From: Meandrina meandrites
Lineage: Eukaryota; Cnidaria; Anthozoa; Scleractinia; Meandrinidae
Direction: 5' to 3'
Length of the DNA: 64,000 nt
Assembly (NCBI GenBank): GCA_963693305.1
Contig: OY855910.1
Location: forward strand, 19,622,362 to 19,686,361
The position numbers were made by a program, and so were the translations under genes. This document shows, one piece after another, positions 1 to 64,000 of this stretch. Under the pieces are notes generated by a model. The model worked only from the letters and a program-made list of their open reading frames with translations, did no database searches and was not told the origin of the DNA. Each line of letters opens with the position of its first letter. Position 1 is the first letter of the stretch.

Positions 1-481
1 AAGTTTTATTTTGAAAGCTGAGTTCTTTAAGATTGCTGGCTATGTGTACGTTTTACCAATTAAAACATCATTATTGTTTAGCTTTTCGTCCTTGTCTTTG
101 CCAGTATGTCATGGAATCTGCAAAGGTCTTTAGGTGTTCAAATCTAGCTCCTAAATAAAACAGTTATTTCAAGCTCGCAAAGACAGATAACGAAAGATAC
201 ATACGTCGGCGGGAATGGGACAACTCTCAAATACAGAATTTCTTGTAATTTATTCTTCCAGTAAACTATCATTAACCCGCAAAAAGTTATGAGAGGGCGT
301 CCATTGTGAACGGGAAACAGATTATTTTATTTTCGTTAGCCGACCAACCACTGCGGTATGGTGAAGGGAAGTACTTAAGTTAGATAGCGTATTTTATAGG
401 TCAGGTATTCTGTGTTTTCGAGATAACACGCCCACCAGTTCCACTAGACTGAGCTAATTGTCTGTTACATCAAGGCTTTAC
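1..481 (-). other. start of intron 1 of the left-edge minus-strand gene
   Basis: On the minus strand a good donor (CAAG|GTAAAG) at 482/481 opens an intron that runs off the left edge. I see no further exon, RNA gene or clear repeat in these bases. Confidence 0.5.
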
Positions 482-658
482 CTTGCAAGTGGTTCTCGAC
501 AATTTTGAGCCATGTTGCTCGACTGCCGTGCTGGGCCACTCCCCACTCTCTGAACTAGCACTTGATCTATCTTGCTCGTCGTCTTCTGAAAATCCGTCTT
601 CTTCCTTTTCATCAACGGGCGGGAAATCGATTGTAATATTTTCCTTCTTTTCTTCCAT
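482..658 (-). CDS. first coding exon of an unidentified acidic, Ser/Glu-rich protein (partial gene)
   Basis: ATG at 658-656 opens 59 codons ending exactly at a consensus splice donor, CAAG|GTAAAG, in phase 0. The peptide begins MEEKKENITIDFPPVDEKEE and is strongly acidic (EEDGFSEDDEQD) followed by a Ser-rich stretch (RSSASSESGEW); it looks like an intrinsically disordered N-terminus. There is no signal peptide, membrane segment or recognisable domain. The rest of the gene lies left of the window, so the product cannot be named. It is divergently oriented to the plus-strand gene at 2194, about 1.5 kb apart. The open frame, acidic codon bias and well-placed donor support a real exon, but no homology can be asserted. 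Confidence 0.55.
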
Positions 659-2193
659 TTTGGATCAGTTTTTTGCGCACAACCTTTGATCGCAACTGAT
701 GTCACAAAAGAGGAAATACGCAACTTTCATTTCAGTAGAGCGCGCGCTTAAAAAACGATAAAGAAAAAATAATCAGGAGCCATAATTCTTGCTTATGGTT
801 GCTGAGAAGTACTGATGATTGTGATACTATGTGCAGGTCATAATATCTGATGCACAATATCATACACGCTTTTATTTTCTTGGTCTTTAAAAGAGCTACG
901 TCACGGGGATTTTGCGGATTTTTGGTCTAAACTACTCTGAAATTAGTAGTAGGCAACTTGACCCATGAAAAACATTATCTTTGATCATCTAAAGGAAGAC
1001 ATAACCTTACTTTGCGAAGGGAAATCAAACCACGGCTTTTAATAACAATTTTTGGAAGACGTTTGGAAACAGCTTGAAAAGTTAAGCCTTACTTTTCAAG
1101 TTGCAATCCATTTCCATCCAAGCCATCCGTAGCCAAAGATGCTTGTTACACTAACAGTTTCGGTGCTTTAATATAGCAATTGTTAATTAAAATAGACCTT
1201 TATTTTTGGGTTTCCTGCGAAACATATATATATTTTGGCTGTTTAAAAATCTGTTAAAATTCGTGACCAAGCCCCTTTAATACTCCTGTTAATCTTTGTC
1301 TGGAATTCATGGTCGCACGACCGGCTTTTCTTTTGTTCAGCACCAAGAACGCAGACTGTCGCCAAGCTCTCGCCAAGTCCGATAAGAAAGTCCGCAATTC
1401 GCGGACCTCCGGTCGTTTATGTTTAATTAAATCCTCTGTGCATGCTAAAACAATCGAACTTGGCCAGAGTGCTGACCAAATAGAAAGAAAAGAGGACTAT
1501 GGAAGACCATGGGAAGGAGGTTGTTGCGTTTCCTGACCTCTGGTCAAGGGGGAAGAAGGCTCTGGGAACGAGATTGGGGCGTTTGGCGCAACCTACGCGT
1601 TAACGCGCAAACCCGTGGTCCGCTAGCGATATTTCTGGCGACATCATTCTCGTCCACATTGTCCTTTTAGTTTCTCTTACGGTCTTACCCATGCAGTGGA
1701 GCCTTGGCACGAGAAAAGAAAGAGCTGGAGGCAAAGGATTTTTTAATTAATTAGAATTTTTTGACTGGTTGTTTGAAACAAAGGAATCTTGAGCGGAGGT
1801 AAAAAACGCCATGACTCACTAATACAGTATATAGAAACATCACGACTGCATACACGAAGACCGGAAGTCCAAGAATCTATGACAGGAAATCTTTTAATTT
1901 TGTCTCTAGAGTCTGCTTTTTGTTTCTCGTGCTAAGGCCCTGCCGGCTAAGAGAAGCAAAAGATTCAGCAGAACCCTGGCACTAGCGATCTGGTGTCTGT
2001 AGTTATCTGCGAATCTCTGTTGTCTGTAGTTATCAGTACAGTTACCTGCATTTTGTACATTCGTATTAAGTCGTCGGACTTTTGGAGTGATTCTTGTCAA
2101 TCTTGTGATTGTACAATAACATCATACATTTGTCTGTTAACAAGGATTTATCCAATACCACACCCGCGTGCATTAGGTTAGCCGACATACAGC
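659..2193. other. divergent intergenic region with putative promoters and 5' UTRs
   Basis: Lies between two divergent start codons (658 minus, 2194 plus). Short ORFs here look like chance. The stretch should hold both promoters and 5' UTRs, but I cannot point to a TATA box or other element with confidence. No repeat family of this window is recognisable in it. Confidence 0.4.
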
Positions 2194-4444
2194 ATGTACG
2201 GTCATATACCTCCAAACGCTCTGCCCCCTCCGCCGATGGTGAGTTACATGTAAAACTGAAATTTTAAGTGCCATTGACAATTTTGTGAGCTTATGAATTT
2301 CTAGTCTTGCAAACGAGGGAAAACCATTCTTGGTTTGCAACCATGTGACAAGGCGGCCATGTTGGTGGGCAAAACAATAAAAACTCTTTTTCGAAGAATT
2401 TGCATGATGAAAGAGTTAATGCGGAGAAAACGCTTTGTTCTTGTCCACCAAGACCACCAGCATGGCTGCTGTGACGTCAGCTGCAAACCAGCAATTGTTG
2501 CTTTCTATTGCTCCGAAACGAGTCAAATAACAAAGACGTACTAAGCCTATTTAGCCTATTTTACCATGGCAGCTGTAAGCTTATATACGTTTTATTTCTT
2601 TTCAGGGAAATGAACAAGTTGTGTTTTTTACACCAACGCCTGGGTTAGCCCCATCTCAAAACGTTTTTGCAACACCAACTCCAATGGCTCCATCCCCAGT
2701 GCAGTTTTCAGCTCAAGGGGCACCTCAAGTCACTGGCATGTCTGTAAGTACTACACATGTACGGGTTGAAAGAAATAGAATAGACCTTATCACGGCTTCA
2801 CCTACCTAAAGACTACCTAAGAAGGCCTACCTAACTCATAATAGATTTTCTCCCAAGTATGTACTTTAGTAGAAGTTTTAGTGTGTTCAAGTATTGTGTT
2901 GGGTTTTCCTATCATCATGTATCGATGTAATCCTAACTTGCCCAGCAAGAGTCAAAGATATAGATACAGATGGTGATTATTTGCTTCTTGCGGGTTGCCA
3001 GAGCATAACAGTAAGTTTCTCTTTTAAGCCCACAGCTGCTTACGGGTGTAATCCAGTTATAGGACTCCAGGTACCAATGTGGGCACATGTTCCACAGACA
3101 CCAGCCACAGTCATTGGTAGCATGATGCCAAGTTATGCAACACAGCCATTGCAGTACCAACCGTGCTTCATGCCTCCACTACAGCATACTAACCAAGGGA
3201 TGTACTTTAACAGTCAAGTGCAGTCATACAATGTAGTTCCACAACAGTACATTCCTGTCCCTAGCCAAGGATTTAGACAACACTTTGTGATGAGGCAACC
3301 ACCAAATGTACCATACATAATGCATCATGATTATGTGCCAGTTGCTAATGCTGGGTATTCCCACACCATGGGAGGCACACCATCTCTTCAGCCTCAGCTT
3401 ATACCAAGCGACTTACACACAAGAGAGGCTGTGTATGAAATGTCTACTGTTCAACATGGTCAGTATGTACCTCAGTATTCCATGCCAATTCAACAAATGT
3501 CTGCATTTGATCAAAGGAGAGGAGGGATTTTTAATCAGCAGCAATCTATTGTAAGAGAGGAAAGAGAGATACCAAAAATCCTGCCAAATTCCGAGGAACA
3601 GGGTGGAATAAATGTTTTCCATTCATTACAGGAAGAACAATCTAGTGAGTTGTATAAACCAGTGAATTGTCCCAGGAGTAGTGCTGATACAGTAACTGCC
3701 ATGAGTGAACAAGGTCCAACTCCTCTACAACTGAACCTGTTGGATGAGGCAGAACCCACACAAGCTGATGCTTCACATTCACCAAGTGAAACGACATTGG
3801 TACCAAGTCCATTTTCTTCAGATGGTGTACAAACAGTATGCAATAGCCCATTTTGCCCAGTCCAGTCAGACACTGAGGAAAATGAATTGACAGCTATGGA
3901 AGATGATCAAATTCCAACTAAGGACACAAGTGATGAGGTAACAATTTCCCATTCTACAGTAGAACCATGCTACCTTGATAACATTGAAAGGTTGGAACCT
4001 GAGCAGCCATATGACAATAAAGCCATTAAGCCATCCAATGAAGAACAGTACTCCTTTCATAAAACCAAACATCTACTGCAAGAAGACATGTGCAGTGTTG
4101 AAAATGTGGCCATTCATTCTTCTTCCTTGCTATGTGAAGTTACATCACAGTATTCCTCTACTAAAGACTCTCTTGAAACTTGTGTTGCAAGTGAAAGTAT
4201 CACAAGTGCTAAGCAAAATCAACGCTGCCACCACCAGCGGCCAATACGGTCCCTTATTGATACACCAGTTTATAACACTGCTCACAGTAGAGTCCTCAGT
4301 CAACTCACACAGCCAAATCATTCATCTGTGCGACCACACAAAGGAATCACACAGCGTCCTTTAACAACCCATTTCAGGCAGCTGTTCAAACCCATACCTT
4401 TCAGTTGCAAAAAGGAAGTCAAGGAAATTAAGAACACAAAATAA
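2194..4444 (+). CDS. uncharacterised Pro/Gln/Met-rich low-complexity protein, three coding exons, 532 aa
   Basis: Inferred exons 2194-2238, 2606-2743 and 3029-4444, all phase 0, with donors ATG|GTGAGT and TCT|GTAAGT and acceptors TTTTCAG|GGA and CTTTTAAG|CCC. The protein starts MYGHIPPNALPPPPM, continues with TPTPGLAPSQN-type repeats, then a Tyr/Gln/Met/Pro-rich half (about residues 62-230) resembling prion-like or RNA-granule proteins in composition only. The middle is acidic and Ser/Thr-rich, and the last 70 residues are basic, ending in a KKEVKEIKNTK tail. No folded domain, signal peptide or membrane helix is visible. The long final exon is open upstream to 2894, so an intron-retaining form is possible, and an alternative acceptor exists before GTACCAATG near 3072. 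I do not recognise the family; it may be lineage-restricted. The stop overlaps an AATAAA. Confidence 0.7.
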
Positions 4445-5177
4445 ACTTTGTGTTGAAGCTATCTTCACTGAAGTATATCTCGTGTCTATATTCATCTTGT
4501 TACTTATTCGATACTTATGTCAAACTTAAAGGACTATAGTCAGTCATGCCTTTGTTTTTGTTGACAAGTGGGATTTTTGATATTATATTTCATGCACTGG
4601 ATCTCAATGAACAAGATTGTGGTGAAACTGCTTAAGGTAATTTATCAGACTTTCAGCGACACAATGTGCAGCAATGCAAAGTATCAGATTTCACCTCACC
4701 ATACAATTTTCATAATAATTTTAATGTCAGTCAAAATGGCAGAATTCATGGATTTCAAGGTGTGGCTGACCAAGATCCTTTGAATGGTGTTTGGTTGTTT
4801 TATGAAGGTATTTCTACTTTTAACATGTAGTCTGTGCTAGTCTTGTCACAGGCTAGTTGTTTCTCTTGTAATGTAATTAACATACTAATTAGGTCATTTT
4901 CTGGGTCCAAAGATTAGTTCTGCAGTTGCTTGGTTACTTTAAACCAGCTCTAATGGCAGCTTAATATAATCACATTCTGGCTACAGTGTTTTGCTCTCCC
5001 TGGGCCAGCAATAACAGTTTGAAGTTCTCACTGCTCATGGGACAAAATGACAAGTACCTAAACTTATCAAGGGTTCAAAATTTACATGGCCATTGACAAA
5101 CTTGCAAAATGGGAGAAGCAGATGAAATTCAAATGCAAGGAGACAAGTAGTGGGTTTGGTGTACTCTGCATGCACCA

Positions 5178-5384
5178 CAGGGTTCATGCAGGTCATGGAA
5201 AACCTGGAAAGTCATGGAATTTTAGAATTTCATTTCCCAGGTCTTTTTGCAAAGAAAATGGTAAAAACGTACCCAAAACAAAAGATGATTTCCAAGAAAA
5301 TGGTCAAATTTAGGTCATGGAAAACTTAGAGAAGCCATGTAAAACGTCATGGAATTTCAAAAGCTCGAAAGAGTACAAACCCTG
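5178..5384. mobile_element. short CAGGGTT...AACCCTG repeat element rich in the word GTCATGGAA
   Basis: Starts CAGGGTTCATG and ends ACAAACCCTG, the end format of many hAT-like elements. It contains about five copies of GTCATGGAA(A/T) or close variants. I could not find a convincing target duplication, so the boundaries and class are tentative. Confidence 0.4.
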
Positions 5385-6468
5385 CATTGTATCAGCATCC
5401 TTGTTATTGACTCACAAACTTACCAACTTGCCTTGCTTTAAAACAATATTTTGTTTTATATTATGTAGTGATTTTTTAGCCTTTTTTAATTAATGTATTT
5501 CTTATGCCCATTTAAAATCAAAAGCAAGATAATTTGTGAAAAAACATAAAAACAAAAAAGAAAAAAAATAGCTGCTTGAAAAACATTTTTCACCTTTAAT
5601 TATTTTGTGAGTGAAAAGAAGTCCTTCTAGCAAATATTTGGCAGTGGGGTTAAAAGTTAAGTTTGAGCCCTCCTAGCAAAGAAACTTGGCTGTAAGTCAA
5701 GCCTTTTCCTTTTGCTCTTGAAACATCCAAAGATTTGAAGAATGGCATATTTTAGACAATAATGAGATGCACATAACAACCTTCTTTATTTCTAAAGGAA
5801 ACAAAGTGCACAAAAAAAATGGTGGGAGTATACACCTAAAAACATTAAAGGGCAATTAAACTATAACAAGAAGTTGGCAGCAACTTAAAACCGTGCTTAT
5901 ATTTTTTGCTAATTAACAGCTTTTTTTCTCAAAATTCACGCTTTAATTTAATCTGTTTGCACTATGAGTAAAGGGCTAGCAAAGTAATCATGCGAGTCAC
6001 ACAATCCGAGGCTTACGTTATCCATGGCTATCTTTAGCTTGGGGTTTTTTCCCTTGTAATGACGTAACCCCTGCACGTTTGGGCATACTCAATTATTTAC
6101 TTCAGCAAATATTTCATTTCCCTTCCCATCTCTAAACTCGCTTCGATGAAACAGCCAAAGAATTCACTTCGACTGCCAAAACCCACAAGAAATACTCACA
6201 GGAGTGCAAATAAATTAATGACCATGGCTTCTTCTGATAAAAACTTCCAAAGAAAACAATCTTATTTGTCAGGTAGCGAAAGTGAAACCTGCAGCATCAG
6301 CACATTCCATGGCTGATGTAATACCTTTTTTAGTATATTCAAATTATATTCCCTTTGAATCCAACGCTTCGATAACTGCGTTTCAAAAATTAACTCCATC
6401 TTTGCTAATTAACTTTCTTCCTCAAAAGTCACGGTTAAGATTTCTTTTGTGTCTCAGAGTTAAGTACT

Positions 6469-6556
6469 ACAGTGGAAACCCGTTAATATGGACACCAAGG
6501 GGACAGGCCAAATTGTCCGTATTAACGGGGTGTCCGTGTTAAGCAGGGTCTCAGAA
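6469..6556. repeat. interspersed repeat fragment with GTCCGTATTAACGGGG words
   Basis: Contains CCCGTTAATATGGACACC followed by GTCCGTATTAACGGG and GTGTCCGTGTTAAGC, a partly inverted and partly tandem arrangement of a roughly 15-bp word. I recognise this type as a common dispersed repeat in invertebrate genomes. Class not assigned. Confidence 0.4.
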
Positions 6557-6924
6557 AAAAGTCACGGATACATGTTTTCTTGACGCAAAGACGAAGGCAA
6601 ACGTTTTCATGGCCAGAAAACGTTGTTTAATTGTACTGTAACTGTAACAAATGCAAACTGTGAACTCTCTGACTAAAATTAATAGTTTTTACGAAAACCT
6701 TACGATCTAGTCATACTCTCGAACTAAACTTAAACTCAACAGTGAAATTATTTGACAATGTCGCAACTTTACTATATACAAGAAATAAAACCCATTTCAA
6801 CAGCAACAGAACGTTTTCTATAAAGTTTCCTTTGTAACTGAAACTCGTAACCGTTCTTAAACTCTACCCATGGCCGCGTGGTTAATAAAGTATTAGTCAA
6901 AACTACTGAAGCATTCTGCTAGGA

Positions 6925-7110
6925 AACGTGTGTACAATATGCAAGCCAGTGAGCCAGAAATCCCTAATCCCAATAAAATAGGCTACAGAAGCTGCCTAAA
7001 CAAACCCTAGGCTAAACCGGAGTGCTTTTTAGGCTAACCAATTTGTTATTTAATAAGCTAATCTTAAGACTCGCGAGCCATGTTAACCATGTGAGCAAGA
7101 AATCCCTTAA
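6925..7110. repeat. dispersed repeat shared with 63290-63470
   Basis: Shares diverged text with the right end of the window, for example ATATGCAAG, GCCAGAAATCCCTAATCCCA and CTAAACCGGAGTGC. It is AGCTAA/AAGCTT-rich. No ends or target duplication could be defined. Confidence 0.4.
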
Positions 7111-7825
7111 CCCAGTGTAAGCTTACTGCAAGCTTCCTAAGCTTTAAGTATACCTTCTATGTGCAAGAGTTTTAAGGCAAATCACTTAACATACATAGCT
7201 TATAAATGCCATTTGCAGAATCAAACCCTTCTTGATTAATGAAAGTCATCAATTATTTTTTTAAGCAGAGTGTATCGGCCATTTTGATAACAGAAATGTC
7301 CCAAATTATAAACAGTCTTACACTTAGTGAAAGTCATTTCATGTTAATCTATTTGCAACTCCAAGAAAAAAGCTTAAAATACAATGCAAAGCAGCTAGGG
7401 TATTTTTGATGAAACTGAAGGTGTCTGCACGTGAGTTATGATGAGGCAATGTCTTGTGAATTTGATACATCTTTTCAATTGAGATTGAAACTTGGTCAAG
7501 ATTACACATTCAAACCATCCTACAGTTATGAGGTTTTATTTCTATTAACTTGAAGTTGATAAATTATGAATGAGTTTTAGAGAATAATTGATATGCATAA
7601 CATAAACTAGACAAATCTGACTGTGTCCAGCTGCTACTGGGTCAAACAGTTTTCATAAAAACATTACACTAAGTACGTCAATGTTACTTGTTTCTGTTCA
7701 TCTTTTATATTAAGTGAACATGCAAAAAGAATTAAAGTGTTTGTTATTTCTATCACAAATGAGGCATAGTCTGAATACTAGTAACAAATGGAAATAAGTG
7801 TATAAAATTAGCTTTATAATCATAT

Positions 7826-8110
7826 TTGGGAAGGCGTGGTGGCCTCCAGATTGAAGAGTCTGGGTTCTAGTCCTCGCTGCCAGGGTTATTGTGTTGTGTT
7901 CTTGGGTGACATTTTACCCTTGATCATAGTGCCTCCCTCCACCCAGGTGTATAAATGGGTACTGGCAAAATAATGCTGGGGGGAGGGGAGGGGTGGAGGT
8001 AACCCTGCAATGGACTGGCATCCCCATCCAGAGAGGAGAAGAAATACTCTTATTCACTTAATGCTACAGAAACCAGGATAAGATCAGGCTGTATGGGCCA
8101 CTTGGCTCAA
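7826..8110 (+). mobile_element. SINE-like element with conserved CACCCAGGTGTATAAATGGG core
   Basis: A tRNA-like head (GGCGTGGTGGCCTCCAGATT ... GGGTTCTAGTCCTCGC) is followed by a body with TTCTTGGGTGACA, CACCCAGGTGTATAAATGGG, a G-rich tract and AACCCTGCAATGGACTGGCA. The head has a B-box-like GGTTCTAGTCC. The body text matches a SINE family I know to be common in cnidarian and other invertebrate genomes; the family name is not asserted. Confidence 0.6.
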
Positions 8111-9319
8111 ACACAGACTATATATCATATATATGGCACATACAACTTCACAACAACCCAACTGTGGGCATTAATTGTTACAAACGTAAACATCCATAAT
8201 TCACTTGATGCCTTTTCATGTGCATGTATCATTATTCTCAACAGCAAAAATAACAATGTGAAGAGTGCTTAGCAATTCAACTCTCTTACCCAGTATCTTG
8301 ATTTAGTAATTCAAATATATTTCGGAATTAAAATTTTCTGTTTATTATTAGATAATTATATATTTACTGTACATTTTGCTGTTTGCCCTTGTCCCCCTCA
8401 CCCCCCGAGAAGATGGTTCATTCTGTCTAATAAATAGCCATCCACTCCCAAACACAGGTTAAAATGTGTAAACGGTACATGCTGATATTATAAACCATTG
8501 CAAAACAGCTGCATTTTTAGGAAGCCATAACAGAAAACATGCACAATTATTCTCTTACAAAAGTGTTGATCAGGAATTTCTTTGCAGTATTATTAGTTTG
8601 TATTTAATAAGAGATCTAAAAAGAAATTCACAAAAATGACTGAACAAGTCTCCCAAACATACAACTATGGGTCACATTTTGATTTCGCTCTTAATAACTT
8701 CTTCTGATTATATACCCACTATTGTAGGGCTTATGCTTTGTACTTTATGTTGTTACTGTATATACTCTGTTCCAAATCTAAACCCAAACATTTTTAAATC
8801 TCAACATTCCTTTGGATAAATAAGCCCCCTACTCCCCCCATCAAAAATAAATGAAAACAAAGCCCACTTTTTGGGCAGGTACAAGGCCAGTGTATATTTA
8901 TTTATTATCAGAATTTGAACTTATTTGAACAATGGGAGAGCATTTCACAACTAGATTTAATCTTAGCTGGTTATGCCTTGAGCACCTTCAGCTTCTCTCA
9001 TTCTACTTTCAATCCCAACTTCCCATGTAAATCCAAAAATAAACAAACACAAACTTAGCAATGACCAAACTTTACTGACTACAAGGTAATACTCAAGGTT
9101 CATATAATCAACATTCATTTAGACAGAGAAAGGTTTTGCCATAGATGAAAAGATCATGCTATTCATAAACACACAATACAAGTAAGTAGCCACTGACAGT
9201 TACAATGGGTCCAAATTGTAACAAAAAACAGTTATTCTGACTTTCATGAGCTGTCATTCAAAATATTAAAGTCAATCTTGGCCCTTGTTTGTTCATACAC
9301 TGTACCACAGTCAAAAAAC

Positions 9320-9325
9320 TTTATT
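9320..9325 (-). terminator. NDUFA5: polyadenylation signal of NDUFA5
   Basis: TTTATT on the plus strand reads AATAAA on the minus strand, about 28 bases after the NDUFA5 stop codon (9355-9353). The position suits a short 3' UTR. Confidence 0.55.
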
Positions 9326-9352
9326 CTGCATTCATTACTACCATGCAGACTA

Positions 9353-12300
9353 CTATGGCCAATTCCATTGGTTTGCAGGTGGGGGATTTTGAAGAGGTTC
9401 CCATGGTTGCCACTCTTGCATTTTCTTTGCTAAGGAAAACTCATCCTCTGCCTATAAATGGAAGATGGGTGTGATAATTGTTATAAAAAACAACAAATTC
9501 TTGCAATGTACACGTATTACACAAAAACAAAAAACAACCATCAGCGAAGGGTAGAGAAAGTAAGGAATGGCATACAAAATTAAAAAGTTGCAGGTCACTG
9601 AAATTAAAATGAATTTGACAGTCAGAGATTGGCACAGGTACACACAAACCATTTGGTTTTGATGATTAACATCTGCATTGTTAGCCTCAGTCAAGCTGTC
9701 CATACAACAGCAGATCTTGAAACGTTTCCACAATAGTTGTTATCAGTTTTAAGGCAGACGAGATCAGTCTCCATTGCTTCCTTTGAATTCTAGTTTTAAC
9801 TTACTGCATTGAAGTGCATTGGCCTCATAATATTTTATCACCTGTTTAATAACTTCTTCAATTTGTCCAGCTCCAAGTTTCTTCTCAAGTGTTGGTATGT
9901 CATTCTCCTAAATAAAACACAGTTTTAGCACTTCAAGCGATCACTAAGGGTGCATTCAATTGACCTTATTCCAGAATAAGAATAAACAGAATAACCAAGA
10001 ATGTCTGTTAGATTGAGTCACTATTCCAAATCTGGAATCCAAGCATTCTGGTCTGGGGAGCAGAAACTATAATAATTTTTTTTTTTTTTTGGGGGGGGGG
10101 GGGGGGGGCAAATTCCGACCAGGAACACTGTCAGAAAGTCAGAGTTGAAACACACATGGGTTTGACTCCTGCCTGAAAGTCATATTGTTTTCTTTATCCC
10201 AAGCTTGTAACAACTAAATTTACAGCTTTGTCATTTCATTTACCAAGCTTAAAATGTACCATCTTTCTGCCACTATCAAGTTACTTGCTTGGCAGGAAAA
10301 TCTACTGTACAGGAAGTCTGAACAAAACTTAATTCAACACAGCACCATGTACCATGCTTCTTCTCCTTCAGTCTCCACACACAATGTTTTGACACAGTAT
10401 ATTTGATCCTAGCAGGATGCTTTGACACAGTATGTCAATCCAGCAGGATGCTTTGACACAGTATGTCAATCCAGCAGGATGCTTTGACACAGTATGTCAA
10501 TCCTACCAGGATGCTTTGACACAGTATGTCAATCCAGCAGGATGCTTTGACACAGTATGTCAATCCTAGCAGGATGCTTTGACACAGTATGTCAATCCTA
10601 GCAGGATGCTTTGACACAGTATGTCAATCCAGCAGGATGCTTTGACACAGTATGTCAATCCTAGCAGGATGCTTTGACACAGTATGTCAATCCTAGCAGG
10701 ATGCTTTGACACAGTATGTCAATCCAGCAGGATGCTTTGACACAGTATGTCAATCCTAGCAGGATGCTTTGACACAGTATGTTGATCCTAGCAGTTGAAT
10801 GATGAATGTCACTTATGAATCTAGTAAATGACCTACAAGCATGGGCATATTTTGTTGGAAAACTCCTAAAAGCATGGCCTTAATAACTGTTAAATACATG
10901 TTAGTACCCCCGTTCCTCCTTTCAATGTTGCAAAATGGTAAGCCGCTCTCGTGTGTCAGATGGTTGTTTTCTTATCAACATTGCATAGGGGTGGGGAGGG
11001 GCAAAATGTGTGTAAATAATATTTTTTCCAACACTTGTGACCATGGCTGTAGCTTGCTAGATATATCACTATATGACTAGTTGGAGCATATCACGTTTGT
11101 TCAATGGTCATGGGTAGTAATACGTGCACATTTGTAAGGTTAGCAGCAGCTTACATTACATTGCATAAGAATGTTCAAATTAAACAGCAGACTACATTTA
11201 GCATACCTGCTCCACAACACCTAGTCTTTGTTTGGTAATCTGTTCTGTATGTATCCGGTACTGAGCGCTTTTTGGCATGCTTCCCAGCACTTCCAATGTA
11301 TCTTTATACAATTTTGTAAGAGCCTTTTAAGGAAGAAATTCAATATAAGATAATGCTCCAGCACTCATTCATTGGTTAATTTTTATCACCAATTACTTCA
11401 GATACCTTGCAACAAACTTTATTGATTTAAACAGGTGTACAATCAGAACGGATATTACACAGATTGTGGACATTAGCTTGGGTTGAGGTGATGCTAACCA
11501 ACTGGCACTCTCCCAACAATTAAAAGTTACGTTTGTGAGCCTTCTTGGTCACTTCTACCAGTTCTTCTATTTTATTTGTGTTTGTCACTGGTATCACGCT
11601 ACCTGGCAGATCACTTTTAAGCTCTAGAACCTTATTTAAAGCTTTTAACACTTTTCTGTTCCAGCAACCCAGCTGAAGTTTTCTTCGTGTGTCTGTATTT
11701 TTGAGCAAAATTCCCCCACATCATCCTTGCCTTCATGTTTGGAAGGCCTATTTAGTTTCTCTCATTCTAAACTTGGATTTTCCCTCATCTGTAGTCTACT
11801 CTTGATCATTTTGGTTGGTTACTATTGCATAGTAAATAACCAAAAGGACAATGGAATACAAAGGAAAATACCATATAATTTGATAATAAAAACAATATTT
11901 GACCAAGTTTATGTTAAATAGTCCTTTTCACTTTGCAGGGATGAAAATAAATCTTCTTAAGGAGATTGCTCAGAAATAAAACTTGTCGACCAATTTTTGA
12001 AACTCTCCCTAAATGTTCCCTACCAATCACTGTCTCAAAAAATACAATAAAAGAGACCTTATTTGTTCTTATTGGTTCACCTTACATTTTGCAGTAACTG
12101 GAAGCAAAGTTTATTAAAGAAATACTTAAACAAATAGTTAGGTAGATAAGAAAGTCCCTAGCATAAGGAATAATGTTATATATAACTTATAGAAGAAAAA
12201 CAAACAAATCTAAATTATATTGAATCAGTGCTGTTTTCAAGGTCATAATTTGTTTTCCCTCCGATTAATTGTTTTCATTGCCCAACTCAACAAGGAAAAT

Positions 12301-15300
12301 TTGCACATCAAAATTAAAAGCAAGAAAAAAACTTGGTTGACAGTGGCAAGTGATCCTTTCAACAAATCAAACTACCCATTGGTACCTCATTTCTCTTCTC
12401 TGCCCCGTATATTTTTGTTGTTTTTTTACGACTGTTTTTGCGTATGCAAAACGGGAGTTATGGAATGAGTGGCCATTTGAAGCCATCCTTCCTTCCTTCC
12501 TGCCTTCCTTCCTTCCTTCCTTCCTTCCTTCACTCCTTCAGTCGATCATCTGTAAACAAAAGGCCGTTGACAGATGGTTGGCAGACCTACATGTAACGCC
12601 ACTCTCAGTTTGACGTTGCAGTTTATTAAGACCGATGACAGACCACTGTACTTTACGCGCTAATGGTTTTGTTTTGATGGGTATGTGATGATAATTTGAA
12701 AATCGATTGTGAACATATTTTATTTTTATTTTACCTTAAATCAGGTGTATGTTGTTTCTGCCCTATTGAAAAATCAACAGAATTTTCTTAAGTTTGCATG
12801 TGACGGTGAAAGCAAAATTGAAAGCGAAGTTTGCGTAATCGCTAGCTGACAGAAGATTATCAGTGTCACGCGACAAAGGTCAACCTAGCCAGTTTCAAAA
12901 TAAATTTTATGCGACCCTTAATCTTTACAGCAATCAAAGAATGCAAGATAAAACCTATCATGCTCATGGCACTATCAACACACATTCCAGAAATTGAACG
13001 TTAATCGTAAACGCTGTACAGAGAAAAGAGTATACACACGCTAGCACGAAAACACGCAAACTTGAATTTGTCTGCTTGGAGCTTGCTTCTTTTACAACCA
13101 ATGCAAAACAAAATGAAAAACAACGTAAATCCGTATAGATCTTTACAAGTGATGCACGTTCGACTTCGACGATTTAATTCGTCACTTGTTAAATAGAAGC
13201 GACAAGAAGGAACAATTACATCGTGTGCTTCACAGCGACAACCTAAATCAACGCATTTCAAACACCTTTTATAGGCCTCGGAGTTAAGAAGTACCCTTGC
13301 TGAGTTTTATAACCCACAACAGATAAATGTTCATCGCATGCAAGCAAAATCATCAGCACAGGTCGCAGCGGAGAACACTCGAGTTTCAACGACGAGATAA
13401 AATCTGGAGTGAGATTTATTCCTAGCAGAAGACTACCTATCCCAAAAGCCAGAGGACCCTACCGCAAGTAAAGAAGGAACAACAAAACTCACAGTACAAG
13501 CAACCAAAATAGCGGTCGCAGAAGACAGGCAAAGTCATATTTTAAAAGCATATTAAAACAAAAGACGATGTGCGGATCGTTAAAAGTGATCATATGTTTT
13601 CAAACAGGAATAGAAAAATACATAGAAGAAAACAACTTGCCCCCAAAGTTATCCAGATATACATGCAATCGAATTCCACCAAAAAGTCGTTCCACGTACC
13701 ATTGAGTTCACCACAAAAATCAGAATTATCAGTGTCACGCGACAAAGGTCAACGCAGCCGATTTCAAAATAAATTTTATGCGACATTAATCTTCACAGCA
13801 ATCAAAGAACGCAAGATCATGCTCATGGCACTATCAAAACACATTCCGGAAATTGAACGTCAATCATACACGCTGTACAGGAAAAAGAGTGTACACATGC
13901 TAGCACGAAAACACGCAAACTTGAATTTGTCTGCTTGGAGCTTGCTTCTTTTACAACCAATGCAAAACAAAATGAAAAACAACATAAATCCGTATAGTTC
14001 TTTACAAGTGATGCACGTTCGACTTTGATGATTTAATTCGTCACTTGTTAAATAAAAGCGACAAGAACTCGCACGAACACATTAAATGATGAAGTCATCG
14101 CTTAAAAAAACAGTTGTGGCCCAATAGGGCCTTTTGATCCAAATCTCTCGCATGCTGAAGTTCAACAACGAGAATGTACGTGACTCAGGTCACACTATTA
14201 TTGTCTTTGAATTCCTGCGAACATCAATTCGCTCACTGTGAACGGTAGGGGTGCCATTTCATTTGCTGGCGGCATATCCTGTTGACAGAAGGTCGTATCT
14301 TGTTTACAAATCTTCAAATGGCGGAAACTCGCAATTGTTTCTCGTGAGAATAACATCTCTTTGAAGGAATTAACAGGGTATTAGGTAGAGTTGGCGGATT
14401 CTAATGAAATTTGGCCAATAACATTCGCTAAGCATCGAGGAACAAAAGTGTGTCAGCCTCTATTTTGGATATTTCTCTTGTGATGGCTGCGAACACAACA
14501 GACTCAACAAAATTAATTATTCGATACTATAACTTTCCGGGTCTATAAAAAGATAACCAATAAGAATTAAGAAAAAGCCTGACACGCTTTGATACTTGCT
14601 GATAAACATTGCGCAGTACTTTTGGAGTAAGTGCAGTTGTTGTGTTTGATACACGATTAATTGGGTGGAATGACACTCGGTTGGTTTTATGACTATTTTG
14701 CGTTATGCAAAATGGGAGTGTAGATGGGGCTTTTTGCGTTCCTGTTAAGTCCGTTCCTGCTAAACTTTTGATTCCATTCCTGTTAAACTATTAATTTATG
14801 CATTAAATTTGTATTAAATGCGTCTTCCCGTGCCTCCCCTGCTACATATCGTTTTGCACTGAAGCCGCACTATTGTGTTCTTTTTATATATTTGGGGGAT
14901 AGTACTGTACAGATATATTTGCTCTAGATTTGATCGATAATCCAGCTTAATTTTAATTGTTTTAACATTTGTTCCTAGTCTTCGTAAATGGGGTTGACAA
15001 CTTCAGTTACTACAATGTTTGCATTTTGACTGTACGTTTCGAAAAGCGTCACGACTAAGTTCAAAGGAATTTAATTTACGTCGAGGTGGTGAATAATGTG
15101 AATCCTCTCAAATCTTCACCAAAATGTTAATTATTGATTCACAGTTAACACTCAAGCACTTTTTGGTTGACTGTATTAATTGGCGAATAACCGGGGATCT
15201 TCATCTTTCCTTTGTCCTTTACCCCGATGGGGGATATTTGCCGAGAACAACAAGGGATAGCAGAACTTGAAATGTTGTGTCCTAACAGTATATACCGTAA

Positions 15301-18300
15301 AGTTCCATGTATAAGCCGCACCTTTTTCCTCAAAATTTAAGTCAAAAATCGGGGGTGCGGCTTATCTACGGAAACATCTGTGGTTGGAGTTCTTAAAGGC
15401 CTAATTAATATTCATAAAGTTGTTTGGAATGGAGCCTGCGGCCTGTCACTTCAACACGTTTCTTTCCACCACGAAAATACCAGGATATTCGCGAGTACTC
15501 GCGAGACGTATGGGCCGACCGTTTTGCTGTTTTTCGTGACTTTCACTGCAAATTTATCCATCAGATTGTCAAACTCCTGTTCAGCGTGAAGTTTTTCCCC
15601 TGCTGCGGGCCCAAACATCTTGACAAACATGGTATCCCCGAACAGCCGAATCGAAAGTAAATTCATCCATTTTGCAATCCATTTTGCTGTTTTGCCGAGA
15701 CCCAGACTGCTCTCCACGTTTGAAAGCTTGGCCGCTAAGCATTCGTTCGTTTCGTTCCAAACGCGTACGAATTTGTCGGAATTTCAACTTCATGGAGTGT
15801 TTTGAAGTGATAATCTTGACAAAGTGGCATCAACAGATAAGATATGGTGAATAAAAACAGAAATTAAGGTATGATAAGTGAAATTTCGCCATTTAAAGAC
15901 TTTGTTTGCATAAAAGTTTGCCACAACCACCGTGTATGGTGTTTTGAAATCGTGCTTGTTTGCCCTTGTTTGTATACAAATAGAACTTCAAAGGAACTTC
16001 AAACTTTATTGTGTTTATTTTGTTTTCGAAATTTGAGCCTCCAAATCGGGGGTGCGGCTTATCTATGGGTGCGGCTTATACATGGAACTTTACGGTATTA
16101 TATGGGTTTATACTTGCGCAAACCTTGCAGCTTTAGAACATCAAAAACACCCACATAATAATTTTTTCGAATTCGACTACAGTTCTTTACCTTTCTTTTG
16201 ATATATAGTTTGTAGTAGTTTACTTTAAAACAACACGTGTACAAATTTTCTTCCGAAGGACAGCCTCGAAGGTATTGTGTAACCTTAATGGAGGTTGGCC
16301 GCTTACCGGTAATAGGGGTTCAGCAGAAATTATCAAGCGCTATGCAGAAAGGTCGAAGAAGACGACAATAAACCTGCGTTTGAATGATTTTATCAGTTTC
16401 AATATCTTTTTTAGACTCATCTTTCCAACCTTGTTTGGAAGCAAAGCCAAACATTATATAATACATTCTTGTTGGGCGCTAAATAGGGGGCAAAAACAAT
16501 AGAAGAATGCTTATCGGGACGGCAAAAAGGTGCCAAGGTCGCTTAGTAGGGGTGGCCTCTTAAAAGGGTTTTTACTTACAGTACTAGGGTGCTTACCATT
16601 TGTTGGAAGGAACCGGTTGGGATGAACATTGAATAATGGTAAGGGATTTTCCAAAATCAGGGAACCAACCGAGCGAGATAGCACTTACCATTTGAAATTC
16701 GGTTTCCTGTTATTGTTTTCCGTTGATGAGAGACTGGAACTGGGAAATCGTGCAATTGGTAAGGAAATTGCCGACGTTCCGTTCCGAACAGAAAAAGAGG
16801 ACTACCTCTGGAGGTAGTCCACAATTTTCGAATGGATTTTCCGGAAAATTACTGTTCCATTTGATTTTCAACCAAAATTTCCGGATTTTTTGGCTAAATG
16901 GTAAGCACCCCTATACTAACAATAGTTTTGGGACTTAAATAACTGGACGCTTCATAGGGGGTGGCAATTTAATAGGTGGCCACTTAATATAATAGGGGTT
17001 CAATTGACTGTAATAGAACGCTGTTGCACATTTAGCAGTGTGCCAATTAAGGCTTAAACCACATAAGCCAGGGGGGTGTCTGGATGAAAGCAAGGTGTTT
17101 CAAAATCAGCAAAAAGCTTTTTACCTCTCTTGGTGCTTTGGAAACTGCCAAACCAACCAATGCTGTTGACTGCAAATTAAATGAGAGGTCATAAAATCAT
17201 GTATTTACGTACATTTTCATAAGCTAAGAATTCAAGTGGCACTTAGTCATTTATAAAAACACAACCACATCAGCAACACACTTATCAGGTACTGATAAAC
17301 AAAAGCTATTATTATTATTAATTGCATTTAACGATAGAAGAATGCAACCCTAATCTTGCGTTGCTGAAAAAAATTGAGATTGTTCATTTGGATACATAAT
17401 TGTCTCACTTTCATTTTTTGGCCTCGGTTCGATAAATATCTCACTCAAGTGGCATCGGTGATTCCTTATATGGATTTTGATCATGCCACCATGGCCATGT
17501 CGACAGAGCAACGGCTACCACAAGAGACTTTTTCTTAAGGCTTGGCACTCTCGGCGAGACCCCAATGGGGGCAATGAGGGTATTGACATGCCAGCAATTT
17601 ACAAGTCTTTCGTGTGATTTGATCTTGTGCAACGATCACTTTGTGACATTTGCTATCGTAGCAAGGACCAAATAGTGAACCATTAAAAAAGCCGTTATGG
17701 CCTTTATGACATTGGAAACCAATGAAAACCGAAGATGTTCATACGAAATGTCTTGAACGTCTCCTGCATGGGGAAATTAACAGTTCCTCACGCAAGGCAA
17801 GTTACAAGTAGCACGTTGTTCTCCGATGGCGAGCATATCGAATGCACTACATAATCTCCGATTACTCCTAGTTTATTCTTGTATGACTTACATATATATC
17901 TTAATTAAAAAAGTCATAATGCTTATGCACTTATCATTGGCTTTCCCGGGGGTTGACCCCGGGGACACCCCCTGGGATTTGTTTTCAGGCTCGAGCAAAA
18001 ACCTTCTAAATCCCTGGGGTATGGGGCAAAAAATTCACACCAATTTCCCCTCCCCCAGGGGCTAAGATGAAGACAAGCCACTTTCTTTGCACTGAGTTTT
18101 AGCAGCAGTATCCTAGAGACTTCAAATGCAGTAATCAAAATGCAGTAGAGTTTATTTGTTGGATGCAAGTAACGCAACAAAACGGACAAAAAATAATGGA
18201 GGTAAAGTTTAGCTTCCAGAATGCAAATCACAACCACTCAAACTAGCCAGGAGCTTAAAAACAACTCAAAGAAACCATTGCTCTCAATGCTTAGAGACTG

Positions 18301-19023
18301 CAGTAGCCTTCAAAAGACTCGGATCTTAGAGCCTCGCAACTGTGGTAACAAAACGTTATCCAACGAACCGGCTAACTGCCACTTCAGATAAACAAGATGA
18401 TCCACTGATCCGATACACAAAAAATACTACTGTCAACATTCTTTTAAAGGCTATATGAATCTTTCGACAAACATGAGCCGATAAACCTAACGAAATATGC
18501 CACAGAGCTAGAAAACACAATGGCATAAAGATTATTACTGTAACGGCACTAGAGAGCGTGAAATCCTCTGTTAAGATACTGAAGGCTTACATTTAGCGAC
18601 CAGCGGGAGCCGTTTTTGGCTTGTCACATTTTATATTTTCACTGCAGACCAATGTCTAACAAATCCCAGGGGTGCATCCCGGGGGTCTGGCACGTTCGTT
18701 TCAAAAACAAAAGAATGCCCCTACCCCGCGGGACAATTTTTTTTTTTCAAAAATGCACCATTCCCCGCATGTTCCCGGGGGTTTCCCGAGGGGAAAGCTA
18801 ATGATAAGTGCATTAAACTTAAGCTTATATTGTGGTTTGCAATTGGGGGCTATAGAAATCTTTAAACCGTTTAAAACAAACTTTAGCCACTAAAGCAGAC
18901 TTAAATACATATCAGTTTACAAAGAAGTAACAATTTTTACACTCAAACAGTCACCATGCAACAAGGAAATCTGTATTACGTCTTGCAGGCTCACTTTACC
19001 TTTTTCACGTAACTGGACGCCAT
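9353..19023 (-). CDS. NDUFA5: NADH dehydrogenase (ubiquinone) 1 alpha subcomplex subunit 5, five exons, 116 aa
   Basis: Accessory subunit of mitochondrial respiratory complex I (peripheral arm, matrix side). Exons on the minus strand: 19023-19000, 17169-17125, 11323-11207, 9907-9842 and 9451-9353, all with GT-AG introns in phase 0, totalling 351 bp including TAG; 116 residues equals the usual family length. Diagnostic segments are [14 protein letters not shown] after a short MASSYVKK start, [47 protein letters not shown], and the closing PPANQWNWP. The start ATG has A at -3 and G at +4, and the region AAAATGGCG around it resembles a YY1 site. The first exon is only 8 codons. Introns of 1.8, 5.8, 1.3 and 0.4 kb hold a minisatellite and several transposons. 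It is head to head with IARS1. No broken residues seen; identification is secure. Confidence 0.95.
10076..10108 (+). repeat. homopolymer junction T15-G18
   Basis: Fifteen T followed directly by eighteen G, inside NDUFA5 intron 3. Exact run lengths may be affected by assembly. Confidence 0.9.
10386..10796 (+). repeat. minisatellite, about 13 copies of a 31/32-bp unit with an internal hairpin
   Basis: The unit reads ATGCTTTGACACAGTATGTC plus AATCC(T)AGCAGG. Two length variants differ by one T (CCAGCAGG or CCTAGCAGG) and are intermixed. Each unit carries the inverted repeat TTGACA-CAGTA-TGTCAA. The outer copies are diverged (ATATTTGAT at the left, ATGTTGATC at the right). It lies in NDUFA5 intron 3; the 60-codon ORF across it is an artefact of the repeat. 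Confidence 0.95.
12486..12530 (+). repeat. (CCTT)n microsatellite
   Basis: About eleven imperfect CCTT/CTTC units with one TGCC interruption, in NDUFA5 intron 2. Confidence 0.9.
12856..13208 (+). repeat. direct duplication, copy 1 (about 350 bp)
   Basis: From ATTATCAGTGTCACGCGACA to AAATAGAAGCGACAAGAA. Recurs in the same orientation at 13725-14067, about 870 bp away, with scattered substitutions and short indels. Neither copy has a convincing coding frame; a 152-codon ORF in copy 2 is not conserved in copy 1. Confidence 0.85.
13725..14067 (+). repeat. direct duplication, copy 2
   Basis: Partner of 12856-13208. The spacer between the copies (13209-13724) is unique within this window. The pair could be a local tandem duplication or the direct repeats of a larger element; no TG...CA ends or target duplication are evident. 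Confidence 0.85.
15295..16095. mobile_element. 0.8-kb TIR transposon, TA target site (Tc1/mariner-like format)
   Basis: Ends are inverted repeats of about 28 bp: CCGTAAAGTTCCATGTATAA at the left and its complement TTATACATGGAACTTTACGG at the right, both flanked by TA. Just inside each end is GGGGGTGCGGCTTATCTA or its complement. It carries a decayed HIRAN-like ORF on the minus strand and no recognisable transposase, so it is non-autonomous. Confidence 0.8.
15451..15661 (-). pseudogene. HIRAN-like domain ORF remnant inside the TIR element, frameshifted
   Basis: Minus-strand translation gives [13 protein letters not shown] in one frame and then, after a frameshift near 15610, [16 protein letters not shown] and [17 protein letters not shown] in another. 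The order RGYH...W...GE.L...E..N..D..AV.V.....VG matches the HIRAN-type fold motif as I know it, and cnidarian genomes carry many such short proteins. The frame ends in a stop at 15451. It looks like cargo or the remains of an ORF mobilised by this element. Not functional as it stands. Confidence 0.55.
16586..16912. mobile_element. 0.33-kb MITE with AGGGTGCTTACCATTT terminal repeats
   Basis: Left AGGGTGCTTACCATTT, right AAATGGTAAGCACCCCT. Internally it repeats ACTTACCATTTG and has the palindrome GGACTACCTCTGGAGGTAGT. It is embedded in another repeat marked by TAATAGGGGTTC at 16309 and 16989. Target duplication unclear. Confidence 0.6.
17926..18812. mobile_element. 0.9-kb TIR element with TTA target duplication (PIF/Harbinger-like)
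   Basis: Ends TGCACTTATCATTGGCTTTC and GAAAGCTAATGATAAGTGCA are inverted; TTA flanks both sides. Three-base TTA/TAA duplications are typical of PIF/Harbinger. Internal C/G-rich blocks (CCCGGGGGTT, CCCCTGGGA) are also inverted. No transposase. Confidence 0.7.
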
Positions 19024-19107
19024 TTTGGATCGTAGTAGACACGAGAAGGCTCTTGGGTAATCTTGCGTCATCTTTGCATCTTGGGATAGGTTGAGTCTTT
19101 CGCTTCC
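19024..19107. promoter_or_regulatory. compact bidirectional promoter between NDUFA5 and IARS1
   Basis: Only 84 bp separate the NDUFA5 ATG from the upstream IARS1 ATG (204 bp to the main ATG). Visible motifs are a YY1-like AAAATGGCG overlapping the NDUFA5 start, TTGCGTCA at 19063-19070 (complement TGACGCAA, a CRE/C/EBP-ATF composite) and TTTGCATC at 19073-19080 (complement GATGCAAA, one base from the TGATGCAA core of amino-acid-response elements). No TATA box. Motif calls are by eye; binding is not shown. Confidence 0.5.
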
Positions 19108-19227
19108 ATGTGGAAGTCCCTTTCTCGAAAAAGCAGCATTTTTTTGTTCAACACTCGCAAATTTGGCAACCGTAAATTAATATCGTTTCGATTTTTTTGT
19201 GGTTTTGGTCATAACGACTCGTCCTCT
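19108..19227 (+). other. IARS1: in-frame N-terminal extension of IARS1, candidate mitochondrial presequence
   Basis: ATG at 19108 is in frame with the main IARS1 ATG at 19228 and preceded by an in-frame TAG at 19087. It encodes 40 residues starting MWKSLSRKSSIFLFNTRK, with many Lys/Arg/Ser/Phe and no acidic residue until near its end, the usual look of a mitochondrial targeting sequence. The ATG context is weak (T at -3, T at +4), which would allow leaky scanning to 19228. Whether transcripts start upstream of 19108 is unknown, so this may simply be 5' UTR. Confidence 0.4.
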
Positions 19228-22200
19228 ATGGCCGCTGGAGCTGCTGAGTACCACGACTTTCCAAAAGAGGAAGAGAATATTTTGAAGCTTTGGGAAAAGT
19301 TAGATGCATTCCAGTCTTGTTTGCGCCAGTCAAAGGATAGACCAAGGTTTGAAATATTTAATTGTACTTCTTTCCAAAGTCCTGAATCTTCTCTTGGAAA
19401 ATTCTAAAAAGTGCATTTCATGAACATTTCTGTCCTTCCTGTCTTATTCCAGGACCTGAACAATCGATGAAAATCGATGATCGGAAAATCAATCGATCAA
19501 TCGATGACAATCGATTAATTACTGTTGATTAGCATCGATTGGCATCGGCCAATCGATAATCAATCGATAATCACACTTAGGTGGTCACGAACTTCATCGA
19601 TTGCCATCGATTGGCACTATTTTGATGTCTCCGTTTCTTCAGGTATCGCGGGAGTGTACGCAGATCGTATGTTATTTTTAAACCTCAGTAGCAAAGTTTG
19701 AGAATTGTTCATCGATGTGGCTCTGTGAAAAACAGCACAAATAAAGACAATTAACATATCTCATTGTCAGTAGGACAAATATGATCGATTTAGCATCGAG
19801 ATTCAACTGACCTGCAGCTGGGCGCAGGGCACAGAGGAGTCAAGTTTGTCCGCACTTAAGCGTACGTGACCCTTCACCGCGGTCAAACGTCTGAGGATGT
19901 TTTTGTTTTCTTATTTCGAGAAAAATCATTCACGTTAACGTGGAAGCATCAGTAAGGATATGTGAAATAGCTGCCGAGGGTAAATATATTTTCAGTTCTC
20001 TCAAACGAGATTCTTTACTTTTAAAATGCTCTGCACCCGATCAAAATTGCTTTGACAATGGCGCCGACAGTCGGCATTTCGCCGTTTTCAAACGCTTAGA
20101 ACTTTTTTAGTAAAGTTCCAAAAAATTTAGTAAACCAGGAGAATACTTGTTAAGTATCAAACTTTGAACAGTGAAAATGAAAACCTTATCTTTGAAGTAG
20201 TTTTCTTATTTTTTACGTTTTACCGCGGTGAAACGTGACCCAGCGCCGTAGATCGTACCCTCATGCGACATCCGCAGAATGCAATGTCTGTGGGTGTCAC
20301 GTTACTCGGGCGACGATTTTATTCGCCCCAGGCCTAACAGGCCTAATTTGCCAGCTGGGGCTTGTTTTTCTTACACACAAATCCATAGTACGTTTCTATG
20401 AATTTTAAACTCCCACGAAACGTGTGGGTGAATAAACAAGTTTACCCATTGCTACTCGCTAGTTTTTACTCAAATAAAAAGCAATCATATCAAAATGTGT
20501 AACTTTATTAGTACTTGATGAAATTGACAATTGAATGTTTGACTGAATAGGTAATCGATTGATATTGCATATTGAAAACAATCTATTATGTTAATTGATC
20601 GATTCCCATCGATTATCGATTGATATTGATAATCGATGATAATCGATGTAGTTAATTGATCGATTCCCATCGATTATCGATTAATATTGATAATCGATGA
20701 CAATCAATAATCACACAAATTTTCGTGATCGATTGTTCATCGATTATCAATATCAATCGATTAATTGATATCGATTGTCATCGATTGTTATCGATTGCCA
20801 TCGATTATCGATTTCATCGATTGTTCAGGTCCTGCTTATTCACTTGAATAAGAGAGGGGACTGGAACTAGGGGCTGTAAAAACTATAAGAAGGTCATTCC
20901 CGGCGATATCAATAAACGGCACGCGATGCATGCAGAAGCGATGACGTTTCACAAGGGGTCTTTGATAATTTTCAGGACATTTGTCAAAAAATTAGGGTAC
21001 ATAAAAGTAACTGACAACTTCTGTGCTGAATGATTGTTCAACAAAAATTGCGTTATCTTGGCATGACATACGATATACGATATACGATGCAAGGTCGAAC
21101 GCTGTCTAAAATTGTTTACACCTTTTGTTTTAAAGAATGGAGAGATTTCTGTTTACTAAATCTTATAGAACGCATCAAATATAATTTGTTTCTTTCGTTT
21201 ATGCTTTAAATTAGTCCTTTCTAACGGCCCAGAAGTATTTTGCTTTGAGTTCTATGCGACGATTTCTTGTTGAGTTGACTTGATTTCTTTTCCCAGTATT
21301 CGGTTCGAATCTACAGATCGGTTGATCACAACAGGCAACAGACAACAGACAACAACAGATCCTGTCCACTTGCACGGCGAGATTAATCGATCACGTCATC
21401 GTCATCGCTTAAAAAAGGTTTAAAGGGGCACTGTCACGAGCATAACTTCAAAAATTCAGCAGCCCAAAAACATGTTTACACCACTGGAAACCTATTAACA
21501 GTGGTCAAGTTTTCTTAAAATTACTGTACCAGTGTATTGAAACTAAATATAGAGTGATATCACTGTGATATCATCGGGAGCTTTTGATCTCAACTTGAAA
21601 AAGTCAGCCTGATATTTTCAAGTTTTGTCCTCGTGGTTTGGAAAAATTGATGAAAACTATTTAGGTCATCATCTGCTTTAAACAATTTGCTAGGTATCCT
21701 TCCCTTTACGTTCTAGAAGCATTTCCTGCATGGTTGAAACTACTAAGTCGTAAGTTTGGCACCATTTTACTAAAAAAGCCAAAAAATATCCACGACAGTG
21801 TACCTTTAAGATGGCTTACCTTTTCAACAGATGTTTCAAAACTGCTAATAATCGGTTGCTTCGTCTGCAGTCACGACAGACATCACTTCTTAACTTTATG
21901 CCAAATTTATTCGATAACTGATAAAGTGCAACACTCACTGCAGACTCGAAATACAAATGAAATAAGGTTTGCCGATCGGTGATGATACAAGCTGCAAAAA
22001 AATATCTTCCTTTGCCAAAAAACAAGATGGCGGATCTCAAAAAGAATACAAACAATGCACCTAGTTCCCATTGCTCTTCGGTTCAATTCAGGGAGTAATC
22101 GTAACACCGTAACACCAAAAATTCCATAAATTCCATCGCTTTTCCGCTTTACAGCATTAACCGATGACGTCATAAAATGACGTCATCACTTAATAAATGA

Positions 22201-25200
22201 AAATCAATAATCAATAACAATCAATAATAATCCATAACAATTAATTGATTGGTATTGGAAATCAATAAAAATCAATCCTAAAAAGTTGAGTGAGTATCGA
22301 TTTTTATTGATTATCATTGACTATTATTGATTGATATCGATTTTTATTGATTTGAAATGTTATTTATTTTCAATAAAGCGCACCATATGAATTAACAAAC
22401 CATTCACTAAACTTTATTTGCTATGGCTACTTTATGCGATTACAAATCAAATGTTTCAAATTTGTAGCATTTTTACTACAGCTTACTATTAAAAGCTTAT
22501 TAATTATTACTAAAACGTTTGATTGTCTCAAAACAAGAACATGTTATTACAGTTAACTATTGTTAACTACTGTTAACTGTTTCTACTTTCTTCAGTCATT
22601 GGCAACTTTGAATGGATTCCCACATTCTCCTCTCTTCTTGAAAGCGTAAAATGTTTCCAATATTCACTTTAAAGGGACATTCGTGGTAGCCTTTAACTAT
22701 GCAGCGGAGTGAAGTCCGGAAACAAGTGTGTTGTGGGAATCCCGGTGGGAATGCAAGGAATTATCAAAACACGGGCAGGAAAAAACGTGTGCAATTGAAT
22801 TTAACCTTTGACAAATAAATATGCCTGTGATTTATGATGCACGTCCACGCTACTGCGTGCCAGAAAGTTGCATAATCAGTTATTGATTATCTATAAAATC
22901 AATAACAATCAATAGTAGTTAAGGTGATTCGGTGAGTATCGATTTTTTATAATAATCAATAGATTATTATTGATTACTATTGATTATATTGATTGCAATC
23001 AATGATTGATTTTCATTAATTGATATCGCCGGGGATCATTCCCCTGAAATGCAACCCGAAATAGAACTGAACATAGATTTTCAACGGTAGCTGTGTTCAC
23101 ATTTAAGCCGAAACATGTTTACAATAAACATGTTTCAAGGAAACATGTTTCACCTAAACCTGCACATTGTTCACATTAGGTGTCAGTTTCAAACACGTTT
23201 CATGCCTGGTGTGTAATTTATGCGGTTTTACGATTCTTGCATAAATCTTGTACACTTTAACCGAAAACTTTAGCTCAATATTGCAATAAAGTTTCCATGA
23301 AATCTTTGTCTTTCTATGTATTTTGTAGCCTTTCGATGTAGCAGGGCTTTCAAGCGTTTAGCAAGGGGACAGCAGGGCGCGACAAAAGTGCTGTCTGATA
23401 GCGCGGGGCTAGTATAATGATTCCCCGGGCTAGCGTCTTTAAATCACAGGTTGCCTGACGGGCAAGCCGGGCGGCAAGCAATTTTTTTATGGCAAATTCA
23501 GAAATAAGTGTGGCGCAAACAGTTCGCGAGGGAAAGTGAAACAGTACAAATTTTTTTCTAAGTTGAAATGAGCAATGCAATGCAGCAATGACAATGGCTT
23601 TACAGAACATGGAAGTATATTATCAGCTGTATTGTGGCCTTTCAGTTTTGGAATTCTCGTTTATGTTCAGATTTTGATACAAAGTCTGTTGTTACTGCAA
23701 CAAGCATTTGTTAAATCGAGTGTTTCAATATAAGTACTGTAGAATTAGTTGATCCATGCTCCACATTATTAATTAGCATGTAGTTTGCGACGTAAATAAA
23801 TTTTATTGTCTTTATTGAATAAATTAATTTCGGGCTACCACCTCAGAGCTTTGGGCTAGTACAATGGAGTAACAGCTTGCCCGAAGGGCAAGCTGATTTT
23901 TTGATGTTTGTCTCACCCTGGGACAGTATTGTCAGTATTTACGCTATCTTCGGTAAAAGAATAATTTTTTGTGAAGTTTGTTTTTGCATTCCAATGCTGT
24001 GCGCTTGTATCTGCAGGGCTCAAAATAGTTTTTTGAATACTGACCGGTCATGTTGACCGGCCAAATCAATTTTTGCTTGGTCATGTCTCGTTTTTGACCG
24101 GTCAAAATATTGAGTATTTACTTTGAAGCAATAGCCTATTCTGCCAAAAATTTCGCCTCATAAGCTAAAACACTTGTTGCTAAAGAGTATAAGGCTTAAG
24201 CTTAAATGTTTTGATCGCTAAAAGTGTCATTTTATTATGTTCGCTTTTTGAATTTCCATTTCTTCTGCGTTCTACTCTACATAGCAGTAATGTTATGTTA
24301 CTCTGCATAGTTTTACATTAGTTAACGACTTACGGGTAAAGGCGATCTTGGTTGTAAGCACTTTACTGGTCTTTACTACCGAACACTAAATAGTAATAGG
24401 ACATGTGCCCGTGCTACAAGTGAGATAACTGTGCCTTTGCTCGGCATGTAGGAAGAAAGGAAACGCCAACGGCTTCATGTCAATTGTGTCCAGTGAAAAG
24501 GATTTACGTCCTCGACTTTTGGATATCCGGCTTTCCTGTATCATGCGATACCAATATCCCATTTCAAGCTAGGGGATTAACAAAATAACCGCCTAGAAAA
24601 GATTCACATTCGTCCACAACGCTTAGCAACCAGGCCTTTCAGTAAGGGTGTGCTGGAAGTTTAGGGTTAGGGTTAGGGTTAGCAAGTTTGTTTCTTTTTT
24701 AGTAGCCTGCGAATACAGCCGCCTCTCATTGCTCCCGGCCGGTTTTTTTGCATTTCGCACGTAGTAACGGGAGCGAGTGAGAGGCGGCTGTATTCGCAGG
24801 CTACTTTTTTAGGTCTGCTGGAAATCTACTTTAGAACTAAACATCTTTTACTTAACTAATAAGCAATAAACACGGTCAGGAAGTTGTCAAAACTTCAAAA
24901 TACAATGTGCTTGGAACTGAACTTAAAAAATTCAAAGCGTTTAATGATTTTATTATTTTCTCATGATCTTGCTGGTGAAAAACACGCTACGAACTCGTAC
25001 TTTCTGAGGTGCATATAGTTTTTTAAATCCACTAACGAGTGCTATTTTTCTCGGCCTGCCTGACAATTCAATCTGTTATTGCGTACGCGTGTTAATAGCA
25101 GATTTTGATTGATGCAATGTTCATTGTTGTCTGTGTTTGTGTGGAGCTAGGAGACTGGGCGATGTAAAAATTATCTGGGTGAGTGTAACTTGAAGGTCAC

Positions 25201-28200
25201 TCGCCCAAATGGCGAGTGGTCCGAAATTTTAGTTTCCAACCCTGATACTCGTTTATGAGAAAGTAGGGTTTATTTCTCTTGGGGGCTAAGCCGCATAGAA
25301 AAAAGCTGCCGTTTTGTTTATGTCCGCTTGCTTATTATGCATAAAATTCTGTGCAGTAAGGATATGGAATACAATACAGGGGAATTACCTTAAACCCAAA
25401 ACTAAGTAGTAACCCATTATTTCTGCAAAAAGAGAGAATTTAACTGAGGGATTTGCAGCACACTCATTTGTTGAAAGTTATGATAGATGAGAGTATAGTC
25501 CACGCAAATGTAACTTCTATTGCAATATATGTAGGCCAAATTTCAGAAAACTTTTCCAAAAAAAAAAGGCCCCAATGGTTCCATGTGTTCTGCTGCTAGT
25601 AAAGTGAAACATTGGCAAGTTTCCGATAGCTTTCATTCTCAAAAATTAAAATATATTTAACCAATAGATTCCATTTTGCCGTGAGTCTGTTCAGTTATAG
25701 ATCTGAACAGATGCACCGCAAAATGGAATCTGTTTGTCTTATACAATAACAAGACTTAATTCTGTACACTTCAGTATCACTAAAGTGCTGCAATGAGGTA
25801 AACAAGCAACTATTTTCGATTCCTCTGATCAGTCCAAACGAAAATTCCCTCTAGATCTTGAAATGTTTCTTTCTGACATTGTTTGGTTCTCTAGTGTAAA
25901 TTGAAATAAAAGTTCTGCCATGTAAGGACACACAAATTAAAGTGACTCTGAACTTACTGTTCGTTGAATGGGCAGAATAATACAAAGGTTTTTTTCTGCT
26001 TAATCAGGAGCCAGCATTCACAGAGCCATATTGAAATGGTCTGGAGAGACTCCTTTCCAAGGGGCTCTTCTTACTTTTCTTGAAAACTTTTGCTGCCTCG
26101 ATTTCTGCCCGGTTTATTTCGTTTCTCTGCTAGTAACTGCCCCTAAGTCTCCGAGCAATAAGTTTTTCTCCAATGTATAGCTTCCATACATCTTCATAAA
26201 CACTGTATTCAAATCAAACTCACAATGTACATGTTACAATTTACTGGACATGGCTGGTGTCCAGACTTCTCTCTTTAAATATTTACCTGTTACAATTAGT
26301 GCATAATAGTCAAAACTAAACAAAAGAAAACAATGGAATTAGTGTATAATAGTATCTAATTGTATAGTAACTAATACATGGGTTGGCAGACAATTTGGCT
26401 CTGATTTGAATTGTTTCTGAAAAACATTAATTCACAACATGCATAATTCCATGCATGTAATATTTGATTATTGTGTGGATCTTTCCATGATTTTTTGTTT
26501 CTCAGCACAATAGGAAACATGTAAATGTATAATTTACCAGCATCTGTTGTTTTTCTCCCATAATTGTAATACATGGTGTAATCTTTTACCTGTCTTTTTG
26601 GATAATAATTCAGGTACAGTTTTTATGATGGACCTCCATTTGCCACTGGCTTGCCTCATTATGGACACATCCTTGCTGGTACTATAAAGGTATGTTCATT
26701 AAGTAAACATAGTATACATTTGACATATTTGTTTAGTTCTAAAAGCAGGGCCAACAGGCACCTTTTAAGTCCTAGGTGTCCGCTTTTATACGTGGCAACA
26801 GCATGTGTAAATGGAGGTATTTCAGGTTGATCATAACTGTAGTAGTTTCCATTGAAACATTTGTTTGAAACATTACACAAGTCAGTGTTATATGGAGATG
26901 TAGAAATTGCTACGCTCTATGTAGATATGGATGAACATCGCTGACCTATTCCAACCAGAGCACCGAATGAGCCTGACCATCAACTGGTAAGGTTCATTCT
27001 CATGGCAAATATACAGGATAGGTGGCTGATTTTAATGTATAATTTGTTACAACACTAACTCAATGTTAGATTTGAATTTGCATTTTTATGAACCATTGCA
27101 AAATACATTGTAATAATTAAGTGCACATAACAATAAACATAACATTGATTCTTTTTATTAAATATTGATAAAAAGTTCTCTAAAATGTCCATGAATAAGC
27201 CTGTGATTAACTAAAAGTACGTTTTTACTGATCATCGCGTTTATGACCAGGAGTTGTTACAAAACAAGCTGTTTAGTGCAGGCCTTCAAATTGCAAATTG
27301 TTTTAGGGCTCAACTTAAACTTGTTTTACCAGTAGGCTTTATTATCACTTTATACATAGAACTAACCAAAGAACTACTTTTGTTAGCCATTAAAAAGTGC
27401 CATTCAGTTTCCAACTTTTGTGAATCAACAGAATTCAAACTTTGTTGTGTTATATTTGCACTTGCAAACTGGAGGAGGGTGTGGCTTATCTTTAGTAAAC
27501 AGTTTGTTACAATGGCTTTTCCCCTGGTTTGTTTTGAACAGTCCCCTGATTTCCAGTTTAATGTGGTGGCCAGTGTATGTCTGCTTCAAAATAAAAGATT
27601 GTTGTTGTTGCTTCACTAATTGAGGTTATGCATGTTCACAGGACATAGTCACCAGATTTGCTCATCAATCTGGTTATCATGTTCAGAGGCGTTTTGGATG
27701 GGACTGCCATGGTCTTCCAGTGGTATGATTCAACTTCTTCTTTTATTTATATGTACAGCTCTATGTATGTAAAAAGAAAGGCAAGGAGTAAATAGCTGTT
27801 TTGTAGGAGATGTTTTTCATTTAACTTAACTGAGATATTCAGATCAAGATATGAGCCTAAATATGTATCGTTCAGTGCTTTATTTATAGCTGTCATAGAT
27901 TTCTTCCAATTTCTCTCGGTCATCTTCAGTATGTCAACAAATATTTAAGCAAGCACAAAATCGACATGTGTTGGCTGGGTGGCAAGTGTTGTTCCATCAA
28001 TTTTCTTTCAAACTTTGCATGTTAACTAATTGTTTTATGTCGTTTCCAATACAATACAATACTTTACAATACTTTATTTGCCGATGGGACATTTAGGAGC
28101 GCACGTGCTGGTTAAAACATGTGCGTGAACACAAAATAGTATTAAAAGAAGAAAAATTAATAAATAAAATATAAGTACTTAACAGGCCTTCTGACAGGGT

Positions 28201-31200
28201 GCGGGGAAAAAAAGAAAATTGTGGGGGTTTTGGGAGGCAAATTGTGCGCTGAAAAACGGCGATTGTGCGGGAATTGTGCGGGACTGCGCAATCGTGTGAA
28301 CAGTCAAATATTAGTATATATGCAATTACAAGGCCCCCCCAAAAAAAACCTGACAGGAAAGAAATTCTGGATAAATGAAAAAGACAACTATTGTTTTCTT
28401 ACTTTGGCAATTAACGTTAACCAACGATCTCCATTTTGCGACTATTTTGGCCAAAGTTAATTGTATCAACAGATTCACGTTGCGTGACACGATCGATGAA
28501 GTTTTAAAACAAACCGTAATTCCACCTCGAAATAAAAGGTTTCCGATATGAACAAGTTCTACTTTGATATAATGTATATGAAATGATCCATATATGAACT
28601 GCGGATATATATGAAGGTGATATGTGATCTTCGCAGTGAATTTCCAATTTAAGCAATTGGAATAAAGAAGCCTGAAAAAAAATCAGGGCTTTAACGGGAT
28701 TCGAACCCGTGACCTCCGCGAATACCGGTGCGATGTTCTACCAACTGAGCTATGCAGCCACACATTGGGAGCGAGGTCAATTGTGAGTTCATATTTTCCC
28801 GTGAAAGGAGTGAAATGATATAATGTATATGAAATGATTCATATATGAACTGCGGATATATATGAAGGTGATATGTGATCTTCGCAGTGAATTTCCAATT
28901 TAAGCAATTGGAATAAAGAAGCCTGAAAAAAATCAGGGCTTTAACGGGATTCGAACCCGTGACCTCCGCGAATACCGGTGCGATGTTCTACCAACTGAGC
29001 TATGAAGCCACACATTGAAAAAAAATCAGGTCACGGGTTCGAATCCCGTTAAAGCCCTGATTTTTTTCAGGCTTCTTTATTCCAATTGCTTAAATTGGAA
29101 ATTCACTGCGAAGATCACTAGGGCTGCAACGATACATTTTCTTAGCAACCGATACATATCTCGGTACAGGTGCCACGATACGATACACGATACGATACAT
29201 CATAACATACAACTGACAAGTGACGTAATGTTACTAAACTGCTTTGGAATCTTTAATTTCCATTGATAACAATTAACAAATGGTAAAAATAACACAAGAA
29301 TATAACGATGTGTCTTACTCCTTGGCCATCGTAAAAAAACTTTGAATCCAAAGTCTTTCCATACCTTTGACTTATAAGAAGACAGTGTCAGTTTTAACTC
29401 AACTGCAGAGGAAGACATTTTGACGAAAGAAACAACGCCGTGACGAACGAACCGCGTGTTTTTGTTGCGGGCGCATAAGACTGTGTCAGCTGACAACTTA
29501 TTGAAACTACGCATGCTTTCGTGCCGCCATCTTGAAAAATACGTGACTGGAAGCATGCGAAGCGATACTAAGCAACGACGAAGCCCTGTGGCTAAAAAGA
29601 GGCCTGTACTTGGGTAAGGAGTCATAAAACTGATTAAAACAGTAATTTCTGAATGTTGGTAAAGTAATTTTTCATTTTTGATGAGAAATATTTTGTTGTT
29701 TTGCGATACAGCGATATCCCATTCAAATATCGATATTCGTATCGTGACAAAAAATATCGTGGTGCACCGGTGTATCGTTGCAGCCCTAAAGATCACATAT
29801 CACCTTCATATATATCCGCAGTTCATATATGAATCATTTCATATACATTATATCATTTCACTCCTTTCACGGGAAAATATGAACTCACAATTGACCTCGC
29901 TCCCAATGTGTGGCTTCATAGCTCAGTTGGTAGAACATCGCACCGGTATTCGCGGAGGTCACGGGTTTGAATCCCGTTAAAGCCCTGATTTTTTTTTTCA
30001 GGCTTCTTTATTCCAATTGCTTAAATTGGAAATTCACTGCGAAGATCACATATCACCTTCATATATATCCGCAGTTCATATATGAATCATTTCATATACA
30101 TTATATCATTTCACTCCTTTCACGGGAAAATATGAACTCACAATTGACCTCGCTCCCAATGTGTGGCTGCATAGCTCAGTTGGTAGAACATTGCACCGGT
30201 ATTCGCGGAGGTCACGGATTCGAATCCCATTATAGCCCTGATTTTTTTCAGGCTTCTTCATTCCAATTGCTTAAATTGGAAATTCACTGCGAAGATCACA
30301 TATCACCTTCAAGTTCTACTTTCTTCGATAGGCAAATTGAATATTTTCCTGTAAAGATTTACATTTTCTTCACACAAAAATGTCTTAAATTGCTGCAAAA
30401 ACCACAACAACGAGCCGAGATCAGTATGCAAATTTCTTTGCTTGCTAAATGAAATTTGACAACACTTTATTTTTAGCAAAAACTTACAGTAGATGTAAGA
30501 CAGATAAGAGCGTAGAACTTGACGTATTCCTGAATTAAAACGTCCTTCACTTGGATCAAACAAAAAAATAAACTCTGTTTCTTGATCAGATGTTAATGAT
30601 TTTCTCTTGCCCGAAGTTGCAGCGCTTTTGTTTGTCAATTCGCTAATTTGATCAGTGCGTTCGCCTTTGCGAAAATATTTTAAAAGTTGTGACAAATTGA
30701 CAGCCATTTCGGCGTAGTGATACATTGCTTCGGCCTTTCGTCTTTGCTGTCCGGTGTATATATTTAAACTGAAAGAGGAAGCGAACGCGTTGAGAAAAAA
30801 GCGGCATGATTTTTTTGAAGGAAACATGCACTTTAAACGGCGACACAGCGTTGTCTACAAAAGCTATCGCGCCGACAACTGTTGTAACAGCCAAGACGAG
30901 CGTGAAATGTCCGAGTTACACATCATTTGTTATCTATTTTAAGGATCGTTTGTGGTTTTGTTCAGAGACCGAACGAGCAAAATTAAAATAGTTGGGAAAA
31001 TATAAACACCGCCTTTTTCCACAATGTCACGCACAGGGTACCGTTCAGTAACAAATACATGTACTTCAATGTTTATATCCACTCGAGCTTTTCAGTTGCG
31101 GAAAGTGGCGGACTTCTCCATTGTTTTGGAAGATAAATAGCCTAAACATAGCCTATAAACCTTCTTGAAGTCTCGGAAATCGATAGGAATACTGATTTAA

Positions 31201-34200
31201 TTAGTTTTTTTTCAGCAAATCTTTCAATATTGTGCGGGATTTCACAGATTTTCAGGAATTGTGCGGGATTGACCGAATTGGGCGGTCCCGCACCCTGTCA
31301 GAAGGCCTGGTACTATAAAATATACATGTATGCCAAAAATAGTTATGTAAAATTAATTATTATATTATGTATTCATGAACTAACTCAGATACTACGTGCA
31401 CTCTGATTGGTCAAAAAGGTCAAAAACCTATGTTCTTTTGTACTGGTAAACTCCCTTCCCGCACTTCGCTCGACTACGCACATTTAAGGACAAATAATTA
31501 ATGAAAACAGAGGTTATGATCCTCATAAATGATCATGATGAATATTTACTGATGGTGAACTATAATAAATGTTGCCGTCCACCACAGTTGGAGCGAAAGA
31601 ACTAAGCATATAGCTAGAGGAAAAACAAAACAAAATCCAGGAACAATCATATGAGAAGGAAGACGATAAACAGTTATGTTTTCACCAGGCTAAAATGATA
31701 ATTATTAATGACATGGATATCGTTTCATTCAATATTTACTCGGAAACCTTATTTGAAAGGAAAAACTACCTCAAATTGGTGGCAATGAATATTATTTTAT
31801 TGTGATTGCAGCAACTCGCGCTGTGTCCTTGTACGTGCTTCAGTGAATTAATCCGTCTAGTTTTATGCGCTTTCAGTGCTTTCTGCGAAGTCTGTCATTA
31901 GGCGAAAATGAAAAATTACGGAGTAAAATAATAATAAATTCAAAATAAAATTTCCAAAGCAGAGTTTCTGAAACTAACCTTTATTCCAAATAACTTTTGG
32001 CAGTTTGTGCAGTTCTTCCCTTTTGTGATGAATGAATCTGGCCAAAATTTTCTCTTAAAAATAACTTAAAATCGTTGTATACATTTTCCTCCATTAACCT
32101 TGTTTGCCTTTTCCATTTCCGTTTTTAAGACTTTTCAACCCTCCAAGTTTATTTTTTTCTTTAGTGGCCATTTGGCTGCCGACTGCTCAAGGTTGGTCGC
32201 CAGTGGAAAATTTTAGTCGCTAAATTAAGCTAACGCTTTCAGTCTTCTCAATTTTAGTCGCCAGTTTGGCGACTTCTGTTCCAATTAAGTCGCCAGCTTG
32301 AAAATCGTAGTCGCCATGGTGACTAAAATGGTCTTAACTCGGAGGGTTGCTTTTACAGCTTTAAACAGAGTTTTTATACGTTTTTGGCGCATTGATTCAT
32401 GGATTTTGGTTTGGAGCTGAACCTGTGTTTTATTTGTTCAGCTGCAGTAATTGGTTTACCACTTCATTTGATGAACATTTTGAGAACAAGACACTTGACC
32501 ACAAAATATAAAATTGATTCCCATTTCTTTTTTCTCAGTGATTTACAAGCTTTTCTTGTCTTCTCCCAACATCCCGCGGGGGGGTTATTATAACCCCTAA
32601 AAAGTGTGATCTGTTATATTTAAATTGTATAAAAAGCATTATTTCATTTGAATATAAAAATAATACTTATAATGATAAAAATAATAATAAATAAATTATT
32701 AATATTTACACTTCCAATAAACTTTCAAAAGTTAAAAGATCCTTTGCGTCCCTTACAAATGGTGGTATCGAGTTCCAAGCCCTGGTGGCAATGAAGGAAA
32801 AAGACTTATGCCGCCATTCCAAATTACAGCTAGGCATCTCCAAAATTGTTCCGGTTGCCCTTAGATTAAATTAGGAGCATACTTTGATATGAAACAAATC
32901 TTGAATAAAGCTTGGAGCTTGATTATGTAAGCAATATACACTGCAAGGACTATGGCCTGAAATTTCCTATGCTGTTCTAACAAGCTTATGCCTACAGTCT
33001 TCAAAAGGAACTCATAATGAGCGTGCCTGCCAAAACCTCAAATCGATCTAATACCCCATTCACACCAACAAAACATGTTTAGTTAAACCAGGTTTAACAA
33101 AATGAAAATCAGCCACAGAAAACCAAAAGACTAAATTTTACACAGGGTTCCAGTAAGCATTAAATTGTGCTTTCACTGTGTTACATTTGAGGTTGACAAA
33201 CATCAGTTAACAACTTCTATGAGGAAAACAATTTTAAACTGTGTACAACTAAACATACTTTAAATATGTTTTAGCTTTGGTGTGAATGGGGTATAAGAGT
33301 ATAATATAGTTCGTGTCTTCTAGTTTATTAACGTGGGTGCTACCCACACCAATCGATAATGGCACACAATACTCTAAATGCGGTAACAAAATGCTTTATA
33401 TTGTCGGCCCATAACATCTGCATATTCCCTGCAAGGCAGATACTTTAGTGCATGCTTTTTCACTTGCTCCCTCACATGATTATAATCAAGTTATAATCTT
33501 TGTTTATTTATCTGATATTTTTCAATTTTTTAAGATGTAAACAATGATGTCAGCAAGGATCCATCTATAACAGCAAATCTATGAAGAAATTATTTTATTT
33601 GCATTTTAGTCTTTGTGATTAATTTAAATTTAAACAGATTCTCACAATGCTAGTTTGTTCAATCACTAAGATTCATCCACTCCCTTGCACCCACACTATC
33701 TCCCATTACTTTACCAAAACTCTCTATTGTACCAGACATAATTTGTTACTTGTGCATATTCTCCAAGTCACTCTTCAGTTGGATAACATTCATTTAACAC
33801 ACAAGTTGTACTTTATTTTTTGACAAATTTCCTGAAAATGATTCAAGACCTCCTTGTGAAATGTCATCACTTCTACATGCACTGTGTGCCGTTTATTATT
33901 AATTTTAGTGTTAGCTATTTCATGTATAGATTCTTTTGCCTCGTCTTCCAGGAATATGAAATTGATCAGAAGCTGGGTATCAAGGTAGGATTAGTTTGGT
34001 CTTCTTTCAAGTACCACTGAAGAAATTATTATAGATCATGAAATTAATGCTGAATAAACAGCATTCAAAGATACATGTAATTCAACCTGTTAGCTTTAGA
34101 CAGGCTTTTTTCATAACTGCTCATTTAACAGAAAAGGCCTTGAACAGTCATGCTGATTTCATATTATGGCATAAAAATGGTCAGATAATAAACTTTTAAG

Positions 34201-37200
34201 CAAACAGAGGAAATAGATGAAATGTAGATACTTGAGGATTAACATGGTTTCCGCTGAACATTCAAGCAATAAAGGCAAAAATAAAGTTACCAAAAAGAAC
34301 TCATAACATGGTAACAGTTTGAATACAGTTATAAGAAGGATTTAGCTCTCAAGTTATCCATATTTTGGTTGAAATGGGCATTTCACATCAGTTCATAAGA
34401 AAATAACATGCGCTTCAAGCATTTTCACGATGTTTGGCATGAATGTTCTCTGGGGTCTCAATTTCTGTAGTCTCTATGAATTAACTTAATAACAAAGGAT
34501 CACAAATTCTTCAAGTGAACACCTTTGCGCAAATCGAGCCGTTTGCACGTTTAGGGGATGTAGGGGACGCGATTCGTGCAAAGGTGTTCACTTTAAGAAT
34601 TTGCGAACCGTTGTTATTATGTTAATTCGTAGAGACTATAGAAATTGTGGGGTCACTTAGAAAAATGAACTACATTGAGGTGTTTCAAATAGAATGCAAA
34701 ATGTTTCTGTGTTATGCATAGAGTTTTGGTAATTATTAATTTTGCACTCGTTGCTCAAACTTTCAGTGGAATCCATCTTAATCTTCTGATTGTAGACAAT
34801 AGTTACATGTATGTTTTCATTTCAAGAGTCCAGATGATGTCACCAAAATGGGAATAGCTAACTACAACCAAGAATGCCGGCAGATTGTGATGCGCTATTC
34901 CAATGAATGGGAGGTGAGTTTGTGATGTTACCCTTATGATTTAATTTACATGTTAGTCTTAAACTTTTATCACATAATGCTTAACTTCAATTCATTAACA
35001 ACATTAAATGCGTGCCTCTTTTTTTTGTGACACTGCTTTTTGTCGGTGGAATATGTTTAATACATTCGAAATGTTTTGTTATCAAGGAGCATTCTTAGTC
35101 ATCAAAACATGTCAAGCAAAACATATTTTAATACTCATTAAAATTGTATGTGCTAGAAACTGTGCTGAAAACTGTTTAAATAATATGAATTGTTTTTGAA
35201 ACTAAAGCTATTTTATAAGGAACTCATTAAAAAGTCTAGCAACTGAACTGGGTGTTTTCACAACTTATAATGTTTCTGCTCTGTTTTTGTCAACTGGTTG
35301 TGTAACGCAGATAAGATCATGATTTACATGTAAGTGTTTACACAGGTGTTTTTGACTTTTAACTATCTTTATATCTAAGCCTGCTGTTGGTTCTGGTTTA
35401 AACTTGGGGTGGGGGGAGGGAGAGGGGCTGCTCTCTATGTCCCTCTCCTAGGTTGGTTCTCTACAACTATCCCCCACCCCCTTTGATTGACCATGGCAGC
35501 TTTTAGACTGGGCTCCTAACTTTTGATATCAGTACTGTAAGGGTTCCTTAATAAAAATTCCCTTTGGTAACAGGAAATATCCCCCAAATCAAATTTAGTG
35601 CATGGCATCATTTATTAGTGCAGAATGCACTATTGGAATGGTTTGGGGCCAGGCCCTATGGAGCTATGTCGTAAACTTTAATAATTATTCTTTTGGTGGT
35701 GGGGGGAGTTGGTGAGGCACTTCTGTGCACTACGTAAAACGTAGTATCAGTGTCACTTCTCATATATTGCCAAGGTTTATATTTGTTTCAGTCCGCAGTG
35801 TTCTGCCCTTGTGGTACTGTTGTTTGTAGAACGAAGTAGTTTGCCTTCAATGCATGCGCAGAAGATTGGTCTACATTAATGTCGCGTTCACTGTATTTGT
35901 GAAAGATACCACTGTCATGCTTTCAGCTGTTCTCAAACGGATTGATTCTCTCCTGTGACTTGTTTATTTCTTGCTTTCTTTGGCCTTGAAAAACGTTTAA
36001 ATTTAACGGGAAATATTCCTGAGGAATTCAACTCGGTGCGCGTTCTTGACACACATAAAATACGTGTTCGTCACAGTTTCGAATAGAGTAGAAATAAAGC
36101 TGCTACTTTCTTCGGGTCTCCGCCAGGTTTCAATCTTTGCATTGATGGATAGTGTACTAAAAAAGAAAAGAGTCCAAACCTGATTTAAGTACTCCCAAGT
36201 ATTTTTAAAGTTTATGGCAACGAACTTTCCAAATGTTGCAGCAGACTCCGTGACGCTACTGAAAGCCGGAAATTAATTTAATCACTCATTGATGATATAA
36301 CTGATTCAGAATAAACTCTCGGGAAAGTAGCACAGTTTTTTTGCATTAACGCACACTTCTTAAATCATTAATATACATCTTAAATTAAACTGGATTTAAC
36401 ATTAAAACTGATGGAACTACAGTGTTATTCTGTGACCATTTGATAATTAAACTAGTAGTAATCAGCGATTAGGGGAGTGCGTTCGACCTAAGTTAATATG
36501 CCTCAAATGGAGCGATGAGGATAAGTGGGAGCGGAATCTCATCACACAACGTTTTGAAGGAAAGATTGCGTGACGAGCCAAAAGAACATCTGTCTGCAAA
36601 ATAAAGAGCTGCGTTCCCCCTATTACGCCATCTTGTTGTTGTTGTCTTTATTATTGCGTTACTGAATATTGGGTTACTCAAGGTGAATACGCGGAACAGT
36701 GACATTAACTGAAATATGTCGCATCAAGAAATGGGTTGTGCTGTTTTCAAAGGGGTTTAATAAACTGTGAAAAAATTGTGACACTGTAGCAGTTCTTGAT
36801 ATGTTAAAGCAGAATTTTTCTTTGCTTGGGTAAAGCCATTCAAATGATGTAATACAGGTGTATTGGACCGGTCAACAGAAACATGATCTGTCATCATAGC
36901 AGTAATTGTTTGCCAAAGGTAAAAAAGAACCTCAAATAGTTAATGGAACGGCAAATAATTCTCATTGATGTCAAAATATTCATGGTAAAACAAAGTGAAT
37001 AGAAGTCGCTCCTAGCACTTCATGTGACATTCACAAAGCAAGAATGTACAAAGTCATAAATGAATGGGCAATTTGCATTCATTTCTTTTACACTAAAATA
37101 GATATGGAATAGAAATGAATTATCATGTACACGACAAATAATGATTTATTTATTTCACTTTAGTTGTTATCTTTTTATGGAAAGCCATAACTGCCTTATG

Positions 37201-40200
37201 TGATCGTTAATCATTACGTTTTGACGTTTCGTCATTATGTGATGTGGTCCTGTCATGTTGTATCTTCCATATTGCGTTACGTGGTGCAGTTTTGGCATTA
37301 TGTTTTGAAGGTTCTTCATTATGATTTCCGCTTTTGTCATTATGTGATGAGGTTTGATCATTATGTGATGTGGTTCCTTTGTTATGTGTTGTGGTTTTAT
37401 CATTAGGTGTTGAAGTTATTTCATTACGTGCTGGGGTCTTTCTATTATGTTGTGTCGTTGTTTCTTTGTGTTGCAGTTCCTTCATTATGTGGTGCGGTTC
37501 CTTCATTATGTGGTGCGGTTCCTTCGTTATGTGGTTTCACCATTCTGTGTTGTGGTTTTACCTGTTTCAATATGCGCTCTACATAAGTACGCACACCAGT
37601 ATGTGGTTAAAGAGACTGATTTTAATAAAGCAAACATCCGACTATTAACATGGTAATCAGATATTCTAATCACGATGTTCTAATCAGCTACATCTTGTAA
37701 CATCCTTCCCTTTATGAAAAGAGAGAGAAACAAAGAGTATAAGAGTCTTATCTTGTGCTGCGGATCAATCAGCAGTCTAACATTGATATCTAAGAATCAC
37801 GAAACTTAGCGATAAGTAGCTCGCATAATAGTCTCAGTCCATATTGCTCATTGGTTCTTGATCACGAATGGATTTTTAAAGCAATTCAAAAAAAATCAAA
37901 CAACTATTGTGATCATCGCAAATTGTCAGTCCGGTCTATGAATTTGTCAGTCCGATTTAGTTATTTGCAGACATAGTCCTTGAGGTAACTGGGAGGTCTC
38001 CATTCTCGCTGAGGTCTTACAGGCGCTGGTGGTTCCCTCGGGGAAGTGCTTGTTGCAGCCACTGCTGGTACCAATGGGGTAGCACTTTCCTCAACTGTTA
38101 GAGGTGGGTTGCTTGTATTGGCTGGTGTCGCTTGTTCTGCTGCCGGTCTCTCTCCCTTGGCTATGTCTCTATCGGTGTCAGCTGTCACATGCTCTGCTTT
38201 CTCCTGTGTCTTCTTGAGGTGTCCTCTGTTTCTCCGGTAAAGACCTCCTTCAGGTGTCTCCACGGTGTACAATCTCTCGTCTAGGCGGGCTGTGACAACT
38301 GCCTTCTTCCAAATCTTGTCACCCAAACGAAATGGCTTCATTCGGACAACATCGCCTTTAGCTAGCTCTTGAAGGTCTTTGGCACCGCGGTTATAATACT
38401 TGGCCTGTTGTTCTTGTTTCTTTTCCAGTTTGCGCTTTTCTTTTTCCGGATACGTCACTCTAGGCTGGAGTAACGCCCTTGCCGTTGGCAGTAGGGTCTT
38501 TGTTCGCCGATTCATCAATCTTTGCGCTGGGCTAGAATCCATTCCTTGCGTCGGCGTATTTCGGTAGTCAAGGATTGCCATGTATGGGTCTCTTCCACTG
38601 CTAAGGGCTTTGCGTAGAAGATTCTTCGCCGTCTTGACTGCGGATTCTACTTTACCATTGGCCTTGCTGTTGCCAGGGCTGCTGGGGGTGTGTTCAAAGT
38701 CCCATGTGTTGGCGAACTTGCGGAATACTTAAGAGTCAAACTGTGGCCCATTGTCGCTGACTACCTGGTCAGGGCATCCGTATCTTGCAAAGTGACTCTT
38801 CAGTTTTAGAACTACGGTGCTCGCCAGGGTGTTGTTAAGCTTGTCGATTTCCCAGTAATTGCTGAAGTAATCGACTGTGATGAGGAAGTCCTTGTTGTCA
38901 AATGTGAAAAGGTCTACTCCAATCCTTTCCCACGGTCTAGACGGTGACTCTACTGAAATTAAGGTCTCCTTTGGTTGAGACTTCTCGTACTTTCTGCACG
39001 TCTCACATGCTGCTATCATCTCTTTAATTTCGGCATTCATGTTTGGCCAGAAGATACATTCTCGTGCTCGTCTTAGGCAGGACTCGGCACCCATATGTGA
39101 CGAGTGAATCCTCTGCTTCATATCTCCACGTAGGGTCTTCGGGATGACGACTCTCTCGCTTCTAAATATGAGTCCATCTTGCACTGCGAGTTCATCTCGA
39201 ATACTGTAATAGGGCGTCACTTGTGCTGGTGCCTCGTGTCTCTCAGACGGCCAACCTTGCAGGATTACGGACTTGAGGATTTGCAGTGTCTCATCCTTCT
39301 CCGTCTCTTTCCGAATCTCCTGTAGTCGTTGATCTGAGATTGGGAGGAAACTGGCCATATTGACATGCTCAAAGCTTGCTCCTGTCGGGTGTTCTGTATT
39401 TGGCAGATAGGCTCGGGATAGAAAGTCTGCAATGTGCATGTTCTTCCCTTTCTCATATTGAACGTCTAGGTCGTACTTTTGGAGCCTCATGATCATTCCT
39501 TGGAGACGTTTTGGTGCGCATGCGAGAGGTTTCTTTAGGATTGCCTCGAGAGGTTTGTGGTCACTGTAGACCGTCACGTGTCTTCCATAGGTGAACTGGT
39601 TGAACTTTTCCAGCGCGTAGACGATGGCTAGCATCTCTTTCTCTATCTGGGCGTATCTTGTCTCAGTTTCTGTGAGAGCTCGACTTGCGTACGCCACTGG
39701 CTTTTGATTCTGGAGCAGGGCTGCACCTAGGCCCTTTTGACTTGCGTCGCACTGGATGGCTAGGTCGCTGGACGGGTCATAGTAGCTTAGTACGGGTGCT
39801 TCAGTGACCAGCCGCTTTACTTCTTGAAGCGCATCTTCTTGCTCTTCTGTCCAGTTCCACTTCACGTCTTTGCGAGTCAGTCGGCGGATTGGTTCCATGC
39901 TGTCTGCAAGTTTTGGCAGAAACTTTGCCAGGTAGTTGACAAAGCCGTTTAGCCGCTGTACTCCTTCCACATCAGTAGGTCTTGGCATATCCATTATAGC
40001 CTTAGCCTTTTCAGGATCAATCTTGATGCCTTCATTAGAGAGAACATGACCCATGAAGGTAACGCTCTTTCGACGTAACTTCAGCTTGTCAGGGTTGAGA
40101 GCTATGCCTCGTGACTGGCATCTCTCTAGAAGCTTGAGCAGCTTTTGGTCATGGTCTGCATTGGCTTCGTCTTCTGTGTTGCCGACACCATATATCAGGA

Positions 40201-43200
40201 TGTCATCAGTTATGTCCAGAACACCGTCCAGGCCTTCCAATGCCTGGTTTACTCTTTTCTGGAATATCTCCGAGGACACGGAGAGTCCAAATGGAAGCCT
40301 GCACCACCGGTATCTGCCATAGGGTGTTGCGAAGGTAGTAAGAAGACTAGATTCTTCATCAAGAGTGCAATGCCAGTAGCCTGAACGTAGGTCCACGGTC
40401 GAGAATACTTTGGCCTTTGCCAGCTCAGGCAAGATATCGTCAAGGATTGGAAGCTGGTAACGCTCTCTCTTGAGGGCTGCATTTAGCGGTCTGGGGTCTA
40501 TGCACACTCTTAGTGCTCCTGTTTTCTTCGTTGCCACGACTACACTACTGACCCATGGAGTGGGCTTGTCCACTGGGGCGACCACTCCTAGACTTTGGAG
40601 CCTCTCTAACTCTTCTTTGAATTTCTCTTTTAGTGCTGTGGGAATCCGTCGAGTTGGGGTCACGACAGGTTGCACGTTAGCATCGACTTCTAGCTTCACC
40701 GTTCCCGGAAAGCATCCGAGTTGGCTCTTGAAGACATCTGGGTATTGCATGACTACTCGCTGAGCTGTCAGTAACTGATGCACCACTGCTTTATTCCGCT
40801 TGGGCGCTGGTATCGACTTGAAATTCCCCCAGTGTACAGTAATCAACTTCATGTGTTGTGCAGCTCTTGCACCGATCAAGGGAGTTAAGTTTTCCGACAC
40901 CACGACGAACTCTACGGAGTATTTCTTGTGGTTCTCGGGGTTCGTGACAACAATTCTTGCTGTGCCTAATGGCGTGACTTCCGTTTTATTCCACATTATG
41001 AGAGTTTTTGAAGTGGGTGTTAAGTGTCGCTTGTCAACGAGGCTTTTCGGCAATATATTTATAGATGAGCCGCAATCTACTTGAAATTTAACAGGCGTGT
41101 CATCGATAAGCATTTGGGAGTAGATCTCCTTGGCAAAACTGTTCTTATCTGATGATGGTTTGACAGAACAAACAGCGGCACCTTCCACTTCTATGCTAGT
41201 TATGTAGTCGACATCTTCGTCTTGGTCTGTTGACGATGAGGGACGATCTGTCGAGAATATCTGGTTAACGCGCTTTGGAGGTTTCTTGCATTTGTTTGCA
41301 AAGTGATTTCTTCCCCCACACTGACAGCATTTATGTCCCCAGGCAGGACATTTTCCTTTTTGGAACGGGTGAATTCCACCACAGAAGAGACAAGGTTTTC
41401 TGGGCTTGTTGCTCTTGTCATTCTTATCATATTTGCCGTTTCCTCGCTTGTAACGGGGAGGACGCGTCTTTTCTTGTTTTTCGTCTATTCGGTTCACATC
41501 TTCCGGTGCTTTGTCGCCTGAGATGGCTTTCATTTGCGAAGCGGTCGTTTCGGTGCTCCTGCAGATATCGATGCACTTATTTAACGTGAGTTTCCGTTCC
41601 TGTAGGAGTCGTTTTCTTGTTTGGGGGTTAAAGATTCCCAACACGATCCTGTCACGGATAAGGGAGTCACACAGACATTCGCAGAAGTTGCACGTCTGTG
41701 CGAGCGTGCGAAGTGTAGCCACATATGCATCGATTGTTTCTTCTGGCGATTGGTTCCGACTGTTGAAGACATAGCGCTCGTATGTTTCATTCGTCTCGCC
41801 AATCGTGAATTCGTCAAATTTCTTGATAATGGTTGCTAACTGCTCTCTTTCTTGGGCGTTGTCAAACGACATACCATTAAAGATTTTCAGAGCTTCGGGA
41901 CCTATGCAGTGGAGGAATAGAGCGACTTTATAGGCTTCAGGCTGTTGATGAATATTTGTAATTACAGCGTAATTGCTCCATTGTTGTTTGAAGCTCTTCC
42001 AATTGTCAGCTATGTTCCCTTTAACATCCAGATGGCCTGGGGGGTGAATTCCTTGCATAGGGAATATCGCTTGTGCGGGACTTGCCGCGGTAGTGGTCGT
42101 CGTCGTTAACTGCACAGGCGCTGTTGACGTTGTTGTCGTTGTTGACAAAGTTGACGTTGTTGCGGTTGTCGTGGACATGGTTTCTTCCAAATCACTCATG
42201 CTTGTATCCACTACGCTGCCACCATGTTTCAATATGCGCTCTACATAAGTACGCACACCAGTATGTGGTTAAAGAGACTGATTTTAATAAAGCAAACATC
42301 CGACTATTAACATGGTAATCAGATATTCTAATCACGATATTCTAATCAGCTACATCTTGTAACATTACCATTATGTAATGTTATTCTATTTTTGGCAATT
42401 CGAGTTTACTTCCGGTGTCAATCATTATTTTCCAGGTCTTAAGAACACGCTTAACCGGTTTGCTCTACAAGATACTTTGTGTAGCATACTTTACGTATGT
42501 TTTGCCTTTTTGCCTTTCGGAAAAAAAATCATGGAGGACATTTTGAAGGAGTTGCATTTGGAATCTCTTATTCCCCATTTTTTAGCTGAACGAATTGAGC
42601 CTGCGAACGTGGCGGCATTATCGGACAAAGAAGTTTGTCGTGTAGGCGTAACAACGATTGGAGATCGCCTTCGTCTCCGTGATCTTTGTGGCGTCGCCGA
42701 AAAAGATCGTACGCGCAAGTCAGTGGCGTCAAATGTTCTCCAGGAACGCATGGCTCTGTTTAATGGTCATAATAGCAGAAGGGCTGATCGCAAAAAAAAG
42801 GCAGTTGCGAAAAGGAGTTGGACAGTTAGTTTCGTTTGTGTTGCTGATCGCCACCAAAGCAAAATTCCCACCTCTACAGAGAAACAAGTTCTTTGCACAT
42901 TAAAACATGGTATCTAAGGTCCTTCATTAGCACTTCTTTATTACAGATGTTACACTTTTCCTTCACTTTCGACTTGTTTTGTGGCACTATACTAACTGTG
43001 GACAGACTTTTTTGGATTGGCCTTACGCCAGTAGGCTAGTTGTTCAGCGGCGTCCCGTTGTAATCGGTCAGCGGCGTTTGTTGTGATATAAGTGCCCGTG
43101 CCGTTATCCTCGGCCATATTGATTTGTAACAATTGTAACAGGTTCTCGTTAGGATATTTCGCTCTCATTAAAGGGATTGCTTATGGACAACGGAGCCAAG

Positions 43201-46200
43201 TGTGAGTCCTCTTAAACTGGCGTTACGTATAGTTTTGACTGTGAACCAACATTTGATTTGAGCTCCTTGGCACTCCAACAGCAATTTAACGGCTTCAGTT
43301 CCTTGCATCCGGAAATGCAGTACATGATCTCCAAGCCTCCGTATTCCTTCAACTGAGGAAATCCTTTCAACTCGCCATCATCCCCTTTGTCACCACAAGT
43401 TATCTTCTCCAAAACGCTCTGCTCGTCGTCTTCTAAGTCGAGCTTGATTTTCTTCACACCAAGGCCTGCCTGAAAAAGAACTTGTTTCTCTGTAGAGGTG
43501 GGAATTTTGCTTTGGTGGCGATCAGCAACACAAACGAAACTAACTGTCCAGCTCCCTTTCGCAACTGCCTTTTCTTTGCGATCAGCCCTTCTGCTAGGCT
43601 CGATTTCCAGCTGCTTTTTCGGGAAAATAAGACCGAACACGAGAGGACGGCGGAAATCGAGCCTACCCTTCTGCTTCAAACAGAGCCATGCGTTCCTGGA
43701 GAACATTTGACGCCACTGACTCGCGCGTACGATCTTTTTCGGCGATGGCACAAAGATCACGGAGACGAAGGCGATCTCCAATCGTTGTTATGCCTACACG
43801 ACAAACTTCTTCGTCCGATAATGCCGCCACGTTCGCAGGCTCGATTCGTTCAGCTAAAAAATGGGGAATAAGAGATTCCAAATGCAACTCCTTCAAAATG
43901 TCCTCCATGATTTTTTTTTTCCGAAAGGCAAAAAGGCAAAACATACGTAAAGTATGCTACACAAAGTATCTTGTAGAGCAAACCGGTTAAGCGCGTTCTT
44001 AAGACCTGGGAAATAATGATTGACACTGGAAGTAAACTCGAATTGCCAAAAATAGAATAACATTACATAATGGTAAAACCACAACACATAATGGTGAAAC
44101 CACATAACGAAGGAACCGCACCACATAATGAAGGAACCGCACCACATAATGAAGAAACTGCACCACATAATGAAGGAACTGCAACACATAAAGAAACAGC
44201 GACACAACATAATAGAAAGACCCCAGCACGTAATGAAATAACTTCAACACATAATGATAAAACCACAACACATAACAAAGGAACCACATCACATAATGAT
44301 CAAACCTCATCACATAATGACAAAAGCGGAAATCATAATGAAGAACCTTCAAAATATAATGCCAAAACTGCACCACGTAACGGAATATGGAAGATACAAC
44401 ATGACAGGACCACATCACATAATGACGAAACGTCAAAACGTAATGATTAACGATCACATAAGGCAGTTTTGGCTTTCCATATCTTTTGACACTACAAATA
44501 CTTTCACCTACATTTGAAAATAGATCGAGGCACAGCACATCAACTTTTCGTTCATAGTCAATAGACTCACAATATTAAATAATGATTTCCTCATCAAAAT
44601 GCATAAAAATTCTGCGTATAACTATACAATACAAATTCAAAGAAGCGATAAAACAATTTTCATTCTTATTTTACTTACTCGTTTTACATGAAAATGCTAA
44701 CAATTTGTAATTTTAGCTAATTTGTGAATCGTTTTGCATGTAAACATGCTGGTTTACCTTGCCCATAAAACAATGAATCGACTTACTCGATTTCCACTCC
44801 TTTTACGATGTTCGGTGGTTGATTAAAACTCTTCTTCCTTGGATGAAAACCCTCCAAACAGCAGCGATAACAGACCATAACAGAGGACAATTTTGTCGTG
44901 AGAAATCACTCCAAACAGCGAAACACGCACATGGCATGAGGATGACGTCATTCGCCCCTGAAAAATTTTCTGGGGGGGCGAAATTGACAACGTTGTATAG
45001 TCCATAAAAATATGAGTATTTCTCGATTAGGGTGCGTTCTCCTTCATCGAACGCAATTAGTCCCTCTTGTTCCGAATGTAAATAAGACAACTTGTGGGAT
45101 GAAGTGATATTGTTTCCTCTCAAGATTATTCAACCAAAAGTATCATTACGTTCCTTTGTAAGTAAAACACGGAAACTGTATCATGGGTAAAAATGTTTGC
45201 AAGAAAGAATTCTTTTCAAGAAAAACTTAAGTATCATGTTACAGGCCTTTGCAAGAAAAACAAAATTATCATGTTACAAACCTTTGCAAGAACATGTTAT
45301 ATTCACAGCGGTTATGGCAGCACAGGTAACCCAGCGCGTGAAAGTTTGTTGGTGTGATGTCGTGAACCTTCGCACAGAATTCAAAAGAATTAGTAAATAT
45401 TTTTAAAATGAAGTGGTTAGCTGCCAAATGATTAAAACTAATGTAATCTAACATAAAGTGCAGTTAGTACTGCACAATTGAGAAATGTATTTGGTTGATT
45501 GACCTCGAAACCTTTACACTGTAATGTCAACATGCGTGGCACACTCTAATGTAAATAAAGATAAAGAACTATTATTTATTTTGGCTTACTTTGCATATTT
45601 AGGAACTTTGATTTTCTTCTTGGTTTTTGTAATACATTGCTATTCTTGAAAGAGAAATTTACTTTTATTGTTCAGTCTTTCGGATTCTGCTCATTAAACT
45701 GACCATGCGTTGAAAAGGGTTCAGAAGGAAATTTCGCTTCCAACGAATGATCACAACTGATTAATATACAAAATTTACCAACTGCGAAAGCTTTGCTTCA
45801 TCCGTTTGACATTGCAAATCCTTCTTTAACATCTTTCCTAATATTTAGAGATAGAAGTTCTAAACATGGCAAATACATCTATAAAAATAAGAATTAAAAC
45901 TAAGTGAGTTAATTTTTTCGGTCGGTTAATACAAACTTGAAAGTGAATGTTTCTAAATTAAGACAAGACGAGACATTCCAAAAGATGTGTACTAGACCTA
46001 TTTACACCTGTCGCTTGTCTCCACTTTGTCCCACACTCATTACAAATGAACATATCACCTTTATCATTTATTCCCTGAGCTTAAAATTCACCATCTTCAT
46101 TATTTAGCCGGAAATATGTCTGCAATCACAGGCTACGTGTGGAACGCCAGGACTTAAAATCACTTAGGAACGGATTGGCATGTTTTTTCGCCAATGTTTA

Positions 46201-49200
46201 AGGGGAAACTGCTTTAAAATACTCAATCTCTTCGAATTTTTTGTTTTTGAGGATGGTAAGAAGCTGCTTTATCTCTAATATTAGGCAACTTCTTCTGTAT
46301 TATGCGGAAAATGCTTTGCAGGATTTTTAAATAAAAGTCTTAAAACAGTCACACTGCCAATTGATCGCCGCCATTGCATTCTGCACTCCTTTGAGTCTCT
46401 GAGTGTTTTACCTGTTGCCTACTCTGTGTTTTTTTTCTGTTGATTCAATTAACCCTGTTATCTTTCAGTTTATTGTCAAGAGGATGGGACGATGGATTGA
46501 TTTTGACAATGACTACAAGACACTTTATCCCTGGTTTATGGAGTCTGTTTGGTAAGTTCAGTAAACAAAGTGTAATCCTTAATCTGTTTAAGACACAAAT
46601 TTATATTGTAATTTTTGTAAATGCTATGTGTCCACATTTGTTTTGAACATTCAGGTGGACATTCCAGCAGCTGTTTAATAAAAGACTAGTCTACAGGGGT
46701 TTCAAGGTATGACTGCAGCAGCTGTCTTTTTGTTGTGAATCGTAGGGAAAACTGTTGTGTGGTAACTAGAAGTATATTGTACATTGCTGTTGCTTTGATA
46801 ATAATCAAATTATGAATTTACGTATTTTTGTTATGAATATATGAAAGACATATTAATTATATGAATTGTGGATTAATGAATGACATGAATGAAATGACCC
46901 TCATAGTGTGTAAGGATCAGGATTTGAACCCATGACCTCCGCGATATATACTGGTGCATTGCTCTACCAACTAAGCTATGAAGTGAGCAACAAGTGTGAG
47001 CAACATACTGGTATCACAGAGGCCATGGGTTCAAATCCCATTGTAGCCTTGAAATTTTTCTGAGGCTAAAATGCAATTGCTTAAATTACTTACACACTAC
47101 TAGGATCATTTTATTCATTTCATAAAGTATTTTTGTTGTTGCATGTGGTTGAATCCTTAATTTTCTATCCTATGCTGTTTGATAATATGTTGTGTGATTG
47201 CATGTAGGGAGTCTGGGCCAGAAATAAAAACAAAATTAAATTAAAAACAAAATTAAATTGACAGCAAGAAGGCCAAAGGTGTACCACTTTTTATTAATCC
47301 ACATTCTTGCATGCAGTCATTATCCAACCAGAAGCCGGTGATAGCTTCCAGTTGACTTCCGGCTGGTTGGATTAAACCTGCACAAAATAATGTGTCTGAA
47401 TAAATTAAAAGTGGTCTCACTTCTGGGTTCCTTGCTTTACCTTTGGTACCATCTGGTATTTTCCTTTGTCATACATGTTTATGTTATCATAGGTTAACAA
47501 TAACCCAAAACAAAGGAAAATGGACAATTCCAGAAAATATCCATACCAAATAACAGGCTGCTTCCATATTCTAACCCCCTATTACCTTCAGAAATTCCAA
47601 AATGTATTACCCATGCCCTCTGAATCCATAATCGTTAACCCCCCTCCCCTTTGGAATTTCCATTTTTTGTCAATCCCTAAGGAATAACCTTAAGGACTCG
47701 GTAAGACTTACCACAGTTTTTCAGTTATAAGGCGCACAGATTTTTCGACAAAAGTCTGTTTTCCCTGGCAAGTTTCTGCTGTTGATTGCAGTTTTACAAG
47801 AACTTTGCAGGTACCAGTAATAAAAACAAGAATCAAAGATCTCTTCGAGATTCGACTATTTTGCATGGAGTATGAGTTGGGGAAATGTTAGTATTGAAAG
47901 CGGTTTGCGATGCATTAACCCCGGCATATCTAATCGAACAGTTCGGTAATCGAACCCAATCCAACACCAATCGTTCGATTGCTGAACTCAATCGAACATA
48001 ATCGAACTCACAATAAAATTTTGCCAATCAAACGTTTGATTACCGAACGATCAGTAATCGAACTCAATAGAACGTTCGATTACCGTACCCTTGTTCGATA
48101 GGACAATATTCACATCGCATGATAGACACGTGGTCTGTAGAAATTCAGTCTTAAGGTCAAATCACTGCTAGCTTTCCCCTTCCCTTTTCACCCGGCTTTC
48201 AGTAAAAATGTCGAAAACGTCAGGAAGCTACAAGGAGACCTGGGAGGACACTGCACGTATCAAGATTTCGTGTAGTGTAAAAGGCTACCAAGAATGTCGG
48301 TTCAGTGAAGATGTGGGAGAAGAGTTTCTCATCTATAAGAAGATCGGCTCCAATCTTTCTCTCTGTCTTTCTGTCTGTTTACAATCACATCGAAGATAAT
48401 CATATAAGCCATTTCCTATCAACACTCACAGTACATCCGTACATGAGTATCAATCGTTGACACTGACTTTGTTCTGTTCTGTTTCAACAATTATATTCAG
48501 TATGAAGTTATTTTTCTTTGTTGCCATTAAATAATTAACAACTATTCTTTGAAATCGAGGTGAATAGTGGCAGAATATTTACCGAGCCGCGTAGCGGTGA
48601 GGTAAATATTCTGCCGCTATTCACCGAGATTGAAAAGAATAATTGTTTTAGTATATACACACGAAGTGATCTCAAAACAGACAATCTGGACATTTTCAAA
48701 AGGAAACCTATGAAAGGCAATTTTATTGACGTCTAATTTGACGTCTCAATTCATGCGTGAAACACGTACAAAACTATTTACAGATTCTTTTAACATGGCA
48801 AATACACAATCTTCGATAAAATCCTCGTCAAAATGGTCCTTTGACACAGTTCAAATCGGCAACTTTAATCGAAAGTCTGCTTGGAAATCGATAACTGATC
48901 AAACAAAGTTTTCGAAGTTATCGAGAAAGGCTTGTTGTTTGGCTCATTGCGAAGGTGCTTGTCAATGGCGGCTCGAATTGAGGTGAGTGTTGCCTTGTTG
49001 TAATATGACCTGTTATATGTCTTGTTTTCTCGCGGAGATAGAAAACTTCAATTCTTCTTTTTCTATTTCCTCGATTTCGGTGAGAAATTTGTTCTGTCAG
49101 GCAAACCAGTCTACAAAAATACTCGTAATGAGGCAAATTGTAGTTGTGAAGATTAATTGCTGCCTATTTAGCGATAGGTCGAATTGATCACAGTAATTAT

Positions 49201-52200
49201 CTCGATAAACAAACTGAAAAACACTTGTTTGCAAAACATGACTTCTTCACTTATCTTTAAAAACTTTTAGGCCAGAGTTCGTTGCCTTCTTGGTGTTTTC
49301 TGGCTCGCTGTCGCCTTTTATTTTCCCTATTTTTGATTCTGAAACACTAGCGAAACGCGAGTTTACGCCGGCCATTTTGTTTATGTTTTATGGGATAATG
49401 CATTATCCACTCGGTAGCGAGTGAATAATGCAGCATTAGCCCGAGATAGCGAACCAATCAGATTGCTGGAATAGCCAAGATCACTGAGTGTGTATATACT
49501 AAAGGCTGATAGTGACTATACCCTACGCGTTTTACTAGTTTCCGGTGTCAAGAGATACCGTCCGAACAAAATTGCATCGGATTAGTTCGATTTTGTTTGA
49601 TTGGTTCGAAAATCGAACTCACAGCAAAATAGACATTCGATTTTGTTCGATTGCCGAACCCAATCGAACACCAATCGTTCGATTGAGTTCAATTGGATTT
49701 TTGTTCGATTTTGTTCGATTAGATACGCCAGGATGAACCCAAACCAAACTTGAAGACGGTAAAAAAAATTTCTTCACCTCCGCGCATCATTTTAACAACT
49801 CGCAAAAACACGAACTCTTTCTACAAAATATAACACTAGTTCAAAACACTCTGGTGAAAGGTAGGTTTTCTTTCTGTACAACTGTCACTGACATTTATTT
49901 AACCACCAGTGGTATTATCTTGGTACAGAAAAGCGGTAATTGGGGATAATAATTTGCGAATCATGGTGCCGTGAGATAGCGGAAAACTACTGAATTCCTT
50001 CCACAAAATTAACACTCAGATTGCTTTTTATGGAGTATGCGTTGGGGAAATGTCAGTGTTGAAAGCGATTTGCGATGCATTAACCCATTGACTCACAGTC
50101 CAGAAGGCTTTTATTAGCGCGCACCCACCCCCACGCGCCCCCCCCCCCCCCAAAAAAAGAAAATTTGTGGCTCTTTTACGGCATTTAACACAAACGTGCG
50201 AGTGGGAAAAATATACCATATGCGTACTAAATTCAGACAAATAATTCCTTTCTGAAGTAAACGTTTATTACAACTAGACACGCTGAAAGACCAATTCATG
50301 ATTTGAAATGTTAATTATCAACCTTGATAAATTGATCCGAAACCAAACTTGGAAGACGGTGAAAAAAATTTCTTCACCTCCACGTGTCGCAAAAACACAA
50401 ACTCTTTCTACAAAATATAACACTACTTCAAAACACTCTGGTGAAAGGTAGGTTTTCATTCTGTACAACTGTCACTGACATTTATTTAACCACCAGTGGT
50501 ATTATCTTGGTACAGAAAAGCGGTAATTGGGGATAATAATTTGCGAATATCAGATGTCACCATGTGCTTTTCAAATCAATACGCTTCAGAAGCCTAAAAT
50601 CCCAAACGTAGACTGGGCAAATGAAAGAAACTTGAAGGAAGTTTTGTTTTAGATTAATTCTCATTTCAAGATGTAGCTACTAATGTATCAAAGCTTCAAA
50701 ATTCTGCATATTTTTGAAGCCGTGAGATCCTGCATTATTCACGCTAAAGCGTAAGTTTAATTTTAGCCCGACGGCTTTTTGTAGTCAATTTTTCACTAAG
50801 TGGCTTTACCGATCCTTCTAAAAATTCCATTTAAGTTCAAAGCAATATTGTACATTACCATTTTCCTGTCTGAAGTCTTGAGAAGCTGCATTAAGTCGTG
50901 ATCAAGTCCGTGAATTGTGGTCAAAACAAAAGATTGCGTGACGAGCTAAAAATACTGCTATGAATTAAGACGACAAACAATAGACTTGTAACAATAGACA
51001 ATAGCATTTGCCAATATCCTCTGACAAGGAAGATTCGCAGCAGCTTTTAACATCTTAAACTAAACGATTCAATCGATGACTGGAACAGATCTTTGAAAAA
51101 TACCAACCTGTAGATTGCAAAGCTACACAGGCTAAATAACGAGGGACGCGTGAAAATAACACTTCCGCTCGAGAACTGCTGACGCATTCCTATCCAGTGA
51201 CGTTTTTATTACCCACAGCGAAAAGTATTCCCTTGACAAATTAAAACAGTCCCTTGAGAGTATACAAAAATGTGGGTCAGAGAGTGCTAACCCAATGATC
51301 CCAATTCTTACCATTTTCCTTGCAACCAAGCAAAATAGTCGAAAAAAGCGTTGACTTTTTAACATTTTTAACATTGAAAAGTCACAGCAAGTTTCAACAT
51401 GGTTTGTTACTCAGATTACAGTACATGTAATTGTGAAGAAGAGCTCCCCTCAACCGACTGTTGGTTGTCTGTCAGCCGACAGGCTACTGACAGGCCACCA
51501 ACAGACAACTGACAGGTTACTGACAGACGACCGACAGTTTCCCAAAACAGACATTTTACTGTAAAATAGAGCAGAAAAAGCCAGAGCTGACTGACACAGA
51601 AAGCAATATTAAAGACCAGATAAACATTGTATTTCATCGTAATACATCATCTACTTCCTGATACAAAAAAATTGACTGCTCATTGAGATTTTCTTTTATA
51701 TAAAGTTTAATTTGTTAAAAATGTATCAACTGCAGCGTAATTTTCAGTCCACTGGGCAAGTGCTGAAATCACTTTTGAAGATGATTTGATCCAAAATGTG
51801 GGCATAAACTTCTCAAGACCCTACAATGCAATGTGAACCCTTATGTCATGTAAGTATAAATAATGTTTTCACAATTACTCAGATTACTGCACATATGCGA
51901 GTGGTTAGTGAGTTTTAATGGCAATGTTCACATGCATATAGTGGCATTTTGTCCATAACTTGAGCAATAAGCTTATAAAAATAAAAACATACTAATTGCA
52001 AACAAACCTTTGGAATTGTGGGGAGTGGGAAAGTGGCTTTAGGAGACAAGGAAAACACCAAAAAGCACAAGAACCTTTGAAAACAACTTGATAAACAAAG
52101 TGCCAAGCTGTTCTTTTTTAGCACAATGCACATTTGTTTTTTATTCACCTTCATGCCACAAAACTTACAAGATATTTCTTACACACAATACATCACTTAA

Positions 52201-55200
52201 GGTTGTGCAGGACCCTTGCTCATTAATAAATTCATCAGCAAATTTTTTGAGGAGGTGTTATATTGTAAACGTTAAATTCTCTGAATTTTGAATATCGATT
52301 CCTTCAAAACTTATCAAGGATAATCGGGGATGATGGAATTTTTTTATGATTGTCGTTTTACTGAGAGATGACCGTTTACTTTCATGTTACAAGCTCTTAA
52401 GTGTTAATATGCAGATAATGCGATTTGGTGTCCAAGTTTCCAGCTAGAATAGCACACCAAATTAAACGACTATATAACCTAATGGTAAACCATAACCTCT
52501 TTTGTGTTCTGGCCAAAATGAATTTTGCAGATTTAAAAATTGCTGGGAGTTATTGGCTCCTAAGAGGGTAAAACAATGAAATCTAAACTTTTTGAAATTG
52601 GATTTTAAAATTTCGCTTTGACCAGAACACAATAGAGTACACCAAGTTTATGTTCCTAGTGAATCAACTCATGAAATTCTGTATCGGCGGACACAAATTT
52701 GCAGGTTTTGCCGCTTCTGAAGACCTTCCGAATCTATGTTTACAACGACGTGCGCTATATTCAAAACTGTGAATCTTATTATTATAATTTGCAACCTTCC
52801 AGCGCATGGGACACAAGGCTGTCAAAGCTGAGAACAATAACATAATTACTGATACAAAGAATGTTTAGAAATATATTCTTATGAATATTTTGTTTGTCGT
52901 CAGCTTGAGTTGTCGCAGTTTGTGCGTTCCCTTTGAATAAATGCATGCGTAATGTAGCAAGGGTCCTGCGCAGCCTTAAATACAGTACATTACTTACATC
53001 AAATTTGAAATACATCTCTTTGAGACACGTTATATTACCTAGAAAACAACAGTTACTGACATGTATAATGCGTTACTTAATTACACTACATCGCTTATTA
53101 CTTATATTACAACCCTAATATCTTGAAATACAAATTACAACTCCCATCTACTGACAATGTTACAAAATAAAAAGACTGACATACACTATTAAAACTGTGA
53201 TACATATTTATCTCTACAAAAAATCTTGCCAGTTTACGTTAAAGTGAGTGAGTTTATTCTCACTTATGGCGATGTATTTTTCGAGCTCTATTTTTTCCTG
53301 CGCGGAGATGACAAAATCCACAAACTGATATTTTTTTTTTTTTTTAGCACAGATGAACAGGAAAAACTTGCCACGAGAATAAGGTGGTTGATTGTTTGAA
53401 GCGAAGCTTGCTTTTCTAAACTTGGTAACCAAGCTACAAAATCAGTGGAGTACTGATTGTTGATAACTACACATTTGCCAGGTTACTAAGCAGTGAAGGT
53501 CTAAGCGAGAAGATGTTTTCTCCAAGTGGGTTTACGGCTTTATTAGCAGGAAATGTCAACTCTAATCCAGAAAATGTGCAAAGTAGTAATAACAACATTC
53601 ATTCAAATTTTTTTCCTGAATAGGAAAAGAAAAGTCCACAAATAAAATCACCTGTCTGTACCCTCTGGAAATCCCAGATCTGAAACCCCCCGATGCCTTT
53701 GGAATGCCAATCATTAAAGTACCCCCTCATGCCTTTGGAATCCCAGTTCAAAGAACCTCCCCTGCCCTTGAAATTCCAAAAAGCCGTCTGTTGTATGGTA
53801 TGAAGATTTTTTTCTGGAATTGCCCAATACCAAATTGTACCAAGGGTAAAATTGAACCACAGCCTATATACTGATATATATATATTCAAATAAGTATAGC
53901 AAAAAGTACATTTCAGGCAGAAGGGGGGCTCTGATAAGAAACCTTCAAAATTCCAAATAGGGGTGAGGGATGGTGACTTTATCAAACACCTCTAAATGTA
54001 AATGTTAGGGAGGCTGGGAGGGAGAATGATGTTAGATGGTTTGAGAAATCAGGGGTAAAATAACAGAGAAGTACCATCCAAGGGAAACGAAAATTGGTTG
54101 GAGAAATCATGGTTTTTCAAGAAACAAGGGTTTGGAGAAATCAGGATATATTGTAGTAAAGTAAATTGTAATTTTCATATTGCATCTTAACTTCAGGTTA
54201 TGCCATATTCTACAAGATGTAGTACTCCATTGTCAAACTTTGAATCCAACCAGAACTACAAAGAAACTATGGATCCATCTGGTAAGAATGAACCCTTATC
54301 TTTTATTTCTTCTGCAATGAAGATGCAAACCTACATTGTAGTGATAACAAGAACCCCTTTGGGTCCATAGACAGGCCTTGGAGCATTCTATCATAATTGG
54401 GATCAGTTCTCTCATTTTGATTGGTCAAGAATGTGTACTGAAGGACTCAGCAGCAATTCAAATTAGTCTTGAACAAGAGTACTTTAAAGGGACATGGTCA
54501 GCTTTGTGGCCGCACTGACCTGGACCCTAGTTTTCTCACTTTGAAAAAAGTCCACCTCAACCCGAAATCAAAAATACGCTTCGAGTACATCTCAAAATCC
54601 GCTTCAATCAATTATGCCAATGTAACGATACATACTTTGATGCATCGTACGGCGCTAGAAAAAGGATCCTGAGATTCGCACAAACAACATGCCAACTCAC
54701 AGAAAGAGTGAAAGTTGTAAAAAGGAAATTATAAAAGCAAAATATCCGATTGAAAGCAGAAATGACCGCGATCACTTGTGTTTCTCACCTCTACTGATAT
54801 TTCTTCGACTTCAGAGGCATTCGTTGACACTAGCCTTTCCCTGTACAAGTCCATCGGTAAATTCTGCATGGTTTCAATAAAATCAGTTTCTAATAATGTA
54901 ACATGTATATAACCACTACTTTGATTTGCAAATACTTCGATTCGACAAGGTTTGTTGATGCGCTTTTCAGTTTCTGTTCTTTGCTCGCACGTCTTGTGAT
55001 GAAGTGTGATATGCAAATTATCTATGAAATGGTATCTGATGCGCATGTGCACCAGCTGACCGTGTTCCTTTAAGTAACAAAAGGCATCTACCATTGCAAT
55101 TGTGCTTCACAAAGTCAAAGGCTTGGCAAGGTGGCATTCCTACCGTTCTGCCAAAGACCATTTTAGAAGGTTGAATTATGAGGCCCCTGATCTTTAACCA

Positions 55201-56177
55201 GAAAAGCTTCAGCTCCTTTGGCCAGGAGACTCTCTTGGTTAAAGCTGCTAATGGTGATGAGTCAGAGTTCAAGTTTCTTAAAGCATTGTACATTGACGAT
55301 GTTGATACTGGGCCACCACCCGTAATTTGCTAATTAATTAATTAATTCATAAACATTATTTTGCTTCAGTTATTGTGAACTTTCCTTTGGATGAGAATCC
55401 TGATGTCAGCATGATTGCCTGGACAACAACACCCTGGACACTTCCAAGTAACCTTGCTCTTGTTGTAAACCCTGACATGGACTATGTCAAAGTGAAAGGT
55501 AATTGTCAAATACTTCTAAAACTCTACGTGTGGACTGTGTGTCAGGAAATACACTAGCATGGTATGTCATATTTGGTCGAGTGGGTTTGATGTATTGGTC
55601 ATTTTTACTGGAAGAAAAGGTCAATGTTTGAAAGAATTAAACTACATTAATTTTATTGAAAACAGAATATTCATTTGACTGTGCTGATTTTTATGCAATA
55701 CATAAAATATATTTGCTGTGTATATCAAAGGAAATTTTCTACATGTCCAGTAGATAAGAAAACTGATTGAATTGCTATGCATATCAAAGGAAATTACCCA
55801 CTATGCAGCCAAGGCACTACCACCAATCTTTAGATTGTTTTTAATACCCCCACACTCCCTACTTAAATCAAGCCAAACAAATTAATACTTGCTAAATTTT
55901 ACTACCCAAAAAAATCCCTGAATGGAAAATTTGTAATCCCCCAAAATCCTTTGATCATCCCTGTCACTTGAAATCCCCTGTACTCCCTTGGGGAAACTGG
56001 CACAGCCAAAGTAAACTGCACTTGTAAAATTATTCCAGTGAGTTTATTTGTCATGTTGAGATGTCCTTTGTAACTTTTTTTACTTGCAGACAATTCCACT
56101 GACAGAGTTTATATTATGATGGAAGTAAGACTGGAAGCTCTGTTTAAAAAGCCTGAAGAGTACACTATTTTGGAAAG
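19228..56177 (+). CDS. IARS1: isoleucyl-tRNA synthetase, cytosolic type (first ten coding exons, 3' part beyond the window)
   Basis: Charges tRNA-Ile with isoleucine; class I synthetase. Exons: 19228-19346, 26614-26689, 27642-27722, 33952-33984, 34827-34913, 46469-46551, 46655-46706, 54197-54281, 55370-55498 and 56090-56177; all introns GT-AG and all phases join, giving 277 codons plus two bases. Key segments are [15 protein letters not shown] (HIGH-type ATP motif HYGH at residues 55-58), [36 protein letters not shown], and [11 protein letters not shown] at about 223-233 in the CP1 editing domain. The eukaryotic cytosolic form is indicated by residue pattern and by the start ([15 protein letters not shown]). 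The rest of the editing domain, the KMSKS loop and the anticodon-binding part must lie right of 64000. Introns reach 11.6 kb. No frameshift in the exons seen. Confidence 0.95.
19450..20834. mobile_element. 1.4-kb hAT-like non-autonomous element saturated with AATCGAT words
   Basis: Starts CAGGACCTGAACAATCGATG and ends CATCGATTGTTCAGGTCCTG, near-perfect inverted ends. CTTATTC flanks both sides (19443-19449 and 20835-20841), a 7-bp exact target duplication, close to the 8 bp of hAT. The first and last 200-300 bp are almost entirely ATCGAT/AATCGATT words; the middle (about 19620-20480) is unrelated sequence without a transposase. Located in IARS1 intron 1. Confidence 0.75.
20900..23033. mobile_element. 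2.1-kb TIR element with AATCAATA-rich subterminal blocks
   Basis: Inverted ends CCGGCGATATCAAT (left) and ATTGATATCGCCGG (right). Flanks GGTCATTC (20892-20899) and GATCATTC (23034-23041) match at 7 of 8 bases, a hAT-type duplication. AATCAATA words are dense at 22200-22360 and 22880-23020. A TTAA-type MITE (21420-21809) is nested inside. No transposase ORF. Confidence 0.6.
21420..21809. mobile_element. 0.4-kb MITE flanked by TTAA
   Basis: TTAA then AGGGGCACTGTCACGAG at the left; CCACGACAGTGTACCT then TTAA at the right. TTAA duplication is characteristic of piggyBac and Kolobok elements. Nested in the 20900-23033 element. Confidence 0.65.
23093..23202. repeat. cluster of palindromic AAACATGTTT words
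   Basis: Three AAACATGTTT or ATAAACATGTTT copies within 40 bp plus related AAACACGTTT, bracketed by GTTCACATTTA and TGTTCACATTA. Resembles the interior of the MITE at 33054. Boundaries not defined. Confidence 0.4.
24661..24682 (+). repeat. short interstitial telomere-type repeat
   Basis: TTAGGG units, three complete in tandem plus a partial one. TTAGGG is the animal telomere repeat; here it is intronic and short. Confidence 0.8.
24701..24805. repeat. fold-back element with 28-bp near-perfect arms
   Basis: AGTAGCCTGCGAATACAGCC GCCTCTCA is repeated in inverted orientation at the right (TGAGAGGCGGCT GTATTCGCAGGCTACT) around a 50-bp loop containing CCCGGCCGG. Typical small fold-back/MITE. Confidence 0.8.
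28049..28182 (-). mobile_element. LINE 3' tail fragment
   Basis: On the minus strand it reads CCCATCGGCAAATAAAGTAT then tandem TGTATTG-type units, a tail I associate with anthozoan LINEs. The 28183-31309 element inserted at its upstream side; flanking text resumes at 31310. Confidence 0.45.
28566..29012 (-). repeat. two tandem tRNA-derived SINE units, minus strand
   Basis: Units of about 250 bp. Each has a 73-nt tRNA-like head (28759-28687 and 29009-28937) with A box TAGCTCAGTTGG and B box GGTTCGAATCC, then CCCTGATTTTTTTCAGGCTT, CCAATTGCTTAAATTGGAA and an inverted ATATATGAA/TTCATATA stretch. The T arm is perfect, but the anticodon arm has an A-C mismatch and an 8-base loop, and the acceptor stem has mismatches, so these are SINE heads rather than working tRNA genes. 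Confidence 0.8.
29119..29788. mobile_element. hAT element, internally deleted, perfect 8-bp target duplication
   Basis: TAGGGCTGCAACGATACA at the left, TGTATCGTTGCAGCCCTA at the right, with AAGATCAC on both sides (29111-29118 and 29789-29796). GATAC words are dense near both ends. It carries a BED-finger-like transposase exon on the minus strand. Inserted into a SINE unit. Confidence 0.9.
29319..29418 (-). pseudogene. first exon of a hAT transposase (BED-finger start), remnant
   Basis: ATG at 29418-29416 gives [10 protein letters not shown]...[11 protein letters not shown] and then a donor-like GGA|GTAAGA at 29319/29318. The [11 protein letters not shown] run matches the beginning of BED-type zinc fingers in hAT transposases as I know them. 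The zinc ligands and catalytic domain are absent, so only the 5' piece survives. Confidence 0.5.
30488..30768 (-). pseudogene. exon-like ORF of unknown origin inside the 3.1-kb element
   Basis: Open minus-strand frame between an acceptor-like CTCTTTCAG (ending at 30769) and a strong donor CTACT|GTAAGT (30488/30487). It includes [37 protein letters not shown] and [11 protein letters not shown] do not recognise it. It may be a transposase segment or a captured host exon. Confidence 0.4.
32136..32349. mobile_element. 0.2-kb TIR element with repeated GTCGCCA words
   Basis: Ends CAACCCTCCAAGTT and AACTCGGAGGGTTG. The interior carries GTCGCCAG, GTCGCTA, GTCGCCAT and GGCGACTT copies in both orientations. 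No clear target duplication. Confidence 0.6.
32706..33403 (-). pseudogene. LINE reverse-transcriptase C-terminal remnant, split by a MITE
   Basis: Minus-strand text reads [26 protein letters not shown], then after the MITE (33054-33291) continues to a closing [19 protein letters not shown] ... LLEV and a TAA at 32708-32706. The RAWN.(I/L)P..(V/I)R.A closing motif is typical of jockey/CR1/L2-type LINE ORF2 ends. Internal frames are broken. Possibly the same insertion whose 3' tail is at 28049. Confidence 0.6.
33054..33291. mobile_element. 0.24-kb MITE, TA target site
   Basis: CCCCATTCACACCAA at the left and TTGGTGTGAATGGGG at the right, each flanked by TA. Interior has AAACATGTTTAGTTAAACC and inverse copies. 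Inserted into the LINE remnant. Confidence 0.8.
34239..34781. mobile_element. 0.54-kb TTAA-flanked MITE with internal fold-back
   Basis: TTAA then CATGGTTTCCGCTGAACATT at the left; AGTGGAATCCATC then TTAA at the right, diverged inverted arms of about 75 bp containing TTGCTCAAA/AAGCAATAA and TTACCAAAA. The centre (about 34452-34657) is a second fold-back with arms around GTGAACACCTTTGC. The same family, in the opposite orientation, forms the outer element at 57516-63512. Located in IARS1 intron 4. Confidence 0.7.
34914..37169 (+). other. left part of IARS1 intron 5, no feature recognised
   Basis: No exon, RNA gene or defined repeat seen on either strand. Contains scattered G-rich tracts (35406, 35697). 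Confidence 0.4.
37200..37560 (-). repeat. 21-bp coding-phase minisatellite, left arm
   Basis: About 17 diverged units of 21 bp; the minus strand reads CACATAATGA(A/T)(G/A)(G/A)AACC(G/A)CA-type units. Because the period is seven codons a frame stays open (99 codons, 37506-37207), giving heptads such as HNDKTTT and HNKGTTS. Mirror image of 44075-44460. Confidence 0.85.
37563..37702 (-). repeat. 3' LTR of the gypsy element (140 bp)
   Basis: On the minus strand it begins TGTTACAAGATG and ends CATATTGAAACA (TG...CA). It differs from the other LTR at one visible base (GATG versus GATA). A purine tract AAAGGGAAGGA sits directly upstream on the minus strand (37713-37703). Confidence 0.95.
37961..42199 (-). 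CDS. gypsy gag-pol polyprotein with one in-frame stop in the integrase
   Basis: Likely start is MSDLEETMS at 42199; an upstream in-frame ATG at 42256 lies in the LTR. Order on the minus strand: Thr/Ser-rich leader, gag, Cys-rich knuckles ([14 protein letters not shown] near 41340-41285), aspartic protease (DCGSS near 41075), reverse transcriptase (ITDDILIYG near 40210), RNase H (CDAS near 39740), integrase HHCC finger (39110-39000) and catalytic core. A TAA near 38729 interrupts the core between the second Asp (SDNGPQF) and the catalytic Glu; the same frame then stays open to a TAA at 37963-37961, with no other break. The C-terminus is Pro/Ala-rich without an obvious chromodomain. The pol type resembles K02A2.6-like (Mag-type) copies, but the clade is not certain. 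Confidence 0.9.
42225..42364 (-). repeat. 5' LTR of the gypsy element (140 bp)
   Basis: Same text as 37563-37702 apart from one base. Contains TTTATTAAAATCAGTCTC, which may include a TATA-like or polyadenylation region, as in other short LTRs. Confidence 0.95.
42531..42917 (+). CDS. SAM-domain protein, left-arm copy (truncated)
   Basis: ATG at 42531 gives [20 protein letters not shown], then [20 protein letters not shown] and LRLRDLC: the L..L.L..(Y/L)...F....I....L..L....L...G(I/V)...GDR..L pattern of a SAM domain (about residues 4-55), a protein-interaction fold. After a basic linker ([15 protein letters not shown]) comes [20 protein letters not shown], where similarity to the right-arm copy ends at the edge of the inverted arm; the frame then stops. 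It has an uninterrupted site where the right copy carries a MITE. Probably a non-functional mirror copy of the right-arm gene. Confidence 0.6.
   Translation: MEDILKELHLESLIPHFLAERIEPANVAALSDKEVCRVGVTTIGDRLRLRDLCGVAEKDRTRKSVASNVLQERMALFNGHNSRRADRKKKAVAKRSWTVSFVCVADRHQSKIPTSTEKQVLCTLKHGI
42992..43117 (-). CDS. small ORF of 41 codons in the transposon centre
   Basis: [20 protein letters not shown] start, Ala/Gln-rich, ending in a stop at 42994-42992. A donor-like GC|GTAAGG lies inside at YWR, so it may be a first exon. Same strand as the right-arm SAM gene and downstream of it. Not recognised. Confidence 0.25.
   Translation of the reverse strand: MAEDNGTGTYITTNAADRLQRDAAEQLAYWRKANPKKSVHS
43212..43908 (-). 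CDS. SAM-domain protein, right-arm copy, two inferred exons, 207 aa
   Basis: Exon 43908-43667 encodes the SAM domain ([10 protein letters not shown]...[15 protein letters not shown]), exon 43593-43212 the rest. Between them is a 73-bp GT-AG interval made almost wholly of a MITE; removing it keeps the frame (AEG-RRADRK). The second part has [20 protein letters not shown], an acidic turn ([12 protein letters not shown]), then [14 protein letters not shown] and [22 protein letters not shown] associate this layout with a large multicopy cnidarian family in which SAM is followed by a ubiquitin-like or HECT-related region; that link is from memory and unchecked. Short for the family if so. Carried by the transposon, not a host locus. 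Confidence 0.6.
43595..43665. mobile_element. 71-bp MITE with 14-bp TIRs and 9-bp target duplication, possible introner
   Basis: TAGGCTCGATTTCC at the left, GGAAATCGAGCCTA at the right, flanked by CCCTTCTGC on both sides (43586-43594, 43666-43674). The left-arm copy of the host transposon has the uninterrupted site with a single GCAGAAGG. Nine-base duplications suit Mutator-like elements. On the coding (minus) strand the insertion reads GT...AG, one base of each splice site coming from the duplicated target. Confidence 0.8.
44075..44460 (+). repeat. 21-bp coding-phase minisatellite, right arm
   Basis: About 18 units of 21 bp (CCACATAATGAAGGAACCGC plus A) keep a 126-codon frame open (44070-44450), with heptads [21 protein letters not shown]. 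The pattern H-N-x-x-T-x-x persists despite base changes. Whether it is translated is unknown. Confidence 0.85.
44488..46468 (+). other. right part of IARS1 intron 5, no feature recognised
   Basis: AT-rich intron sequence after the composite transposon up to exon 6 at 46469. A C-free G-run with hairpin potential occurs near 44972. No exon or defined repeat seen. Confidence 0.4.
46917..47060. repeat. inverted pair of tRNA-derived SINE fragments
   Basis: Minus-strand head about 46990-46917 (TAGCTTAGTTGGTAGAGCAA ... GGTTCAAATCC) followed by a plus-strand 5'-truncated unit (TGGTATCACAGAGGCCATGG, GTTCAAATCCCATT, then AATTTTTCTGAGGC). Diverged relatives of the 28566-30310 units, in the same tail-to-tail inverted arrangement. 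In IARS1 intron 7. Confidence 0.7.
47330..47377. repeat. hairpin ATCCAACCAGAAGCCGG / CCGGCTGGTTGGAT
   Basis: Inverted arms of about 16 bp with a short loop (TGATAGCTTCCAGTTGACTT). Small fold-back repeat. Confidence 0.6.
47540..47680 (+). repeat. CCCC...CCTTTGGAATT-type degenerate repeat
   Basis: Runs such as ACCCCCTATTACCTTCAGAA and CCCCTCCCCTTTGGAATTTC repeat a loose period. Related blocks occur at 53640-53790 and 55900-56000. Confidence 0.4.
47866..47921 (+). repeat. left piece of segmental direct duplication, copy 1
   Basis: ATGGAGTATGAGTTGGGGAA ... GCGATGCATTAACCC recurs at 50032-50095. The matching right piece of copy 1 is 49741-49959, after the AATCGAAC element. Confidence 0.8.
48527..48655. 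repeat. palindrome with GAGCCGCGTAGCGG centre
   Basis: Arms AATCGAGGTGAATAGTGGCA GAATATTTACC and GGTAAATATTCTGCCG CTATTCACCGAGATTG. Just right of it TTTTAGTATATACACAC is the inverse of GTGTGTATATACTAAA at 49489-49504, so a TIR unit of about 0.86 kb may lie at 48645-49505. Confidence 0.75.
48726..48982 (+). other. exon-like ORF inside the nested TIR unit
   Basis: Open frame with an internal Met at 48795 ([16 protein letters not shown]) running through [19 protein letters not shown] to a strong donor GAG|GTGAGT at 48982/48983. Cys/His spacing (CC..HCEGAC) is suggestive but matches no domain I can name. Probably transposon or captured coding sequence. Confidence 0.35.
49741..49959 (+). repeat. 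right piece of direct duplication, copy 1
   Basis: AAACCAAACTTGAAGACGGT ... GGGGATAATAATTTGCGAAT, nearly identical to 50340-50548. Confidence 0.85.
50032..50548 (+). repeat. segmental direct duplication, copy 2
   Basis: Begins with the left piece (GGAGTATGCGTTGGGGAAAT, GCATTAACCC) and ends with the right piece. Between them lie about 245 bp that include a C14 run (about 50137-50150) and no transposon, unlike copy 1. Confidence 0.85.
50549..51469 (+). other. IARS1 intron 7 segment, no feature recognised
   Basis: No exon or defined repeat. Includes GATTGCGTGACGAGC(T/C)AAAA text (near 50931) also present near 36566, a hint of an old dispersed repeat. Confidence 0.35.
51475..51540 (+). repeat. 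11-bp tandem repeat (ACYGACAGRYN), about six copies
   Basis: Units GCCGACAGGCT, ACTGACAGGCC, ACCAACAGACA, ACTGACAGGTT, ACTGACAGACG, ACCGACAGTTT. Confidence 0.85.
51541..54196 (+). other. IARS1 intron 7, right part
   Basis: AT-rich without exons until 54197. The block at 53640-53790 repeats CCTTTGGAAT(C/G)CCA with CCCCC runs, related to 47540-47680. A T13-15 run occurs at 53329. Confidence 0.4.
54484..55073. mobile_element. 0.59-kb MITE flanked by TTAA
   Basis: TTAA then AGGGACATGGTCAGCT at the left; AGCTGACCGTGTTCCT then TTAA at the right. Same format as 21420-21809 (AGGGGCACTGTC). A minus-strand ORF of 121 codons (55094-54729) has no homology that I recognise. In IARS1 intron 8. Confidence 0.75.
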
Positions 56178-56253
56178 GTTTGTAGTTTTTGAGATATATA
56201 CATTTTCTCCAGATTACTATTTGCACTTTGAGTAAAAACACCAAGAACATGTT

Positions 56254-56856
56254 CTAACTGGTGGAATGTTAAAAATGACGACTCCATTGTTTTGAATGAT
56301 AAAACCATAATCTACGGTTTCACAAACAACTTTAGCCAACAACTTGGTTTAAACCTCTGCTTAATAATCGCCAAGTATTATATCTACTCCGCTTCAAGGG
56401 AAGAAGAACAGTACTATTTCGAAGCCTTCCTCGCTGTCCTTAAAAGCAAACTTCAAATTGAGAAAGCTAAATGTAAAACACAAATTAATCTTTAATAAAA
56501 TGTAAACCAGCAGTAAGTAGTAAATAAGTGCGAAAATAGTGAATGCAGTCGTTAGTGTTGTAATTACATTTTCTTGTCGTTAGTATTGTTCGTTTAATTG
56601 TAAGTATAGTGTAAACAGGAAAGTACTATGAGCGTTGTAATTTTTTTTTCTTGTCTTTAGTCTTGTTAGTTTAATTGTAAGTATAGGGCAAGTAGGAAAG
56701 TGCTATGAGAGTTTCTTTTTTTTTGTTTTGTTTTGTTTTTGTTTTTTTGTTTTTCTTTTTTTTTATTGTATGTGGTGTGAAGTTTCTTGTTTTTGTTTTT
56801 TTTCTTTTTTATTGTATGTGGTGTGAAGCAACTGAATAAAAAAAAAAAAAAAAAAA
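56254..56856 (+). mobile_element. 5'-truncated LINE insertion with poly(A) and target duplication
   Basis: Bounded by AAGAACATGTT at 56243-56253 and 56857-56867. It begins inside an ORF, has a T-rich 3' UTR with an internal tandem duplication of about 105 bp (TTTAATTGTAAGTATAG at two places) and ends GAATAAAAAAAA with an A run of about 20. In IARS1 intron 10, about 75 bp after exon 10. Confidence 0.9.
56256..56495 (+). pseudogene. C-terminal end of a LINE ORF2
   Basis: Open from the insertion point: NWWNVKNDDSIVLNDKTIIY, then LNLCLIIAKYYIYSAS and FEAFLAVLKSKLQIEKAKC to a TAA. The (I/L)..A(K/R)YYIY.....E...F..FL..LK motif is the usual close of jockey/CR1-type reverse-transcriptase proteins. 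The polymerase domain itself is absent through 5' truncation. Confidence 0.65.
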
Positions 56857-56875
56857 AAGAACATGTTGTGTACTC

Positions 56876-57051
56876 AGTGCTTTCAATAAGCACCGACGGC
56901 CGACGAAAAGTGTCGGCTACTTTGCTCGGAGAAGTCGGCTACTTTTTCCCCTAAATTGAAGAAACTAGAGAAAGATCCTTTCAAACCTTGTTGATGCAGT
57001 CGGCTACTCTATTCGAACTAGCTGCCTACTTCAAATTTTATTGAAACCCCT
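56876..57051. mobile_element. 0.18-kb hAT-like MITE with GTCGGCTAC words
   Basis: Ends AGTGCTTTCAATAA and TTATTGAAACCCCT. Flanks GTGTACTC (56868-56875) and GTGTACTG (57052-57059) match at 7 of 8. Contains GTCGGCTACT three times. Confidence 0.65.
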
Positions 57052-57385
57052 GTGTACTGATAGAGCAGTGTTTACTTGAGTGTCCAAACCAATTTGTTTT
57101 GTATGACTTGTATTAAAACCAAAACCAAAAACCAATGTTGCTTAAACACAGGTTTACAGCTTCTTAGCTTTTATTGGTTCCCTGGATTGCCTGTATCCAT
57201 TAGAATTGGCCAGAGTGATTACTTTGGTGTTGCTTGTAAAATATAACAGTGAGTATAGTGGTCATGCACTTAGCTTTGCCAGTTTACAGGTATGCCACTA
57301 AAACATCGGAAACAAACATTTTAAATGAACGTAACATGTGACCAAGGATTTGAACTTGGAATGACCAAGAACAAGTCCAGCTATT

Positions 57386-57462
57386 GGCAGGGTTAGGGGT
57401 TGAACCAAGGACCTCTGGATTACAACACCAGCTCCCTAAACCACTCAACCACACTGCCTCCT
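57386..57462 (-). repeat. tRNA-derived SINE head
   Basis: Minus strand GGAGGCAGTGTGGTTGAGTG ... GTCCTTGGTTCAACCCC has A box TGGTTGAGTGG and B box GGTTCAACCCC. A tail with GGACTTGTTCTTGGTCATTC continues to about 57330. Stem pairing is too weak for a tRNA gene. Confidence 0.65.
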
Positions 57463-58335
57463 TCGGCTTTATGAAACTCAATTGAAAATAACTATAAGGA
57501 TGCAAATTTATGGTATTAAGATGGATTCTGCTTAAAGTTTGAGCAATAAGTGCAAAAATAAATTACCAAAAATCTCCTCATAGCACAATAACATTTTGTA
57601 TACTATTTGAAACATCTCACTTTAATTCATTTTTCTCAGTGACCCACAATTAAATTCTAAAGCATTCTCGGCAGAGTTAATGACAAATATTAACCTAGCG
57701 AAAATGCTTAAAACACGTTATTCTGTTTTGAACTTACATGAAACGGCCATTTTAACTAAAAGATGGATAACTTTGAATTGTTTTTTCTCTTGCTGGGCCA
57801 ACTTGAGAGCTTAGGTTTTGTGATAAGTTCTTCTCAATTAAATGTATTTAAGAACGGCTGACTGTTAGGACCGAGAACTCTCCGTCACTGACCTATTTGG
57901 CCAATCGCTCATATTTTGCTCAAAGATACCCTTTGGTGATATATATTTAAAAATCGTATTTAAAAGTTCCAGCGATTTTTTATTTTTCAGAAATTCACGA
58001 AAAATTGAAAACGCGGTCAAAGTGCGGTTTTCCTTCCGATCAAATGCCCAAAATATGGTGCACGGACGAAGCTACGGCAAACTCGTGAAATAGCTTCAAT
58101 TACCGCCAAACTTTACACAAAGACGGAAAAACGACTAACAAGCATCCCTAACTTGTAAAAAATCCGAAATTTGTTGAAATTGTGATTTTGCGAGCCATTT
58201 TATCAACCTCCTTGACGAGCGATTAAAATGGCGGCAAAATATAGGTCATGTTCAACAGCATAAAAATACCCCTGGTACCTCATTTTTCGATAATTTTACT
58301 TTACAGCCCTGAAATATCATTATTAAACATTCACC

Positions 58336-58581
58336 ATGCCAAGTTTCAGGGTCGAACTCGAAACGCTTCCGGATGAGAAAATAAAAAATATCTGCGATAC
58401 GATCAGCTCAAATGACAGAAGATTTATTGGCGCATTTGAGGCTACTCACCTTCAACTTGCCGATAAAATTCAAAAATTAATTTTATTTCCGTTGATTTAT
58501 GTTTTAGACCTCAAGAAATATCCACTGGTATGTCAAAAAACACATTCAGAAGTTTTAGAAGCCATTAAAAGTCAAATTTGA
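58336..58581 (+). CDS. 81-codon ORF in the palindromic element, unknown
   Basis: ATG with A at -3 (CACCATGCC) opens MPSFRVELETLPDEKIKNIC ... CQKTHSEVLEAIKSQI and a TGA. Predicted soluble, helical-looking, Lys/Leu/Ile-rich. The corresponding stretch of the other arm is not conserved, so the ORF is unique to the left half. Could be a small captured gene piece or chance. Confidence 0.3.
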   Translation: MPSFRVELETLPDEKIKNICDTISSNDRRFIGAFEATHLQLADKIQKLILFPLIYVLDLKKYPLVCQKTHSEVLEAIKSQI

Positions 58582-60391
58582 GCTGAAACTGTCCTGCCAT
58601 GTCTGATCTTATCGTCGCATTTTATACCCCTAATGTAAACAAACGCTGTGACATGTCAAACGTGAGAGATTATTTCCCAAAACCTTTTTAAACATTTCAC
58701 AACAACATTAAAGTCATTTTAAGATAGCGGTATGGTGTTCTAGATTAGCAATTCAAAGGACTGTTTTATCCAGCTGAAAGTAATTGAGATTTCTGTACGC
58801 CGTCACCATCTTCATGCATTATCGTTGCTCGAGAGGTCAAGATGTCGAGAGGTTAATTTGGTGATGTAAACTGTCATATACTGGAAGAAAGCAACATCGA
58901 ACTTTGGTGATAGTAAGTGTTAGTGTTTATACAGTGTAATAGCAAGTTTAAAACAAATTTCACCTAAATAATTTGCGAACAAGAAGTGAAACTGTCCGAC
59001 CCCAAGCACAAAATGCATTGCAAAATAGTCTCAAGAATACTCAAGAAATAGTCTTAAGAAACATACCATAACTGGGCGCACATCCATCTCAGTGCCACAT
59101 CATTATTGTTTACACCATCTCAAGCTTTCTGTTATTGGAATTTAGGGCCATTTAGTCGATTTTCCATACATTTTGCTATCGGTATCAGCGTTGCGGATTG
59201 ACATTCGAAACTCGAATGAAATGTCACAACCAGATGACCAGTCATGTCACGTGGGCAATTCCCTCGCGAAACTTTTTTTTTATATTTCGCAAGTCTTGAA
59301 GTAATGAAATATAATAGAGAGCTTTCTCATTAGTTGTATTCCTAAGCGATTGTTTCCCGTTCCTGAATGGCTTTTTGTATATAGCCTTCATCGCAGACAG
59401 TCTAAACAGCCGGTATAGACTATATCCCTTGGGGGACTCCCATATGAAAAGGGTGGGGATGTTCGTCGTCTCGCTTCGGGGGTGTAAATTTCGAATTTTT
59501 GGTCTTACTTAGGGTTTTCCTGGCAAAACGCCAATATTTTAGCAGGTCTCGTTTAGGGTTGCACACGAAGAATATTAAAATATGTAAATCCTATTTTTAG
59601 TACTTTGGTATCTTTTGGGGGTCAAAAAAGCTTAAGCCACGCTCAGATTAGTCTCCTTAGGTGTTCCCAGCTCTCTTCATGTGGAAGCCTCCGCGGGACT
59701 ATACCAAGCTGGTTTTGTGTCAAATCCGGCTGCACAGCAGGCTATGGCTATAGTGCACTTTTTAAAAGGAATTGCCTTTTACTGCACTCCATCTTTTGAT
59801 TATCCTCGTCGTAATCTATTTGCATGTGTAGGTGATTTGTACTAAATTATAAGAAATTATTTTCAGGGGTTTTGTTAGTGGAAGAAATGCATCATGACAG
59901 CTATGCAAAAAGAAGTATGGGCTCTCAGAGCAGCCACGGCGTCTTCGCATTGACTAAACGGCGCAGCGAAGAGGCGGGGGCGAGGGGAGGGGTTGCTACC
60001 TTCATATGTCGCTGGATGTGTTCCAATTTTTCACCTTCTAGGTATGTGATGGGGTTCCAATTTTGGCCTTTTACTCTAATTTGGGGTGAATGAATGGAGG
60101 AAAATTATGCCGTCATATTTATATTCTGTTGCGCATCAACATCAAATTGTTTCGAAATGTGCGGAAATACATAGCGATATTTTAGCATTGTGGAGAGATG
60201 AGGTAGCAAATTTGATCTTTTTGAGGTCTGAGAAGGGGTATATGTAAAGCTATTCAGCGAACTTAGTTATACAATGCCCGTACTTGTTGACACAGCCTTT
60301 GTAGGGAACGATTATTTCGATCCCATGTCAGCGTTCTTGGAATTGTTTTACCCCGTTTTACTACAGACGTATCTAGCAGGTGATCAAAATG

Positions 60392-60732
60392 CCGTAAAAT
60401 TCCGGTTACAAGCCTCCCCCCGATTATAGGCCCATGTACCTGGAAACAGAAAAAATACATCCGGTTATAACCCCCCTTCCCCCCCCCCCCCCCCTAAAAT
60501 AAGCCCCCCTCTCCTGGGTGCCAGTAATGAACAGGGCTAAATGTTGCTTTATTCTGACTTTCTAACTTAAAAGCGTATTTCGATCCACACTGCCGTGGTT
60601 CGTTTCGAAGCGCTTTTTTTATTCCGCTTGTAAGCCCCCCCGCCCCTGGATATAAGCCCCTCCGGTTATAACCCCACTCAAAACTCCTTACGAAGTTGTG
60701 TAAGCCCAGGGCTTATAACCGGAATTTTACGG
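60392..60732. mobile_element. 0.34-kb MITE with CCGTAAAATTCCGG ends
   Basis: Left CCGTAAAATTCCGGTTACAA GCC, right GGCTTATAACCGGAATTTTA CGG. Contains a C18-type run and repeated ATAAGCCCC words. End text CCGTAAA(A/G)TTCC plus ATAAGCC is shared with the 15295-16095 element, indicating a common transposase family. Confidence 0.75.
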
Positions 60733-63289
60733 TAGTAGCGTTATAGTGTACAAGTAGCTTTCATATTACATTAAAGAAGCGAAACTGTCCGACCCAAATT
60801 ATGAAAAGTGTCTGATATTTTAATGAGTTAGGTCTTAATGCAAACATTTTGTTTCTTTGTAACACCATTGATCCTGCTGTATGTCGATCAGTCTGTTTCA
60901 TATGAGAGTCCTTTCCCCCTCTCCACTCCCTGATCTGGGCGAGGGAAGAAGGACCTGAGATTCAGTTGCCTCGGGACCATTACATTTCCCGCGCTGTGCT
61001 GGTGTCTAAAAACCCATACTTGTTCTTTTACGCAGACACTCTTTGCAAAACACGTGACAAGCGGAAGGAACGTCTGCACAGGAGGCTGAACCCTTAGCTT
61101 CCTCGTCTGAAAAGCTCAAATTTGCTACCCTATCTCAGGCTAAGTTAAATTGTAAACCCAATCTCAGACCGGAAGTGACGAGGGTGTCTTGTCTTTTTTT
61201 TTTTTACCACAGTATTACAATATGGCTATTTATGGCTATTTATGTACACACATTTCAGAACAATCTGATTTTGATGTGCAACAAAAATGTAATTTTGACA
61301 TTCAACGACCCCAGGTTAGACTTAAAGACCAACATTGGAACCCCAGAACATAGGGGCTGCTCGTAGTCTAATGGGATCCCATTCGACGGGACATATGAAG
61401 GTAGCACTGCCCTTCGCTACCGCGTTAAGCCAATGCGTGATCAATCCGTGATCAATTTTTGCTTTAATATCACTTAAAATGTCTTGACTGCTCTGAGAGC
61501 CCATCCATCTTTTGGTTTAGCTGCCGTGATATCTTTCTTCCACTAACAAAATCCCTAAAAATAATTTCTTACAATTTAGCAGAAATCATCTTCGCAAAGG
61601 CATAGTTTTGCTTCTGGAAAGGTATTTACTCAAAGACAAGGCTTGTTTTGAATAGCGCACTGTAGCCATGGAAAAAGCCACTTAAAACAAGAAACATGCA
61701 GTTGCTGAGGACAAAGAATGATCTAAAAGCCCTCTATATTATTTCATGTCGTCAAGACTTGCGAATTTCGCAAGGGCAGCGTGTTCGTGACATGGCTGGT
61801 CATCTGGTTGCGTGACATTTCATTCGAGTTTCGAATGTCAATCCGCAACGCTGATACCGATAGCAAAATGTATGGAAAATCGACTAAATGGCCCTAAATT
61901 CCAATAACAGAAAGCTTGGGATGGTGTAAACAATAATGATGTGGCACTGAGATGGATGTGCGCCCAGTTTTGGTATGTTTCTTAAGACTATTTCTTGAGT
62001 ATTCTTGAGACTATTTTGCAATGCATTTTGTGCTTGGGGTCGGACAGTTTCGCTTCTTGTTCGCAAATTATTTAGGTGAAATTTGTTTTAAACTTGCTAT
62101 TACACTGTATAAACACTAACACTTGCTATCACCAAAGTTCGATGTTGCATTCTTCCAGTGACGGCGTACGGAAAAGGCGAGAAATCTCTGAGACAGCGCG
62201 TAAACTCAGATTGGTTCCCGGTTGCTTAGAGAATGTTTCTTAGTTGAACTGAAGCTTTCAGCAGTGCTCCTTAATGCTAAAATCAGTTTGCCAGGTGTGT
62301 GTATTTACTGACCTTGCATTTGCTGGTTAGAGTCTTTCTTAGTTGAAGCTTATTTCAACGGTGCTTCTAAGCGCTAAAATCAGTTCGCTAGTTGTTTTAC
62401 CAAGTGTGTTTTTAGTTAACAAGTGTGTTTTTAGTAAACAGTGCAGTGAGTTGATAGATTTCCCGCCGTTTCGGTGAAATTTCCCCAGGGACCATCGCAG
62501 GGTGTATTTTACATGACGCAAATTGCCCTGTGCCTCCCCACGGTTGAGGGTGACTTTTGTCGCTATGGCACGGTCGCTAAGCTAAAATTTGAATCTTGTG
62601 CCCAAGATAACTGACCACGCATTCAGACATTGCAAAAATGGAAACCCAGCGCTCGAAAACGAGCGCTTTTCGGGTGGTTTAGATAAACTTTGGAACCTTA
62701 GGTGAAGGAAATCGAAAGAAGAATTATCGGCGGCTGTATTGAAGCAATTTTGGCGAGTTTTGACCATTTTTGTGGGATTTATGGAGCTTCGAGTGCGGAC
62801 CGTTGGCGAACTAGGTCGCCTGCCTTTCGTTTCTCTTTAGGGAAAGCACACCTCAGAATGAAAATTTCGTCTTAACAGCTTTAAACCCACTCCAGGAGCA
62901 CAGAAATGTCAAAATAACGTAAGATAAACATAGTGCAAGACATTTTCATTCAAATCTTTAATACAAGTTCTATTTAGAGCAATGTTCAAAGTGTTCTCAA
63001 TACATTGTCTTATCTGCTGAAGACATAACGTAATCGCCAAAATCGAATACAACGTCTGGGCCGCCTGTGTTTGACCGTGTTTTCAATTTTTCTTGAATTT
63101 CTGAAAAGTAGAAAATCGCTGGAACTTTTAAATACGATTTTTAAATATATATCACCAAAGGGTATCTTTGAGCAAAATATGAGTGATTGGCCAAATAGGT
63201 CGGTGACGGAGAGTTCTCGGTCCTAACAGTCAGCCGTTCTTAAACTGTTACCATGCTATGAGTTCTTTTTGGTAACTTTATTAGTATTT

Positions 63290-63470
63290 TGGTGTCTTAC
63301 AAATATGCAAGGCAGCAAGGCATGCCAAGCATGCGAGGCAGAAATCCCTAATCCCAAGAAAAAGACTAACCGCAAGCTACCTAAGCTAACTGTAAGCTAA
63401 CCGGAGTGCCATGCAGGCTAACTGAAATGGCTCGCACACCTCGCTGCCTCAGACTTTGTAACAACCCTAT
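63290..63470. repeat. dispersed repeat related to 6925-7110
   Basis: ATATGCAAGGCAGCAAGGCA, GGCAGAAATCCCTAATCCCA, TAAGCTAACCGGAGTGCCAT and CTCGC(T/A)CACCTCGC text. Inserted in the right part of the outer TTAA MITE. Confidence 0.45.
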
Positions 63471-63512
63471 TTTTGCCTTTATTGCTCAAATGTTCAGCGG
63501 AAACCATCTTAA

Positions 63513-64000
63513 TTAGCTTGATGGGATATAGGTTTGGTTTGAAAAAGATTACTACATTCATGTACGTGATAAAAATAGTAAGTTGCTGTGTAGCACTCTG
63601 TTCAAGTACGATAAAATGTTTTTTCTTAAAAAGTGCTTAAATGTTGTCTTGTTTTGCGAAACGTCTCAGGAATAACCCCTTCATCATTTGAACTTTGCAA
63701 GGGGTTATTCCCAAAACATGATTCTTACATGATTCTTATTGAAACATATAGTTGCTGTTTTTTTTTATATAAAGACATTTTAATTTGTGGATTTTTTTCA
63801 CCTGGTGAAACTACTGAGCTGTATAAATGTGGTATGTTTTCCAAAGTTTACCAACTTACAGGCATAGGTTTGCACTGAAATACAATGGAAAAACATATTG
63901 AACATCTAACAGTGAGATATCTTCTCAAGAACAGGAAGCTAGTTTCAATTTCTGTTTTACTGGTAAAAACAGGAAAGAAATTTAAAAATGTAATTTTTTT
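63513..64000 (+). other. IARS1 intron 10, end of window
   Basis: No exon seen. The 81-codon ORF at 63633 lacks splice support or homology to the synthetase. GAATAACCCCTTC and GGGGTTATTCCC form a hairpin near 63670-63710. Confidence 0.4.

What the first reader, a model, noticed from the sequence alone, without database searches (positions are those of the whole stretch)
19108..19346. IARS1 may be dual-targeted: in-frame basic leader upstream of the cytosolic start
Seen: an ATG at 19108, preceded by an in-frame TAG, adds 40 residues (MWKSLSRKSSIFLF...) to the cytosolic-type synthetase. The leader is rich in Lys, Arg, Ser and Phe and nearly free of acid residues. Its ATG context is weak, so ribosomes could also start at 19228. 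Known: cnidarian mtDNA encodes only one or two tRNAs, and nuclear genes for mitochondrial aminoacyl-tRNA synthetases have been reported lost in parallel, so cytosolic enzymes should serve the organelle. Inference: one gene makes a mitochondrial and a cytosolic IARS by alternative starts.
Basis: partly seen in the sequence, partly recalled or inferred. Interest (0 to 1): 0.8.

Follow-up and report, generated by a model that had tools for sequence, protein, structure and literature searches.

The report
Coral isoleucyl-tRNA synthetase with mitochondrial leader
A coral gene for the cell's ordinary isoleucine-charging enzyme has two start points, and the earlier one adds a conserved tag that looks like a mitochondrial address, so one gene probably serves both the cell body and the mitochondria.

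Summary
ATG 19108, after an in-frame TAG (19087-19089), adds 40 codons to cytosolic isoleucyl-tRNA synthetase (IARS1), whose usual start is ATG 19228. Alone, the leader is weak evidence: shuffles give an in-frame extension of at least 40 residues in 815 of 20,000 cases. Comparison is strong. Of 13 relatives of the exon-1 ORF, 11 keep the leader in frame. Of 14 cnidarian IARS1 rows, 9 carry an extension of 29-55 residues; of 101 rows outside the cnidarian and sponge groups, 3 have a long one. In 12 aligned leaders 1 of 350 N-terminal residues is acidic and Arg28 stays in 11, although identity to the window falls to 20% among the 8 compared. The downstream Met is invariant there. The ileS family found only IARS1 and a ValRS gene in the window's genome, no IARS2, but no positive control ran. 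I conclude that this is a mitochondrial presequence on a dual-targeted IARS1. Import, cleavage and the way both forms are made remain inferred. The kind of system is known.

The parts
19014..19028 (+). TGGACGCCATTTTGG, candidate promoter or transcription-start element
   Evidence: Sequence; translated counterparts WTPFW or WTPFC lie 93, 99 and 96 nt upstream of the leader Met in P0002, P0015, P0016 (counted by eye; 94 nt here). The role is inferred; only relatives whose upstream frame is open could be seen.
19087..19089 (+). in-frame TAG upstream of the leader
   Evidence: stop-to-stop ORF starts at 19090
19108..19110 (+). upstream ATG (long form), weak context: T at -3, T at +4
19108..19227 (+). 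40-codon leader, proposed mitochondrial presequence
19189..19191 (+). codon for Arg28, aligned Arg in 11 of 12 leaders; plausible processing-peptidase site (RFF before C)
   Evidence: the cleavage motif itself is recalled, not tested
19228..19230 (+). downstream ATG, homologous to the usual IARS1 start (cytosolic form)
19108..19346 (+). IARS1 exon 1, coding part (leader plus 119 nt)
26614..26689 (+). IARS1 exon 2 (HYGH signature motif)
27642..27722 (+). IARS1 exon 3
33952..33984 (+). IARS1 exon 4
34827..34913 (+). IARS1 exon 5
46469..46551 (+). IARS1 exon 6
46655..46706 (+). IARS1 exon 7
54197..54281 (+). IARS1 exon 8
55370..55498 (+). IARS1 exon 9
56090..56177 (+). IARS1 exon 10, last one found in the window; later exons lie beyond it

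Best explanation
The 40-residue leader is a real mitochondrial presequence. The single IARS1 gene makes two proteins: a long one from ATG 19108 that is imported and trimmed near Arg28, and a short one from ATG 19228 that stays in the cytosol. [quoted passage not shown] Shown here: the frame, its conservation, the retained second start, and that no IARS2 was found by two profile searches. Inferred: import, cleavage, charging in the organelle, and the way both forms are made (leaky scanning past a weak first AUG, or transcription starting on either side of it).
For: Conservation: 11 of 13 relatives of the exon-1 ORF carry the leader in frame from an aligned Met; 3 more genomic ORFs do among the 10 proteins listed. 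Named annotated proteins with a leader: Pocillopora, Acropora, Actinia, Dendronephthya, Xenia; 9 of 14 cnidarian rows in all. Character kept while sequence drifts: among 8 rows compared, leader identity to the window goes down to 0.20 while the next 40 residues stay at 0.80 or more; over the 12 aligned leaders only 1 acid in 350 N-terminal residues, and Arg28 in 11 of 12. A simple neutral model at 0.31 identity leaves the frame open in 23% of runs and, when open, gives 1.5 acids in the first 30 residues. Contrast: the N-terminal 40 residues of the cytosolic form in 117 rows have mean net charge 0.35, maximum 3. Both starts kept: Met41 invariant in the 14-row alignment; residue 2 excludes G at +4 in 24 of 25 upstream starts and requires it at 17 of 25 downstream starts. 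Leader and enzyme in one intron-free ORF: P0029, 1211 residues in a contig of at most 4015 bp, while the window gene spreads its first ten exons over 37 kb. No IARS2 found. [quoted passage not shown]
Against: Amphipathic helix strength is no better than in shuffles: mean z 0.48, 13 of 21 leaders above their shuffle mean, window z -0.18. Five of 14 cnidarian rows lack a leader as listed: Oculina patagonica, Desmophyllum, Nematostella and P0112 start at Met41, and P0062 has only 8 residues with net -1; 2 of 13 rows start at Met41. The window (near Oculina, 269 of 277 residues) and P0002 (near Desmophyllum by its N-terminus) suggest annotation misses for two of these; the rest are unexplained. 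Acid-freeness is not universal: P0075 and P0097 have 2 acids each in the first 25 residues and P0010 has 1, P0017 has 1 at residue 18. Leaders of octocorals and of the P0047/P0075/P0097 rows were not aligned to the coral ones, so one origin is not shown. No import or proteome data, no targeting predictor, mtDNA of this species not seen. The neutral model has no indels and the rows are related, several near-duplicates.
Confidence: 0.86

Rival explanations
1. The two proteins come from two transcripts. A promoter upstream of 19108 gives the long mRNA and a second start between 19108 and 19228 gives the short one, as for the yeast ValRS and HisRS genes, rather than from one mRNA by leaky scanning.
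For: Both AUGs have T at -3, so the context difference is small. P0062, an intron-free ORF of a cnidarian relative, has only 8 residues upstream of the usual Met. The alternative-transcription route is documented for yeast synthetases (PMC7600831, section 7 part 1).
Against: Judged from residue 2, the upstream AUG can have G at +4 in only 1 of 25 rows while the downstream one has it in 17 of 25, which fits leaky scanning; but +4 G is also usual at the start in the controls (68 of 105), so this is weak.
Confidence: 0.4
2. The leader is a 5' untranslated stretch that happens to be open and basic, with no function.
For: For one sequence this is possible: 815 of 20,000 shuffles give an in-frame extension of at least 40 residues, and shuffled leader DNA that stays open (5,479 of 20,000) has mean net charge +3.9. 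The listed Oculina patagonica protein starts at Met41.
Against: Frame, charge and Arg28 held over leaders that differ from the window at up to 80% of residues; annotated in five named cnidarian genera; read as one ORF with the enzyme in an intron-free contig (P0029).
Confidence: 0.05
3. The leader is a signal for another place (secretion) or a part that docks IARS1 in the multi-synthetase complex, not a mitochondrial presequence.
For: Helical moment is unremarkable; an N-terminal extension can bring a synthetase-like protein into the complex (PMC6794377, title and start of abstract seen in the listing only).
Against: Best 10-residue hydropathy mean is 1.63 in the window and at most 1.85 in any leader, low for a secretion signal (yardstick recalled). 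Basic, mostly acid-free in its first part, an Arg kept before a small or aromatic stretch, poor sequence conservation with kept charge: the usual profile of a presequence (recalled).
Confidence: 0.07

Closest known systems
Human GARS1 (glycyl-tRNA synthetase), one gene, two AUGs by leaky scanning
   Same: Upstream in-frame AUG in a weak context gives the mitochondrial form; a downstream AUG makes the cytosolic enzyme (PMC12718117, passages).
   Different: Different enzyme. In human only two synthetases are shared (PMC7600831), GlyRS and LysRS (PMC4394434, passage). Here it is IleRS, and no mitochondrial-type gene was found.
Arabidopsis AlaRS, GlyRS, ValRS, ThrRS with two AUGs
   Same: Upstream AUG adds 39 to 56 residues that act as presequence (PMC7600831, section 7 part 1).
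   Different: Plants, tested with fusions; not IleRS.
Trypanosoma brucei IleRS
   Same: One IleRS gene serves cytosol and mitochondria (PMC7600831).
   Different: The presequence is added by trans-splicing.
Sileneae cytosolic synthetases retargeted after loss of mitochondrial tRNA genes
   Same: Loss of mt-tRNAs with predicted gain of mitochondrial targeting on cytosolic synthetases, some by alternative transcription starts (PMC10375062, passages).
   Different: Plants with ongoing loss; plastids likely require the organellar genes to be kept.
Haen, Pett and Lavrov 2010, Nematostella synthetases (Mol Biol Evol 27:2216)
   Same: From memory of the abstract: all but one cytosolic synthetase of Nematostella appeared to be targeted to mitochondria.
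   Different: Paper not held, so not checked. In the listings, and the passages I opened from them, I saw no statement on a two-start IARS1 in corals, octocorals or other cnidarians; those searches cover open-licence papers only.

Membership tests
Cytosolic-type isoleucyl-tRNA synthetase (IARS1) | class Ia synthetase core of the eukaryotic cytosolic type | tested here: met
   PF00133 E 1.3e-71 on the 10-exon model; 269 of 277 residues identical to the Oculina patagonica protein P0026, which groups with named animal cytoplasmic IleRS.
Cytosolic-type isoleucyl-tRNA synthetase (IARS1) | HIGH and KMSKS motifs | tested here: met
   HYGH in exon 2; KMSKR in an exon downstream of the window on the same contig, L006.
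Dual-targeted synthetase by two in-frame starts (GARS1-like) | upstream in-frame AUG that adds a presequence-like peptide | tested here: met
   with the helix test not passed
Dual-targeted synthetase by two in-frame starts (GARS1-like) | downstream AUG kept for the cytosolic form | tested here: met
   Met41 invariant in all 14 rows of A1. The 25 leader rows also have it, but there the leaders were cut at it.
Dual-targeted synthetase by two in-frame starts (GARS1-like) | mature mRNA contains both starts | tested here: inconclusive
   Suggested for a relative (P0029, intron-free contig); no RNA data for the window's species.
Dual-targeted synthetase by two in-frame starts (GARS1-like) | both proteins are made and one is in mitochondria | not testable with these tools
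   needs localisation or proteomics
Dual-targeted synthetase by two in-frame starts (GARS1-like) | no separate mitochondrial IleRS gene | tested here: inconclusive
   PF00133 (10 matches, 15 of 15 candidates scored) and TIGR00392 (6 matches, 6 of 18 candidates scored) hit only IARS1 and a ValRS gene. The positive controls (TrpRS, mitochondrial PheRS) got no answer, and no LARS gene was seen with PF00133 either, so sensitivity is limited.
Mitochondrial presequence | net positive, almost no acidic residues | tested here: met
   net +7 here; 1 acid in 350 residues over 12 leaders; among other leaders P0075 and P0097 have 2 acids in the first 25 residues
Mitochondrial presequence | amphipathic helix | tested here: not met
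   moment not above composition shuffles: mean z 0.48 over 21 leaders, window z -0.18; a crude test, true presequences were not run as a control
Mitochondrial presequence | Arg at -2 or -3 of a cleavage site | tested here: inconclusive
   Arg28 kept in 11 of 12 leaders; cleavage not shown

The most novel reading that the evidence does not exclude
Two animal lineages that lost mitochondrial tRNA genes, cnidarians and keratose sponges, independently put a presequence on the same cytosolic enzyme, IleRS. The keratose sponge Dysidea avara also has a basic, acid-free extension (MRRFTVLPYWRVCFGQLVKRK) before the usual start, while 4 of 4 other rows in the sponge group do not. A leader on IARS1 would then be a readable genomic mark that a lineage charges imported tRNA-Ile inside mitochondria.
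Probability: 0.45. Interest if true: 0.65.

Novelty: new member of a known kind. Interest (0 to 1): 0.5.

Why it matters
How mitochondria with one or two tRNA genes stay supplied with charged tRNAs is an open problem in cnidarians. A tag such as this one suggests that the enzyme itself is imported, so that imported tRNAs can be charged inside, rather than only ready-charged tRNAs being imported. The layout gives a simple bench test in Nematostella or Xenia and a reason to check the other synthetases. It also suggests that automated annotation drops the leader in some corals (the listed Oculina patagonica and Desmophyllum proteins start at Met41), so surveys that use annotated N-termini can miss dual targeting.

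Tried and rejected
Helix amphipathicity as support: not borne out, leaders are not above composition shuffles. Single-sequence chance argument: too weak to carry the case. Pseudogene or decaying duplicate (prompted by Q for E at model residue 120 and R for G at 210): not supported, since the window has 1 unique change at 277 columns otherwise invariant in cnidarians, within the 0 to 11 seen in the 12 other rows. DNA of relatives for Ka/Ks: viral contigs gave one short match (L001, 57% over 23 residues), no use. Reading Haen 2010: not held. Positive controls for the IARS2 search (TIGR00233, TIGR00469) never got an answer.

Rows dropped or treated apart: the 8-residue extension of P0062 was printed but left out of the 25 leader rows. 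P0034, P0076 and P0091 (long extensions in a spider, a tardigrade, a moth) were left out of the cytosolic control and of the +4 control and are the 3 of 101. P0137 (starts without Met) was also left out of the +4 control. Two further rows (P0020, P0022, unnamed short IleRS) also have long stretches before the conserved part; they are not in the 120 and were not followed. P0006 and P0025, P0013 and P0029, P0017 and P0027, P0003 and P0004 are near-duplicates, so the 25 leader rows are fewer independent observations. In one search, 21 leaders were used (P0004, P0006, P0013, P0017 left out as near-copies, P0062 as too short). P0097 is only 578 residues long. Only 32 rows were put in the tree; the other rows among the 101 were taken by name or are unnamed.

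Full report
What is there. At 19108 an ATG follows an in-frame TAG (19087-19089) and opens 40 codons that run into ATG 19228. From 19228 the frame reads [22 protein letters not shown]..., the start of cytosolic isoleucyl-tRNA synthetase. The window holds only this first quarter. In the own genome the window is contig C8:19622362-19686361 of a 551-Mb assembly, and further IARS1 exons 84-100% identical to the Oculina patagonica protein follow downstream. Over 277 shared residues the window differs from that protein at 8, so the host is probably a close relative of that stony coral.

Is it more than chance? Alone, hardly. Shuffles of the 600 bases before 19228 gave an in-frame extension of 40 or more residues in 815 of 20,000 cases and one as basic and acid-poor in 77. 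The leader DNA when shuffled is open in 5,479 of 20,000 cases, with a mean net charge of +3.9, and open with net +7 or more and at most one acid in 605. A T- and A-rich stretch makes basic peptides easily.

Conservation decides it. A search with the exon-1 ORF found 13 relatives besides the window itself. Eleven carry the leader in frame from an aligned Met; two (P0008, P0014) begin at Met41. A second search, with the joined model and residues 1-90 scored, listed 10 proteins, of which three (P0015, P0016, P0017) are further genomic ORFs with the leader. A third, with the query padded to 999 residues, listed the best 120 of 5,024. I printed the N-termini of all 120. Usually the Met lies 40-50 residues before [10 protein letters not shown]. 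Thirteen rows have it at 57 or more: nine cnidarians, the sponge Dysidea avara, and three others (P0034 spider, P0076 tardigrade, P0091 moth). The spider and moth stretches are acid-rich; the tardigrade one is basic (net +6 over 66 residues).

Which rows are cnidarian was settled by a tree of 32 of the rows: 14 rows form a group with support 100/100, eight named and six unnamed; Dysidea sits with four other rows in the sponge group. Of the 14, nine have an extension of 29-55 residues: Pocillopora meandrina, Acropora digitifera, Actinia tenebrosa, Dendronephthya gigantea, Xenia, and four unnamed (P0029, P0047, P0075, P0097). Five do not as listed: Oculina patagonica, Desmophyllum pertusum, Nematostella vectensis and P0112 begin at Met41, and P0062 has only MDKSDALI before it. 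For the first two the window and P0002 suggest that the annotation missed the leader. For the other three I cannot tell. Outside the cnidarian and sponge groups, 3 of 101 rows are extended; most of those 101 were not placed in the tree and are taken by name or are unnamed.

What is conserved. Among 8 leader rows of alignment A1 compared with the window, identity falls to 0.20, while the following 40 residues stay at 0.80 or more. Over all 12 leader rows only 1 of 350 residues in the first 30 or so is acidic, and Arg28 is kept in 11 of 12. Outside this alignment P0075 and P0097 have two acids each in the first 25 residues and P0017 has one. A simple neutral simulation at mean identity 0.31 keeps the frame open in 23% of runs and, where open, places 1.5 acids in the first 30 residues, none in 22%. 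The model is crude: no indels, no tree. By contrast the N-terminal 40 residues of the cytosolic form in 117 rows have mean net charge 0.35 and at most +3. The hydrophobic moment does not help: mean z 0.48 over 21 leaders, window -0.18.

Two starts. The downstream Met is invariant in the 14-row alignment although its neighbours vary. Judged from residue 2, the upstream AUG could have G at +4 in only 1 of 25 leader rows, and the downstream AUG has it in 17 of 25; in controls it is 68 of 105. In the window both AUGs have T at -3. This fits leaky scanning but does not exclude two transcription starts. P0029, a 1211-residue ORF without introns in a contig of at most 4015 bp, shows leader and enzyme joined in what is most simply cDNA, in a relative.

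Why a mitochondrial leader makes sense. [quoted passage not shown] Its cnidarian taxa are Nematostella, Gorgonia, Aurelia and Hydra, no stony coral, and TrpRS of the mitochondrial type was not found in the octocoral. In the window's genome PF00133 gave 10 matches (15 of 15 candidates scored) and TIGR00392 6 matches (6 of 18 scored); all lie in IARS1 on C8 or in one locus on C2, of which three pieces were scanned and best match valine--tRNA ligase. So no IARS2 was found in this coral. The limits are that the search goes exon by exon, that not all candidates were scored, that no LARS gene was seen with PF00133, and that the planned positive controls never ran. I did not see the mtDNA of this species.

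Place among known things. Two in-frame starts on one synthetase gene are documented for human GARS1 (PMC12718117, passages) and Arabidopsis AlaRS, GlyRS, ValRS, ThrRS, and one shared IleRS in trypanosomes by trans-splicing (PMC7600831, section 7 part 1). Retargeting after mt-tRNA loss is described in Sileneae plants (PMC10375062, passages). From memory, Haen et al. 2010 already reported that all but one cytosolic synthetase of Nematostella appear targeted to mitochondria; the paper was not held. The idea is therefore known. What is added is the layout in corals, its spread over Anthozoa and further cnidarian rows, its absence from some annotations, and a possible parallel in a keratose sponge. 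Dysidea avara belongs to Keratosa; the keratose sponge Ircinia has two mt-tRNA genes, Met and Trp. For Dysidea itself neither mtDNA nor IARS2 was checked, and it is a single gene model.

Verdict.

Noticed in passing
window 38729-42268, minus strand: 1179-residue open frame of a Ty3/gypsy-like retroelement (reverse transcriptase, RNase H, integrase zinc-binding domain) inside IARS1 intron 5, on the opposite strand.
   Followed up: partly
window 37176-37562 and 44072-44481; 42365-42894 and 43475-44076: Long inverted repeats, 97-98% complementary: one pair brackets the retroelement, the other forms a palindromic stretch beside it, as if the element sat in a foldback-like repeat.
   Followed up: partly
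window 57847-59227 and 61812-63244: A second set of long inverted repeats, 97-99% complementary, downstream of IARS1 exon 10, presumably in the next intron.
   Followed up: no
window 19450-20830: Intron 1 carries many copies of an ATCGATTG-type short dispersed motif (read by eye).
   Followed up: no
window 28936-29009, minus strand: ARAGORN reports one tRNA-like hit with a four-base anticodon, probably spurious.
   Followed up: no
window 2882-4444, plus strand: Open frame of 520 codons without any Pfam match, perhaps an exon of an uncharacterised upstream gene.
   Followed up: partly
protein P0062 (cnidarian row): Only 8 residues (MDKSDALI) precede the usual Met, unlike its near relative P0047 with 55; an alternative 5' end, a short contig or real loss of the leader.
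   Followed up: no
protein P0076 (tardigrade Hypsibius): A 66-residue basic extension (net +6) before the usual IARS1 start in one of the listed Hypsibius proteins; other Hypsibius rows lack it.
   Followed up: no
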